Shown piece after piece: positions 1-64,000 of a DNA stretch of 64,000 nucleotides. Location: positions 11,445,206-11,509,205 of the forward strand of contig OZ038453.1 of assembly GCA_964036195.1 (NCBI GenBank). The letters are read 5' to 3'. The stretch is from Sphaerolaimus hirsutus. Lineage: Eukaryota; Nematoda; Chromadorea; Monhysterida; Sphaerolaimidae. How positions within the stretch are numbered: the first letter of the stretch is position 1; each line of letters opens with the position of its first letter. The translations under genes and the position numbers were made by a program. A model generated the notes under the pieces. The model had not been told where the DNA came from. It made no database searches and was given only the letters and a program-made list of their open reading frames with translations.

Positions 1-2940
1 CACCCAATCAGGTGTAGGGAGGGGCATCCAAACAGGATATGTGGCACCGTCAACCACATGTGAATTCCATTTCTTTTACAGAATATGCAATTCACAAACA
101 TCCTATTTCTTCTGCCAGCCCCCCAAGTGAATTGAATGGTTTCTTGGAGTAGACCATGTCTAAACCATAACCAGGCCAATTCCTTACTGTACAATGTTTT
201 TGGATTGATAGGCATCATACCCAAGCCGTTGTACCGTTCCCCACGCACCTTAGACACATGTATGTCACCCAGGCTTTTGTCTTCCCAGGATTTTTCTTTA
301 CATGTAAGTTTAAGTCCCTTTTTACTCAGTAGAGGATTAAGATCCCATTCCTTTTGAATTTTCACTTCATGCCCTACAGGACTGTTCTGGCGTTTTTGAC
401 CATTTCGTAACGTCTGCCAGATAGCCGCAGCTTCCGCAGTCGTTTTACTGACAGATACCCCCCTGAGATACCTACTATGGCTAATAACGAGCTTATTATA
501 AGCTCCCTTAACAGTAGTAAGATCCCCTTCTATGGCAAGTATTCTGCTACTGACCCACATTGGTGCCTTAAGGGCATGCCGAAATGTCTGCATTTGAAGA
601 CTTACGAGTTTCTTCAAATGCGATTTAGACAGCCCACTTATTTCCGCACCATAAAGTATTTTGGGCATTGCATACAGACTCCAGAGTCTGTTCGTCGCCC
701 ATAGGGGCCTTGAACTAAACTGCTGTACCTCTCCCACAAGAATCGATGCTACATGCGATCCCTGTACAAGGCTGTCCCTATGCAGTTTCAGACTGTCTTG
801 ACCGGATGAAAGCCATATCCCCAGATACTTAATTTCATCCACTTCATTTATTGTCTGAACACTCTTCTGGGCATTGTATCCCAGCTTCCAAATTTTAGAA
901 GCATTTGCTCTCCGTCTGAAGTGCATTACCTTACTTTTGGAAGGATTTATTGCCACCCCCCATTTCCATGCCCATTGTGTGAACACATCCATAATCTGCT
1001 GCAAGACATCATCACTGTTTGCCAGCAGAACAATGTCATCCACAAAAAAAATGGCCGGTACATGTCTTCTACCTAAAACCGCACCGGTACCAGATTTCTC
1101 CAGATCTGTCCTCAGATCTGCCATATAAATGACATATAAGCTGGGGGATGGGCAGCAGCCCTGTCTCACCCCATTATCATATGTCATAAGATCAGATGCA
1201 AAATTGCCATATTGAATAAAACATTCTAAATTAGTGTATGTATTAGACATTGCACGCACAAATTTAGAGGTATAGCCATATGCTAAAAGTTTTTGCCATA
1301 AAAGTTCCCTTGGGATTCTATTGAATGCTTTTACAGCATCAACAAAACACGCAGATAATTTACCAGAATGTGCTAAGCATCCCTGCATTACCACGTGATT
1401 ATCTGTTGTACGACGTTTCTTACGGAACCCCCCCTGCATGTCCCCGAAGCCGTTTACGGCCTCGAATGTATCTAGGTGGCGTTTATTTAAGATACAACAA
1501 TATAGTTTCAATAGATTGCATTGCAATCCTATTGATCTATAATTGTTAACGTCGTGCCTAGTCCCCTTTTTATGCAATAATTGCAGTTTGCATATTTTTG
1601 CATTTCTAGGTATTTCCGCACCCTCAAACCAGGAGTTGAAGAGAATAGTAAGAACTCTTACCAATTCTGGTCCCGCCCCTTTAAGCATTTCATGATAAAT
1701 CCCTGTTGTTCCAGGTGATTTAGAAAGCTTGAGTTTCTTACAGGTGCACTTTACATCTATCTCAGATATCGATAGATCAAGACCATCTCTTTCAGCACCA
1801 GAGATGACGCCAGAGAGTGAAGTCGTCCTCACCGACTCCATTTCTTCCATAGGGTTGGCAGTTTGAACTGTTTTCCAAAACCCTTTCAGTACATCATTAA
1901 GTTCCCCGGAATTATTAACAGTCCCACCTCCAAGTTTTCTTAGAGCCGGATATTCTATAGCCGGCGCTCTAAACCTTTTCGCAAGGCTGTATAAATCCGT
2001 TTTAACATTATTTGTGCTCAGTTCATAGTCAAGTCGCCGCGCATTGCAATTATCGCGCGCCGTCTTTTCAGTGTTCCTAATTTGCTCCTTTAGCCCCCCT
2101 ACCATGCATTTATATTCTTGATACCCCACCTCCCCACGGTGTAATGCACGCCAGGTTCTTTGGATCTTAGATTTCAGCTCACAAATTCTTACTTTCAATT
2201 TGTCAACTGACTGCCTACTTCCCCTTTTCTTAAAATGTGCTAAGGCTGTACTTTGAAAGAGAGGTAAAAGTGTTCCATATGTACAATTTTCATACGCAAC
2301 AGATGATAGCACTCTCTTAATAGCCTCACTAAATGGTGCAACTTTTTCTTCTCCACTCACACACCATTGAATTAAATTTACATTGCGTTCAATGCTGTGA
2401 GAGTTCCATTGTGGCGTAAAGAGCACATGTAATCGTAGAGCTGAATGATCCGACATGATTGCATGCGGACTATCCCTGTCAATATGTTCGAGATAGATAT
2501 CTTGAACATTGCTCTTTTTGTACAAAGTTAGGTCCAATAGTGATGATACGGCCCCTGAGAAATATGTATGGATATGGCCTTTTTGCGGTATGGCTACTGA
2601 TAGTTCATTCAGTTCCGCAAGTGCATGAATCAGCCTACCATTTGAATTAATATCCCCCGAGTTGCCATCTAACCCTGGCAGTGTGTTACCTATATGCCCA
2701 TTGAAATCACCAATGAGGATGTATGGAGTATTGTTCCTGTCATACTCAGCGCACTGTTTACCTAATGCAGCAATAATTTCCATATTTTCTGCCTGCGCCC
2801 TTTCATCCCGCTGCACCTTTCCCTGGTCGTGTAAATATACGACGCCAATAAAACAATGATGGTTTTCCCACATACATTTGACCCACAGCACATTAGAGGT
2901 GGTTTCCCAGATCCCCCACCCGTAATTACGGCTTGTATAC
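1..2940 (-). CDS. Endonuclease C-part and reverse transcriptase frame, incomplete at window edge
   Basis: One minus-strand frame has no stop from 2940 to position 1, about 979 codons; I walked it codon by codon. It carries the end of the endonuclease, an SPGTTG block near 1710, the RT A-box FVDAVKAF near 1330, the catalytic FVDD box near 1045, and a CxxC...HxxxxC zinc knuckle in the last 40 residues before the edge. The endonuclease N-part lies in another frame (2762-3370), so one frameshift falls between about 2860 and 2940. The rest is open, so the copy may be young. The product would nick DNA and reverse-transcribe the element RNA by target-primed reverse transcription (family knowledge). 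Confidence 0.85.
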
Positions 2941-3370
2941 TGTCAGCTGTGTATATGGCAAGACCTCCCGTCCCTTTTTCGGGACATGGCGTTATATTCA
3001 GAGTATACCCCAGAACTACCGGTAACCCCAAACGTGTTTTTGCCCCAGTTTCACAAAGCGCAATGACATGTGCCCCCAAGCTGCAAATAGTTTTCACCTG
3101 CTCATGTTTATTTCTCAGTGTATTTACGTTCTGAAAGTAAACATGTAATGCATCTGACCTAGATGCAAAAGATCTACATGCAGGTTCAATTGTCATTTCC
3201 CTTTTTGACTGTATATCTGACATTTTCTCGCTATCTACGCAATTACGACTTTCTTGTGACTTGCCAAAACCGCTCTCGGAACCACCCACTCTGTCGGTGG
3301 CAATACTTGCAATTCGCGATGGATTATTGCCTACCATACAAACCTTAGGGCACAAGATTGATTTTAACAA
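2762..3370 (-). CDS. AP-endonuclease N-terminal part of the LINE ORF2
   Basis: The 202-codon frame has a hydrophilic leader of about 75 residues, then endonuclease block I (FQNVNTLRNK) and the catalytic glutamate segment (VIALCETGAK). It continues as far as a CGSNVCGK stretch and then goes out of frame. The rest of the domain, including the GDFNGHIG and SDHSAL blocks, is in the overlapping frame ending at 2940. A single indel explains the break. The start at 3370 is the first in-frame candidate and lies 110 bp after the end of the preceding frame, so ORF2 would be translated separately or by reinitiation. Confidence 0.75.
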   Translation of the reverse strand: MLKSILCPKVCMVGNNPSRIASIATDRVGGSESGFGKSQESRNCVDSEKMSDIQSKREMTIEPACRSFASRSDALHVYFQNVNTLRNKHEQVKTICSLGAHVIALCETGAKTRLGLPVVLGYTLNITPCPEKGTGGLAIYTADSIQAVITGGGSGKPPLMCCGSNVCGKTIIVLLASYIYTTRERCSGMKGRRQKIWKLLLH

Positions 3371-3479
3371 TGAGTCAAACCAGGCTCAACATTTTTCATA
3401 GTTTTTCACATAAACAGTTTGGAGATGATGCGACATGCGGATCAGTTGTATCAATTTAGTACATAACCAAAGCTCGAGA

Positions 3480-4769
3480 TCATATTTCATGATCACCAGC
3501 TTGCTGTAAATATGCCATACTGTCCACGCAACTCCGCAATCTGTTTTTTTTCAGCGAATTTAACAGGTTACACACATATAAAGCTGCCAGGTGCAGTAGC
3601 GTAGATACACCCAGCTTTGATAAAGTAGTGATACCGGTTAAATGTAGTGACCAGATATGTTCATTTCTTCTCGTATCATGTGCTAGTACACCTAACATCA
3701 AAATTACAAGCCACAATAACATAGCAAAAAAAAGAAAATAACTCCTTTCTCCGCCACCTCCTAGCCACCTAAGTGTTCCCCCCGAAGCCGAAGCAGGTCT
3801 TCTGCACGCTTGCCGGCATCCTAGCATGCGTTTTGCTTGGCACCGCGACCGCCATAGCCTTCGCGTGGGCTGCCACCTCTGCCGCCGCAAGAACCGCCCA
3901 AATACGGTCCCCCGGTGGGAGGAGTGGGCAGCCAGGCCCAAGTCCCATTTTTGTCGGATCTGCGGTAGCATTAGTATGTTGCCCAAGTTATACGTTCTAA
4001 CTTTACGCAACCTAACGCACACTTTGTGAAAACTACTGTATACCCATTGAAACAGTAATCTTTGGGTATTCCCTTTTACCCCACTTTTTTTCAGTGCTGC
4101 TAGTATGGATACACCCCATACACACGCCCCAAAAAGTAGCAGAATGCTCAAAGAAATCCCTTCCATTCCCAACCCACCCTTGTGGCGGCTGGTGGAAGGC
4201 GCCTCGGTTGAACTTTGGCCCGCCCCTATTAAAAGGCTGCCCGCCTCCTCGGTAGCCCCGATTTCCACGTCCGGCGCCAGAGCTGCTTGCGCGGCCGGAA
4301 CTGTGCTGGGAGCCAGGACTGCCGCTACGGCCTCGCTGGCCACCTGAGATGTATTTCGATGGTACAATATTTGGTCACATTTATATCCCCACCTGTACAA
4401 GGTGTCACATAAAATGTACCTTGTCCGCTGGCTCCATTTCCCCCGCCAGTATCCGCTGCTCCACCGACGTCGGCCCTGGCGCGTTTTTTGACCCGTGGCG
4501 AGTCCGCCATCTGAGTTGGACATATAGTTAGAGTATCGGATCTGATATATCGTCCTACTTTGGCTAGAATCAGCACACCTGTTTGCGCTCACTGCCCCCA
4601 TCTTGTCAAGCGCTAGCACAACCTCGCGCGCCAAAAATCTACCTAGCGAGCTCTCCCCGAACACCGTCAGATGAATCCCATCGGCTTTTGGGACCGCCGC
4701 GTACACATCCATGCTGCGTTTCGGTCTATCAATACCGATCATAATCCGCCAGTTATGGTAGCAGAACAT
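3480..4769 (-). CDS. SGNH-hydrolase-like C-terminus with long overlapping tail
   Basis: This is a 429-codon frame. Near its start it has ADGIHLTVFGE followed by a helix (LGRFLAREVV), which fits the last SGNH/GDSL block (DxxH) of LINE ORF1 esterases. The GDS block is missing because the element is truncated. The remaining ~380 residues run open through DNA that, in other frames, encodes spliced RGG exons (4510-3821). They also run through both intervening AT-rich stretches, and end in a hydrophobic segment (about 3780-3660). Whether the tail is a real protein or a consequence of GC-rich DNA is uncertain. The same overlap occurs in the plus-strand element at 30225-30766. Confidence 0.6.
   Translation of the reverse strand: MFCYHNWRIMIGIDRPKRSMDVYAAVPKADGIHLTVFGESSLGRFLAREVVLALDKMGAVSANRCADSSQSRTIYQIRYSNYMSNSDGGLATGQKTRQGRRRWSSGYWRGKWSQRTRYILCDTLYRWGYKCDQILYHRNTSQVASEAVAAVLAPSTVPAAQAALAPDVEIGATEEAGSLLIGAGQSSTEAPSTSRHKGGLGMEGISLSILLLFGACVWGVSILAALKKSGVKGNTQRLLFQWVYSSFHKVCVRLRKVRTYNLGNILMLPQIRQKWDLGLAAHSSHRGTVFGRFLRRQRWQPTRRLWRSRCQAKRMLGCRQACRRPASASGGTLRWLGGGGERSYFLFFAMLLWLVILMLGVLAHDTRRNEHIWSLHLTGITTLSKLGVSTLLHLAALYVCNLLNSLKKNRLRSCVDSMAYLQQAGDHEI
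3821..4510 (-). CDS. Spliced RGG-box protein of the minus-strand LINE (three exons)
   Basis: Three minus-strand exons join in phase: 4510-4420, 4343-4178 and 3959-3821. The first begins with ATG (MADSPRVKKRARADV) just after an AG. It ends ACAAG|GTACAT. The second follows ATCTCAG and is dense in RGG/RG motifs (RGNRGYRGGGQPF, FNRGGPKFNRGAF). The third follows TACCGCAG, contains GGRGGSPREGYGGRG, and stops with TAG. The introns are 76 and 218 nt. RGG boxes bind RNA, so this is probably the element's RNA-packaging protein (inference). An upstream exon may exist, and the first ATG may not be the true start. The matching phases and continued RGG repeats are the main support. Confidence 0.6.
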
Positions 4770-4789
4770 AGTTCAGCGTACAGCATTTC

Positions 4790-5750
4790 CTCGAATCAAC
4801 CCCCTCCCCAGGGGTGTGTATGATGAGTTCGTAAATGATCAAGACTGCAATTTGTGGAATTTACATACAAACCTACCTAATCAAGCATAGATTTGAAAAA
4901 TGCGGAGAAAAACGCTGGAATAAATATTTAGAATGATAGAGCAGGAAGTTTAGTTCACAGGATGTGTACACATCTTTTTCTGACTGCCAATTTGAATTCA
5001 GCCACACATCAACTGGCTTCTGTAGCTATTTCTAGTTGAGATTTTGACATTGTTCTAGTTTCAGACGTGATTACTCTGATTTATTCACAAATTTATCACG
5101 AAATTTCATGAAAATAAAGAAAAAATCATCCTCGAATAACCACGCACTTCACGCAGACACTCAGACTTGTGTTGGCATTAAGACACTTCACTACGCCTCC
5201 AGGCGCTTCACGACGCTTGCAGCGTACTTTGCATGGTTCGTTAAGTGCACTTTTTCGCCCGTCGATGATCAACCTATTTTGTTTTGACTGTTTTGACTTG
5301 TGAGCAAATGCTCAGCAAATTAAATTATTGTTCATGCAATTGAATAATTAACATATGCAGTGTGTGGAAGACCGTTCGCCTAAAATCTCGTGAAGCGTGT
5401 GGAAGTGTCTTCACAGAAGCCGCTTCACACACATTCAGCCCGCTTGGACACATTCACGACATTTTGCAGTGTATGCAAATTAAGAATTTCAGGATCAGAA
5501 AAGTCTGCCACAAATTTTTCTCTGACACATTGAACGGACAGGGAGATATGAGATATAAGTTGAGAACGCAGTTAAGACAGTGAGCAAAATCTGCTTACAT
5601 AGATAAGCAGATTTTGCTCAGTAGTCTTAACTGCGTTCTAAACTTTTCATTCACTCGCACTAACTATTCAGTTACCCAAACACCTTCAACTTCAAACCAA
5701 AACAATCCTCTAACCACCAGTTCGCAGACTGCCCCCTCTCACATCCCCTC
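4790..5750. other. No gene recognised; AT-rich sequence with a hairpin
   Basis: I see no supported exon here. The stretch holds an AT-rich region, a repeated 'cacttca' pattern near 5190-5460, and an almost perfect hairpin at 5568-5632. Small open frames have no recognisable features. Confidence 0.5.
5568..5632. repeat. Long hairpin (inverted repeat)
   Basis: Two arms of about 28 bp, each containing GCAAAATCTGCTTA or its complement, are separated by about 7 bp (catagat). Extended pairing includes the ttaagac/gtcttaa ends. It lies 120 bp upstream of the first exon of the membrane-protein gene. Function unknown; it may be a relic foldback transposon. Confidence 0.7.
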
Positions 5751-5753
5751 CAG

Positions 5754-8700
5754 TTGACAGCAATGTACCTGTCAACTCGTCTGATAACTGCGCGTGCGCC
5801 CAACCCGCCGCCGAGCGTCACCGCGGCGCTGCTGGGCAACAGCGGCCTTTTGTTGTCCAGCGGCGTGCTCAACTTTGGCCAGGGGGCACTCCCAGACCCT
5901 GTAAAAAACCCTGTAAAGTGTAAAAGACCCTTTAAAGTGTAAGAGACACTGTAAAGTGTCAAATGTCATGTAAAAGGCCCTGTAAACTGTCACGTTTATC
6001 CAAATATTATTTTATCATATCCAAATCTCATGTTTAGTTGTATCCAAATCTTACTTTTGGACTTAAGGGTTGGATACAAAAAGATAAGATTAGAATACGA
6101 TGCTATGAGATCTACATACACACGACACTTTACAGGGTCTTTTACATGACACATGACACGTGACAGGGTCCTTTACACTTATCAGGGCATTTTACAGCGT
6201 CTGGGACTGCCTCCAGGGCGCCACCAACAACAAGGGGCACATCAGGGGTGCGCCCATTTACACCAGCCCCAAGGCTCTGGATAGACACTTCACTTGCTGT
6301 TGTGATAGGGTGCATGCCGCTGTGAGTTTGAGTGGACTGGTTGTACTTACTTTGGAGGGGGAACGGAGTTGCGTCTACTTAAGACCCTGTAAAATGTCAT
6401 GCAAAATGTCAAACGGTAGTAAACAAAATAAAATTAGACATTTTACATGATTTTTGACTTTGCATGACATTTCAAGTATAAAAAATGAAAAAACAAAAAG
6501 CCTCCTTACATCTGCAAGACGTGCGCGCGTCTGCTGAGCTCGCTGACGATCTTGGGCAGCACGTTGTCCATCCTGTCGCTGCTAGTCGCCGGCGCCGCGT
6601 GTCTCCGCGTCAATATCCTCACCGCGCTGCAGGTGTGACGTTTGGTTTACCCGATTTGTGGTTTTTGTCGGGCAGCCCGATTTAGTGTGAATGTGTGGAG
6701 TTGTGCCCTGGTGGATTCGATGGGCTTTGATTGGTGTAGTGGTATTTAGTTACCTATGTATACTCTAAAGTGATGTTTACGTGATAAGTTAAGTGGTGTG
6801 TGAGTTAAGTGACAGATATAATTGAGGCGTCTAATCCTAAAAGTCGACAAGTCCACAAAATGCGTTTTTGAGTAAATCGCATTTTAAGTTTCATTTCCAA
6901 TTCAAGGTCCAAGGTCCTTGGGGCCCCGTGTCCAATGGGGCTCACTCATGCTCAACATTAAGTTTCAAATGTTAACAATAAAGTGTCAAATTTTCAGCCC
7001 CTGCTCTCAACGTATAATGGAAAAATTGGGTGTCTATATAATTCTACTCGGACTGAACAAAACTGTTTTGGGGAGGAAAACGGACTTGTCGACTTCTTGC
7101 ACTCGAGAACATTTTTGTTCCCGTCCAATTTCCCCCTGCCTTATGGGAAATTTATGGACTTGTCGACTTTTGGAAATCGGTGTCCATGATGGACTTATCA
7201 CATTTATTGCGTTTTTTTTTCCATAAAAAACGGCGGCGGAAGGTGGACTTGTCGGCTTCTAGCCCAAAACCAAGTGGACTTGTCGACTTTTTGCCCAAAT
7301 TTTTTGCATTTTTCCCAAAAATGTCAAATTTGGCACTTTGCCATATGGGCATATGAGGTCAAAAAATTTATGGAAAATGATGAAAAATGTGCGGAAGTAG
7401 TACCAGATGACGTTTTCGGGCCTAACTCGAAATGTTCATATTTTGGACTTGTTGACTTTTAGAATTGAACGCCTCAATTGTCAAAATCGATACCTAAATA
7501 CCTATTTTCTTCCTCTCACAAGTTGACTTGTCACTTGAAACAACCCCTTTTATTTCACTTGGCAGTCTGGAATTGTACCCACCACGCAATTGAATCGGGT
7601 TGCCCGAAAACAACTTGTCGGGCAAATGCAACATTTCCGCAGTTGCTGGTGTCGTTGGCGGGCGTCGGGTGCAGCGGGCTGGCGTTCACGGCGCTCGCCG
7701 CCGGCAAGAAGTCACTGCTCGCCCCTGCTGTGGCCTTCCACGTGCGTTTGCAAAGCGACTAGACACTTTTGGGTGTTTGTAGGCACGTTTGTTCAGCCCT
7801 AGAACTAACTGCGCGCCAACCCGTTGCTCCTGTTCCAGTTCGGCATGGTGGCGCTGCTGTGCTGCGGCGCGGGGCTGTACTACCTGTGCGAAGTGGGTGC
7901 CTTTGACCACCTCACCGAGAACCACCCGCTCGCGGTCGCAGCTAACTTTAGGAGGGACCATCTCTGTTTTGGGTCAGACGTGCGCCGCTTAGAGATGCGC
8001 AAAAAGGTGGGGATTCCAAGGAGGAAGGAGAGGGATAGGTATGAGAGGTTCGTGGTTAATGGGTTTGTGGTGTTGGGTGAAAGTGGTTTTACGAATGCTT
8101 AATTTAAAAGATGCAACTGTGGCAAACGAAAATTCAAAAATCGCGAGAAAAAAAATTCTAATTTTTTTGATGTTTATACTTCTAAAAATTGGAAATCGCG
8201 TAAAAAGGGGAACACAATAAAAGTAAAATGTGTCTGCTGGAGGTGCTTGTAGTTGGAAACCAGTCGATACATTGACATGTATTGAAAAGGGTCAGAACAA
8301 ATTGAAAATGTTGAATCCTGGAGGAAGATTTTTACCAAAACTTTTTCCAAAATATCGAAAACTGAATTGTAGAATGATTTTGAAAAAAAAAACATTTTTC
8401 AAAGTAAAAAATCCCCCAGAAAACCAAACACTTTTCCCACCATCCATTTCCCTCTCAGGATGGAACGCACTCCAACTAAAGGGGAAATAACTCCGCCCAA
8501 CCCGAAAACGATCACACTGCAACTGATGTTGCCAATGGATGCCCAGCGGGAGGGCGGGGCTTACTCGGTGCACGAGAAAACCACGCAGGTGTCCATTGTG
8601 ATGAAGGAATTCGACTCGAAGTGTTTGCTGATTGGTTGGTTAATGTGCCGCTCTATTGTGCCTACACACACTAGTTTTCACCGTGACTTCGTGTGTAAAC

Positions 8701-10363
8701 TGAAATTTTTTCAAATGCAAATTAAAAATTTTTGAATGATTTGATTTGATTGAAATTTGAGTTTTAATAAATGATACCGTATTTCCTCGAAATACCCCCC
8801 GGGGGGTGATTGTTTCAAAGTGGTCCCGAGAGGGGGGGGGGGGTTAAACGAGGGGGGGGGGGGTATTTCGAGGGGGGGTTATTATTTCACAAGAAAATTT
8901 TTGAAAACCAAGTACGAAATTGTCGTCTGAAACGTACGCAGACGTCGAAAAATGCAACAAAAACCGCCAATTATAAGGTTCTGTAGACTAATATTAGTAC
9001 GTAGATGGTATAAACACTGTTCTAACATGATTCCGACATTGTTTTAACGTGTGTTCTGCACTACGCAGAACACAAACTGCAGTATTTGTCATGTACGTTC
9101 TCATTACACTCAATTTGGGGGGGGTATTTCGAGGGGGGGGGTGTGATTGTTTCATAGTGGTCTCGAGAGGGGGGGGGGGGGGTCAAACGAGGGGGGGGGG
9201 GTATTTCGAGGGGGGGGGGGGGGTATTTCGAGGAAATACGGTAGTTAAACTTGAAAATTTGAAAACTAAAACACATAAAGCATACACAAAGAGTAGGCTG
9301 GATGTCGCCATGTCGCCATTTCAGTTTTCACATCAGTCACGGTGAAAACTAGTGTGTGTAGGGCCATTTTTACACCATTTTTTTGCAGAAATGTTTNNNN
9401 NNNNNNNNNNNNNNNNNNNNNNNNNNNNNNNNNNNNNNNNNNNNNNNNNNNNNNNNNNNNNNNNNNNNNNNNNNNNNNNNNNNNNNNNNNNNNNNNNNNN
9501 NNNNNNNNNNNNNNNNNNNNNNNNNNNNNNNNNNNNNNNNNNNNNNNNNNNNNNNNNNNNNNNNNNNNNNNNNNNNNNNNNNNNNNNNNNNNNNNNTGGT
9601 TTATGTGCCGTTCTATTTTTACACCAATTTTTGCAGAAATGTTTCATTCGAAAACAGTTTTATTTTTAACGAATGTCGAGCAACAATCACAGCATCAATT
9701 TGAAATTAAATCAATATGTGGATGCTTTGAACGTTGCTTTGAGTGCGTTAAGCTATTTTTCTTGGTGTTTGGCACCCTTCCAACGTAATATCTACCTGCC
9801 GTTCTATTGGAGACTGCGATTTAACCGGAGGCTGCCATTCTTTTGCTTTCGTGTGTGCAAAAAAAGAGACAAAACCTGTCGTTCTACTGGGGTTGAGCTT
9901 CTATTGGAGGTATGCCGTTATACATATTAGAAGAAATACTGTATTTACTGAATAGTGAATTCTTGATTAATCCAAATATTGAGTACATGGTAAATACCTA
10001 GTAGTATTTTTGTTGAATGTTATAACTGAATGGCGCTGTGCTGCGGCGCTAGCGCTATTGGCTTTTGGCAGTGACGCCCTTGAAAATGGGCGCTGAAAGC
10101 ATTGACGCGATTGTATTGCACGTAAATAAGTGCTCCAACCATATGTAACACCGACGCCCTTTTTACGCCACGGCCTGGCCAGTCAAACGTAGTATTATAT
10201 TTAATTTGCCACCGAATTTCCCCATTCCAATGGCCAGCCCTCTGCCCGCAGACCTGGTGTTCCTGTTGCTGTTGGTGTGCAGCGTCGCCTTCCAGCTGTG
10301 GGTGGCGCTGGTCATGCTCACGGCGCACCGCTACCTGCACGCGCTAGTCGAGTGCTGCACCAG
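5754..10363 (+). CDS. Multi-pass membrane protein gene, six consecutive exons (partial)
   Basis: Exons: 5754-5900 plus 6217-6321 (split by a MITE), 6519-6632, 7643-7741, 7839-8038, 8459-8634 and 10252-10363. All follow pyrimidine-rich AGs and end at GT. Phases match at every junction (0, 0, 0, 2, 1), ending in phase 2. Exon GC is high against AT-rich introns. The protein has a proline-rich, cysteine-containing N-part (HFTCCCDRVHAA), then three membrane segments (LTILGSTLSILSLLVAGAAC; LLVSLAGVGCSGLAFTALAA; FGMVALLCCGAGLYYL). A charged loop follows (RRKERDR; PTKGEITPPNPK), then a fourth segment (LVFLLLLVCSVAFQLWVALV). I do not recognise the family; four-helix architecture is all I can support. 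The first and last exons are not in view. The exon at 47719 starts in phase 0, so it does not join directly. Confidence 0.7.
5885..6212. mobile_element. Family-A palindromic MITE inserted in a coding exon
   Basis: The element starts GGCACTCCCAGACCCTGTAA and ends with the approximate reverse complement (TTTACAGCGTCTGGGACTGCC). Inside are many 'tgtcatgtaaa' motifs. CCAGGG lies on both sides (5879-5884 and 6213-6218), a probable 6-bp target duplication. The flanking exon frame resumes exactly if the element and one copy are removed. Its terminal repeats contain CCT|GTAAAA, so it can supply a splice donor. Confidence 0.75.
6668..6680. repeat. Short palindrome TCGGGC(A/T)GCCCGA near exons
   Basis: The 13-bp palindrome lies 35 bp after the exon donor at 6633. 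Copies occur at 7594-7606 (one mismatch, 36 bp before an acceptor), 10393-10405 (29 bp after a donor), 61333-61345 (60 bp before an acceptor) and 59608-59620 inside an exon. A looser copy is at about 10502. Four of the five full copies sit in introns close to GC-rich exons. Confidence 0.7.
6820..7479. mobile_element. Palindromic non-autonomous element in intron
   Basis: It begins AATTGAGGCGTCTAATCCTA and ends with the complementary series ...TTTAGAATTGAACGCCTCAATT. The interior has repeated 'tggacttgtcgactttt' units in one orientation. It occupies most of the intron between the exons ending at 6632 and starting at 7643. No coding capacity is seen. Confidence 0.65.
8656..9366. mobile_element. 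Palindromic element with nested family-B MITE (8775-9243)
   Basis: The outer arms read TTGTGCCTACACACACTAGT and the near complement ACTAGTGTGTGTAGGGCCA. A related palindrome with diverged arms is at 18850-19055. Nested inside is a family-B MITE, with ends TACCGTATTTCCTCGAAATA and its complement, G-rich arms, and a core containing 'gtcgtctgaaacgtacgcagacgtc'. That core recurs at 52228-52260 and, inverted, near 62390-62460. Confidence 0.7.
9397..9596. other. Assembly gap (200 N) inside a short repeat
   Basis: Exactly 200 N, a conventional placeholder. Both edges carry 'ttttgcagaaatgttt' preceded by 'tttttacacca', so the missing DNA is probably a tandem repeat of unknown length. Confidence 0.95.
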
Positions 10364-10994
10364 GTGCCCGATTTCATTTGCCCACCGTGTTGTCGGGCTG
10401 CCCGATTTATTGGGCTCTGGATTTGTGTCCTGCCAGATTCAATGTGGTTTTGAAAATCAGAACTGGATTGATCTGGTTGGGTGCAATTTTCAGTTTCATT
10501 TAATCGGGCTGCCTGATGAACGTGTTGAGCTAATAAAATATGGCGCCAGGACTTTTGCACACAACGAGGCAGTGTTCGCGTGAACGGGATGTTTTATACC
10601 ATGAGCGGATGGATTTGTGGATCTTTTACTTTCAAGTTTTTCTCTCACTAAGAAAGATCAATATACTCGGCGGACCGCAAAGTATGCTTCCAAAATTACT
10701 TATTTCTGAGTCGATAAGGTGCGAGCAGAAAACTTATCTATGTACACTCGTTCACAAGAAGGAATAAATTTGAAAAGAAAAAGGTGGAGTCGACTAGAAA
10801 CAACATACTTTTTGTGACTGAAATCATTTTGTAATTGAACAATTTTTATTTTATTAATTTTTACGTCACGATGGAGTGTTTCGTTCAGCAAAAATGCATA
10901 GCGTCCGCGTAGTATAACAAAATAATTTATTTTCATCCACATCTGATGGAAAGTTTATTTATAAATTCATTCTCGACGTGAAAGTACAATTTCA

Positions 10995-11984
10995 CTAAAT
11001 GTTTAGACAACAACAAAAATATCCAAAAACTGCCGTTCTCAATTCATGACTGATTGCCAGAAAAATGAACACATTGAATGAGTAGAATAAATAAGAAACC
11101 TCTACAAGGTAGAGTGAAGCAACAATATGCAGGACAAACTCGTTCCCGTGTATGACCCCAAATACAAACAATACAGTTATCAATATACTAGCTGCAGTGA
11201 TGCTAAATGCCTGTGTTAGCATGAGTTTGTTCAGTAAGGCGGAGCTAATGCTTTCCCTATTCCTGCCAGCTTGGTTTGTCTCCTTGTACAAGAGCAGCAG
11301 TGCCGCAGTAGCTGCGACCAGAAGAGCTGTCAATGCGATGCGCACACATTCTCTGAAATATATAACCCATGTCAGAGCATTCCATTCTTTCCAATTGAGT
11401 TTTAAAAAGTAATATTCTTCTGCACACACTGCTAATTCGTGACTGATGATTCCAGGGTAATATAGCAAAATCCCAAAAATTATTGCCAGAAACATTGCTG
11501 CAAGGGCAGCTTTTTTGTGGTTGAGTGTCTTGAATTTCAACATCCACTTGATGGCTGCCACTTTGTGCACAGTTGACAATGTTACCATAAAAAGGTAAGA
11601 AAATGTCGAGATATACCAAATTATATTCAGTGTGATCTTGAACAAAATGATAGGATAACTCTTATGTAACCATTCGCGTGTAGGGCGGAATAATTGGAGG
11701 ATCACAGACATCGTGGATAAACAGAAGGTACATAGTACGATTATCTCATCCAAGACAAAAATTACAGCCTGGAACCAAAGTCCTGGCTTGTTTCGATTTA
11801 CAATTTTCATCACTTCAACCAGACACAGTGCATTTCCCAATATGCTTATCATTGCAATAGCTGAAACGCTTGCATCAATAATTAAATTGGTCGTAACAAT
11901 GGGAGAAACTTCAACATCCTTGTTAAGCCATTCCATAGATATATTGCAGAACTGCTCATAATCAGACAGCGTTGTATTATTCAT
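10995..11984 (-). CDS. Divergent rhodopsin-like seven-helix receptor, single exon
   Basis: This is a 329-codon frame from ATG 11984 to a stop at 10995. I use this ATG and not the longer open frame because codons upstream belong to a transposon end. The N-terminus is short with possible N-glycosylation sites (MNNTTL; CNIS). Seven hydrophobic segments follow. TM1 has the conserved GN (ISILGNALCLVEV). The TM3/loop boundary, where class-A receptors have DRY, reads STVHKVAAIK. TM7 has SFNVFIFLAIS in place of NPxxY. It ends in a cysteine cluster (YFCCCLNI), possibly palmitoylated. The ligand cannot be inferred. It is probably a lineage-specific chemosensory or orphan peptide-type receptor. It lies antisense beyond the last visible exon of the membrane-protein gene, perhaps in one of its introns. 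No frameshift or internal stop is seen. Confidence 0.8.
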   Translation of the reverse strand: MNNTTLSDYEQFCNISMEWLNKDVEVSPIVTTNLIIDASVSAIAMISILGNALCLVEVMKIVNRNKPGLWFQAVIFVLDEIIVLCTFCLSTMSVILQLFRPTREWLHKSYPIILFKITLNIIWYISTFSYLFMVTLSTVHKVAAIKWMLKFKTLNHKKAALAAMFLAIIFGILLYYPGIISHELAVCAEEYYFLKLNWKEWNALTWVIYFRECVRIALTALLVAATAALLLLYKETNQAGRNRESISSALLNKLMLTQAFSITAASILITVLFVFGVIHGNEFVLHIVASLYLVEVSYLFYSFNVFIFLAISHELRTAVFGYFCCCLNI

Positions 11985-12720
11985 CAGTAGAAGAATACTG
12001 ACCAGGGTTGGCAAAATCTCAGAAAAAAATAAAAATATAAGGCCCCGTTTACACGGATTTTTCGTGACGACAAAAAATTGGTGTCGTCACGGACCTTTTT
12101 GCGATGAAAATTGAAAATATCACGCATGTGACAACAAATCGGCCTTGTCGTGGCATGACACAAATCAGCCTCGTTGACGCCGACAAGCAATTTTTTTGTT
12201 ATCATGTACACCAGATGCTTTTTTCATACTCTGATGTGGCTATGTCATTGATGGGGCCATGTCCACACAATTTTTTGTTTTATTGTGTGATGCATTAATG
12301 ACATTTAGGTGATGGCACCTGAAGAATGTCGTCACAAGCAAAGCACGTTCACAGCTTGTGACGACGATTTGGAAACGCATTTGACCAATTTGTCGGAAAG
12401 TTGTCGGAAAGCCTCGCTACCAAGGCTGATTTACATGATTCCGACAAAATTTTCAATCGTCTTTATCTCAGATATTTCACAACCGATTTCGACATATCAA
12501 CATTCAAAATGATCGGAACAACCTGTAGATTTCATTTTTGTGGTCCGATAAGTGATGTCTAAATTAGTTATGCCAATTTGACCCTACTTTGTCATACACC
12601 ATAAAAAACATTTCGGCCATGCCCCCACATAGTTGAAACAAAAAGACTTCATATGCCAAAGAGTTTTTTTGAACATCCTTCTCTGATCAAAAGTTCTAGC
12701 AGTTCAAAGTTGCATTTTGC

Positions 12721-14037
12721 CAGAGTTGTGCAAATACTGGTATTTTTGGGAATCGTAAATGTAAATGTAAATACCTTTTCCAAATAAAAAGTATAAATAC
12801 TAAAACGTAAGGTATTTTTAAAATACCAAGGAATATGTAAAAAAAACGTAAACATAAAAATTTTACGCACAGTATTTGCCATTGTTATTTTCACCTATAT
12901 ATTTATGGGTCAATCGCTCAATCTGCACCACTTTCTGTTATAAGTGTGGCCAAATACAACTATGCTGGTGATTCTGGGGGAGTCCCAGACATTGTAAAAT
13001 GCCTTGTAAAATGTCAAATGGCATGTACCATATTTCTCCGTTTATAACACCCGGGGGTTATACAAGATTGGAGCAATTTTCAGCGAACTTTTTAAAAACT
13101 TGAATAACACCCGGGTGTAGGTCAATGGGGGTGCTATACATGGACAAATTTCTAACAGCAAAAAAAGAGCATAGAAATTCCGTGTTTTTTCATTTTCTAA
13201 ATACAAATGTCCCTACATATTTTTTGATTCCCAGCGCGCAGCTATTTCAATGGAAAAAAGGTGCGTGCGCGCCGGAATTTCAATGAGTGGCCACACACAC
13301 AATATTTAAACCATTCAATTTCGATCCGTTTTTTGAAACTTAGCATTGCACCCCCGGGGTGCTATAAAACTATATAACACCCTGGGTGTTATGCACGGGG
13401 GGTGCTATAAACGGAGAAATACGGTAAAGTGTCTAAAGTCATGCAAAATGCCCTGGAAGGTAGCAAATCTTAGCTATTTTGCTGGGCATTTTACATGAGT
13501 TTTGACATTTGCATGAAATTTACATTTTACAGGGCATTGTACTCAACCTAGGATTGGCACTAGAGCTTGCATTTGCCCTGCCAGTTTCAAAACATGTGCT
13601 ACTCACAGTTGTTGCAAGTGCGTCATCGGAATTCATCACAAAAAAAATTAAAAACGCAAGGCTCCACAAACAGACAAAAAGATTTCTGTGTTCAGCATTC
13701 AAACACATTTATGAATATTTATGTACCCAGTATTCCATGTGTAAGTGCAAGCGTGCAGTCACTTTTTTCATACACCGCTTTTCTGTAGGTATACATGTTA
13801 CGTTTATGCAAAAACGTAAGAATATTGTTGGCTGCAGGTGGTGCGGCCCATTTGAACATGTGCATGTGTGAACGATCACAAGTTTTTTTAAATGTTTTCC
13901 CTAGTACCCAGGTATTTTGGTCAGGAAAACGTAACAAAACGTAATGGTATTTTTGGAAAACGTAAACGTAAACGTAACTATAAATACTCGAATAACCAGG
14001 TATTTCGGGTAAACGTAAATACGTTTTTCCAACTCTG
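12721..14037. mobile_element. hAT-type element (CAGAGTTG ends) with perfect 8-bp TSD
   Basis: Ends are CAGAGTTG...CAACTCTG. Flanking octamers CATTTTGC at 12713-12720 and 14038-14045 are identical. The arms contain 'gtaaacgtaaatac' runs. Inside is a family-A MITE (about 12985-13540), itself split by a TATAACACCCGGGG palindrome (13028-13424). No transposase frame is present. Confidence 0.85.
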
Positions 14038-14225
14038 CATTTTGCACATAACTGCATGACAAGCAGGGCTTCAGAAGTGCAGGGTGTCAGTGGTTCCCAA
14101 TGGGGCATGGGTTGGAGGTAGGGCAGGGGTCTCCAATGGGGGTAACCCCAATGGGATCTATTGTAACTTAATTAAAACACTATGGCCAACTTCACTTGAA
14201 GTCATGAATGTTCAGCAAAACCGAT

Positions 14226-16415
14226 ATACTGTATTTCCTCGAAATACCCGCCTCCCTTCAAAATACCCCCAGGTGTTTTTGAGCTGAGGAAAAAATAAAC
14301 CCCCTCGAAATACCCCCGTCTGGAATGATGTACATCATGTATTTGATGTACATGATGTAATTATCGACGTGAGTTTGCATCGCTGGTTCACATTTTTTAC
14401 TCTATGTTGTGTATAGATGTACGTTTATATGTCCCTATATATCCTATTTGGACACGTTTATTACCACCGTTGTTGGGTATGTAAAGCCGTATTCTACACT
14501 ATGAATTTCACGAAATTTTCTGACAAAATAACCCCCCTCGAATAAGCCCCCCCCCCTCGAAAGACCCCACCTTAAAATTTCCACTCTGAAAAAAATATAC
14601 CCCCTGGGGGTATTTCGAGTAAATACGGTAGGTAACAAGTCAACATAAAATGGATATTTTTGACAGAAATCACCACTTATAATGCTATCCCATGGCTCTA
14701 CAGCCATTATATGGCTGTATATAACATCACAACATACTGTCACCTGTCTGATATACCTATATATTCTGACTCCTAACCATATCTGGGAGCTTTAAAAAAA
14801 ATTCTATTTAAAAAAAATGTTCAAAAAAATGTTTTTAAAACAAACAAACAAGGTCTTGAAAAAAATATTTTTTTCCATCCCTAGTAGTAACAAAGATATA
14901 TCAGCGTTTATAGACACATAAGTAATTATATTGATGCTTTAATACATGTTCTAATGCAACTCATTCATTGTTTTTAACATATGTCCTGCTTCCAATGATG
15001 GGTAAGTTCTCCAAAAAACACTATGTGTTTTAAGTTTTTTAAAAATCAATACCTGTGTTTTGAGTTTTTTTTCCGCAAAAAAACTTAAGTAACTCTGTTC
15101 TCGTTTCTGTGTTATTTGTAAAAACTCAAGTTTTTTTAGTTTTTCTCTATAAAAACTCCAGTTTTTCCGCAAAAATGATGATATACAGCATTTTGATGCA
15201 TAAAATATTGGTTTTTCACATGTTTTAACCCCACATAACATCTGTGTCTTATTCAAATGTCGAAAAAGTCCATAAAAATGTCTACAATGAGGACATCCAC
15301 ATCACAACATCAGCATCAACAAATTGCCCAGAAACAACAGTTTACACAGTACTCCAAAATTCTTCAATAGATGTGCACCGTATGGAAGACTACGGAATTG
15401 ATTTGAACTACAACTATACTTAAACATGTTGAAACTTAAATTGTCAAATCCACCGGGAGATGTGAATGTCATCTTTAATTTATTTATTTTTGTTCCATCA
15501 TAAAATATGGATACCTTATGTACATACCGTAAATCCTCGAATAAGTCCCCGGGGGAGTTATTTTTTCCTCAGAATTTTTTGAGGGGGGACTTATTCGAGG
15601 GGGGAGTTATTCGAGGGGGGGAGTTATTTTTTCGTCGGAATTTTGAGTAAAAAGCATGATCAATACATCATCCGAATGGGGTTAAGTTAGTTGCATAAAG
15701 GTCTAAGCCAGTATAGAAATCCCATTATTCATGGAATGAAATCAATGTTAGTGTGCATCAAATGCAAAATAATGCATACTTTTAATGAACATATACATAA
15801 ATACGTTTTTTCATACGTGGACTCCTTTCCCACCCATAAAATAGGGGGGAGTTATTCGAGGGGGGGAGTTATTTTTTCCTCAGCCTGCTTAGAGGGGGGA
15901 GTTATTCGAGGGGGGGAGTTTTTTGAGGGGGGGGGGACTTATTCGAGGATTTACGGTACATATTTACATACTATACATGCATATCTTACCGTAACTCCTT
16001 GAATAAGTCCCCGGGGGAGTTATTTTTACCTCAGAATTTTTTGAGGGGGGACTTATTCGAGGGGGGAGTTATTCGAGGGGGGGAGTTATTTTTTCGTTGG
16101 AATATTGAGTAAAAAGCATGATCAATATATTATCTAAATGGGGTTAAGTAGGTTGCATTAACGTCTAAGCCAGTATAGAAATCCCGTAATTCATGCAATG
16201 AAATCAATGTTAGTGTGCATCAATGCAAAATAATGCATAATTTTAATGAACGTATACATAAATACATTTTTTATGCATGGACTTCTTTTTCACCCATAAA
16301 AGAGGGGGGAGTTATTTGAGGGGGGAGTTATTTTGTCCTCAGTCAGCTTACAGGGGGGAGTTATTCGAGGGGGGAGTTATTCGAGGGGGGGGGACTTATT
16401 CGAGGATTTACGGTA
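14226..16415. repeat. Three family-B palindromic MITEs: 14226-14630, 15525-15958, 15987-16415
   Basis: Each has TACCGTA...TCGA(A/G)TA-type ends and G-rich or C-rich arms. The copies at 15525 and 15987 are near-identical direct repeats with the same core ('aaaaagcatgatcaata'), 30 bp apart, which suggests a local duplication or double insertion. The copy at 14226 has a different core. TA-flanked, non-coding. Confidence 0.7.
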
Positions 16416-17312
16416 TCTTGTTATGTTTTATTGAATTCATGTGCATTCAACCACTTAGCTGAAAAAACTTTTCCGCGTTTCCGTGTTTCTGTGTCCTCCA
16501 AAAAAAAACTCATTTGAGTTTTGAGTTTTTGAAAATTTGTGAGTTTCTGTGTTTGTGTGTAAAACAAAAACACAAAAACTCAATGAGTTTCTGTGTTCAA
16601 TTTCTGTGTTTTTTCCATCGTTGGCTGCTCCACATGGATACCGAACTACAGTTTTGTTATGTATATTATCTTTACACTGATTTCGGGTGGGGTTATTTCG
16701 AGCGGGGGGTCAATTCGAGGGGAGGGGGGTAATTCGAGTAAAAACGGTATATAAGCTAGTGTTTAAACTAAGATTGCACCTATCAAAATATTTTGCTGAA
16801 GTGCTGTGCATGTTTTAGATTGAAGACACATTGTCATCACTGAAAAAACACGTTCACAGCTTGTGACGACTATCAGCCACTTTTCTGTGTCACTGCAATA
16901 TGAGCGTGACAATCACGATCATGAATTTGCTGGTCGTCACAGTCAGAATAAATTTTATTTGATTTGTCGGTGATCGTTGTCGGCTTCCGACAACGATAGC
17001 CGACAGCAAGAAAAATCAAACTTTTATAACTCTTTGGAGACCAAACCGATTGGACTTTAATTTGACAAATATATGCACCTAACTAATATATATCCTTGAC
17101 CACTTTTTCTCATAAATATGGAACTTTTCACTCGACTTATGGAACTTTAGAAAGTACGATTTTTGTGGTTTGTCGTCACCCAAAAATCCGTGTAAACGCT
17201 GCCTAATGGAAAATTGAAGAATAAAATAAAATAAAATAAAATGGAAAATTAATAAAATAAAAATACAATTTTACTAAACTTCTAATTTTTGTAAAGTTTT
17301 AGTAAAATTGTA

Positions 17313-18051
17313 TGGCTATTTACACAGGTCCCAGGAATTATCACCAAATTAGCAAGCACAAAATTTTTGCAAGGTGGTTACACGCGCTGATGCATTTTCT
17401 TTGGGGGAGTGTATATATTTTTTTGGATTTGTCTGAATTTTGGCATGTGTGTACTCCTTTGCTTAGTGAGGTCGCATGCCAAATTTCAGCTGATTAGTGA
17501 ATCCTATTTTATTTAGACTTTAATTTTCATTGATCTCTGTATTTTTGTATAGTGATCAAAATCCTGCCGGGGACCGGTCCTTGGCAATGTCGAAATGGCC
17601 CCTGCCTGGGCTAAAAATTTGGCCCCCGGTTGGGGACAAAAATTCTTTGTTCACTGAAAAAATATTTTTCTCACCAGGGACGTTTGACTCCGGTCGGGGC
17701 CATTTCGACATTGCCGGGGACCGGTCCCTGGCAGGATTTTGATCACTATACAAAAATACAGTGATCGATGAAAATTAAAGTCTAAATAAAATAGGATTTG
17801 CTAATCGCCCTGAGCTGAAATTTGGCATGCGAACTCACTAAGCGAAGGAGTACACACATGCCAAATTTGAGCCAAATCAAAATAAATTTATACACACCCC
17901 AAAAAAATATGCAGAAATTTTGTGCATGCAAATTTGGTGTTAATTTACATAATTTACATGCAATCAACCCATACACATCAATTACTGACTTTTGACAATT
18001 CTAATTTTTTAGCTGGGGACCGATCCCCGGCTGGGGCCTGTGTAAATAGCC
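17313..18051. mobile_element. Full-length foldback element with 8-bp TSD
   Basis: Arms of about 350 bp are inverted copies from TGGCTATTTACACAGG to its complement. The centre is GGGGACCGGTCC-rich. Octamer AAATTGTA occurs at 17305-17312 and 18052-18059. The element has therefore moved intact into the AT-rich remnant of the older hAT element. No coding frame is seen. Confidence 0.8.
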
Positions 18052-18059
18052 AAATTGTA

Positions 18060-19690
18060 CAAAAATTATAATTTTTGTAAAAGTTAAACTCAAGTGTCTG
18101 TAAATTTCTATCAAAAGTTTCCATCCTGTTGCTTAAGATTCTAGTTGCTTTGCTGTTGCTTTCATTGTTGTGATTGAAAAATAGTTTTGCTCAAAATTGC
18201 AAATTTTAACATCTTGTAATATATTTTCACTTTAAAAATAACTAATGTATGTGATTTTTTCCCATTTTCTTCGTTCCACAGCTTGAAAAAGCCTATATAT
18301 AGATCCCCGCAAGCCGCCCACCCCCAAAAATAACAAATTTTTAGCTATTTATCTTCCCTCAGGAGGAGCAATTAGCTACATAGTTATCTATCCTGCCATT
18401 GTGAGGGTCAAAATTCAAGATGTCGCAACCTCAAGTTCAAGATTCAAGTTACCTATGTCGCAACCCGTGTCACATCACAAGTATACATTAAATTTTGTTG
18501 TATTCATCTGCATGCTTCTAGTGTGCACATTGTTTTATGGCCTTGCATGCAAGATTTCGATTTTTTTTTAATTTTGTAAAATATTTGTAAAATTTTTGTA
18601 AAATTGTTTCATTTTATTTTATTAATGGCATTTCAGAATTAAATAAAATATACCTAATAAAATGAAAAATGAATAAAATTAAAATAAAATACAATTTTAG
18701 TAAAAAGAATTTTACTAAATCCAACCATGGTACTGACCAATTTCTGCATGCTCTGTGGATTCTTTAATTAAGTTATAAACTGAATTCAATTATAATTTTC
18801 TAAATATCCACCAGTTACCTATTCTTGGGACAACCTGTGGTTTTGCTACATTGTGCCTGCGCACACTAGTTTTCACACTAAATTTCGAAAACTCACAAAC
18901 CACCTTAGAATGCATTTGAGTTTTCTACAATGAGGTGGCCGTGAATTACAGTTGACGGAGAATAAAAATAACTCATTCTGGAAAACTCAAACACGTTTAA
19001 AGCTCATTTATGAGTTCTCGCTATTTTGTGTGAAAACTAATGTGCGCAGGGCCATTCAAATCTTGTTCCACCAATGGTACTTTACTATACTTATATTTGC
19101 TTGAATAATTCTCCCTTGAAAAGTTTCGTGAGGGTTATTCCAAGGAAATATGGTAATTCCTCCCTTGCATAATCCCTTGTTTAGGCATATGATCAATTTG
19201 TTGTATCCAATATGAACAAAAATGTTATTTTGTTTAAAACATATTTCATGAAATGATGTTGATAAAAATTATCAAAAATTAAATATAGAAAATAAAAAAC
19301 ATAAGAATAAAATATAAAAAATAAGAAAAAATAATATATTTTTACAGGATGTTTCAGAGAAGTTTTATTATATATTTTTTAGAGATTTTCTGATATATTT
19401 GAAAGTATCACAAAATATTAAAAATATCTGATTAATTTTTATTTTTATTTTTCTCTGGCTTTTTTTGACGGTATTTAATTTGTTATTTTGAGAGCTTTTC
19501 TGATATTATATTTAATTATATAGGCATTCTCGAAATCACCGTTTTCAATGCTGACAAACATATGAACAAGTACCTAATCAATGAGAGTGTGGTAATAAAT
19601 CTAGTGACCTGGTAATCAAACACAACACATGCAAACAGTCAGAGAATACTTTTGTCACACTATCTAAAACAAACCATGTTCAGTCAATGC
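18060..19690. other. No gene; AT-rich repeat remnants
   Basis: The stretch contains the right remnant of the nest (to 18729), a palindrome at 18850-19055 related to the 8656 element, and AT-rich DNA. No supported exon. Confidence 0.5.
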
Positions 19691-21035
19691 TAGGGTTGGG
19701 AATTTCAAAATTTTCGGTATCGGGTCGTAAAAATTTCGGATCGGGTATCGGGTATCGGTTCCAAAAATTTGTGGGTATCGGGTTCGGGTGTTGAGGTCAC
19801 GTATTGGGTCAGGTTTTCAGGTCAAAATGACGGCTATCGGGTAATAGAGCTGTTGGGTATCGGGTAATAAAATCATATGGTATTGGATTGAACACCAAAA
19901 ATACAGCATGGTGTAGTGTATCTATCAAAAGGTGTATAATTAAGTGTGAATACACATGTAGATGCAGCAGTTTTCCAACACAGCCATTAAGTTGTGATAT
20001 AAAACATAGCTCCAGTTTTTGTGGGATACCATGGTGACTGAGGCCAGTAAAAATGGTCAAACATATTCAGATTCATTTTGGTGGATTCAAATTGGCCCAC
20101 AGTGTTATTTCAACATGCTTGGGTAATAACTGCTGAAGCCATTGCACTGTGAACCTAAAATAAATGTTTTTCAATGATTCTTAGTAATCATTTCCAGTTG
20201 TAGAAATTGAGCTTAATGGATCTGTTTTTTTTGGAGAGTGAGTGATGGTTACACCTGTTGGGGCATAGTGTCATGGCATGGCTGCTGAGAGGCCTCAATA
20301 ATGGTGAACTATATTTTTTGCAGATTTCATTTTGGCCCACAATTTTTACCTTAGTATGTTTGGGTGAAAACCAGTGGCAAACTAGAATATCTGTACATCA
20401 ATACCCAACCCACCAAAAAAAGTTCAACAAACATCTTAGTTAATGGTTGGTGGCAGTATTCCAGTGATCTTCACAGGATGCCAATAAAGTGCAACTGTTG
20501 CCACACTCAACTAAGGGTATGAATTATCATTGCCTGATTGATGACAAAACAGTTGCTAACTCAACTGTGTGGACATTCTACAGTTGAGCAAACAACGTTT
20601 TCTAAGTTGCTCTGGCACCATGCCTGTCACTGCACCCAGTCAGGCTGTCTCCCCACTGAACCAGTGCAAGTGAACACACTTAGAGGAGAAACCTGGGATC
20701 AAGTGCACCCAGATATCTGGCAGCCATTTTTGCCAATGGAAAGGCTATCTGAATTGTTTTCAATTGAATCAAATTTTTTCAAATGTGAATCATGCAGTAA
20801 AATCAAATATGAATTTATTGAAACAAACCTAGTGTCTAAATTACAACTGCACCAAACCACTGGAAGTTGTATTCACAATGCTTCCAAACTGGTTGAAAGG
20901 TTGAACTGCGGGAAATTTTTGCAGGTATTTTCGGGTAGTAGAGTCGGGTTCGGGTATCAGGTTTCGGTTCCAAAAAGTGTGCGGGTTTCGGGTTCAAGTC
21001 GGGTCGGGTCGGGTCGGGTCAGGTTCCCAGCACTA
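19691..21035. mobile_element. hAT-type element (TAGGGTTGGGAA) with GGGTCGGGT repeats
   Basis: Ends are TAGGGTTGGGAA and TTCCCAGCACTA. Octamers GTCAATGC (19683-19690) and GTCAGTGC (21036-21043) match 7 of 8. Both termini are rich in 'gggtatcggg' or 'gggtcgggtc' repeats. The 181-codon frame at 20538-21083 lies mostly inside, but I do not recognise a transposase in it. Confidence 0.75.
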
Positions 21036-21079
21036 GTCAGTGCCATACCCAGAATAATAAAAATGGTTTGCATACACCC

Positions 21080-21165
21080 CTGATCACCACTTGTAGACAC
21101 TTCAAAAAAATTTATAAATGAGTGTGCCCTGTTGAAGTGTCTACATGTGGGTGATCAGGGGTTTA
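21080..21165. repeat. Hairpin with ~30-bp arms
   Basis: 'cccctgatcaccacttgtagacacttcaa' is repeated in inverted form after about 25 bp, with one or two mismatches. Probable relic MITE. A degenerate family-B MITE follows at 21333-21470. Confidence 0.65.
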
Positions 21166-21968
21166 CACAAGTATTTATCTTTGTCTAGCACAGCAGAAAC
21201 CACAGCTACAGAGCTGGTAAAAGAAAAAAAAGTTCGGTACTTTTAACAACTCTGCCCTGTTCTAATATAACACAATTGTTTTTAACGTGTGTTCTGCGTT
21301 TCCCGGGTAACAAACCATAGCTTTTGTAATTTACGTTGTCTATATTTCGAGGGGGAGTATTTCGAGGGAGGGGGTATTTCGAGGGAAGGGGGTATTTCGA
21401 GGGAAGGGGGTATTTCGAGGGGGGTTTCGAGGGAGGGTATTTCGAGGGGGGCTTTTTCGAGGAAATCCGGTGAATTCCTTCTGTTTGTCAGGGCATATGA
21501 TAGCGATAGGTGGCTTGTGTGGTTATGCAGTCAAATCCGGTTGAAAAAAAAAAAAATCGAGAAAATTGATTTCTCGGTACATCTTAAAAACGACTGTGAA
21601 AGCTGACTGTGGGACTTACGGTACGTTTGCTGTGCATCGGCATCTGCCTAGCGGCATTACAGCTACGTTCACACTATGTGGACGTCGGTCCAGTGCACAA
21701 TAAGCACTCACGCCATGATTTTTATATCTTGGCAAGGGGCCAATTTGATGGGGTTACTAGCCACACTAAGGCTACGCACCGCCTAAACATTATTTGGATA
21801 CAAACTCCATGGAAAGCGACTGACAATATTAGACAATATCTATATGTCAGCATCACGGTCGCAAATGAGTCCAATAATCTCATAACAGCAACAGTAAATG
21901 CTGACATGTATGAAAACAACTACATACAATGCTGTGAAAAACTTATGAAACGACAATATACACGTGGG

Positions 21969-23010
21969 CAGGGTTGGTTTTATAAAAATTCATTTTAGTA
22001 AAATTGTATAAAAATTGTATAAAAATTTTATTTTATTTTAATTTTATTCTTGTTTCATTTTATTTTATTTTATTTTATTACCAAAAGTCATTAATAAAAT
22101 AAAATGACACATTTTACAAAAATTTTACAAAAATTGTACAAAAATTTTACAAAAAATCAGAAACATGCATGCAAGGCCAGAAAAATGTTATAATTAGGCC
22201 TATACATGAAAAACCTGTGACAAATTTTTCCCTTTCTTTTCAAAAGTTGCATGCAGTATGTATTGTTAGCTAGCTGCAAGTGTAAACTTACAATTATTGA
22301 TAAGAATGGTTTGCATTTTCAGTAGAAGGACTACTGGAGTGTGCTTGGCACATTTGTAAAATGTCATGCAAAGTGTCAATTGTCATGACAAATGTAAAGT
22401 AAAGTATCAATTGTCATGCAAAATGTCAAGTGTCATGTAAAATTTCAAGCACAGTGGCAATTGTCATGACAAATGTCATGCAAAGTGTAAATTGTGTATC
22501 GAAATCTTGTGTTTTTGTATCCATATTATGTTTTATATCCAAGTCTTATGTTTTTGTATCCAAATGTTCACATAAGATTTGGAGTCAACAACAACATAAT
22601 TTGGATACAAAACATAAGATTTTGAAATAAAACATGAGATTTGAACACAATTTGCTTGACAATTGATACTTTAATTTTTACATGTCATGACAATTTACAC
22701 TTTACTGTACATTTGTCATGACAATTGACAATTTGCATGACATTTTGCAATGACATTTGACACTTTACAATGCTTGGGACTGCCCCCAGATCCATGAAAA
22801 AACAGGTAGAGACTCAAGCAATGAGACAAAATTTTACAAAAAATATGAATTTTTATACAATTTTACAAAAATTTTACAAAAATTCGAATTTTTATACAAT
22901 TTTTATTTTTATTCTTAAATTTTCCATTTTATTTTATTTTATTTTATTCTTGAATGTTCCATTTTATTTTTATTTTATTTTTATTTTTTTCTGAGATTTT
23001 GCCAACCCTG
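21969..23010. mobile_element. hAT-type element (CAGGGTTGG...CCAACCCTG) with perfect 8-bp TSD
   Basis: Ends are CAGGGTTGGTTTT and AAAATCTCAGA-type sequence to CCAACCCTG on the other side. The octamer CACGTGGG is identical at 21961-21968 and 23011-23018. The interior is AT-rich 'ttttatttta' and contains a family-A MITE at about 22345-22775. It lies 150 bp upstream of the TATA box of the RGG-protein locus. Confidence 0.88.
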
Positions 23011-23162
23011 CACGTGGGCAACTAACTGCGGCTACCTGCCATTTCTGGTCGATTAATGTACAACTGTTTCCTCGCAAAATTAAAAACAATAAAAAAAAAA
23101 AAATAAAATCGATACGTTCAATTGTCGACGTTGACGCCAGGGTCAACGACGTTCCTGGGTGG

Positions 23163-23168
23163 TATAAA
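23163..23168 (+). promoter_or_regulatory. Candidate TATA box of the RGG-protein locus
   Basis: TATAAA lies 31 bp before ATG 23199. An inverted repeat GTTGAC/GTCAAC lies just upstream (about 23130-23150). Transcription starting 25-30 bp downstream of the box would give a very short 5' leader. Confidence 0.4.
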
Positions 23169-23198
23169 CACGGAAATTTGGTGGAACGAAGATTTAAA

Positions 23199-26100
23199 AT
23201 GGTTAGACGAAAGAGGGATTTTCATATTAATGTAAATAAGGACTGCTGCATTTGGTATTGGGGGGGGTCAGAAACTGAAACTATATTATACGATGTGATT
23301 TTCTTACAATTAGAAAATATGAGTACGAAATTTATACATTGGGTACAATTATTATACAACAATGTTTTTTTTATATTTCCAGGAACGTGAGGGCACCCCA
23401 ATCTCTGCGTCGGGACGATCTCAGGCGCGCAAAGCGAAAGATGTGGCCTCTCTAAAGTTGGTATCTGGGAGTGCCAAAAGGGAATCTCAGAAATCGAAAA
23501 ATCGACGGGCTGGGACAGTTTCTGAAAGTGCGGTTGATGGGGACTCATCTGGTTTGGGGGCGCAATTGGAACAGTTGAACTGTGACAGTTTGAAGGGGGG
23601 ATTACCGAGATCTGGAACTTTGCCAAATCTACTGTGTGGTAAGTGCTACTCGGTTAATGTATACGCGAACATTATTCTGGGGGATATTTACGAATACAAT
23701 AGGGGTTCAATAATAGCCAAAAGTTTGAAATGGTATATAAGTATGTACGTTGCTGAATGTATAGATATAAAACTATCAACGACGGTAACGAAATATATGA
23801 ATAAAATAAATGCAGATGTGAATCTAGCGGCGGAACTAGACGAAGGTGAAGATGACGGTTGTGCGACGCCTACAGTCCCTGGCAACGAGCCAACTCCGCT
23901 AGTTGTTGCTAGCGTCACCACCGAGATGCAGACCGAGGCCGTACAGAATCCTGGGGTGGGATTCGACCCTGAGGAGGTGATTGCCACGTACGCGAGCAGC
24001 GGTGTGATTGAAATGGATACTGGTATCCAAATCAGTCCCGACACGACGAATTGTCGCACTGTACGCGACCTGGCTGATGATTTGAGTGAGTTGTCGATTT
24101 TGACTGTTTGTCGAACTCTGATTTTAGACTTTTCAAATCCATACCGGATAAACATGGATATAATGTGGGAAACGGCAAATAATTATAATGGAAAATCTCA
24201 TTTTGATGGGATTAAAGTTGCATTTTTGACTCATACATTTCAAAATAGGTATATCCGGCACGGTGCCAACTGTTCTGTGTTAACTCTAAAGACTGCCACA
24301 TATTTCACAGATGTGGTGAACGTAACGCCGATTCTCAATGTGGACAGCGTCACCTGCATGGCGGGGGCGGGCAAACTTGTGGGTGACACCCACTTGCACC
24401 CATACGAGTACGCTTTGGCCATGCAGCGCAAGATGGAGGAAAATCCCACGGGCACTCCAAATGGGTCTGAAGTGGGTCAGCTATGTGCGCTGGTCAAATT
24501 GATGGAGGAAAATCATCAAAAAACGTGCGAGTATATGAAGCGGGTTAGTAAATGCATACGGGTTGGGGGAATATTAAATGTCACATCTTGGACGTCTAAA
24601 ATATCGAATACGTATAGAAAACCAAATGTAGTAAAGCCATACCTATTTAATTATATCTTCCCATACACAAAAATCAAACAAATTGTTGTACTAGATACTA
24701 AATCAGTGACGGACACTAACAAATATATATGCATAAAATCATTGATCATCTGTCCTACGCAGTTGGAAGTGGCCTATGCCCAATCATGTGGACATCTGGA
24801 CAATCGAATCGACGATTTGATGCTAAAACTGTCCGGCCTAGACGTTGATAAAAGCGCGCTGGAGAAAAGGGTTGATGGAGCGATTAAAGTTAGTCTTTGG
24901 GGCAAAGTACTACTGTTTGAGGGGGTGGAAAATAAATTATTAATAATTCCGGTATATACTGACACACCATTTCCTGGTGTACTGATAATTAAACGAATTT
25001 TAAATATTGTAATACAATTTAGCTACACTAACTACGTTTTAAATGTAAACACAAACCACTTTCAGAATATGAGCGCACAAGATACAACAGTTTCCGACTG
25101 CAAACGCCGTCTGCTGGCGTTGGAAATGGGCCAGAAGACACCGACAGCTGGAACCCCCCCGGTATTCGATTTGGCCAGCGACGAAACCCCGAAAATGGGA
25201 GCGGTAAAGCGGCGCCTCACGGATAACACACAAAATCAGGGTAAAATGGCGAAAATGGCGGTCAAGCCAGGCCAGGTAAATCAACGGGTGGTCAATCTAT
25301 CACTTTTTATGAGGAAAAACCGCAATATGGATACTTGGTCATATAAATCTACCTGTATGCAATATCTGGCTTCCATTGGTACATATACGGAGGTTTTTAA
25401 GAGTGGTCAAAAACACAAGATCGTAAACAAAAAGTTAAATGCAACTTTAGATGCGTACATATTTATTATGTTTTACAATGTTCAAAAAATAGGTGTACGC
25501 AGAGACATATATTATAGGTACAACAAACACATACATCAAAGTAGACAATTTTTGCAGTGCACGATTCCGCCCACCCCTGCACCTGGACAAAACGTGGTGG
25601 CTACTGTGGCGCCGAAAATCGAAAGCGATATCGTCATCTCGCTGATGGATCCGTCCGATCCCTTTGGAGGATACTACCCCTGGCGGGTCAAACTCGACGG
25701 CATAAAATTTGATTGTCTACTGACCGCCATGATTTATGTGAGTGCCTTTGAACGATTACTTATAGGAATGCCAAATAGTTACAAACATATTGATAAAGAA
25801 AAATTCCGCATTCTTTCCGTGTATAGACATGTAAATAATTCTACGTTTTGCTGTAACCAAAGTGTACTAGAAAACTGTAAATTTAACATTAAATACGAGC
25901 AATTGTCAACTTATGAATTGATCTGTATCAATAATAACTATCTAAATATCACCCAGGCCGAAGCAAAATCCACGGCCACACACACGCTTACCAGCATGGC
26001 GATGAATTTGCACCAGCTATATTCGAAATTGGCACCCGGGAAGGATTTCGACCCCGCCTTTCATGAATTCCAACGTGGCGCCCGTCGCATCTGGGGATTG

Positions 26101-29100
26101 GTACGCAAACACGTCATGGACCACTCCCTAGACATCTCTGCGAGTTGGTTCAAATCCGACAACGGCCGCGAAACCGAACCATTTGGGCTATATGGCTCTT
26201 TGACCGAAGCAAAAGAAACGGTGGCGTACGAAACACTCAAGGCCATCATTCAAAATGCTGTCGACTGTAACACGGGCTTCCGGTGGGTTATTATTGTTTG
26301 TAGACATTTGAGACTTGCGCTAATTCAGACTTTGAATCTTGAAATATATATGGAAGCTTGTTGGCAAAATGCCAAACATCAAGAAATTACTTATAAATGT
26401 TTGTGGCGTACGGCTGAGATAACAAAATATAGGGATACATATTGGCTAGATGCCAATCGCTTACAGGTGGTACACAACTATCTGCAACGCATGACAAAAC
26501 CGATTAAGTTTAATTCCTCAGCGTATGCAATGAACACAAGTATATTGACAATCACAACCCCTCACAGACAAATTCTGTGGTCATCTGGGCAAAGAAAAAT
26601 CGACGGGGTCTACGTGAGCACCGGGCGTCAGATTCGCTGTGCCGGCGAAATTCCGGCCAGCGGCTGGAGGGGAGCTTTGATGTGCGGCGCAAACAAAGGG
26701 CGCTATGAGGTAGGGTTGACCTCTTTTGACTTATCCGATTTTTTTAATATAAACCTTGGAAACATTTGTCTGCCTTGGCACACGGCCAAATACCTTGGTA
26801 AGGCGGCCATTAGGCTATTAAAGTACGCGGTGCGATACGAAAATGTATATTGCTATTTTAAAGATTACTGTGAAACCAATATACAAGAAAATAAAAATAG
26901 ATATTTAGAACAAACCCCCTACACACAGTGTGCGCTCCCCACCAAGGATGGAGCCTACTACATGGCCCCATTCATGAACCTGTACGGCGAGGCGCTGATG
27001 GAAGTGCGAGCCAAAATTTCAAAGGAAATGGCCTTCTCGCGCCGTGCGTCCAATGGCGAATTGGTGCCAATCGAAGACGGGGAAATGTTTCGCCAGTACG
27101 ACTCAGAAGGCCACTTCGACGGAATGGACAGGAAAAAAGTTTACGCGAAACTACAGCAGAAGCTGCTAGCGCCCGAATCCTACAAAGTGGAGGTGAGTAG
27201 GGGCCAATTGATCTGTATGTTACTTGTGTTACCTTCTATTGAGTTTAATCGAGAAATAATCAATTATTTGAGCGTTTTTACGCTTGCTGACAAGTTGTCT
27301 AGAAGTGTTGATGATATCAAGTGGGTGTTGTCCAGAGGTGCTCATACAATCAACGCAACACACCTTGAAATATATATGGACGTAAAAAAAGTTGCGATTA
27401 AGAATACATATCATGCAATCTCACAGTTGTCTAGAGGGGCTAATGAACTGAGATGGGTGTTGTCTAGAGGCATAGTAGCAAAAATACAGAATAAGCGTGA
27501 AATTTATAGAATATTTACTTTGCAAGACCCATCTGACTTAGAAAACATGTTGTCTAGACGTCATGGTTTCATGGAAAAATATTGTTCGACGATTCTGTTA
27601 TTCAGAAATGTTCTCAATATGAAATCGGTGTTGTCTAGAGATACTTATTTAAGTAAGACGGTAATAAAATTCAATAAATCCGAAATAATTATCGAACTTG
27701 TGGATAAGTATTATCCAAATATGCTAATGATTAGTGATGCACTTCAGATGGATAGCTTGTTGTCTAGAGGTACTCCTGAAAATAAATTCAAGATGATATT
27801 ATATCTCAAAACATACAAAAATACTGATACTTATGACTTTTTAGATAAATATCTTTTGAATACACTGTTGTCCACATGTGTTCTTGATATGAAATTGATG
27901 TTGTCTAGAGGTACTCCCGGAAAAAAATTTTTATTTTTAGCGCAAAAAAAACGATTTATGCCTGTGTAATGCATACACGAATGTATGAGCTAACTTCAAT
28001 ACTTTTACAGGCCCGTCGAATGGCGGCGCTTCGCAATGGCTGGCAAAATGCGGAAACGGAAACGACGGCGCAACCGGAAGCCCAGCCAGCACCACCGAAT
28101 CAATCTGTACCGCGCGGACGCGGCTTTTCTGGTTTTCGAGGGCGTCAGCCGTACAATGCTCGTGGTCGCGCCCGAGGACAATTCCTGGCACAAAGGGGAA
28201 GCTTCGCTGGTAATTTAGATGTGCTTACTACAATCTACATCCGCCGAAATAAAGGTGTATTTAGAATTAAGTGGATATTTATTCAGGACAGGGTTAAAAA
28301 GGTGAAGACAATTGCTATCGATGATTGGTTAAAAGCGATAATCAAACTCTACCATCTATACAATTTTTTTATCCGATACTATATTACATCTTGTCAATCC
28401 CCTGACGCAGGCAGGGGCATTAGCTCAACGAACCAGGGGCAGCGCACGGTGTACGACCTAACGCAAAATGTCCTGCAGTTTGAACCAGAACCCTTGACGG
28501 AAGCGCGCATCGGAGTGGAATCGACTATGGCGAGCGCCAATACCCAAGGTACTTTTCCTATACTCATTCGAAACACTTTGGGAATGTACTGTCGGCAACT
28601 TTTACTGTCAAAGAAATACTATCAATACACTATAGGTAATATCTCACTAATAAATTTTTACACTTACCATACAGCCAGTTCAAGTGACGCGCCGCGTAAC
28701 GTCGGTGGCGTCAACGCGCAACAACTTTCGAATATCCTGGCGCAACAGCAGACGCGCAGTGGACAACAGCTAGTAGATGAGGACATCGTGTCAGATGACG
28801 ATGATTTCGACAACATGCCAAGTAGGTTTCTTGAAAAAAAACGATTTTGGATGCTTCGACGAATGATAGATAAAAAGACGCTTAATATAAAATGTAAAGT
28901 AATTAAAAAGTACATACTAGCACAAGAAGGCACACTTTGGCACATACTCATAACACCATATCAAATGTCAGCAATCAATATTTCGAACATCCCCATACCA
29001 TCTAAAAATGTAGCCCTCAATATAACAAATAACTATAATATGCATGCCATTCCAGACGCGGTGACGTCGACCATTGCCAGGGCGACCAGGACCGGTGACA

Positions 29101-30326
29101 GCAGCTACACCGGCGTGGCACAGGTAAACTATCCTGGACGCATAGGATGCAAATTGGTGAAAGAACTCTTTTTTAAACAGGTGCGCACGCGCGGTCGCGA
29201 GTTGCCAAGATCGATACACTGCCGGCAACTACTTTTGTCTCATCTGGAAAAACAAAATTCGATAAAATGTGCAAAGTCACTGGGCAACTTCTTGCAATCG
29301 CACTTGTACTACCCAGAAGACACCATGATTAGAGACAAAGCGTTTGGCACAAAGTGCCACGCTATCAATGGCATCTTACGGCTGCTGAATACGGGCATTA
29401 ATATGGGGCCTTTGTGTGGTTTTCGACCGTCGGACCACACCCCAGTGACAACGCAGAAAATTTCGTTGCCCACTGAACCTGCCTCCGATCCTTACGCTTA
29501 CTTTTATACGGTCATGATTATCGGTGATTCAACTTGTGGCTCACTCTACAACATGTTGTCTACCGACTGTGCCACTGCAAAAATGCCCGTTACCATTCAC
29601 GGGAGTAAAAGCTTGTTTTCTGGGCGCCGAATGAACACTTTTTGTGCGGGTATTATTGATGTGAAATTTACTACTGTATACGACATGGTTGTTTTGCGCT
29701 CTGTACTGAATGCCTGTGACGCTGAATTATTTGAAGCGTGTGTTTTTGATGCTAAGGGTGTTGATCTGTTTTTTTGGATGGCGTTAAAAAACATGTTGAT
29801 TTTATCCAATCGAACAAATCGTTGAAATTGCAGCCGTTTGGTAAAATTGTACTGAGTATTGTTGGCCCCACAATGCCTATGAGCTTTTCGAGTAGCTGGT
29901 CAATTGCGAGGGTACAGGAAACGTACTTGTTTTTGTACACATTAGAAACAGCCCTCCATAACATGGTTACTTGCAGTTTAGAAAACGTTGTGGTTTTGCG
30001 GCTATTTGACTATTTAGAGCACAATTTTGTGGCGCTGGGCTTTGATAGTAAGCTAGATGCATTTTTGGCAATGATGACCAAGGACGGCATGCATACGTCG
30101 GAAAATGGCAACCGCTTGCTGTGCCACTTGCTTAGAAAAGAGTTGCTTTTGATGTCGGTTACTGATTGTTACTGGAACATAGAACCTATCTTTTGGCAAC
30201 CATCCAATTACTTTTGCATCTCAGGCGCGAGGCGGCCAAGCGGCAGGACGAAACGCCAGCGGCACAGGACACGTGATACCCGGCCAATCCCCGCTCACAA
30301 ATCATTTCCAGCGTTTGCGCAAATAG
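23199..30326 (+). CDS. RGG-box RNA-binding protein, 15 exons, 897 residues
   Basis: Exons: 23199-23231, 23383-23638, 23816-24085, 24311-24543, 24763-24888, 25066-25275, 25558-25737, 25957-26282, 26568-26709, 26929-27192, 28011-28209, 28411-28548, 28675-28821, 29056-29123, 30225-30326 (TAG). Every junction is GT-AG and in phase, and the total is 2694 nt. The start is basic (MVRRKRDFHIN) with TATAAA upstream. Order: basic/serine-rich (to ~100), acidic, coiled-coil-prone (~250-330), a folded-looking centre (FGLYGSLTEAKETVAYETLK; FHEFQRGARRIWGLVRK), a basic region, RGG repeats (PRGRGFSGFRGRQPYNARG), and a final RGG exon. I recognise no family. An RNA-binding, capsid-like role is inferred from the RGG tail and the adjoining retrotransposon enzymes. 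Introns are AT-rich and mostly stop-free. It could instead be a host gene with a LINE behind it. Confidence 0.7.
27193..27969 (+). CDS. Read-through C-terminus in intron 10 with repeated LSRG motif
   Basis: The intron at 27193-28010 (818 nt) is not a multiple of three, unlike the other large internal introns. If retained, the exon frame continues 258 codons to TAA 27967-27969. That extension has nine copies of a TTGTC(T/C)AGAGG-like sequence in the same reading frame, near 27296, 27328, 27426, 27459, 27549, 27630, 27759, 27867 and 27900. They encode units such as IKWVLSRGA, LRWVLSRGI, MKSVLSRDT and MDSLLSRGTP, each ending a predicted helix. The repeat looks like a helical solenoid, but I cannot assign it. 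It would give an alternative C-terminus without the RGG box. Confidence 0.55.
   Translation: MSRGQLICMLLVLPSIEFNREIINYLSVFTLADKLSRSVDDIKWVLSRGAHTINATHLEIYMDVKKVAIKNTYHAISQLSRGANELRWVLSRGIVAKIQNKREIYRIFTLQDPSDLENMLSRRHGFMEKYCSTILLFRNVLNMKSVLSRDTYLSKTVIKFNKSEIIIELVDKYYPNMLMISDALQMDSLLSRGTPENKFKMILYLKTYKNTDTYDFLDKYLLNTLLSTCVLDMKLMLSRGTPGKKFLFLAQKKRFMPV
27967..27971 (+). promoter_or_regulatory. TAATG stop/start overlap
   Basis: TAA closing the 23362-27969 frame shares its last A with the ATG opening the 27969-29825 frame. UAAUG is used for termination-reinitiation in some non-LTR retrotransposons (SART1) and some viruses (established). Its use here is inferred. Confidence 0.45.
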
Positions 30327-30766
30327 AAAACAGGTGTATGAAATTTAGGTTTTTTGGCGAATGGCCAAGTGTTTGGATGTTTTTTTCTCTCGTTGATGAT
30401 TGGAGTCATTTTTTTTCTGTGAATGGTGAACGAGAAGAACTCACTTATGTTTTTTTGAATTACACACTTAGGAAAGATAGTTCGCTGGCGTCACGAGATG
30501 TGAAATCTCGAGATACACTAAAAATGCTATCTGCACACCTTGCAAATACTGTTACAAAGAACATAATTGATGACATGTACTTCAAAGAAATATGTAGAGA
30601 ATACGCCATTCTTAAAACAGAAATTGATAAGAACTTTTTGAAATTTCGCATCTCATGTCCGTATACTAAGGGAAAATATGAGTTATGCGTTTATACTCTG
30701 ATAGAAAATGGTGTTCGTCGATTTAATTGTGAACGTTTGTGGGAATCTCAATATTTTTTGCTTTGA
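29124..30766 (+). CDS. SGNH/GDSL hydrolase-like domain across two frames
   Basis: Intron 14 of the RGG gene (29124-30224) continues the exon frame to TGA 29823-29825, with the SGNH block-I signature VMIIGDSTC at 29514-29540. The -1 frame then takes over. It contains KIVLSIVGPTMPMSF and the last SGNH block DGMHTSENGN at 30083-30112, about 186 residues after GDS, a normal spacing for this fold. The frame continues across the last RGG exon in a different frame and ends at 30766 with a lysine-rich tail. LINE ORF1 proteins of CR1/L2 type carry such esterases (family knowledge). The middle block is atypical. The two halves overlap at a slippery heptamer. A simple one-base indel is the alternative. 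Confidence 0.6.
29786..29792 (+). promoter_or_regulatory. Candidate -1 frameshift heptamer A AAA AAC
   Basis: The zero frame reads TTA AAA AAC, so the heptamer fits X XXY YYZ exactly. The -1 frame continues at CAT GTT GAT and stays open to 30766. The zero frame stops 31 bp later. I did not find a convincing downstream pseudoknot by eye. Confidence 0.45.
30754..30760 (+). promoter_or_regulatory. Candidate -1 frameshift heptamer T TTT TTG
   Basis: The frame ending at 30766 reads TAT TTT TTG CTT TGA, so the heptamer is correctly phased and the stop follows two codons later. The -1 frame continues GCT TTG AAT and is open to 31029. Confidence 0.4.
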
Positions 30767-31029
30767 ATTCGAATAGTTTTGCTCTTTTTGCCTTTTTTGA
30801 TCACTTGCATGCGAGAAAACAATATGATATGGTGAATCGTTTGTTTTTACGAATATCAAACGACTACTCTATCGATTATGGCGAATACATGACCAAAATT
30901 AACACCTGTCGAATCGACTTACTACAATTATTACTGACTTTTGACAAATTGATTTTTAAAGTGGCTATATCTATAGCGTTGTTGAATGTTTGCACAAAAA
31001 CGCAAATACTAGTTCACTTTTACTACTAA
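30760..31029 (+). CDS. Short open frame linking SGNH and endonuclease/RT frames
   Basis: This -1 frame is open for 89 codons after the second heptamer and ends at TAA 31027-31029. The sequence is hydrophobic/aromatic then helical (LFAFFDHLHARKQYDMVNRL). No family is recognised. It is in the same frame as the endonuclease/RT ORF, whose first ATG pair is 19 bp after the stop, so reinitiation or read-through is possible. It may simply be a degraded stretch. Confidence 0.35.
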   Translation, partial: ALNSNSFALFAFFDHLHARKQYDMVNRLFLRISNDYSIDYGEYMTKINTCRIDLLQLLLTFDKLIFKVAISIALLNVCTKTQILVHFYY

Positions 31030-31047
31030 CTGGTGCTAATATTGGTC

Positions 31048-34000
31048 ATGATGTTTTTTACAAAAATAAACGGTGTTACCAATTTTCATGGCTCTATCGA
31101 CCACAATGAGTGTTTATACTCTATACCACTACTAATACTGTATCAGAATGCTAGATATTTGCGGTGGAAAAAACCAGAACTACTTGCTACCATTTTAAAT
31201 ACTGGATGCGACATAATGTGCTTCGTTGAAACACATTTTTCCTGCATAACGGAAGCTATCACCCTACCTGGTTATACTGGGATACACACTTTCAAAAAGG
31301 GAACTGATGCTGGTGGTATCTCGGTGTACATAAAGCGTTCACTTAAATTTACAAATATAGACTACACCAACGAAAACAATATAATGGGGGTTCTAATACA
31401 TACATGTAAAGTAAAAATTAATATAACAACATGCTATCTGTTTAACAACTCTAAAGCAAAAAAGTCAAAAAGAGTTCTCGATCTGAATGAGAGAATTTTA
31501 TTAGAAATAGGTACAAAAATGTCTAACTTAGATGAGAAAGGCTATCCTTCCTTGATTCTGGGGGACTTTAACGGGCACATTGGCAATGATGAACTGGGAC
31601 TAGAAGGAAATAATGGATGTGTAAACGAAAATGGTAAGTTAATTAGGGATTGGCAAGCAACATATGGTCCATACTTGATTAATAAAGATTTTACGGAACT
31701 ATGGACTTATGAAAGAAGTAATGCAAAATCAGCTATAGACTTATGTTTTTCAAATCGTGAATTACCACACATGTCAGGCTGGATAGACAACACGGGCAGT
31801 CAGTGCCCATTGGCATCTGACCATCATGCAATCTTTGTGAAATATCTTTCTCCCCATGAGTTTCAAAAACCTCCAGAAATTCAAAATACAAAATTGAACA
31901 AGAATGAACTACTGTTGATGAATAATAAACTGAGTGAGATTGAACCAACAGATTATAATGATATCATTTCAACCATTCATGACACCTGTAGAGTGATCAA
32001 AAATGAAATTGGTCAAACCCATAGCAAAATGCTGCCACACCCAAGAGTTAGTAAATGTATAATAAAATTACATAGAAATATAGCCAAAATTAAAAGGAAA
32101 ATTCGCGCACAAGGCAATAATGAGATGCTACGGAAAGAATTGAAAATATACCAACACAAATTAGGAAAAGGAAAAAAGGAATTGAATAAACTTAATAAAG
32201 ATAAAGAATTAGAAAAGATGTACAATAATAAACCAAAAGAATTAAATATGGTATATAAACATATAAATAAAAATTGGCATAACAAGAGACATACTACAGA
32301 AATGACTGATAAAAAAGGAAATATAATAGAAAGTCAAGAAAAAATGAATATGGAAATGAAACGAGTATGGGGGAATATTATGACAAACAATCCAGGATCA
32401 CCTACCTATCACCCAATTGAAAACATTGGACTCTCTCCAGGCACACAAGAAGAACTCAAAATAGAATTTTCATTTGAAGAACTTAAAAAAGCTATAAAAC
32501 AACTGCAAAACAATAAATCACCCGGGACAACGGGTATACACCATGAAACAATAAAAATGCTTCCAAGCAACTATCTTATGGCTCTACTCGACATGTATAA
32601 TAGATGGCTTAATGGGGTAGAAATTCCAATAGAAGCAAAAATATGCAAATTGGTATTACTACACAAGAAAGGGGACAAATCCAAAATGGATAACTACAGA
32701 ACTTTAGGTATATCATGCAATATAAAAAAAGTATACATGATATTGTTAAACAATAGGTTAATTAAAGTAGCAGAAAATGAAGACATTTTTACTGAATTAC
32801 AGGGGGGATTTAGACCAAATAGAAGGACATGTGACAATGTCCAAATAATTAATACATGCTATAACTATGCAACTGCTAATGGAAATGACTACTTTACATG
32901 CTTTGTAGATGCAGTAAAAGCTTTTGATAGGGTAAATAGAGACAAACTATGGAAAAAGCTTTTGGATTTAGGAATCCCTTCTAAACTTGTTTCAGCAATT
33001 TCACAAGCATATACTAACATTAAAGTCAATATGACATATGGGGACTATATAAGTGAAGATTTTGGCTATCCAATAGGGGTGGCACAAGGTTGTGCATTAA
33101 GTCCTACTCTATATGCACTTTATATGCACGACTTAGCCAACGAGCTCACAAAAACTGGGCAAGGTGCCAAATTAGGTAAAGGACAGGCCAAGCTACCAGC
33201 CTTATTCTTTGCAGATGACATTGTCCTAATGGCTAATACAGCCTCTGAACTTCAAGACCTGATGACAAACTTTACTGAATGGTCATGGAAATGGAATATC
33301 ACAATAAATCAGAATAAATCCTATATACTGAGATGGGGTAAAAAACAATTGGGACGTTCTTGGGCATTGGGATACGATAACAATAAGAAAATAGGGCAAA
33401 TATATGAATGTAAGGAAATAAAGTACCTCGGGGTAACAATAACTGAGGATGTAAGTCCATTTAAGACACACATCAAAAACTGTGTAGCCAAGATGCTTAA
33501 ACATAGCACACTGGCCATACTTTCATCAAGGAATACAACCAAACCCATGTTGTATGCTAAGATGACTTTTAAATCATACATAGAACCAGCGAGCATGTAT
33601 GGGTTAGAAATTACAGGTGCAGATAAAGAAAGTCTCAAAAAAATAGACAGAATTTATATGAGTACGATGAAGCGAGCACTGCACCTTCCCACATCAACAA
33701 GCACTGCAAGCCTATTAGTTGACCTTGGTGGTGAACTTCCCTCAGATAAATATAAACAAATGACAATAACATTTTCAAACTATGCTAATAAATTGGATGA
33801 TAACAGGTTGCTTAAGAGAGCTATGGAAATAGATAAATCCCTAATAGGAAATACACGCATTAAAGCTCACATGCTGATGCATAACAGATACTTATCCAGT
33901 ATACAAGATACCAACATACCTGGGGAACATGCAAGAATTTTAACCAAAACAAATATTAAATTGGCTATATACCAAAACAGGCAAGCCATATCAGTAAATC

Positions 34001-34368
34001 AAATGAGAGACCAGAATGTAGCTCAAATTAGATCAGATGTTGGAAAACAAGCACATCCTAGCTACCTGCAATATAACCAGTTGACATGGCTTGCGGCAAG
34101 ACACAATTCCATACGACAACATGGACCTAAAGGCCGGAAAATTTGTAAATTATGCAGTTCATCCTATGTAAAAATACCTTGTACAGTTACCCATTTACTA
34201 TACATCTGCCCGGGCTTAAATTCAGAAAGGGCTGAGTTACTACATAGAAAGTGTGTATCTCAATGTAGCCAAACCGGTGATTGGCTTATGTACAAAACCT
34301 GTGCACAACACAGAAAAATGGTAAATGATATGTTAAAACACGGAATTAGGCACTTTATGAGTGACTAG
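31048..34368 (+). CDS. LINE ORF2: AP-endonuclease plus reverse transcriptase, intact
   Basis: An uninterrupted 1106-residue frame from the first of two adjacent ATGs. The endonuclease occupies roughly residues 25-265: QNARYLRW, CFVETHF (catalytic Glu), LILGDFNGHIGN, and SDHHAIF near its end. A lysine/asparagine-rich linker follows. RT (~residues 480-790): SPGTTGIHHE, LLHKKGD, QGGFRPNRR, A-box FVDAVKAFDRVNR, GVAQGCALSP, the catalytic FFADDIVLM and KYLGV. A CxxC...HxxxxC knuckle (KLCSSS...HLLYIC) is near residue 1040. Family role: nick target DNA and copy element RNA at the nick. The order and SGNH association suggest CR1/L2-Jockey-like, not certain. It is AT-rich like the neighbouring introns. 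With every motif present, it may be active. Confidence 0.93.
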   Translation: MMFFTKINGVTNFHGSIDHNECLYSIPLLILYQNARYLRWKKPELLATILNTGCDIMCFVETHFSCITEAITLPGYTGIHTFKKGTDAGGISVYIKRSLKFTNIDYTNENNIMGVLIHTCKVKINITTCYLFNNSKAKKSKRVLDLNERILLEIGTKMSNLDEKGYPSLILGDFNGHIGNDELGLEGNNGCVNENGKLIRDWQATYGPYLINKDFTELWTYERSNAKSAIDLCFSNRELPHMSGWIDNTGSQCPLASDHHAIFVKYLSPHEFQKPPEIQNTKLNKNELLLMNNKLSEIEPTDYNDIISTIHDTCRVIKNEIGQTHSKMLPHPRVSKCIIKLHRNIAKIKRKIRAQGNNEMLRKELKIYQHKLGKGKKELNKLNKDKELEKMYNNKPKELNMVYKHINKNWHNKRHTTEMTDKKGNIIESQEKMNMEMKRVWGNIMTNNPGSPTYHPIENIGLSPGTQEELKIEFSFEELKKAIKQLQNNKSPGTTGIHHETIKMLPSNYLMALLDMYNRWLNGVEIPIEAKICKLVLLHKKGDKSKMDNYRTLGISCNIKKVYMILLNNRLIKVAENEDIFTELQGGFRPNRRTCDNVQIINTCYNYATANGNDYFTCFVDAVKAFDRVNRDKLWKKLLDLGIPSKLVSAISQAYTNIKVNMTYGDYISEDFGYPIGVAQGCALSPTLYALYMHDLANELTKTGQGAKLGKGQAKLPALFFADDIVLMANTASELQDLMTNFTEWSWKWNITINQNKSYILRWGKKQLGRSWALGYDNNKKIGQIYECKEIKYLGVTITEDVSPFKTHIKNCVAKMLKHSTLAILSSRNTTKPMLYAKMTFKSYIEPASMYGLEITGADKESLKKIDRIYMSTMKRALHLPTSTSTASLLVDLGGELPSDKYKQMTITFSNYANKLDDNRLLKRAMEIDKSLIGNTRIKAHMLMHNRYLSSIQDTNIPGEHARILTKTNIKLAIYQNRQAISVNQMRDQNVAQIRSDVGKQAHPSYLQYNQLTWLAARHNSIRQHGPKGRKICKLCSSSYVKIPCTVTHLLYICPGLNSERAELLHRKCVSQCSQTGDWLMYKTCAQHRKMVNDMLKHGIRHFMSD

Positions 34369-34550
34369 TGTTAAATTACATGCTGTCAGTGGCACTTTAC
34401 ACGTGCACTTTACTACGAGTGATGATTAATGGCTGGAAAGCGTCCCAGCTACACACTTAAGTATCGTGCATGTGAAAAATGTCCTTCATAAATGTGAAAA
34501 ATGTCCTTTATAAATGTAGGTGTTAGAAGCAATCGAAACTTATACATCTT

Positions 34551-34556
34551 AATAAA
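34551..34556 (+). terminator. Polyadenylation signal AATAAA after the LINE ORF
   Basis: AATAAA lies 183 bp after the RT stop codon, in non-coding sequence. It is the best candidate for the 3' end signal of the plus-strand element. No poly-A or tandem tail was seen after it. Confidence 0.45.
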
Positions 34557-34980
34557 ACTGGGTTGTGAGGATAATATTGCTCAACCCACAGGACAACTCG
34601 AGAGTTGCGTACTCTCCTATCTGCTGCTGGAAAATGGGTAAATACACCACAGTAGCAATCTCGGTCGCGTCGCGCGCCAATACGTGATCAATCTCCATTG
34701 GAGCGGGCTGTAATTCGAATATTCTTATTTAAGGTACTAGTAGGGCTTTTGAGTACAATTACCCATACCTTTAGTACACAACCACTTGTGAAGTCGATTG
34801 TAGGGCCACTGATGAGATGTAGAGAAATGTACAAGGAGGACACATCGTTCTCTTTGTGCAACGGGACTATCCTGTAAAAATAACCAACGGGGTTTTTCTT
34901 TCACTACATCACTATCGAAATCTACCATTAAAAAATCTCCCTTAAAGTAGGAAAGAAAGGTGGAAAACGGTACTTACCTG

Positions 34981-35171
34981 CCAGGCACTCCCAAATCGAT
35001 CATTTTGAACACGCCCTCTCGCAGACTACTGGCCAAGTCGAGCTCGTGCTTGAATTGGTACTGTACGACGCGTTGATGGACATCGACGATGGTAGAAACG
35101 TGCCGTGTGCGTGAAGAACCGTACACCCGAAGGCAGACCACTGGGCAACCAATTGCCAATGGGGATTCCAT
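34981..35171 (-). CDS. Possible first exon of an unidentified gene
   Basis: On the minus strand, ATG 35171 (context AAAATGG) opens 64 codons ending at a near-perfect donor CAG|GTAAGTA. The composition is more GC-rich than its surroundings. The peptide has regular alternation (VVCLRVYGSSRTRHVSTIVD; ELDLASSLREGVFKMIDL) and looks like real protein, but I recognise no family. The plus strand is also open here and offers an AG at the same place, so the strand rests mainly on the strong donor. Further exons would lie at lower coordinates and were not found, possibly because of the element insertion. Confidence 0.4.
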
Positions 35172-35827
35172 TTTACTTGTGTCTTTTTACATCTAAAACT
35201 GTTCTACTTCAACAACTCCCGTAATATATATACCCTTCCAATTCTACATTCATTCCAAACCCATATAAAAATACCACTTTACATTCATCCCAACCCACAT
35301 AAAATACATTGAGGAAACCATTTGACAAATCATTTATTGTAAAATCACCTTCATTTTCGCACAAAATACTTACAAACAACCATTTACGTGCAATTTTAAA
35401 CAAAGCCATATGCGTAAAAGAATTTATGCGATATCTCTTGCAATAGGTATATGTTTCACACACTACGCTGTAATAAATCACAATCACTTTTTCAGGTGTG
35501 GAACGACTTGTGCAGCGGAAAGAGGGAACGGCATGTCGACACCAGGATAGCCGTGGATAAGTGAAATGGAAAAAAAATATCCAATCCCAAATAATATCAT
35601 TGTATTGTGTATTGTAATCCCCCTCAGTTATAGTAAACACCTTCCCGGACAAGTTCACCACCCATTTTTTTTTTCACTATGAATGCAATATCTCCGTCCA
35701 TGGGGGCGTTATAAGGCTGAAACTTTGTATATATTAAGTTGTACAACCCCCTTACTCCCCAACAATGGGGGGAGGTGCGGCGACTCACTACAGGGTGGGT
35801 CGCCCTATATGCAAAAAAAAATTGTGG

Positions 35828-36894
35828 CGTTTTTGGTGTCCCAAGCAAGTTCACCACCCACTTGATTAGCTACACTTTGAAGGCTATATCTCCAGCTGTG
35901 AGGGCGGTAGAAAGCTGAAATTTGGGGGATGTCTTGCCAACAACCCCCCTCACAATACACCAGTGGGGCGGCTGCCGACAACCCACTAAAGCATGGGTCA
36001 CTGCATACAAATTTGATAATTTTTTTAAGAACAACCCAAGTGTCCCAAACAAGTTCGCCACCCAACTGCATTATAAAAAAATGTTGTGAGAACATGCCTG
36101 ATAAAAAATTGAATCAGATACAAACCCTAGTTCTGCTCATTAAAATTTTTTCAGTAGGGCACCCACCCTGTCCCATAAACAGCAGATTGAAAATTTCACT
36201 TTAAACCACTTTTTTGTATCACACTTAAAAATTTGGTTTACAAAGTTCACTAGGGGAGGGTCTAAGGTTCAAAGTTATGTAAACAACATAACCTCTAAAA
36301 TGCTTCCATTAGGAAATTTATTTGGGGTGAATGAAAAAGTGAAAATTTTGTCAAATTTTCTTCCTGAAATGACATCATTTTGACATCATAGAATTCACCC
36401 CAAGTAAATTTCCTTATGGATGCATTTTAGAGGTTATGTTGTTTACATAACTTTGAACCTTAGACCCTCCCTTAGTGAACTTTGTAAACCAACTTTTTAA
36501 GTGTGATACAAAAAATTGGTTTAAAGTGAAATTTTCAGTCAGGTGTTTTCCTGGGAAAGGGTGCCCTACTGAAAAAAATTTTTTTGGGCTGAAATAGTGT
36601 TCCAACTCGATTCATTTTTATATTAGGTATGTTGTTGCAACATTTTTTTAATGCAGTTGGGTGATGAACTTGTTTTGGGACACTTGGGCTGTTTTTAGAA
36701 AATGGTCAACTTTATATGCAGTGACCCATGCTTTAGTCAGTCGTTGGCAGCCGCCCCACTGGTGGATCGTGAAGGGGGTTGTTTGCAAGACATCCCCCAA
36801 ATTTCAGCTTTATACCGCCATCACAGCTGGAGATATGGCTCTCGTGGTGTAGCCAATCAAGTGGGTGGTGAACTTGTTTGGGACACCAAAAACG
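35828..36894. mobile_element. 1.07-kb palindromic (foldback) element
   Basis: Arms run from CGTTTTTGGTGTCCCAAGCA to the near-perfect complement, with the axis near 36361. They include the 'caagttcaccaccca' motif. A diverged half-copy lies just left (35640-35830). No coding capacity. Confidence 0.8.
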
Positions 36895-37043
36895 ACTCGC
36901 AGATCGTATCGAGGAATGTCGGCTCTAGCAAAAGGGCGGCCCAGCCGAGTTGGTCCAGTTTCCGCTGGTCGTGCTTTTCTTCGAGTTTGCGCATTGTAGA
37001 TTGCGCGTATCGGCGCGCATCCTCGCCGAACTCGTTCGAGCAC
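36887..37043 (-). CDS. Possible exon ending at a palindrome boundary
   Basis: Minus-strand exon after CGCTCAG. It is open for about 52 codons with a charged helical peptide (RKLEEKHDQRKLDQLGWAA) and is more GC-rich than its surroundings. The apparent donor (TTTTTG|GTGTCC) is weak and coincides with the end of the 35828-36894 palindrome, so the true exon may have been cut by that insertion. It may belong with the 34981-35171 exon. No family is recognised. Confidence 0.35.
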
Positions 37044-37663
37044 CTGAGCGAATGCGACCGATTCTTGGAATGGATGAGTGCATCCATGTGCCATATTTCC
37101 TCGAAATACCTACCCCCCTTGAATTTATCCCCCACCCGACCCTCGAAATACGCCAGGTCTTGTCGAGGTGAGGAAAAAATAACCCTCGCCCTCAAAATAC
37201 CCCCGTCTTGAATGAAGAACATCATGTATGCAGTGTAAATAATGTTTGTATTGGGGCATATTTGCATTGCTGCTACACATAGACTATCGTGTATCCTTGA
37301 AAAAGTCCCCACCTTGAATAACATCCCCCTTGAATAACTCCCCATCTGGTTATTTGATGTGTGTATCCACAATGTGTATTTGAATGATTTGGATGCCGAT
37401 CAACACATATTTTAGCATGAATACATTGTTTTTGTTGTTGTTCAACTGTCAAATACCTCGATTACATGAGTTGACGGAATGCTTTCATAAATACAATGAA
37501 AAATGTGCAAGTTCTGTGGAAAAACAAATCCTCCCCTTGAATAACAGAAACTTTATTCAAAGAATTCTCACTCTCTAAAAAGACACTCAATTCATAGAAT
37601 GTATCCGCATCTAAGCCAAACCTACCCTTATTATTAAATACTATACATATGTACCTATAGAAA

Positions 37664-38660
37664 CATGAGAACCTGCGCCTCAGTGCATGTAAACTCTGAG
37701 TGCATGTAGACTCTCAGTGCACCTAAACTCCCAGTGCACTTTAACTCACAATGCATGTAGACTCTCAGTGCACGTAAACTCCCAGTGCACTTTAACTCAC
37801 AATGCATGTAGACTCTCAGTGCATGTAGACTCTCAGTGCACGTAAACTCCCAGTGCACTTTAACTCACAATGCATGTAGACTCTCAGTGCATGTAGACTC
37901 TCAGTGCACGTAAACTCCCAGTGCACTTTAACTCACAATGCATGTAGACTCTCAGTGCATGTAGACTCTCAGTGCACATAAACTCCCAGTGCACTTTAAC
38001 TCACAATGCATGTAGACTCTCAGTGCATGTAAACTCCCAGTGCACTTTAACTCACAATGCATGTAGACTCTCAGTGCACGTAAACTCCCAGTGCACTTTA
38101 ACTTACAATGCATGTAGACTCTCAGTGCACATAAACTCCCAGTGCACTTTAACTCCCAATCCATGTAAATAGACTCTCAGTGCACGTAAACTCCCAGTGC
38201 ACTTTAACTCCCAATCCATGTAGACTCTCAGTGCATGTAAACACCCACTGCATGTATGGAGGGTACGAACCCCTGGAGGGGTCCAAATACAGTAATCCAC
38301 ACCACACACCAAACAGGGTGAATACATGCACTGAGAGTTCACATGCACTTGGAGTCTACATGCACTGAGAGTTTATGTGTACTGGGAGTCTACATGCAGT
38401 GGGAGTAGACCTTCACGGACTGAGAGCCTTGATGCACTGGAAATTTACATGTACTGAGAGTTTCAGCCAATCAGGACACTTCTCAATATTTTTCCTTTTT
38501 AAATACCCAGATATTTTAGAGGTATTTTACGTTTCAGTAGAAATACTCAAAATCTGGAAAAGGTATTTTGAAAACTCTGCTTGATGCGCGACTCCTACAT
38601 CAAGAATATGTATAGTATCAGTCTGTGTTGGGAAGGTTTTATGAAGTTTCGGTAGTTGCC
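37664..38660. repeat. 17-bp-unit satellite in a composite foldback repeat, copy 1
   Basis: 37681-38240 is built of 17-bp units of the form ACTCNCARTGCAYNTAR, arranged in 51- and 68-bp higher-order periods. 38320-38470 carries the same units inverted. Flanks (CCTATAGAAACATGAGAACC at the left; a TTTTGAAAACTCTGCT-type segment at the right) are shared with copy 2. Open frames here are repeat artefacts. Confidence 0.9.
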
Positions 38661-38769
38661 AAAAATGGCAAATGAAGAGCGTTAGGTTAAGCGAATGAAC
38701 GGTGGCCAGCGAGATATTTAATTACGTAAACACCGCTTGTTTTTAGTTGTAAAAACGTCAAACGTGAAC

Positions 38770-38880
38770 ATGATTGAGTCAATCACGCATAGTGTGATGA
38801 AGCCACCGAAGTCAGCGTCTTCTACCACCGAATCCGGCAACTCCAAGACCGTAGTGAGAAACGGCCTTGAGAGTGGTTGA
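38770..38880 (+). CDS. Small open frame or first exon, 36 codons
   Basis: ATG at 38770 opens a serine/threonine/lysine-rich peptide (VMKPPKSASSTTESGNSKTV) in a repeat-free, more GC-rich stretch (38680-39100). It ends at TGA 38880, or could leave through a GT near 38875 as a first exon. It could start the gene ending at 47937. No family is recognised. Confidence 0.3.
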   Translation: MIESITHSVMKPPKSASSTTESGNSKTVVRNGLESG

Positions 38881-39099
38881 TTTCCCGTTGTAGCCGAACG
38901 TCCACTTGTCGACAGCCAAGTTGAGTTTATTTCGTAGTTGCGTGTTGAAAGGGGTTTCGAGATTGTTTCAGGTACTTTATTTGATCAGATGCAGCCAAAT
39001 ACAAAAGCGCAAAGCCTAGCGAGCTTCCTAGTCGAAGTTTCTATCGCTAGCTTATTTTCGTTCACAAGCTTGGGGTCAGAAGACTGAAGTAAAAACTTC

Positions 39100-40430
39100 C
39101 AAAGTAACTAAGACACGGAAATTATGTATAAAACATAGCTACAGTAATTTCCTAAATTCAAATGCACAAATATGACATGAATGCAATAATAAGACACATC
39201 TAGCCGAAACAGTTGGCTTATTCTACGCGTGCATACATTCAAACAATTATGGTAAAGAAATACCAGGTACAAATTGGACTAATAGAAAAACTATTTATCT
39301 TGTGAGGCGCGAAGTTGGCAAACTCGGCCGATTTACTAATCTGTTTCAATTTGTCAGAAAACATTGACACACTTTGAAACTAATAAACTAGAGTTTGGAA
39401 ATTGCAAGTAGTAGTGCAAATGTTCCTAATGACGTAAGTAAAGCAGGACATATTCGATACAATAATAATCACTTTCTGAAACATATATTTGATGATTGGC
39501 AAATTGGGACTTATTCGAGGTAAATGGGTATATTAATTGAGCAGGGTTAATATAACATATTTAATTTGAGCAGGGTATTTACTATAATGTCAAAGTAAAT
39601 ATAATATAAAGTAGTGAGCTGGGTTATAATTATGCCTACGCGAAGGGCTTGTTTATCTACGTACCGTAAATGCTAGTTGCACACAGGGCACCATTTCTCT
39701 ATTAGGACGCTGGCCTAAGTAAGTACATAGCACATAAATATTTACAAGATTTGACTTTCCTAAATTGCAAGTAAACCATGTAAATGTAGATATAATAATA
39801 ATCAGAAAATTACGGCGAGTTGAATGAGCCTAATTTCATATTCATAAACCTAATAAAAACTTATCTGTCCTTTTAACCTAAATATTCCACCTAAACATAT
39901 CAATAAGTCATAATACACTTTCCTAATTGAATATTCTCCATGGATAAATAATATAGTGCAGGAAATATAATTTGCGTGGTAAATTAATATAGTGCATGAA
40001 ATGAAAAATAGTGCAAATAGGTAAATGGACAAATATGAGCCTAATTATCAAATCTCTGTATTTCTTTATCCATCCATTTTGCCACGGTCAGCACACATAG
40101 TTTTTTTTAAATGTATTCACATTTACTCAAAAAATAGGTACATACACTGGAGTACTGAGTAAATACGTTTACGTTTCCTCTAAAAAGTACCTGGACTTGT
40201 TTTCACGTATACTTTTTGCTAGTACTTGAGTACACAAAATGTATTTCGGTACGCAAAACGCGTTGCAAAAGGCAAATGGTACATTTTGAGAATGTGAGAA
40301 TACATACGCAGATTACGCGTTCTCAGTTGCTTGTTTACGAATTTTTTCAAAGTTGCCGCGGTTTGAACGTCTAGAGCACTGGCAAAATAGGCGCGATGGA
40401 AAACAAAACTGTTTTCGCCGTAAACAGATG
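39100..40430. other. No gene; AT-rich sequence
   Basis: I see no exon. 40105-40270 resembles the 'gtaaatacgtttacgt' arms of the CAGAGTTG hAT-type family and is probably a fragment. Confidence 0.5.
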
Positions 40431-41035
40431 ACCTATAGAAACATGAGAACCTGCGCCTCAGTGCATGTAAACTCTGAGGGCATGTGACTCTCAGTGCACG
40501 TAAACTCCCAGTGCACTTTAACTCACAATGCATGTAGACTCTCAGTGCACGTAAACTCCCAGTGCACTTTAACTCCCAATCCATGTAAATAGACTCTCAG
40601 TGCACGTAACCTCCCAGTGCATGTATGGAGGGTACAAACCCCTGGAGGGGTCCAAATACAGTAATCCGCACCACACAACAAACAGGGTGAATACATGCAC
40701 TGAGAGTTCACATGCACTTGGAATCTACATGCACTGAGAGTTTATGTGTACTGGGAGTCTACATGCACTGGGAGTAAACCTTCACGGACTGGGAGCCTTG
40801 ATGCACTGGAGTTGATACTGAGAGTTTCAGCCAATCAGGACACTTCTCAATATTCTTTTCTTTTTAAATACCCAGGTATTTTAGAGGTATTTTACGTTTC
40901 AGTAGAAATACTCAAAATCTGGAAAAGGTATTTTGAAAACTCTGCTCGATGCGTGACTCCTACATCAAGAATATGTATTGTATCGGTCTGTGTTGGGCAG
41001 GTTTTATGAAGTTTTGGTAGTTGACAAAAATGGGC
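40431..41035. repeat. 17-bp-unit satellite composite, copy 2 (short)
   Basis: Same left flank and right flank as copy 1. It has only about nine units before the 'ggagggtacaaaccc' centre, and the inverted arm at 40695-40800. Array length differs strongly between copies. Confidence 0.88.
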
Positions 41036-41039
41036 TATG

Positions 41040-41505
41040 AATGTTGATGCTTTCTTGCAACTTGTGAATGATCACTGATTCAACCTCGAAAAGAAACGAT
41101 CGCTATGTGTATCTAGTAAATTGTAATGATGTATAACTACGACTATAAATGTAACTGCACGTGGTGTTATAGTTTATTATTATCTGTGACCAGAATGTGT
41201 CTTGTAAATTTGCCTGTAGTTGGTGTGGGTGGTGTGGGGTCGCTTTTAAATGCGAGCTCTGCCATGCCACACCTCTCAATTTCACTTGCGGTATTACTTT
41301 TCACATTGTATAACTACCTCGCCTTTTTTCTAAAATTCGCATTATTTGTACCGTTCACACGTTATAACGTTGCCTTGTTAAGTCAATTGCTATTTTGAGT
41401 TATGGGTGTGGTTATGTGTTTGTGACAGTTTTCATTGTTGTGGTATTACCCGTTTGACGCGCGCCGGCAGTGTGGTAATAAAGTTGCTTTGATTTGATTT
41501 GACTG
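41040..41505 (+). mobile_element. Probable 3' end of another non-LTR element
   Basis: A non-coding GC-mixed stretch ends in AATAAAG followed by TTTGATTTGATTTGA, a short tandem tail like those of CR1/L2-type LINEs. The 90-codon frame at 41126 is not recognisable. Low certainty. Confidence 0.35.
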
Positions 41506-41848
41506 TTTACATGAAAGTGAGACGCATATGCATGATCAATACAAAGTTGCCACAAACGCCGCAATTTCATCTTGTTTATTCAAATAAATATTATCAAGAT
41601 TCAATTTTTACACCATCTCTTCACTAAAAATCTGTACTAGAGTGAAGATGTCTCTAGGGATTCCTGCCTACTTCTTATCCATCGATATTCTCATCCTTTA
41701 AAAAATATCAGCGTTCCACTTTTCGAAAAAGTAGGCAGATTGAAAAATCATTTTTCCATCCCATTCGAAAGCAGATACAAGTAAAATCAATAAACAACAT
41801 AAATATTTTAAAAAAATAAAATAATAATTTCAGCCGCGCCATATAACA

Positions 41849-44800
41849 TCACTGCGCCGGTTTCTCGCAGACGTACATGCAGAAGTGGTTTCTGGGCGCG
41901 GTGCACTTGACGTCGTTGATGGTTTGCTTCATGGAGGACCCGTTGCCGTTCATCTCCAGGCAGTGCTCCACCCCCTCCCCGTGCGGCCAGTTGTCTGGCG
42001 CGCCTGCAAGGTGGCCGGGGGTAGTGGTGGAAAAAGCGCCAGGACTATGGCGCCAAGCGCCAAAAGCGTCATGGCGCTTTTCCGAACCCCAGCGCCAAGC
42101 GCCAATGGCGACAGAGCAAAGTGGCGCCAAGCGCCAGAAGCGCCGTAGCGCTTTTTTGCTTTGGCGCTAGCGCTAGGCGCCATCGCCATGGCGCTTTTCC
42201 ATCACTAGCCGGGGGTGAAATAACGCAGATAGGGTGTCAACTTCAATTTTGCGTTTTGTAAAGGCAGATCGAAGACTCCATCGCGCCATTCGGAAACAGG
42301 GCTCCAGGCGCCAATGGTGCCAGAGAAAAAAGGTGCCAAGCGCCAATGACGCCATTTGGCACCCTGCATGCATAGCTGGAATCGAGGGTGGCATTTTAGG
42401 GATGGGGGGGTCTCCAAAGAGTGGCGCCTTCCCATGCTGGTGTACGTTGGCCGATTTTGATGCCCTTCGAGTATGTTGAGGTTTGGGGTCGGGGCTACGA
42501 CCAAATTTTTCTGTTTCCTCGAATAATCCCCCGGTCCCGAGATACAGGTGGTCTATTAAAACATGGTCATTTTATACCCCAGCGGTTTTCAAGCACGAAA
42601 AATAAATTTGTCTGAACATGCTATCATATACTTTAGACAACGAGAATTCATATACCAAAGAAATGAGTTCAATATCTCGTTCCGATCAAAAGTTATAGCA
42701 CTTGAAACTTTCTCCTCCCATCCACATAAAACACCGCATGGAGGACAATGCGTGGGACTTCAAAACTCCATATCTCTACCATTTCTCAGCCGATTTTCAC
42801 CAATGAACACTTAAAATGATCAGAATAACCTGAAGATATCATTCCTACGCTCAGGTTAGCTGTTTTCTCTTTTAGTTTTCCTATACAATAATATTATGCG
42901 AACTTTTGTATGAAATTATCATTGTGAGAATGCATATAGATAATCTGAGCATGGGAATGATATCTTCAGGTTATTCTGATCATTTTAAGTGTTCATTGGT
43001 GAAAATCGGCTGGGAAATGGTAGAGATATGGAGTTTTGAAGTTCCACGCATTGTCATCCATGCGGTGTTTTATGTGGATGGGAGGAGAAAGTTTAAAGTG
43101 CTATAACTTTTGATCGGAAAGAGATATTGAACTCATTTCTTTGGTATATGTATTCTCGTTGTCTAAAGTATATGATAGCATGTTCAGAACAAATTATTTT
43201 TCGTGTTTGAAAACCGGGTCAAATCGGCATTAGGAATATAGACATCACTAAGCCGACCATAAACATGGAATCCACAAGTTGTCGCGATCATTTTAAGTGT
43301 TGAACGGTCCAAATCGGCCCAGAAATGGCCGAGTTGTCGATCCCCAAAGTCGATCGACAAGATTGGCCATGTAAAATGACCACGTTTTTACAGACCCCTA
43401 TATCTCGGGACCCGGGGATTATTCGAGGAAACAGAAAATTTGGTAGTAGCCCCGACCCCAAACCCCAACATACTCGAAGGGCATCAAAATCGGCCAACGT
43501 ACACCAGCATGGGAAGGCGCCACTCTTTGGAGACCCCCCACCCCCAAAATGCCACCTTCGATTCCAGCTATGGCTGCATGGCGCCATTCCATCAAAACTA
43601 CTAACCACTAACGAGTAACGATGGCAAAAAAAGATTTGAAAATTCGAAAACCTTTTCGAATTTTTGAATTTTTCAGGAATTTTTCGAATTTTTATTTCAC
43701 CCCTAGAAAAAAAACTTAAAAATCGATTTTTTTCTTCAAAAAATTCGAAAATTCAAAAATACTTTTTGAATTTTTCAGGCAATTCAAGGCACTCTTAAGT
43801 TCAACGTACTAAATACAACGACAATTGATACGCGGTGGTTATGAAAAAGCGAAACAAAACAGAAAAAACATCCAAAAACGTTGAAATGTAAACTGCCCTG
43901 TAAAATGTGAAATGTCATGCAAAGTGTCAAAAGTTATGAAAATGCCCTGGAAAAATGGCTAACATATTTGCCATTTTTTACAGAATTTCCATGACTTTAG
44001 AGACTTTGCATAACATTTGACATTTCACAGAGCATTTTACAGGTGTCTGGGACTGCACATAGGAACTGCACATGTTTATAAGTAAAAGAGATGTGATCAA
44101 AGATATACTCCAGCGACATTACACTTTACAATGAAACCTACCATATCCCATCTGAATAAAAGTACAAACATGAAAAATTTTCATCATATTAATCAAATTG
44201 CTTTGATAAATGATGGAAAAAATTTTGTTTGTTCTTTTATTCAGTTGGGTTATGGTAGATTTCATTGTAGGTGTAATGTCACTGGAGTATAAGAGTGGTT
44301 TTGAGTATTGGTTTGAGAAGTACCCATATTTCATGCAGTTAGCACTGTATGCACTGAGTACGCTCAGTGTGCTATACTTAGGGGACATTACACCCTACAT
44401 TTTTCTGGTGGTAACACTCCATCATGACGTCATAACTGCAGTCTGCAGTGAACTTACGGCTGACTGAACTGGTTCGGAGTCAGGATGAAATGTGGTGGAG
44501 TGGTGAATCAGTTCACAAGTTTTCAGTTGGCTGTCTGCCAGCCAAAGATCTAAATCATATCTATTTGTAGATTAGCATGTCTGCCGAGTGTAGCCACTTC
44601 CAAAACAGTCCAAATTCTGTGTTTAAAGCTTCAGATTCAATATTTTTCCAAAAAAAATTCAAAAATTATTTGAAAAAATTTGAAAAATAGCCAAAAAAAT
44701 TTGAAAATTGCCAAAAAAGATTCGAAAATTCAAAAATTAAATTCAAAATTTGAAAATTAATTTCAGGAAAAATTTGAAAATTCAAAAATTCATTTTGGAA

Positions 44801-46281
44801 AAAACACTTAAAGATTTAAAACTTTTTTTGGGGGGTTTGCCATCGTTACTAACCACTTACCAGGAGCAAACTTCTTCTTTGCATATGTAAAATCAGCATC
44901 ATCAGTGAAATAGAATTCCATTGGCTTCTTGCCAATGTCTGAGCCATCCATCCAGAAGTTGTCTTTAGTTCCACTCTGAAAGCGTTTAGTATAAATGAAG
45001 ATCCAAGTTTCATATACCGTGTCTAAATACCTCCAGGGGGGTTATTTTTTCATAGTGAGAATTTTGAGGGGGTTCAAAGGAGGGGGATATTTCGAGGGGG
45101 GGGGTATTTCGACGATATACGGTATTTATGTTGTGTTTTGAAAAGCTGGGCAATTTCTCAAAAACAACAAATGTGTCGAGCCATGAGACCTACATGGAAT
45201 TTCATTTTGCACACATAAATTTCCAGACACAGTGTCTAACCTCCTTCATCAGATCGATCATGTGGAAGTACTCTGCATTGTCAACGAAGTTAGCCAGCTG
45301 GGCGCCCTCGGCCTGGCAGGCCCTGCCAGCATCCATCTGGCTCCGCTTGCCAGCAACTGCCTTGTAGCACATGCCTCTCTTGCTCAGGAAGGCTGGCGTG
45401 TATCCTGGCTTGTAGTTCTTACCCGTTGTACTCGTAGCACTATCGATTGTACAGGGTGGTGCAATTCATGCGCTACTTTTGTTTTTGTTTTGATAAATCT
45501 GTGATATAGGTAGTTGATTTCGACTGAAATCTGATTGCCAATGTGCGCAAAGCGCTTATGCTTTGACAGGGAAGCAAGTGCAGACCCAGATTATTTGATG
45601 GGGAAAAAACGCCAGAAATAATGGCGCCAGGCGAGAAATGTCTATGTCTGTCTATGGAGATGTCTAATTTGTGAGAAAAAAAAAATTTACCGGAAATTGC
45701 TCATTACCCCTGGGGGTTTATTTTTTCAGAGTGAAAATTTTGAGAGAAAACCGTGAAAAATGCAACACTAATCACCATTTTAAAGTTTTTACAGCCTTAT
45801 ATAAGGATAACGATGTTCTAACGTAACACAGTAAGTGTTTTGAACGTCTGTTATGCATTTCCCGGTCCACAAATTCATAGTGCCCATTTTGAGGTGGGTA
45901 TTTCGACGGGGGTATTTCGAGGAAATACGGTATACAAATTTTTCAGGTAAAAAAAGCACCCGATAATGCCCATCATTTACAGATTTATCCAAAAACAGCC
46001 CACACATGATTTGCACCACCCCGCACTGGTTGTCAACGCAACACTCTTCGTAGTTGCCAACTGCGTACTGGTTGCCACTGCGGCAGTGCTCTTTGTAGTT
46101 GCCGCTTCGCTGGTGGCCGCTGTGGGAAGTGCAGTCTGTTGAGTTGGTTTGAGGAGTGCGCCGCCGCCCGTGCGCCCGGTCATGCAGATAAAGCGTTTGG
46201 GAGTGTCGCAGTTCGTGTTCTGCACCACCGGCAGCCAGCTGGTTCGCTTGAAGAAGATCTCGATGCAGTCGTGTTTGCCCG
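41849..46281 (-). CDS. Tandem C-type-lectin-domain protein, four 3' exons (partial)
   Basis: Minus-strand exons: 46281-46020, 45439-45241, 44975-44861, 42003-41849 (TGA). Phases agree at each junction (2, 0, 1). The first ends one lectin domain (HDCIEI...NTNCDTPKRFICMTG), then a Thr/Ala-rich, probably O-glycosylated linker. The next three make a second domain: GMCYKAVAGKRSQMDAGRAC, AQLANFVDNAEYFHMID, FWMDGSDIG, APDNW, HCLEM, TINDVKC and HFCMYVCEK. Domain 2 reads APDN and IND instead of EPN/QPD and WND, so calcium-dependent sugar binding is doubtful. Both domains split at the same place, fitting tandem duplication. The acceptor at 45440 is weak. Earlier exons, including the signal peptide, are not visible. 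A role in recognition or immunity is inferred only from the family. Confidence 0.8.
42022..42207. mobile_element. hAT-type MITE (TAGTGGTGG) next to a 3' splice site, perfect TSD
   Basis: 186 bp with GCGCC-rich palindromic interior. Ends are TAGTGGTGGAAAA and TTTTCCATCACTA. Octamer GCCGGGGG is identical at 42014-42021 and 42208-42215. It sits 16 bp upstream (minus-strand sense) of the lectin-gene acceptor at 42004. Confidence 0.9.
42345..43588. mobile_element. 1.24-kb palindromic element in lectin-gene intron
   Basis: Arms run from GCCATTTGGCACCCTGCATG-like sequence to its approximate complement ending near 43588, with the axis near 42930. A single-armed relative starts at about 63170. Confidence 0.8.
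43609..44848. mobile_element. hAT-type element (TAACGATGG) abutting a 5' splice site
   Basis: Ends are TAACGAGTAACGATGGCAAA and TTTGCCATCGTTA. Octamer CTAACCAC occurs at 43601-43608 and 44849-44856. 'tcgaaaattcgaaaa' arms flank a family-A MITE (about 43891-44056) and unrelated AT-rich DNA. It lies 12 bp inside the intron that follows lectin exon 44975-44861. Confidence 0.8.
45015..45932. repeat. Two family-B MITE remnants in lectin introns: 45015-45124 and ~45695-45932
   Basis: Both show TACCGTAT...ATACGGTA-type ends with G-rich arms. The second retains the right end and the 'ttttacagccttatat' core only. Confidence 0.6.
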
Positions 46282-46725
46282 CTGCGCCAATGAGGTTTTA
46301 GAGATAGAGCGAAAGAAGAGAGAGTATGCGGGAATCGAAAGGAAATGCCGAATGATTAGAAGCAAATGACATACAGGGTGTGGCAAATTATACCTACTCT
46401 CTAGATTTCGAATAACTTGTCACCGGGTGGTCGGATTGACATCAAACGTTAGGTAAACATTGTCAACTAAATAGGAAAGGATCCCTGAAAATATTGCTGT
46501 GATAGCTCCACGCGTTCTCAAGTTATCCATGCAAACACCAATAATTGTCACTTTAATACCACCTCGCTTCTTGATCAATTACGCAAGCACCCGCAGATTT
46601 CCTTGGCGGCAAGGCGGATTAGTGGACAGCGTGCACGCACTTAGCCACGCCGCTGCGAAAAGAAAAACTATAAAAAAACAACTGAAAAACTATCCTGATC
46701 CCGAAAAAGCCGATTCAGTTTGAAC

Positions 46726-47491
46726 CAGAGTTGTTAAAATACCGGTATTTTTGGAAAGTGTAAGTGTAAGTGTAAATACACTTTCCAAATTTTGAGTATG
46801 GATACTGTAAGTGTAAGGTATTTTTAAAATACCTAGGAAAGTGTAAAAAAAAGTGTAAGTGTAAAAATTTTTTTAGAAAGAGCTCTCACTGTTGAGCATC
46901 AGAAAACACCACTGTTTTCACCTTTAGATCAATTTATTTATCATTTTCATGCATTAGTTCACATTTTACTGCTGTATGAACAGCCGTATGAAACATTTTA
47001 GACTGTAACAAATTTGCGTAATAATGGCACGTTTTCAGTGTTGATATTTTACTGATTGAGCTATGTGATACACACTGTTTAAATACAAGAATGGACATAC
47101 ATCAATAATGTCTGTGCAAAAGCCAGGTCCAGCAGGTGAAATTGATCTTGTCCTTTTTACAAAGTATGATGAAACTGTAGAATACCATGAGTACTGATCA
47201 AAGGTTGGAGCTGGTGCACGTTTGTACATTTGCCATATTTTTTACATTCAATGCATCACTGCATGTGTGCACTGTGCAGTTATTTTTTGTACATGACCCA
47301 GTTTTATGCTTCCTCAAATGCTTCAAACAGGGCCATCTGAAAGAAAAAAATACACTTTCTGTATCCGGGTATTTTGCCCAGGAAAGTGTAAAAAAAGTGT
47401 ATGGGTATTTTATAAAAGTGTAAGTGTAAGGGTAAATATAAATACCCATTTACCCGGGTATTTCGGGTAAGTGTAAATACACTTTCGCAAC
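46726..47491. mobile_element. CAGAGTTG hAT-type element running into the assembly gap
   Basis: Left end CAGAGTTGTTAAAATACCGG after candidate octamer GTTTGAAC. Arms of 'gtaagtgtaaatac' repeats. The right end is expected within or beyond the gap. 46300-46725 shows no recognised gene. Confidence 0.6.
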
Positions 47492-47691
47492 NNNNNNNNN
47501 NNNNNNNNNNNNNNNNNNNNNNNNNNNNNNNNNNNNNNNNNNNNNNNNNNNNNNNNNNNNNNNNNNNNNNNNNNNNNNNNNNNNNNNNNNNNNNNNNNNN
47601 NNNNNNNNNNNNNNNNNNNNNNNNNNNNNNNNNNNNNNNNNNNNNNNNNNNNNNNNNNNNNNNNNNNNNNNNNNNNNNNNNNNNNNNNNNN
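47492..47691. other. Assembly gap (200 N)
   Basis: Exactly 200 N, immediately after repeated arms of a transposon and 27 bp before an exon. Confidence 0.97.
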
Positions 47692-47718
47692 AAAAGCACG
47701 AACCCCCAACCCCCTCAG

Positions 47719-47937
47719 GTGCTGCAAATGTACGTGGCGGACGTGTTCGCCACCAAGGACGCGGTGCTGCGCGTCGAGCAGACGGTCAGCTACATCGAGA
47801 GCTGCGTGGTCGCCATCCTGGTCATGGTCATCCTCGGCATGGTCGCGCTCACCATCGCTGCCTGTGCATGGGGCTGCACCAGGCACTACCAGAACGAGCG
47901 CGTCATCACCACCGGACACAGACCCATAGAGTTGTAG
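47719..47937 (+). CDS. Last exon of a membrane protein gene
   Basis: After a strong acceptor (ccaaccccctcag), 72 codons are open to TAG 47937. GC is high, with codon use like the exons at 5754-10363. The peptide has an amphipathic start (VADVFATKDAVLRVEQTVSY), one clear membrane helix (VVAILVMVILGMVALTIAAC) and a short basic tail (TRHYQNERVITTGHRP). AATAAA at 48157 is a fitting polyadenylation signal. No family is recognised. Its phase (0) does not fit directly onto the exon ending at 10363 (phase 2), so it is either another gene or separated by undetected exons. Upstream sequence is hidden by the gap. Confidence 0.6.
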   Translation: MLQMYVADVFATKDAVLRVEQTVSYIESCVVAILVMVILGMVALTIAACAWGCTRHYQNERVITTGHRPIEL

Positions 47938-48156
47938 CGAATTCGCCATTTGCCGGAACTGAGCAACCTCAAAGCCGCAGTGATCGTTGTCGACGCGTGG
48001 CCGTATGTGAAATATTTATCGATGGTGATAGATGCTTGAAACTGCCAAAGATTTGCACACGTGTCGTGGTTTCTGCTTATTGTCATTGAATGCGACAGCA
48101 ATACACCTGCACATTTGTGCGTATAGTATTCCAATCTTCACTCGTTAACTCACAGA

Positions 48157-48162
48157 AATAAA
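48157..48162 (+). terminator. Polyadenylation signal for the 47719-47937 exon
   Basis: AATAAA, 220 bp downstream of the stop codon, in unique sequence before repeats begin. Confidence 0.5.
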
Positions 48163-48554
48163 TACAATTCCCAATATGGAACTACTGCCCCCCCCCTGTG
48201 ATAAGCATTGAAAATTTGGCGATAATGAGAAATTATAATTGGATATAATCTCAGAAAATCTCTCAAAAAGAAAGATATTATCAAATCTCTCTGAAAGAGC
48301 CAGAAGAAATAAAAATAAATACAAACCAGATATTTTTTATATTTTGTGATAGTTGAAAAATCTGAGAAAATCTCTCAGAGATAAAATATTTATAATCTCA
48401 CTGGAAAATCCTCGAAAAATATAAATATTGGGGTATTTTTTTTAATCAGAAAATATAACAATACAGAGATTTTTTCAATACTTTCTGCAATCCACAATGG
48501 TAGGCCAAGAATCTAAATACAAATACCTAGGCGGGTTTTACAGGCATCAGTTTC

Positions 48555-49846
48555 GTAAAGTGCCGGCTAATATAATTGAGCTTTTGATGACATCTGGATT
48601 CCATCAATTGTATCTCACTCCCCAAGCACAGTTGGGCCAAGTGGTCTGGTGTGGAATTGCCCCCAGGTGTTTACTACATCCACCCCTGGGGGGACCCCTG
48701 TGGCTGCTCTGATGTAGCCACAGGGGCATGTCCCATAAAAATTTTCAAATTTTCATCTGGCCATTATAAATGAGCTTTTTTAAAATTTGGTTGAAATAGG
48801 CATTTTTATATTGTAAAACCAGTGGAAAAGCTCACAGGTGGTGGAAAACAATCACTCAAAAGAGAACCAACCCTTTTTTTGTACCACAGGGTCCAGGTTC
48901 TCTGACAAGCCATAAAAGACTACCTGAACAAATCCCTTTGACATGCAGAAATCATTCCTTTTCATGACTGGTGCTAAGTGAAACCTTTATGATGGGGGGT
49001 TGCCTTTGGGTGACATATACACCTTGATGTGGTGCATCTTTTATCACTCCTCCCTCCTCCCTGAACCCCCCTCAGAAAAAGTTGTGGTTGCACAAATGAG
49101 CAAACTTTTTTCATCTGAAATTTCATTTTGGATTTGTGTTCACCTAGCCCCAAAAATATGATTGTGCTGGCTGCAGACCATTGGAAATTTTTAACTGGCA
49201 AGTAGTGAGCATGGGGAGGCCATGACAGACAGTGTACCAGATGTGTCTGGGGCCAGGTGAACACAAAACCAAAATGAGATTCCAGATGAAAAAAGTTTGT
49301 TCCTTTGTTCAACCACAACTTTTTTTAAGGGGGGTTCAGGGAGGGGAGAGGGGTGATAAAAGATGCACCACATCAAGGTGTATATGTCACCCAAAGGCAA
49401 CCCCCCATCATAAAGGTTTCACTTAGCACCAGTCATGAAAAGGAATGATTTCTGCATGTCAAAGGGATTTGTTCAGGTAGTCTTTTATGGCTTGTCAGAG
49501 AACCTGGACCCTGTGGTACAAAAAAAGGGTTGGTTCTCTTTTTGAGTGATTGTTTTCCACCACCTGTGAGCTTTTCCACTGGTTTTACAATATAAAAATG
49601 CCTATTTCAACCAAATATTAAAAAAGCTCATTTATAATGGCCAGATGAAAATTTGATAATTTTTACGGGACACGCCCCTGTGGCTACATCCGAGCAGCCA
49701 CAGGGGTCCCCCCAGGGGTGGATGTAGTAAACACCTGGGGGCAACTCCACACCAGACCACTTGGCCCAACTGTGCTTGGGGAGTGAGATACAATTGATGG
49801 AATCCAGATGTCATCAAAAGCTCAATTATATTAGCCGGCACTTTAC
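48555..49846. mobile_element. 1.29-kb near-perfect palindrome (foldback element)
   Basis: GTAAAGTGCCGGCTAATATA at the left reappears as its complement ending at 49846. Arms of about 640 bp match closely, with few mismatches and an axis near 49200. No coding frame except strand-symmetric shadows. Confidence 0.88.
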
Positions 49847-49847
49847 A

Positions 49848-50125
49848 TACATGATGTATTTATTGCAGCCAGTTTCCATCACAGCTACACATACTAGTTG
49901 CTGTAGCGATGTACGTTGATGCGTCCAAATATATCATATTTGGACACATTTATTACCTGTTTTAGGTACTTAAAAGCTTATTGTTTACTTTGAATTGCAC
50001 GAAAATTTCTGACGAAATTACAACCATCCCCCTCGAAATACCCCTCCCTCGTGTAACCCCCCCCCCTAAAAATCCTCACTATGAAAAAATACCCCCCCCT
50101 GGGGGTATTTCGAGGAAATACGGTA
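49848..50125. repeat. Family-B MITE
   Basis: C-rich then G-rich arms with a right end ...GGTATTTCGAGGAAATACGGTA. The left end is degenerate. TA-flanked. Confidence 0.6.
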
Positions 50126-50396
50126 GTTCTTTTTGTCTCCTTTACTGCCAACTCGTATTTAGTAGTGACTGATCAGCGCATCACATTTCTTGTTGCGTAG
50201 TGACATCCCAGTATTGTCCCAATTCCGCACGAAACGCATACGCGCATAACCCAAATTAATGAATGTGTTTACCCGCGACTTATTTACGCACATTTTGCGC
50301 CATTCACTAAAGTTTACGCACTTTTTGAGATGATATAAATGTTATTTGTTTCGTTGAATCATGCCTAGGATTTCCTATTTTTGGTTCGGTCAGAAG

Positions 50397-52610
50397 TAGG
50401 GTTGGCCGATGTTTTTTTAACTTTTTTATTAAACGGCATTTTTTAGTATCAAAGCATCCATTTCTATGTGAAGGGTGTGCTTCTAAAAGTACCGATCTAC
50501 AAATTTTTCAAATTTGAGTTAGGACCATTTTTGGGGTCCCCATAAAAATGCGCTTCAAAAAATATATAATATGTGGGGGGTGCGAAATTCAATTTTGAGA
50601 TATGGGGGGTCGAAAAAAGCAAAAAAAATCACAAAACACAGTTTTTGAAATTTTTTATGTACCGACTTACAAGCTTTTTCAGCTTTTGTGTCTTTAAAAG
50701 TACCGATCTACACACTTTTTTTCAAAATTGTTCTTTTAAATGTACCAATCTGCACATTATTTTTTGTGCTTCTAAAAGTACTGATGTCAGATCAGCGTCC
50801 GATTGAGCAAAAACTCATTTTGTGCTTTTTTATCATGGGTAAAAGTACCGATCTACAGCTTTCTGATTTTGTGCTTTAAACAATACCGATCCTCATGCTA
50901 TGACCAATTTGTTCCTTTAAAATGTACTGTACTACAAAAATACAATTCACTACATTTTATATAGCTAGTGTTATGTGTATAATCAAAGATTATACCCATG
51001 CATGTGGATACCCAACAATTTGGCTGAAATACCCATACCCAAAATTCCCACACCCAATACCCATGCATGGGTATTGCATACTCCAAACTTTCAATTGCGA
51101 TTATCTCAAAATCGATTTTTTGTAGATCGGTACTTCTAGAAGCACACCCTTCATGTGCTACCATGGGTTTATAAGCCGTCATATGTTGCTGTAGTATATA
51201 ATATTGACGTAATGTGCTTCCATATACCTCCACAGTGTGTAGCTTCACTCCCATAGTAACAACCTCCTATTTTAACCTTGTTCGATCACTATTCTGTACC
51301 AAACTTTACCTGAAGTCACAAACATTCGATTATAAGGTGATATACAAACATGTGGACAAAAAATGGATATTTTTGACACAAATCACCACTTATAATGCTA
51401 TCCCATGGCTCCACAGCCTTTATATGAAGGGTGTGCTCCTAAAAGTACCGATCTACAAATTTTTCAAATTTGAGTTAGGACCATTTTTGGCATCCCCATA
51501 TAAACATGCTTCAAAAAATATATAATATGTGTGGGTGCAAAATTCTATTTTGAGCTATGGGGGGGTCAAAAAATGGCAAAATGCAGATCCTGTAATTTAA
51601 AAAGTACCGACCTACAAGCTTTTTCAGCTTTTGTACCTTTAAAAGTACTGATCTACACAGTTTTTCCAAAATTGTGCTTTTAAAGGTATTGATCTGCATG
51701 ATATTTTTTGTGCTTCTAAATGTACCGATGTCAGATCCACACTTTTCAGAGCAAAAACTTGTTTTGTGCTTTTTTGTACTGATAAAAGTACTTATCTACA
51801 TGTATACAATTTTGTGCTTTTAAAGGTACCAATCTACATGCTAAATATTACCAATTTGTTCCTTTAAAATGTGCTGTACTACAAAAAATACCATTCACTT
51901 AATTTGATATAGTTAGTGTTATGTGGATAAACAATGCTTATACCCATGCATGTTGATACCCAACACTATGCTAAAAATACCCATACCCAAAATTCCCATA
52001 CCCAATACCCATGTATGGGTATTGCATACTCCAAACTTTCAAGCGCGATTATCTCAAAATCGAATTTTTGTAGATCGGTACTTTTAGAAGCACACCCTTC
52101 ATATGGTCATACCGTATTTCCTCGAAATACACCCGGGGGGGTTATTTTTTCAGAGTGAGAATTTTGAGGGGGGGGGGGTATTTCGAGGGGGGGTGTATTA
52201 TTTCGCCAGAAATTTCTTGAAAACCAAGTACTTAATTGTCGTCTGAAACATACGCAGACGTCGAAAATGCTACAAAAATCGCCATTTATAAGACTCTAAA
52301 GACTTGTATAAGTGTGTAGTAGACGTATAATAACTGTTCTCACATAACAGAGTCATCATTTTTATCGTGTTTTTTGCATTACCCAGATGACAAACCGCAG
52401 CCTTTGTCATTTACGTACTCTATACACTAAATTTGGGGAGGGGGTATTTCGGGGGGGGGGTTTATAAGTTCATAGTGTCCATTTTGAGGGGGGGTATTTC
52501 GAGGAAATACGGTATATAACATCACAGAGTATTGCCACTCTGATATACCTATATATGTTGACACAATGTCATATCTGGCTGCTTTAAAAAAACGTTTTTT
52601 TCCAACCCTA
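50397..52610. mobile_element. 2.2-kb hAT-type element with an internal 0.7-kb duplication
   Basis: Ends are TAGGGTTGG and CCAACCCTA. Octamers GTCAGAAG (50389-50396) and GTCAGAAC (52611-52618) match 7 of 8. Interior blocks 50470-51150 and 51427-52105 are direct repeats, both starting GAAGGGTGTGCT and dense in 'taaaagtaccgatctaca'. A family-B MITE occupies 52110-52514. No transposase. Confidence 0.8.
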
Positions 52611-52619
52611 GTCAGAACT

Positions 52620-54888
52620 GCGCGTAGATTTCGTAAACAAAGGGAAATGTGTAGGAAATTGTTGTTTTATTTCAAATGAATTATTTCCATTTTCCTCATT
52701 TTTTGCGAATTGCTGTAGTCATGGTCCATGTTTTACACCAGTAAAATGTCAACTAATGCAAATTGTCAAAGATCATGAAAAATGCCCTGTAAAATGAAAA
52801 TGTCATCAGTGTCAAAGGATATTCAAATAGCGACTTCGTTTGCCATTTTAGGACATTTTCCATGATATTTGACACTTTGCAGTACATTTTACAGGATCGG
52901 TGTTGGCACTCGATCGAACCCCTCTTAATTTAGTTCCCGGTGTCTTCCGACATTCCATCACTAATTGTGGCTGCAAGACAACAGTGTGGGTGGGCCTTGG
53001 TTTGGCCTGAATTCATAAATTATTTGCACACCATAAGTGTAAATTGCGTAACCGGTTTCCGCTTTCACAGACGTGTTCAATTCAGCAGTTTCCCCTATGT
53101 TTTGCGCAATTTGCTATTTTGTTTTAAACTGTCTTTGCTGCCGATTTAGAAATGCATATTGTTTCCCAAAATGAGCAGAATTGCCCAGAAATTTAGTGTA
53201 ACAACCAAAGATAAGGTTGTGGTAAAAATCGCTTCACTTTGAATCCTCTGGACATTTTATGCTGCCTACTGGAATTGGCACATGTGATGCTGCCTGAAAA
53301 TAACAAACCCCCTCGAATAAGTTCCCCTTTAAAATTTGCTGGACAAATTAGTTAAACCCCCTGGGTATTTTCAGGAAATATGGTAGATATACAAATGGAC
53401 ATTTTTGAAGATACTCAAGGAAGTCCTTCCATTGGCGCTGGTATGATCATTCCCCGCTGTGCAATTTCCTTTCTCAACGTGATATCCAAGGGACGTGAAA
53501 CTGAAACTGAAAGTGTAAAAAGTTGTGTGAATTGTCAACATTCCATTTCATCATGCATTTTTCATGTCATTTTAAACTGTCTGGTGTTGCTACTGGACTG
53601 GTGAGTCCTAGCCCCCCCACGCTATCATGTATATTTCCAAATTTCGAAATCTAGCTGTTAACCATTATGGCTTTTACATTATCTGGCACAAAAATGGCTC
53701 AAAAAGAAAAACTATTAAATACCTGGTTAAATAGGTAGTTACAAAGCCTAAACGTTTCGAAATACCTTTACGCTCATTTTCGTTAACTCAATCATAGCTC
53801 CGTAAACAAAATCTTCACAAACCATTCACAATTTCCACTCGACACCGATTTCCGTGCTAATTTATTATCTAAATCTACCATCTAAATACCACAATTTTGC
53901 GCCCATGCACTCAATTTGGCGGCAAAAGTTTTATCGTCTCCATATAAAATGGCTGCATGAAATTGCCCCAGCCGCCGGGGTATCATTTCCAAGTGCAAGA
54001 ATTCACATTTTTCAAGGTTCAAGCTCAAGTTACAGCGTAACGGAAAACGCGATTCAATGTGAAATTGAAATTTCACTGAAAAATTAATAACAGAATGGGT
54101 GAAGGTACAGTTATACTATTTGTCATGCGACAGCCGGACAGGTACCAACTGCTATGTTCATTCATCGTGTCCGAGATCAGTGAGAATTTCCAAGGTTTTC
54201 ATCGGATTTTTTTTCTGTGTTTTCAGTCAATTTCACATCGTTGATGAAAAATTGACAAAAAATTATGCTTCAGACAAATTGTGCTCACACACATACTGGT
54301 TTACTGCTAAAATTTCGCGAACTGATAATGTGTTGAGTTTACCAGAACGAATTATTTTGATCTCCATCAACAGAAAAAAATAGTTGAAGGATTCCTCAAG
54401 TTCTAGATGCTACCCTCTAAATACAAACTTATTTATCAGTTTCCGAAATTTCGGCTTTAAGTAAACTCAAAGAGTGTCCGTGCAGACATAAGTAACAAAC
54501 ACTAAGAGCAAATAAATCCCTAATGCGCATTTTTTGGTTATTTAATGCAGCCAAAGTGCAGCAGCAATTTTCCCGGACCATTTTCACATTTTGTCAAGTC
54601 ACAGCAAAAGTCGTCAAAGACAGAGGGTGCTTAAAAATTTGCCTCGTTACAAGTTGCATTCCAAATTTTTTCTAAATGGATTTGAAATTTACTATTTACT
54701 TTACTATTTGAAATTTATACTTTCTGTTTTATTATCTTGACACTCATTTTGTGACTTGACAATTTCAGAAGTGCATCCGTCCAGCTGATATGTATTTACA
54801 TTTTTCAATATTATTTACGTTCCCCAAAAGGATGGAAAAAACTATAAGACATTGTGTCCATTCTATCGCGCTTTGCATCATGTGTATT
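52620..54888. other. No gene recognised; repeats and unique AT-rich DNA
   Basis: Holds a family-A MITE remnant (about 52740-52905) and a family-B fragment (53296-53384). Frames at 53380, 53854 and 54099 (74-94 codons) have no clear splice signals or family features, so I do not call them. Confidence 0.5.
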
Positions 54889-55910
54889 TAGGGCTCGAAA
54901 CACGATTTTTTCAAACTCGAGTTCGAGTCACAACCCCAAAACATTTCCGGGCGAGTCGAGTTGGGCGAGGCAGTGAAAAGTCGAGTCGAGTCAGGCAAAA
55001 AACTCAAGTCTCGAGTCGAGTCGGATGCGTTACATTTTGGTATGACTCTTGCAGAAATTTTAGATACTGGTTTCTCTACCAATGTTTTCACACACACTTT
55101 ATGAAGTCTAAATGCCAACAGTTTATTTTACTTTAAAAATAAAACAAAAATATCACTTACATGTTCAGTTTCTAGATGTTGCCACAAATAAAGTTGCAAA
55201 AATAAAACCAGTTTGGCGATGGAAATACAATATCTTTTCATGATCTGGTTTTTAGAATAAAACAATGTTTTTTTATAAGAAAAATCATTGAAAAATGCCA
55301 TCTGTAAGCCACCCGGCAAATTACATGTAAAGCCAAAGTCAGGCAATGGTTGGAAAGCAACTTCCCTTGTCAGAAACAAGTATTTTTTCTATTCACAAAA
55401 GATGGGGGCACTTATCATATGTAGATGATCAGCTACAACCTGAGATTTATCAGGTATTTTTGAAAAGGAGGATTTGCTTACCCTCTAATGGTGAATGAAT
55501 GATGGGGCTCGCTTACCACACACAAATTTTACCTACACAAACAGATTCATGCCATTACACTGGCTACATCAAAGGCACCACAACATGGCATGATTGGCAA
55601 TAAGAAACTTGAGTTTTAATTCAATACATATGCCAAGCCAATCAATGATATATCATGCATATGGTGTGGAAGTGTGCACTTGTGCATTAATTTTTTTTTA
55701 AAGTTAAAACATTAATATCAAAGTTAAATGTTTTTGGACATTTCCTCAGTGGGAACCTTGACTCGAACTTTGCCAAAATTTCGAGTTGAGTCAGGCAAAA
55801 AGCAAGAGTCTCGAGTCAGGGCCATATTTTTCGGGTCGAGTCAGCTGAGTCCAGTTGGTACCCAATTTTTCCCTGAGTCACAAGTCGAGTCGAGTTGAGT
55901 TCGAGCCCTA
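54889..55910. mobile_element. hAT-type element (TAGGGCTCGAA) with perfect 8-bp TSD
   Basis: Ends are TAGGGCTCGAA and TTCGAGCCCTA. Octamer TGTGTATT is identical at 54881-54888 and 55911-55918. Termini hold 'gagtcgagtc' repeats. The interior is unrecognised. Confidence 0.88.
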
Positions 55911-55919
55911 TGTGTATTC

Positions 55920-57580
55920 CTAGTGCTAGTGCTGGAAAAAATCGTCAGGCATGTTTTCAACTGTTTTTAAACAACGATTTTTGTGAATGTTTTTAAAAGT
56001 GCTATTATATCTACCTATTTGAATACTTTGAAATGTTCCCTCTTCATTTTTTCATATTTTAGCGTTTTGAAAGTTTCCAGTGTAATTTTCACCTGCTATT
56101 CTATTGGGAGCGCTGTTTTATTGGAGTCTGCCATTCTATTTTTTATGAGCACACAAATCTGCCAAAATCTGCCATTATACTGAAGGTGTCCTTCTATTGG
56201 TGCACTGCCATTCTGTTACAAGAAATACTGTATTTTTTGTGAGATACTGTCGGAGTATACTTAATTTTGCCAATAGTTGTCACATGGTGATGGGGGCTTA
56301 ATAGAGGATATACGGTATCTTTGAACAGTGAAAAAACATTGTTTAAAAATGGGGTCATTGAAAACATGTTTTGTTCACCCATGTGCCACTCCCAGACCCT
56401 GTAAAACCCTGTGGAATGTCAAATGCCATGCAAAGTGTCAAAAGTCATGGAAAATGCCCTGCAAAATGGCAACTCGGTTGCCATTTTGCAGGGCATTTTC
56501 CATGACTTCTGAAAAATCTGATTTTAATTTTAAAAATTCAATTTTTATTTTAATTGATTTTTTTTTTTAATCAAGCGTTTAAAAAAAATTTCAAGGCTTT
56601 TTTTCCAACCCTAGTCTGGGAGGGCCCCCATAATGGCACCCCAAAATGGCTAAAGCCATGGCGCCACAGCATCACTAGCGCCAAGCCGGTAATTGTGTTC
56701 TTACGCGCACCGGATCCCAGAGTCAAGCCTCGGCATTGCCGCGTTGTCCCCCCCCCCCCCCCGCGCGTTTCAAGTATTTTCCGCGCACATTTGCACGGAC
56801 ACGCTCAGCTGAACATTTTTGGCACTTTTTGTTTACACTATTTCACTTGGAACCGGCGGCGCACTGATCGCTCTCGCATCTTATCTAAATGTTTTTACCT
56901 GGATATTTAAAGGTGTTTTCTCGTATGCAAAAGTGAATTTGCAAAACCATTCCTGAGATTGTTTTTTTGGCAGAGTGACAGCTGGCATTTTTTGTCGATT
57001 GCACGCTTTTCAGAGAATGCTACAATAATTTGATGAATAAAGTATTGTGAAAAATAATGACGAATAACATTCAAAGTGAATGCAACGTATGTCAATTGTT
57101 AGGTGGTAAGAGAGATATAAAATTCAGAGTTAATTTCAGTACTAATCTACCATAATCGGTCTGAATCTACCATATTTAGCACGAATATGGTAGATTCTAC
57201 TTTAAAGTGTGCAATCGGTAGGCTTACCTATCATTAAGGAACTTTTTATGGCACGAAATGCCGCAAACTTGTTTACGATCACTAATTTTCAAATATTTTC
57301 CTTTGATGTGATGCGTCACGCGCGTATTTTTTTCCGCAGCCTATTCTTCATCACGCATCTTCAATAATTTACATCACTTTTTCTTACTTTTTTAATTGTA
57401 AAAAGTGAAAAAAATAACTGCTATAAATCGATGACGAATTGTGTGCATCACGCGCCCGGTCATTTTTGCACGCGCGTCTATTTATCACGTCTAACGATAC
57501 GATGGCAAACGCTCTGGAAAAAAGTATCAAATTTTAAGTGTTTTTTTCTTAAACGACTTCCCGAGTTTTTCCTAACATAT
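55920..57580. other. No gene recognised; MITE remnant and unique DNA
   Basis: A family-A remnant lies at about 56385-56520, followed by a GCGCC fragment related to the 42022 element (about 56630-56690). No exon can be supported. Confidence 0.5.
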
Positions 57581-58545
57581 CGTATATCCCTGAATAAGTC
57601 CAGAGTTGTTAAAAGTACCGAACTTTTTTCAAAGTATACGTAAACGTTAAGTAATTATTTTTTACTCACCCCTTGAGTACAGAAAACGTAAAGTAACTTT
57701 TTTTACTTTTACTCATGAGCAGGGTTGGTTTTTAGTAAAATTCTTTTTACTAAAATTGTAGTAAAATTGTATAAAAATTGTATTTTATTTTTATTTTTTT
57801 CTTACATTTTTCATTTTATTTTTATTTTATTCTTAAATTTTCCATTTTATTTTTATTTTATTTTTATTTTTTATGTCAGATCGTGACCAGAATTGATTTT
57901 TGAAAAATTATTTTTACTAAAATTGTAGTAAAATTGTATAAAAATTGTATTTTATTTTTATTTTATTCTTAAATTTTATTTTTATTTTATTTTTATTTTT
58001 TCTGAGATTCTGCCAACCCTGCTCATGAGTAAATGTGAGTAAACTTATTTTTCACCGCAGAAAATGTAAACGTGAGTACTTTTGAGAAATGCCGACAAAT
58101 TTTTTTGTGTAATGTTGCTCAAAATCAGTCGTTTTCATAACTTTTCACCCATTTTACACAATTTAGAACTATATATTTGGTTCTATACCCATCTTCGACT
58201 AGTTACCAGTATTTTTAGCTCATTTTTTCCCTTCTATGCCTTTTAAAACCTATATAAAAGGCAATCTAAAATAAGTTTTCTGTACTCGAGTACTTTCAAA
58301 AAGTATACTTAAAAGCGAGTACCAGAACTTTTTGTCGGAGGAAACGTAAATGTATTTACCCTGTACTCGATATGTATTTATCGAGTAAAAGTAAATATGT
58401 TTTAACAACTATGAATAAGTCCTCCCCGTTGAATAACACCCCCCTGAGTAACTCCCCCCTGTTGGCCAGGTGAGGAAAAAATAACATCCCCCTTGAATAA
58501 GTCCCCCCTCTTGAATAACCTCCCCTCTGAGTATTTGATATGTGT
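57580..58545. mobile_element. Three-level transposon nest
   Basis: A family-B-like MITE is split by a CAGAGTTG hAT-type element (57601-58413; octamer AATAAGTC at 57593-57600 and 58414-58421). That element is itself split by a CAGGGTTGG element (57720-58021; octamer CTCATGAG at 57712-57719 and 58022-58029). Both TSDs are perfect, so the insertion order is clear. Confidence 0.88.
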
Positions 58546-59495
58546 ATCCACAATGTGTATTTGAATTTTCGAATTTGAATTTTGAATACCTACATCTTTA
58601 ATTGCGGCATTCCAATCTGTTTCAGCAGACACATTTTCACAACTTTTGCTCTGCTCCTGGGAATGAATAAATCTATGTGAAATTGATGTTTTGAAATATG
58701 TTTCCGCATTTTGGTATCATTTTTGACCAAAATACTGGAGAAAAAAATCGACGTTATCGAATTTACGAAGTACTCCGATCCGAAACAAGATCGATTTTTA
58801 AGTTTTTTTCTCCACATTTTTGTTTGCCATCGTTAATCACGTCTATTCGATGCAATACGCGTGGATGAAATTTCATCGTTTTACACACTTCTGTCGAGTT
58901 TAGTTAAACCGCGAAACCTGGCCCAAAGGAATTGAATTGAAAGTCTATTGTTTTTTTTTACCTGAACCATTTTGTCGTGATTTCAGCGATGAAATGGCGC
59001 CATTGGCGCTCAGCGGAAATGATTTTATCCCGTTTTTCCATCACTAAATTGATGGAATTGCTCACAAATCATTGTACATTCCTTGTTATTTTAAGCTGCG
59101 ATTACAGCTGAATCGTAAAATGCGTAGTATTATGACGTGATTTTTGTGACGAAAATTTCGCCAAACGTAAAATTATTGTCGTTTCCTCGAACGACAATTA
59201 TTACAAATACAAAACTACTACCCCCTTATGAAAGAAAAAAACGTAAAAAAGTTAATTTTACATTCCATTTTACGATGCAATAACCGACAAATTGATGGAA
59301 TCTAACGTAAAATTTCCCATGATGTTTTTCCCATAAAAGCTGACACATATCAAGTTTGGGTCTGCCACAGCAAACATTTTACTGGCGCATTTAATTGTCA
59401 GTATCGCAATTGGATACACTCCTCCCTAATCCACATTCATAATTCCGGCCATCACAACTCAAATCAATCTTCCACCAACCACCAATTTCTCGCAG
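58546..59495. other. No gene; AT-rich with a TTTGCCATCGTTA relic
   Basis: A truncated end of the TAACGATGG family is near 58825. Otherwise AT-rich DNA upstream of the next exon. Confidence 0.5.
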
Positions 59496-61622
59496 AGGCA
59501 CCACAAACACTTATCACTCAAACACCACTCAAACCTACCCCCACACTATTCCATCGGGCATGTCCTCGCCCGTCATAATCCACATCAACGGCGAGTCGGG
59601 CACCTTGTCGGGCAGCCCGACGCACAGTTCGGCCAGTAGCGGGCACTCGCCCGGCGCCCGACCGCACCACGGCATCATCAAAGGCACTAATGGGCGCAGG
59701 GGGCACAAGGTGACCAGTAGGGGGGATGCGGCTGAGCTGACGCACTTGCAGGTGTCCATGGATGATTATGAGCTGTTTCCCAGAGGTGGGGGGGGGGGAT
59801 TTTTGGGGAGGTGCCTTTCGATTTTTATATGTAAATCACCCATTTTTGAACGCTGATCGTGATCCAGCTGATGCATCTGAATTCTGACCTTTTTTATTTC
59901 TGCCCACCTTTTCAATATGTACCTAGGTATAATACCTAATACAAACCTGGTGCAAATCCGAGACCCTGTAAGGTGTAAAGTCAAGTGTCAAATGTCATGC
60001 AAAGTGTCAATTTTCATGACAAATGTAAAGGAAAGTGTCAATTGTCATGACAAAGTGTCAATTGAATGACAATCGACACTGCATGATATTTGTCATGGCA
60101 ATTGACACTTTGCATGACATTGCCATGACAATTGACCCTTTGCCTGACATTTGACATGGCAATTGACACTGCATGACATTGTCATCACAATTGACAAATT
60201 GCCTGACATTTGTCATAACAATTGACACTTTGCATGACATTGCCATGACAATTGACACTTTGCCTGACATTTGACATGGCAATTGACATTTTGCATGACA
60301 TTGTCATCACAATTGACACTTGCAACTCTTACAAAATAGATACCTAAATTGAATTTAAAAAATCACCCAAAAAGTATTGGAGCCCTTTTTCACAGGTGCA
60401 CAGTGGCGCTGCATAGCGAGCGGAAGCGCGGGGGCGGAGCCAAAACACACGGACTTGGCCACCCTGGAGCACATGGAAGCTCAGTTGAACCGTCTCTGGT
60501 GGTCGCGCCTGCTTATAGCAACCAGGGGCTACGTGGCTAATAATGCGTGCGATCAAGGTCAGTAGTAAGGCGTGCAGTTTGTGCACTTTTTTGCACTTTA
60601 CACCCCAGTGCTACTATTTTCTACTTTTCTGTAAATTCTATTTACCGTATTACCTCGAAATACCCCCATGGGGCTTTATTATTTCGTCAGCGAAATTTGA
60701 GGGGGTTAATTCGAGGGGGGTATTATTTCGTCAGAAATTTTCATAAGGATCATAGTAAAAAGTAGGCATTTGCGTAAGGATTGTAGTAAAAACAACACCA
60801 AAATTGTGTGTTACCCAAAACAGCCTGACTGTACGAGAGATCGGCTGATCTGATTTAATTCAATGTGTCATTCACTACGTGATTCACATGATTTTTTCAG
60901 TTTTGGTTGAGAACTGTTCGCGGACACATTTTTCTCATGATTTTTTCGGTTTATTCTTTTATTGGGTATTTTGTTTCAAATACTAAATAATATTTTTGAT
61001 CAGCAACATATAAATAATAGGAATTTTTGAATAAAATACAGTTATCCAAGAAAAACTGGAAGACAACGAGAAGTGGGAAAAGAATTGTAAACAGAAGCAT
61101 AAAAATGATTGTAGCACTTATTAGCAAAAACTATTTGAGCAATTATTAGACATATCGAGGGTAATGGACAACGGTACTTTATCATATATATCAGATGCCA
61201 ATTTTTGCCAATGATCACTTAGTATTGTTGTGTCACTTGGATAGAAAGCCATATCCACAATCTTTCAGTCTTCACAAAATATCCATGTGAACCCCCTTAA
61301 AACCATGCCTTTTGTCGGGCTACTAAAACCAGTCGGGCTGCCCGACAAAAATCCATGCGCCCAAACGAGTCACACCACAACCCCCCCCCCTCTACCCAAA
61401 CGCAGGCGAGAGCGAGGACACCCTATTCAGCATCGACGACGCGTTCATAACCTTGCACAGGGCATTCGTAGAGCGGCCCGCAGAAGCATCGGGCACTGCA
61501 GGGCACCTGGATGCCCTGCTGCAGCCCGACTGCGTGAGGGGGTTGGCACAGTTGGCACAGGGGTATCAGTTGTCCGAGGAGAGACACCCGTTCTATGATG
61601 GCAGGACTAAGGCTGCTTGCAG
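59496..61622 (+). CDS. Unidentified protein gene, three internal exons
   Basis: Exons 59496-59785, 60396-60557 and 61406-61622 follow good acceptors (tttctcgcag, tttttcacag, cccaaacgcag). They keep phase (entry 2, then 1, 1, exit 2). The first is Thr/Ser/Gly/Pro-rich and probably disordered (GTLSGSPTHSSASSGHSPGA), ending DDYELFPRG. The second is helical and tryptophan-rich (LEHMEAQLNRLWWSRLLIAT). The third is helical and acidic then leucine-rich (SEDTLFSIDDAFITLHRAF; GLAQLAQGYQLSEERHPFYD). There is no signal peptide or membrane segment, so it is probably cytoplasmic. I recognise no family. ATG 59560 is in frame, but the open frame extends to an acceptor upstream, so I treat the exon as internal. 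More exons are expected on both sides. Confidence 0.65.
59955..60330. mobile_element. Family-A MITE within an intron
   Basis: CCGAGACCCTGTAA start, then many alternating 'tgtcatgacaattgacact' motifs. The right end is degraded. It lies between exons ending at 59785 and starting at 60396. A family-B fragment (60650-60770) occupies the next intron. Confidence 0.65.
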
Positions 61623-61874
61623 GTGGGTCGGTGGTGATGTGGGCTTAATTCTTGGTGATTGGTTGTGCGTAATGATGGCGGGGAAAAATTGAATATTAAA
61701 AAACGTTTTCAAGAAAAAGTTGTAATCTTTAACATTTTAATTTTAACACTTCAAATTTTATGTTTCATGATAAAATCTATGTTTTCTTATGTTTGATAAT
61801 ACGATTTGGATACAGAAACATAAGATCTGGATACAATAAATTAAGATTTGGATACACACACAATGACATTTGAC

Positions 61875-63043
61875 TAACGATGGCCAAAAAAGATTCGAAA
61901 ATTCGAAAACATTTTCGAATTTTCAAATTTTTTCGGAATTTTCGAATTTTTATTTCACCCCTAGAAAAAACACTTTAAAATCGATTTATTTTTCAAAAAA
62001 TTCGAAAATTCCAAAATTCAAAATTTCGAAAATAGTTTTCGAATTTTTCAGGCAATTCAAGTCAACAAAACGCATTCTTAAGTTCAACGTGCTAAATAAA
62101 GCGACAATTGATATGCGGCGCGTATGAAAAAGTGAAACGTAACAAAAAAAACATTGAAATGTCATCCGCGGCGGAAAAGGCGGACTTCGACACATCCGTT
62201 TTTATACCATATTTCCTTGAAATATCCTCCCCCCTCAAAATACCCCCCTCAATATTTGCCCTATGAATTTATAACCCCCCCCCCCTCGAAATACCGCGCC
62301 CAAATTTGGTGTGTAGAGAACGTTTGTGCGGTTTGTTACCTGGGAAACACGTTAAAAACAATGACTGTTGCGTTAGAACAGGGTTTGTACCGTCTACGTA
62401 CTTACCTATATAAGTCTATAGAGTCTTATAAATGGCGGTTTTTGTTGCATTTTTACCTCTGTGTTACTTACAAAAAAAAACAATTTAGCACTGGGATTTC
62501 GAAAAATTTCTGGCAAAGTAATAGACCCCCAGGGGGGGGGGGGGGGGTTAATTCAAGGAAATACGGTATTTGATGCCAATATTTTATTTGTTGCCAATAT
62601 TCAATTTGATGCCAATATTTTATTTGACACCGAATTTTAAATTGTTGTCTTTATTGCCTTTGCTGCGTTGGTGAATTAAATGTGTCAATGTGTGAATTAA
62701 ATGAAGAAGCAGGACACTGGTCCGTATAACTCCTTCCACCATTTTTAATGCTAAATTATGGTAAAAATAGGGTTATAAAAACTGATGAGAATATGAAAAC
62801 AGTCCAAATAATGTGTTTAAAGCTTCAGATTCAATATTTTTCCAAAAACATTCGAAAATTATTTGAAAAAATTCGAAAACTGGCCAAAAAAATTCGAAAA
62901 TTGCTAAAAAAGATTCGAAAATTCGAAAATTAAATTCGAAATTCGAAAATTAATTTGGGGAAAAATTCAAAAATTCGAAAATTAGTTTTAGAAAAAACAC
63001 TTAAAAATTTAAATACTTTTTTCTCGGGGGTTTGCCATCGTTA
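61875..63043. mobile_element. hAT-type element (TAACGATGG) with perfect 8-bp TSD
   Basis: Ends are TAACGATGGCCAAA and TTTGCCATCGTTA. Octamer CATTTGAC is identical at 61867-61874 and 63044-63051. The target itself is family-A-like sequence. A family-B MITE (62206-62567) is nested inside. Confidence 0.88.
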
Positions 63044-63169
63044 CATTTGACATGACATTTGACACTTAACATTTTACAGCGATTTGGACTGCCTCCTTGT
63101 ACTGGTCCTGTAGATGGCAAAATAAAAAGTAAAGTGAAAAGTATTAGGTTGTAAACTAAATAACCTTAA

Positions 63170-64000
63170 TTTTTTGCGATTTCACATTCATGCGTCCCAT
63201 TCTGTTGTACATTGGCGGATATTAATGCCGTTCGAGTATGTTGGGGTTTGGGGTTAGGGCTATGATGAAATTTTTTTGTTTCCTCGAATAATCCCCCAGT
63301 CCCGAGATAAGGGGGGTCTATAAAAAGGTGGTCATTTTGAATGGCTGATCTGGACATTGGACAAATGTTTTGAAGCCGATCAACGTCGATTTATCAATGT
63401 CGATCAACGCTTAAAATGATCACAAAAATCTGGAGATTCCATTGTGATCTTCAGATCATCTGTGCATTTAATTAGAATTCCCATACAAGAAAATATTGCA
63501 AACTCTTGTATGAAATTATCATTTTGAAAATGCATAGAGATAACCTGAGCATCACAATGTGATCTCCAGGTTATTGTGATCATTTTAAGTGTTCATTGGT
63601 GAAAATCGGCTGAGAAACGCTCGAGGGTTGGAGTTTTGACGTTACACACATCATTCTTCATGCGGTTATTTATGTGGATGGGAGGCGAAAGTTTTAAGTG
63701 CTACAACTTGTGATTGGAAATAGATATTGAAGTCATTCTTTCAGTATACGACTTCTCGTGGTCTAAAGTATACGATAGCGTGTTCAGCTAGATTTATTTT
63801 ACGCGTCTAAAAACTGGGTCAAATCGGCATAAGAAATTTAGTCATAACTAATACGACCTCAAAAATAGGATCTGACGGTTGTCCCGATCATTTTAAATGA
63901 ACACCGATGTTGAACGGTCCAAATCGGCCTGAAATGAATCAGTTATTCAACTTCTAACTCAATCAGCAAGATGAGCAATGCAAAATGACAATGTTTTTAT
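63170..64000. mobile_element. Single-armed relative of the 42345-43588 palindrome, cut by window end
   Basis: Shares 'tttcctcgaataatccccc', 'ggtcattttgaatggc'-like and 'gttcattggtgaaaatcggc' blocks in the same order with the 42.3-43.6 kb element, at lower identity. It continues past the window end. Confidence 0.65.

Follow-up and report, generated by a model that had tools for sequence, protein, structure and literature searches.

Giant LINEs of Sphaerolaimus hirsutus in which intron retention may act as a translational switch

The element described here is a damaged copy of a giant APE-type LINE of Sphaerolaimus hirsutus, and we put at roughly 80% the probability that it belongs to a family in which intron retention acts as a translational switch, with spliced RNA encoding ORF1 and unspliced RNA serving as both template and source of the reverse transcriptase (RT). 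In the mechanism proposed here from sequence comparisons, about 15 introns would be spliced out of the primary transcript. The last of them has a length of 1 mod 3, so that its removal would shift the reading frame to a short conserved tail ending at a stop, and the product would be a stand-alone ORF1 carrying an RGG box and SGNH motifs. Without splicing, this transcript would be the template for new copies and also an mRNA, on which ribosomes would pass from ORF1 across the introns into the endonuclease-RT, because the upstream introns are stop-free and multiples of three in length (3n), and the other frame is open through both last exon and spacer. The endonuclease-RT would then act on its own encoding RNA (cis preference), which we infer to be the selective reason for this arrangement. 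A preliminary description of this DNA had proposed a single retroelement whose packaging protein comes from spliced RNA and whose unspliced RNA encodes the endonuclease and RT, a view that the sequence evidence strongly favors, the same combination being found genome-wide.

Extent, copies and domains of the element

The region first proposed as the element (23199 to 34368) does belong to it, but the true extent within the window (the whole 64,000-nt stretch of DNA analyzed) is longer (Table 1). Past the end of similarity at 35556, a short-repeat end is present in three copies (C13a, C6c, and C15a), and the 3' region is common to these and the focal copy. The 5' ends of other copies may reach beyond the focal start at ~21543. 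The 5' part also holds a later insertion of 1.04 kb, with CACGTGGGCA duplicated on both sides (at 21961–21970 and 23011–23020) and hAT-like termini CAGGGTTGG/CCAACCCTG.

Table 1 Features of the element and its surroundings (positions in the window)
Feature	Position	Strand	Basis or remark
Second relative, 5'-truncated	1..4772	-	SGNH end, RGG exons, endonuclease-RT, 82-nt intron 4592-4511 (1 mod 3)
Whole element (giant LINE)	21543..35620, ends approximate	+	5' boundary common to C13a 2430, C2a 1799; 3' similarity until 35556
Later insertion, 5' part of element	21971..23010	.	missing from sister copy C13a
Exon e0, ORF1, with ATG	23199..23231	+	exon chain, copies
Exon A, ORF1	23383..23638	+	exon chain, copies
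Exon B, ORF1	23816..24085	+	exon chain, copies
Exon C, ORF1	24311..24543	+	exon chain, copies
Exon D, ORF1	24763..24888	+	exon chain, copies
Exon E, ORF1	25066..25275	+	exon chain, copies
Exon F, ORF1	25558..25737	+	exon chain, copies
Exon G, ORF1	25957..26282	+	exon chain, copies
Exon H, ORF1	26568..26709	+	exon chain, copies
Exon I, ORF1	26929..27192	+	exon chain, copies
Intron I-J, 818 nt (C13a: 819)	27193..28010	+	holds TAATG and nine copies of TTGTC[TC]A[GC]A
Exon J, ORF1, RGG box	28011..28209	+	exon chain, copies
Exon K, ORF1	28411..28548	+	exon chain, copies
Exon L, ORF1	28675..28821	+	exon chain, copies
Exon M, ORF1	29056..29123	+	exon chain, copies
Exon N, ORF1, SGNH-type motifs (GDS ... 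DGxH)	29181..30157	+	frame broken here by 1-nt difference near 29773
Last intron, 67 nt, 1 mod 3, putative frame switch	30158..30224	+	just after SGNH
Tail exon O	30225..30326	+	...QSPLTNHFQRLRK-stop when spliced; open when unspliced
Spacer, ORF1 stop to endonuclease	30327..31146	+	last ~110 nt conserved, rest mostly not
APE-type endonuclease	31147..31866	+	Exo_endo_phos profile match
Linker, RT, C-terminal Cys/His region, stop	31867..34368	+	RVT_1, frame, copies
3' UTR	34369..35620	+	comparison with other copies' 3' region

A protein query scored 41 dispersed copies among 1327 candidates. In six of the nine other copies fetched, the whole coding region is a single open frame of 3,397–4,061 codons; the open-frame values of the protein query agreed with these six intact copies. 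Six checked copies show the order ORF1-SGNH-endonuclease-RT within a single frame, and the same combination is listed at further loci. We therefore consider it highly improbable that an unrelated LINE captured, or merely adjoins, a host intron-bearing RGG gene: the ORF1 exons are indeed host-like, GC-rich, and flanked by host-like splice sites, but the search for further copies and their ends, which the preliminary description had suggested, found the combination across the genome with shared element ends, contradicting a host gene separate from the LINE.

The endonuclease and RT recognized earlier were both recovered with Pfam profiles, the former N-terminal and above cut-off (Exo_endo_phos, 8e-7) and of the APE type rather than the GIY-YIG type of Penelope-like elements, the latter as RVT_1 (1.1e-32). 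Against the PDB, the RT matched R2 (8.6e-26) and L1 ORF2p (2.5e-22), and its database relatives were distant only (34 proteins, with 25% identity for the best E-value match). The five focal frames had no Pfam match to the integrase or protease domains of LTR retrotransposons and retroviruses, the 20 largest repeat families listed included no LTR-like direct repeat pair flanking the element, and scanning the window for Rfam families and tRNAs gave no matches. COX1 from contig C762 was 89% identical to an unnamed protein, with 64–68% identity to the named proteins listed, which were mostly from insects. Within ORF1, the GDS and DGxH motifs of exon N were invariant in all nine aligned copies. Profile matches to ORF1 were weak and below cut-off (DUF459 in 3/9 copies, best 0.086; SGNH in 2/9, 0.065; Lipase_GDSL in 2/9, 0.15; C6_DPF in 2/9, 0.0024), and no family was assigned beyond these. 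The SGNH part matched nothing in the PDB below 0.04, and a 416-residue spliced ORF1 piece had no database relatives. A suspected NADAR-like appearance of exons G to I found no profile support.

Open introns and the dual-frame tail

The 15 introns of the focal ORF1, which were selected by their GT-AG ends, all coincide with changes from GC-rich to AT-rich sequence. When focal exon ends were projected onto nine copies by protein alignment, with the count restricted to ends that aligned within one residue, donors were GT in 62 of 65 cases and GC in the other 3, and acceptors were AG in 76/76. Intron sequence is conserved only in the closest copy, C13a (C13:10210909): of 3390 focal intron bases, 3348 match C13a and 0–41 match C2a, C6c, C15a, C9a, or C6b, with 2922 of 3186 focal exon bases matching C2a. 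One natural copy, L037, precisely lacks introns G-H and H-I at the predicted junctions, and its relatives L038–L041 carry both, an indirect sign of intron removal from RNA; other apparent junction-crossing matches, whose coordinates look like overrun into introns, were not used. If the AT-rich segments were never spliced and served as ordinary spacers within a giant polyprotein, this would agree with their being in frame and translatable. Such a reading seems very unlikely, however, given that every projected exon end has a GT or GC donor or an AG acceptor, that a conserved tail is found only in the spliced frame, and that two segments are exactly absent from L037.

Most introns could nonetheless be translated if retained. 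Across 16 copies (L029 and L030, in which exons F to H were not found, and C15a, from which upstream exons are absent, being left out), introns F-G, G-H, and H-I were 3n in 46 of 48 cases and also stop-free in 45. The length exceptions were H-I of C13a (217 nt) and G-H of L032 (620 nt), and a single in-frame stop occurred in F-G of L034; the copies breaking the rule (L032, L034, C13a, and the focal one) are decayed. All copies come from the best RT matches in one genome and share ancestry, so that these counts are not independent. Among the first nine regions, most had been chosen for listed long frames, which biases them toward open introns, unlike the next nine (L028–L036). Openness is beyond chance: one in-frame stop was observed in the focal introns, against a mean of 87 and a minimum of 60 in 2000 shuffles of intron bases, and C13a introns held one stop where 12.8 were expected and none of 5000 simulations gave fewer than 2. 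Substitutions were flat across codon positions in introns and strongly third-position-biased in exons. At the level of sequence, this indicates selection on the spliced frame together with openness of the unspliced one. In a host control limited to one gene (CCT), 3/8 introns were 3n and all eight carried 2–12 in-frame stops. Stop-free introns as a host-wide trait, hinted at by tabulated open-frame lengths of up to 1050 in family queries that were not relied on, were rejected, the fetched host gene having no forward frame longer than 135 codons and stops in all introns.

The last intron behaves differently, being 1 mod 3 in 20/20 copies over eight lengths (52, 55, 58, 61, 64, 67, 70, and 76 nt), although its acceptors were picked via the tail produced, so that this count is not blind. 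Independent of acceptor choice are the conserved tail frame, the C/TAG at its start, and the same shifted frame each time. Splicing of this intron would lead to the conserved tail and stop, and retention to the endonuclease-RT frame. In 17 copies that form three groups, excluding C6b, L032, and L037, whose tails are differently shaped, tail differences by spliced-frame codon position were 0/6/52, 10/11/32, and 36/14/164. All 20 tails share the core [LI][ST]x[HYF][FL], with a leading Q in some only; the PIP box, which binds PCNA, has the consensus Q-x-x-[LIM]-x-x-[FY]-[FY]. SGNH had been attributed to the unspliced RNA, which does include it, but the spliced form does too, this conserved exon being common to both; what would set the two forms apart is the last intron, which directly follows SGNH and changes the frame.

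Downstream, the spacer (294–1479 nt) is stop-free in the endonuclease-RT frame in all nine copies besides the focal one, in which it is broken by the frame break near 30.75 kb and a TAA at 31027. Introns might instead be stop-free only for unspliced genomic RNA to escape nonsense-mediated decay, with the endonuclease-RT made otherwise. Such selection would equally remove stops and frameshifts from introns and spacer, leaving much the same trace, and the lack of amino-acid constraint in introns fits it. Decay avoidance does not, however, need the unspliced frame to be that of the endonuclease-RT across an open spacer, as in these nine copies, and we consider it unlikely.

Frame breaks in the focal copy

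The five frames originally reported (23362-27969, 27969-29825, 29774-30766, 30739-31029, and 31048-34368) are present as stated. In-phase splicing from 23199, thought to give an 897-residue RGG protein, was likewise seen, with a chain reaching 1078 residues because it enters the SGNH exon as far as the break. The frames had been read as a recoding chain linked by TAATG reinitiation and programmed -1 shifts, and the motifs are present and correctly phased in the focal copy. At three breaks, however, the focal copy differs from C13a by a single base (8 T versus 7 T near 23365, and one base more in C13a near both 27948 and 29773), and six other copies have one open frame. The TAATG join and the A AAA AAC site each correspond to such a 1-nt difference, and relatives read ...LDGVK straight through the latter. 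For T TTT TTG and the 19-bp gap, a role as recoding junctions was not confirmed, the six other copies again being in one frame; focal/C13a similarity stops at 30763, within the T TTT TTG break (30739-30766), so no sister sequence matches the focal break near 30.75 kb. With the exception of that break, the chain is, on these comparisons, the product of decay, and recoding is hardly credible as the link between frames.

Relation to known retroelements

An esterase ORF1 has been described (PMC3905857), and type IV (esterase) ORF1 is reported only from vertebrate L2/CR1 groups in PMC4120745, whose text has no words starting with "intron" or "splic". The element resembles CR1/L2 LINEs with type IV ORF1, such as zebrafish ZfL2-1, in its SGNH-type motifs, APE endonuclease, RT, and short-repeat 3' end (three copies), but differs from them in its ~15 introns, its one frame of thousands of codons, and its putative splicing switch. 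In Copia and retroviruses, spliced RNA yields the packaging protein and unspliced RNA is both template and enzyme source. The division of labor proposed here would be alike, but the element has APE-type LINE enzymes, no LTRs seen, and many introns, which would be translatable when unspliced. For copia, a spliced isoform is stated to make gag (PMC12522962). Penelope-like elements are also retroelements that keep introns through transposition (PMC3846280), but they have a GIY-YIG endonuclease, and the explanation raised there is a possible antisense template rather than translatable introns. Introns protect from HUSH repression even without splicing in human cells (PMC8770142). Escape from silencing of intronless elements would thus be a possible benefit of introns here if this animal has such a system.

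With somewhat less confidence than in the switch itself, we think it probable that this is a LINE superfamily that relies on splicing, rather than on frameshifting or reinitiation, to keep ORF1 apart from ORF1-RT. Cis preference would have forced every intron and the spacer to be translatable, their amino-acid sequence being irrelevant; the ORF1 from spliced RNA would end in a PCNA-binding-like tail that arises only once a dual-frame last exon has been spliced; and introns may persist by giving the element the guise of a host gene. Splicing and translation of the RNA in this way in the animal are what we infer from the sequences. Since LINEs require full-length RNA, introns are expected to be lost at each round, yet many survive in this large family, where they are under constraint to remain translatable. 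These elements would thus offer a natural experiment on cis preference and on how a retroelement allots one RNA to the roles of messenger and template; they also bear on introns as a shield of mobile DNA from the surveillance of intronless transcripts.

Exon chain and enzyme frame of the focal element

The window with the giant LINE belongs to an assembly of 348 Mb and 762 contigs (G000:C4:11445206-11509205 therein), from a genome whose mitochondrial COX1 reads TGA as Trp. This COX1 shares 89% identity with one database protein and ~64–68% with the named proteins among those listed, which come mostly from insects. The open frames of the element were found at the positions of the preliminary description, and the 3' frame encodes an APE endonuclease and RT; by sequence, the nearest solved relatives of this frame are R2 and L1 ORF2p. 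GT...AG joining from the ATG at 23199 likewise gives a single open frame, as had been claimed for the spliced RGG protein. In the focal copy, introns are ~33% GC and exons mostly ~50%. Fourteen introns precede the SGNH exon, 12 of which have lengths that are multiples of three and no stops in the continuing frame (chance probability of at least 12 of 14 multiples of three, 8 × 10−5), with stops present in both other forward frames of each. The two remaining introns measure 151 and 818 nt, and their counterparts in the sister copy C13a 150 and 819 nt. A single in-frame intron stop was observed, vs. at least 60 in every one of 2000 shuffles. In a host CCT gene, the one gene used as control, three of eight introns are multiples of three and all eight contain 2–12 continuing-frame stops.

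The intron between exons I and J (27193-28010) carries TTGTC[TC]A[GC]A nine times in both the focal copy and C13a; the intron of another copy, C6c, carries TGTTGTCCA eight times, with far fewer in a further copy, C2a. The I–J repeats are perhaps a cis signal for packaging or splicing control.

Features of the window and the putative intron-loss locus
Feature	Position	Strand	Description
Focal LINE	~21543-35620	plus	Intron-bearing ORF1 (RGG box, SGNH-type motifs), APE endonuclease, RT
Related element, 5'-truncated	1-4772	minus	SGNH end, 82-nt intron (1 mod 3), RGG exons
Insertion, 1.04 kb	21971-23010		Flanked by 10-bp duplication; sister copy without insertion
Chimera breakpoint	30760-31030		Upstream 94% DNA identity to C13a; downstream RT protein 75%
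Intronless frame	10995-12086	minus	363 codons; seven-transmembrane look, by eye
17-bp tandem arrays	37679-38242, 40457-40625		In a stretch duplicated ~2.4 kb apart, inverted pieces included
Nested inverted repeats	48545-49856		Large; arms 336 and 302 nt, 95% complementary
L037	C13:26518001-26527000	minus	Exons G, H and I continuous across the predicted junctions

Copies, probable decay and intron drift

Of 1327 candidates from an RT search of the same genome, 41 were scored; frames of at least 3000 codons are reported for 18 of these 41. Nine other-copy regions were fetched, most picked for such a long frame: six have a single frame (3397, 3453, 3526, 3531, 3683 and 4061 codons) and three (C13a, C15a and C6c) are broken. 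Because those six are unbroken, the chain of frames joined by TAATG, A AAA AAC, T TTT TTG and a 19-bp gap, previously proposed as recoding, most plausibly represents a single frame that has decayed. At three of its breaks the focal copy differs from C13a by 1 nt, and relatives show no change of frame across A AAA AAC. At 30739-30766, similarity to C13a stops at 30763, precluding comparison, and a stop at 31027 is an additional break. ORF1 exons of the focal copy and C13a are 95–100% identical (91% for e0, of 11 residues), vs. 79% in the endonuclease and 75% in the RT, which indicates that either the focal copy or C13a is chimeric. Both share the 5' boundary at 21543 with C2a; a further upstream stretch common to C13a and C2a is absent from the focal copy, whose 5' end may thus be short. 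The ends of the 1.04-kb insertion look hAT-like.

Between the focal copy and C13a, substitutions by codon position number 14/1184, 7/1184 and 89/1183 in exons, and 92/1126, 104/1124 and 94/1125 in introns. On these counts, introns change as fast as the third codon positions of exons, free of amino-acid constraint. With so much drift ~12.8 stops would be expected, and none of 5000 simulations gave fewer than 2; a single stop is present in C13a, along with a 2-nt deletion in intron H–I. By blastn, focal introns (3390 bases) matched 39 bases in C2a, 38 in C6c, 41 in C15a and none in C9a or C6b, and focal exons (3186 bases) matched 2922 in C2a and 2890 in C6c; exon DNA matches are also few in C9a (92) and C6b (214), where homology is seen in protein. 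Counting only projected exon ends aligned within one residue, donors were present in 65/65 cases (62 GT, 3 GC) and AG acceptors in 76/76. Intron M–N is GC-AG, not GT-AG, in C15a, C6c and C1a.

Intron G–H varies in length, always as a multiple of three (183, 186, 198, 237, 276, 285, 285, 339 and 819 nt). Across introns F–G, G–H and H–I in 16 copies (nine of the first set, seven of nine in the second), 46/48 are multiples of three, the exceptions being C13a H–I (217 nt) and L032 G–H (620 nt, with 18 stops); F–G of L034 has one stop, leaving 45/48 both open and multiples of three. One further locus, L037, retains F–G and the last intron. A nucleotide alignment with L037 shows introns G–H and H–I in L038, and the two also appear, open and in frame, when L039–L041 are translated (exon G identity to L037, 68–80% for L038–L041). 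That the other two groups have introns at these positions argues against intron gain; on the simplest reading, partly spliced RNA was reverse transcribed.

The last intron and the ORF1 tail

The SGNH motifs GDS and DGxH are invariant in 9/9 copies, and the intron 3' of the SGNH exon is 52–76 nt long with donor ATGTNN/GT. Last-intron length is 1 mod 3 in 20/20 copies (ten, L037 and nine, all recomputed together), with eight distinct lengths, a count that is not blind since acceptors were picked by the resulting tail; the conserved tail frame beginning at AG is the same shifted frame every time, independent of acceptor choice. The related element at the window's start has an arrangement similar to this SGNH end and 1 mod 3 intron. 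Examples of tail ends are QSPLTNHFQRLRK, RTLTQHFARQLNQD, TLPLSQHFARQQ and RSITSFLEKRD, and all 20 tails contain [LI][ST]x[HYF][FL]. Over ten codons around this motif, in the 17/20 copies that fall in three groups, pairwise differences at the three codon positions of the spliced frame come to 0/6/52 of 100 (five copies), 10/11/32 of 60 (four) and 36/14/164 of 280 (eight), a bias which indicates that selection acts on the spliced frame. Unspliced, the tail exon is open in another frame, that of the endonuclease-RT; the spacer that follows is variable (294–1479 nt) and has no stop in that frame in 9/9 copies besides the focal one, and the unspliced frame reaches the locus end in 8/9 of the nine-locus set (L030 is broken). 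The tail, a possible PIP box, resembles those of DNMT1 and DNA ligase I. Human L1 ORF2p contains a PIP box (PMC10830420).

A proposed division of labor between spliced and unspliced RNA

Within titles and abstract openings of the open-licence PMC literature, no LINE with introns of such kind was found, which is not proof of novelty. Spliced RNA would most likely produce the ORF1 protein, and unspliced RNA would be the template for new copies, since introns are inherited. If RT shows cis preference like that of human L1 (PMC10830420), unspliced RNA would have to supply this enzyme too; only copies with translatable introns and spacer would therefore spread. Avoidance of nonsense-mediated RNA decay may be a rival or additional force keeping introns free of stops. 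By analogy with introns protecting against HUSH surveillance, as described in PMC8770142, the introns of this element could benefit it through protection from HUSH-like surveillance.
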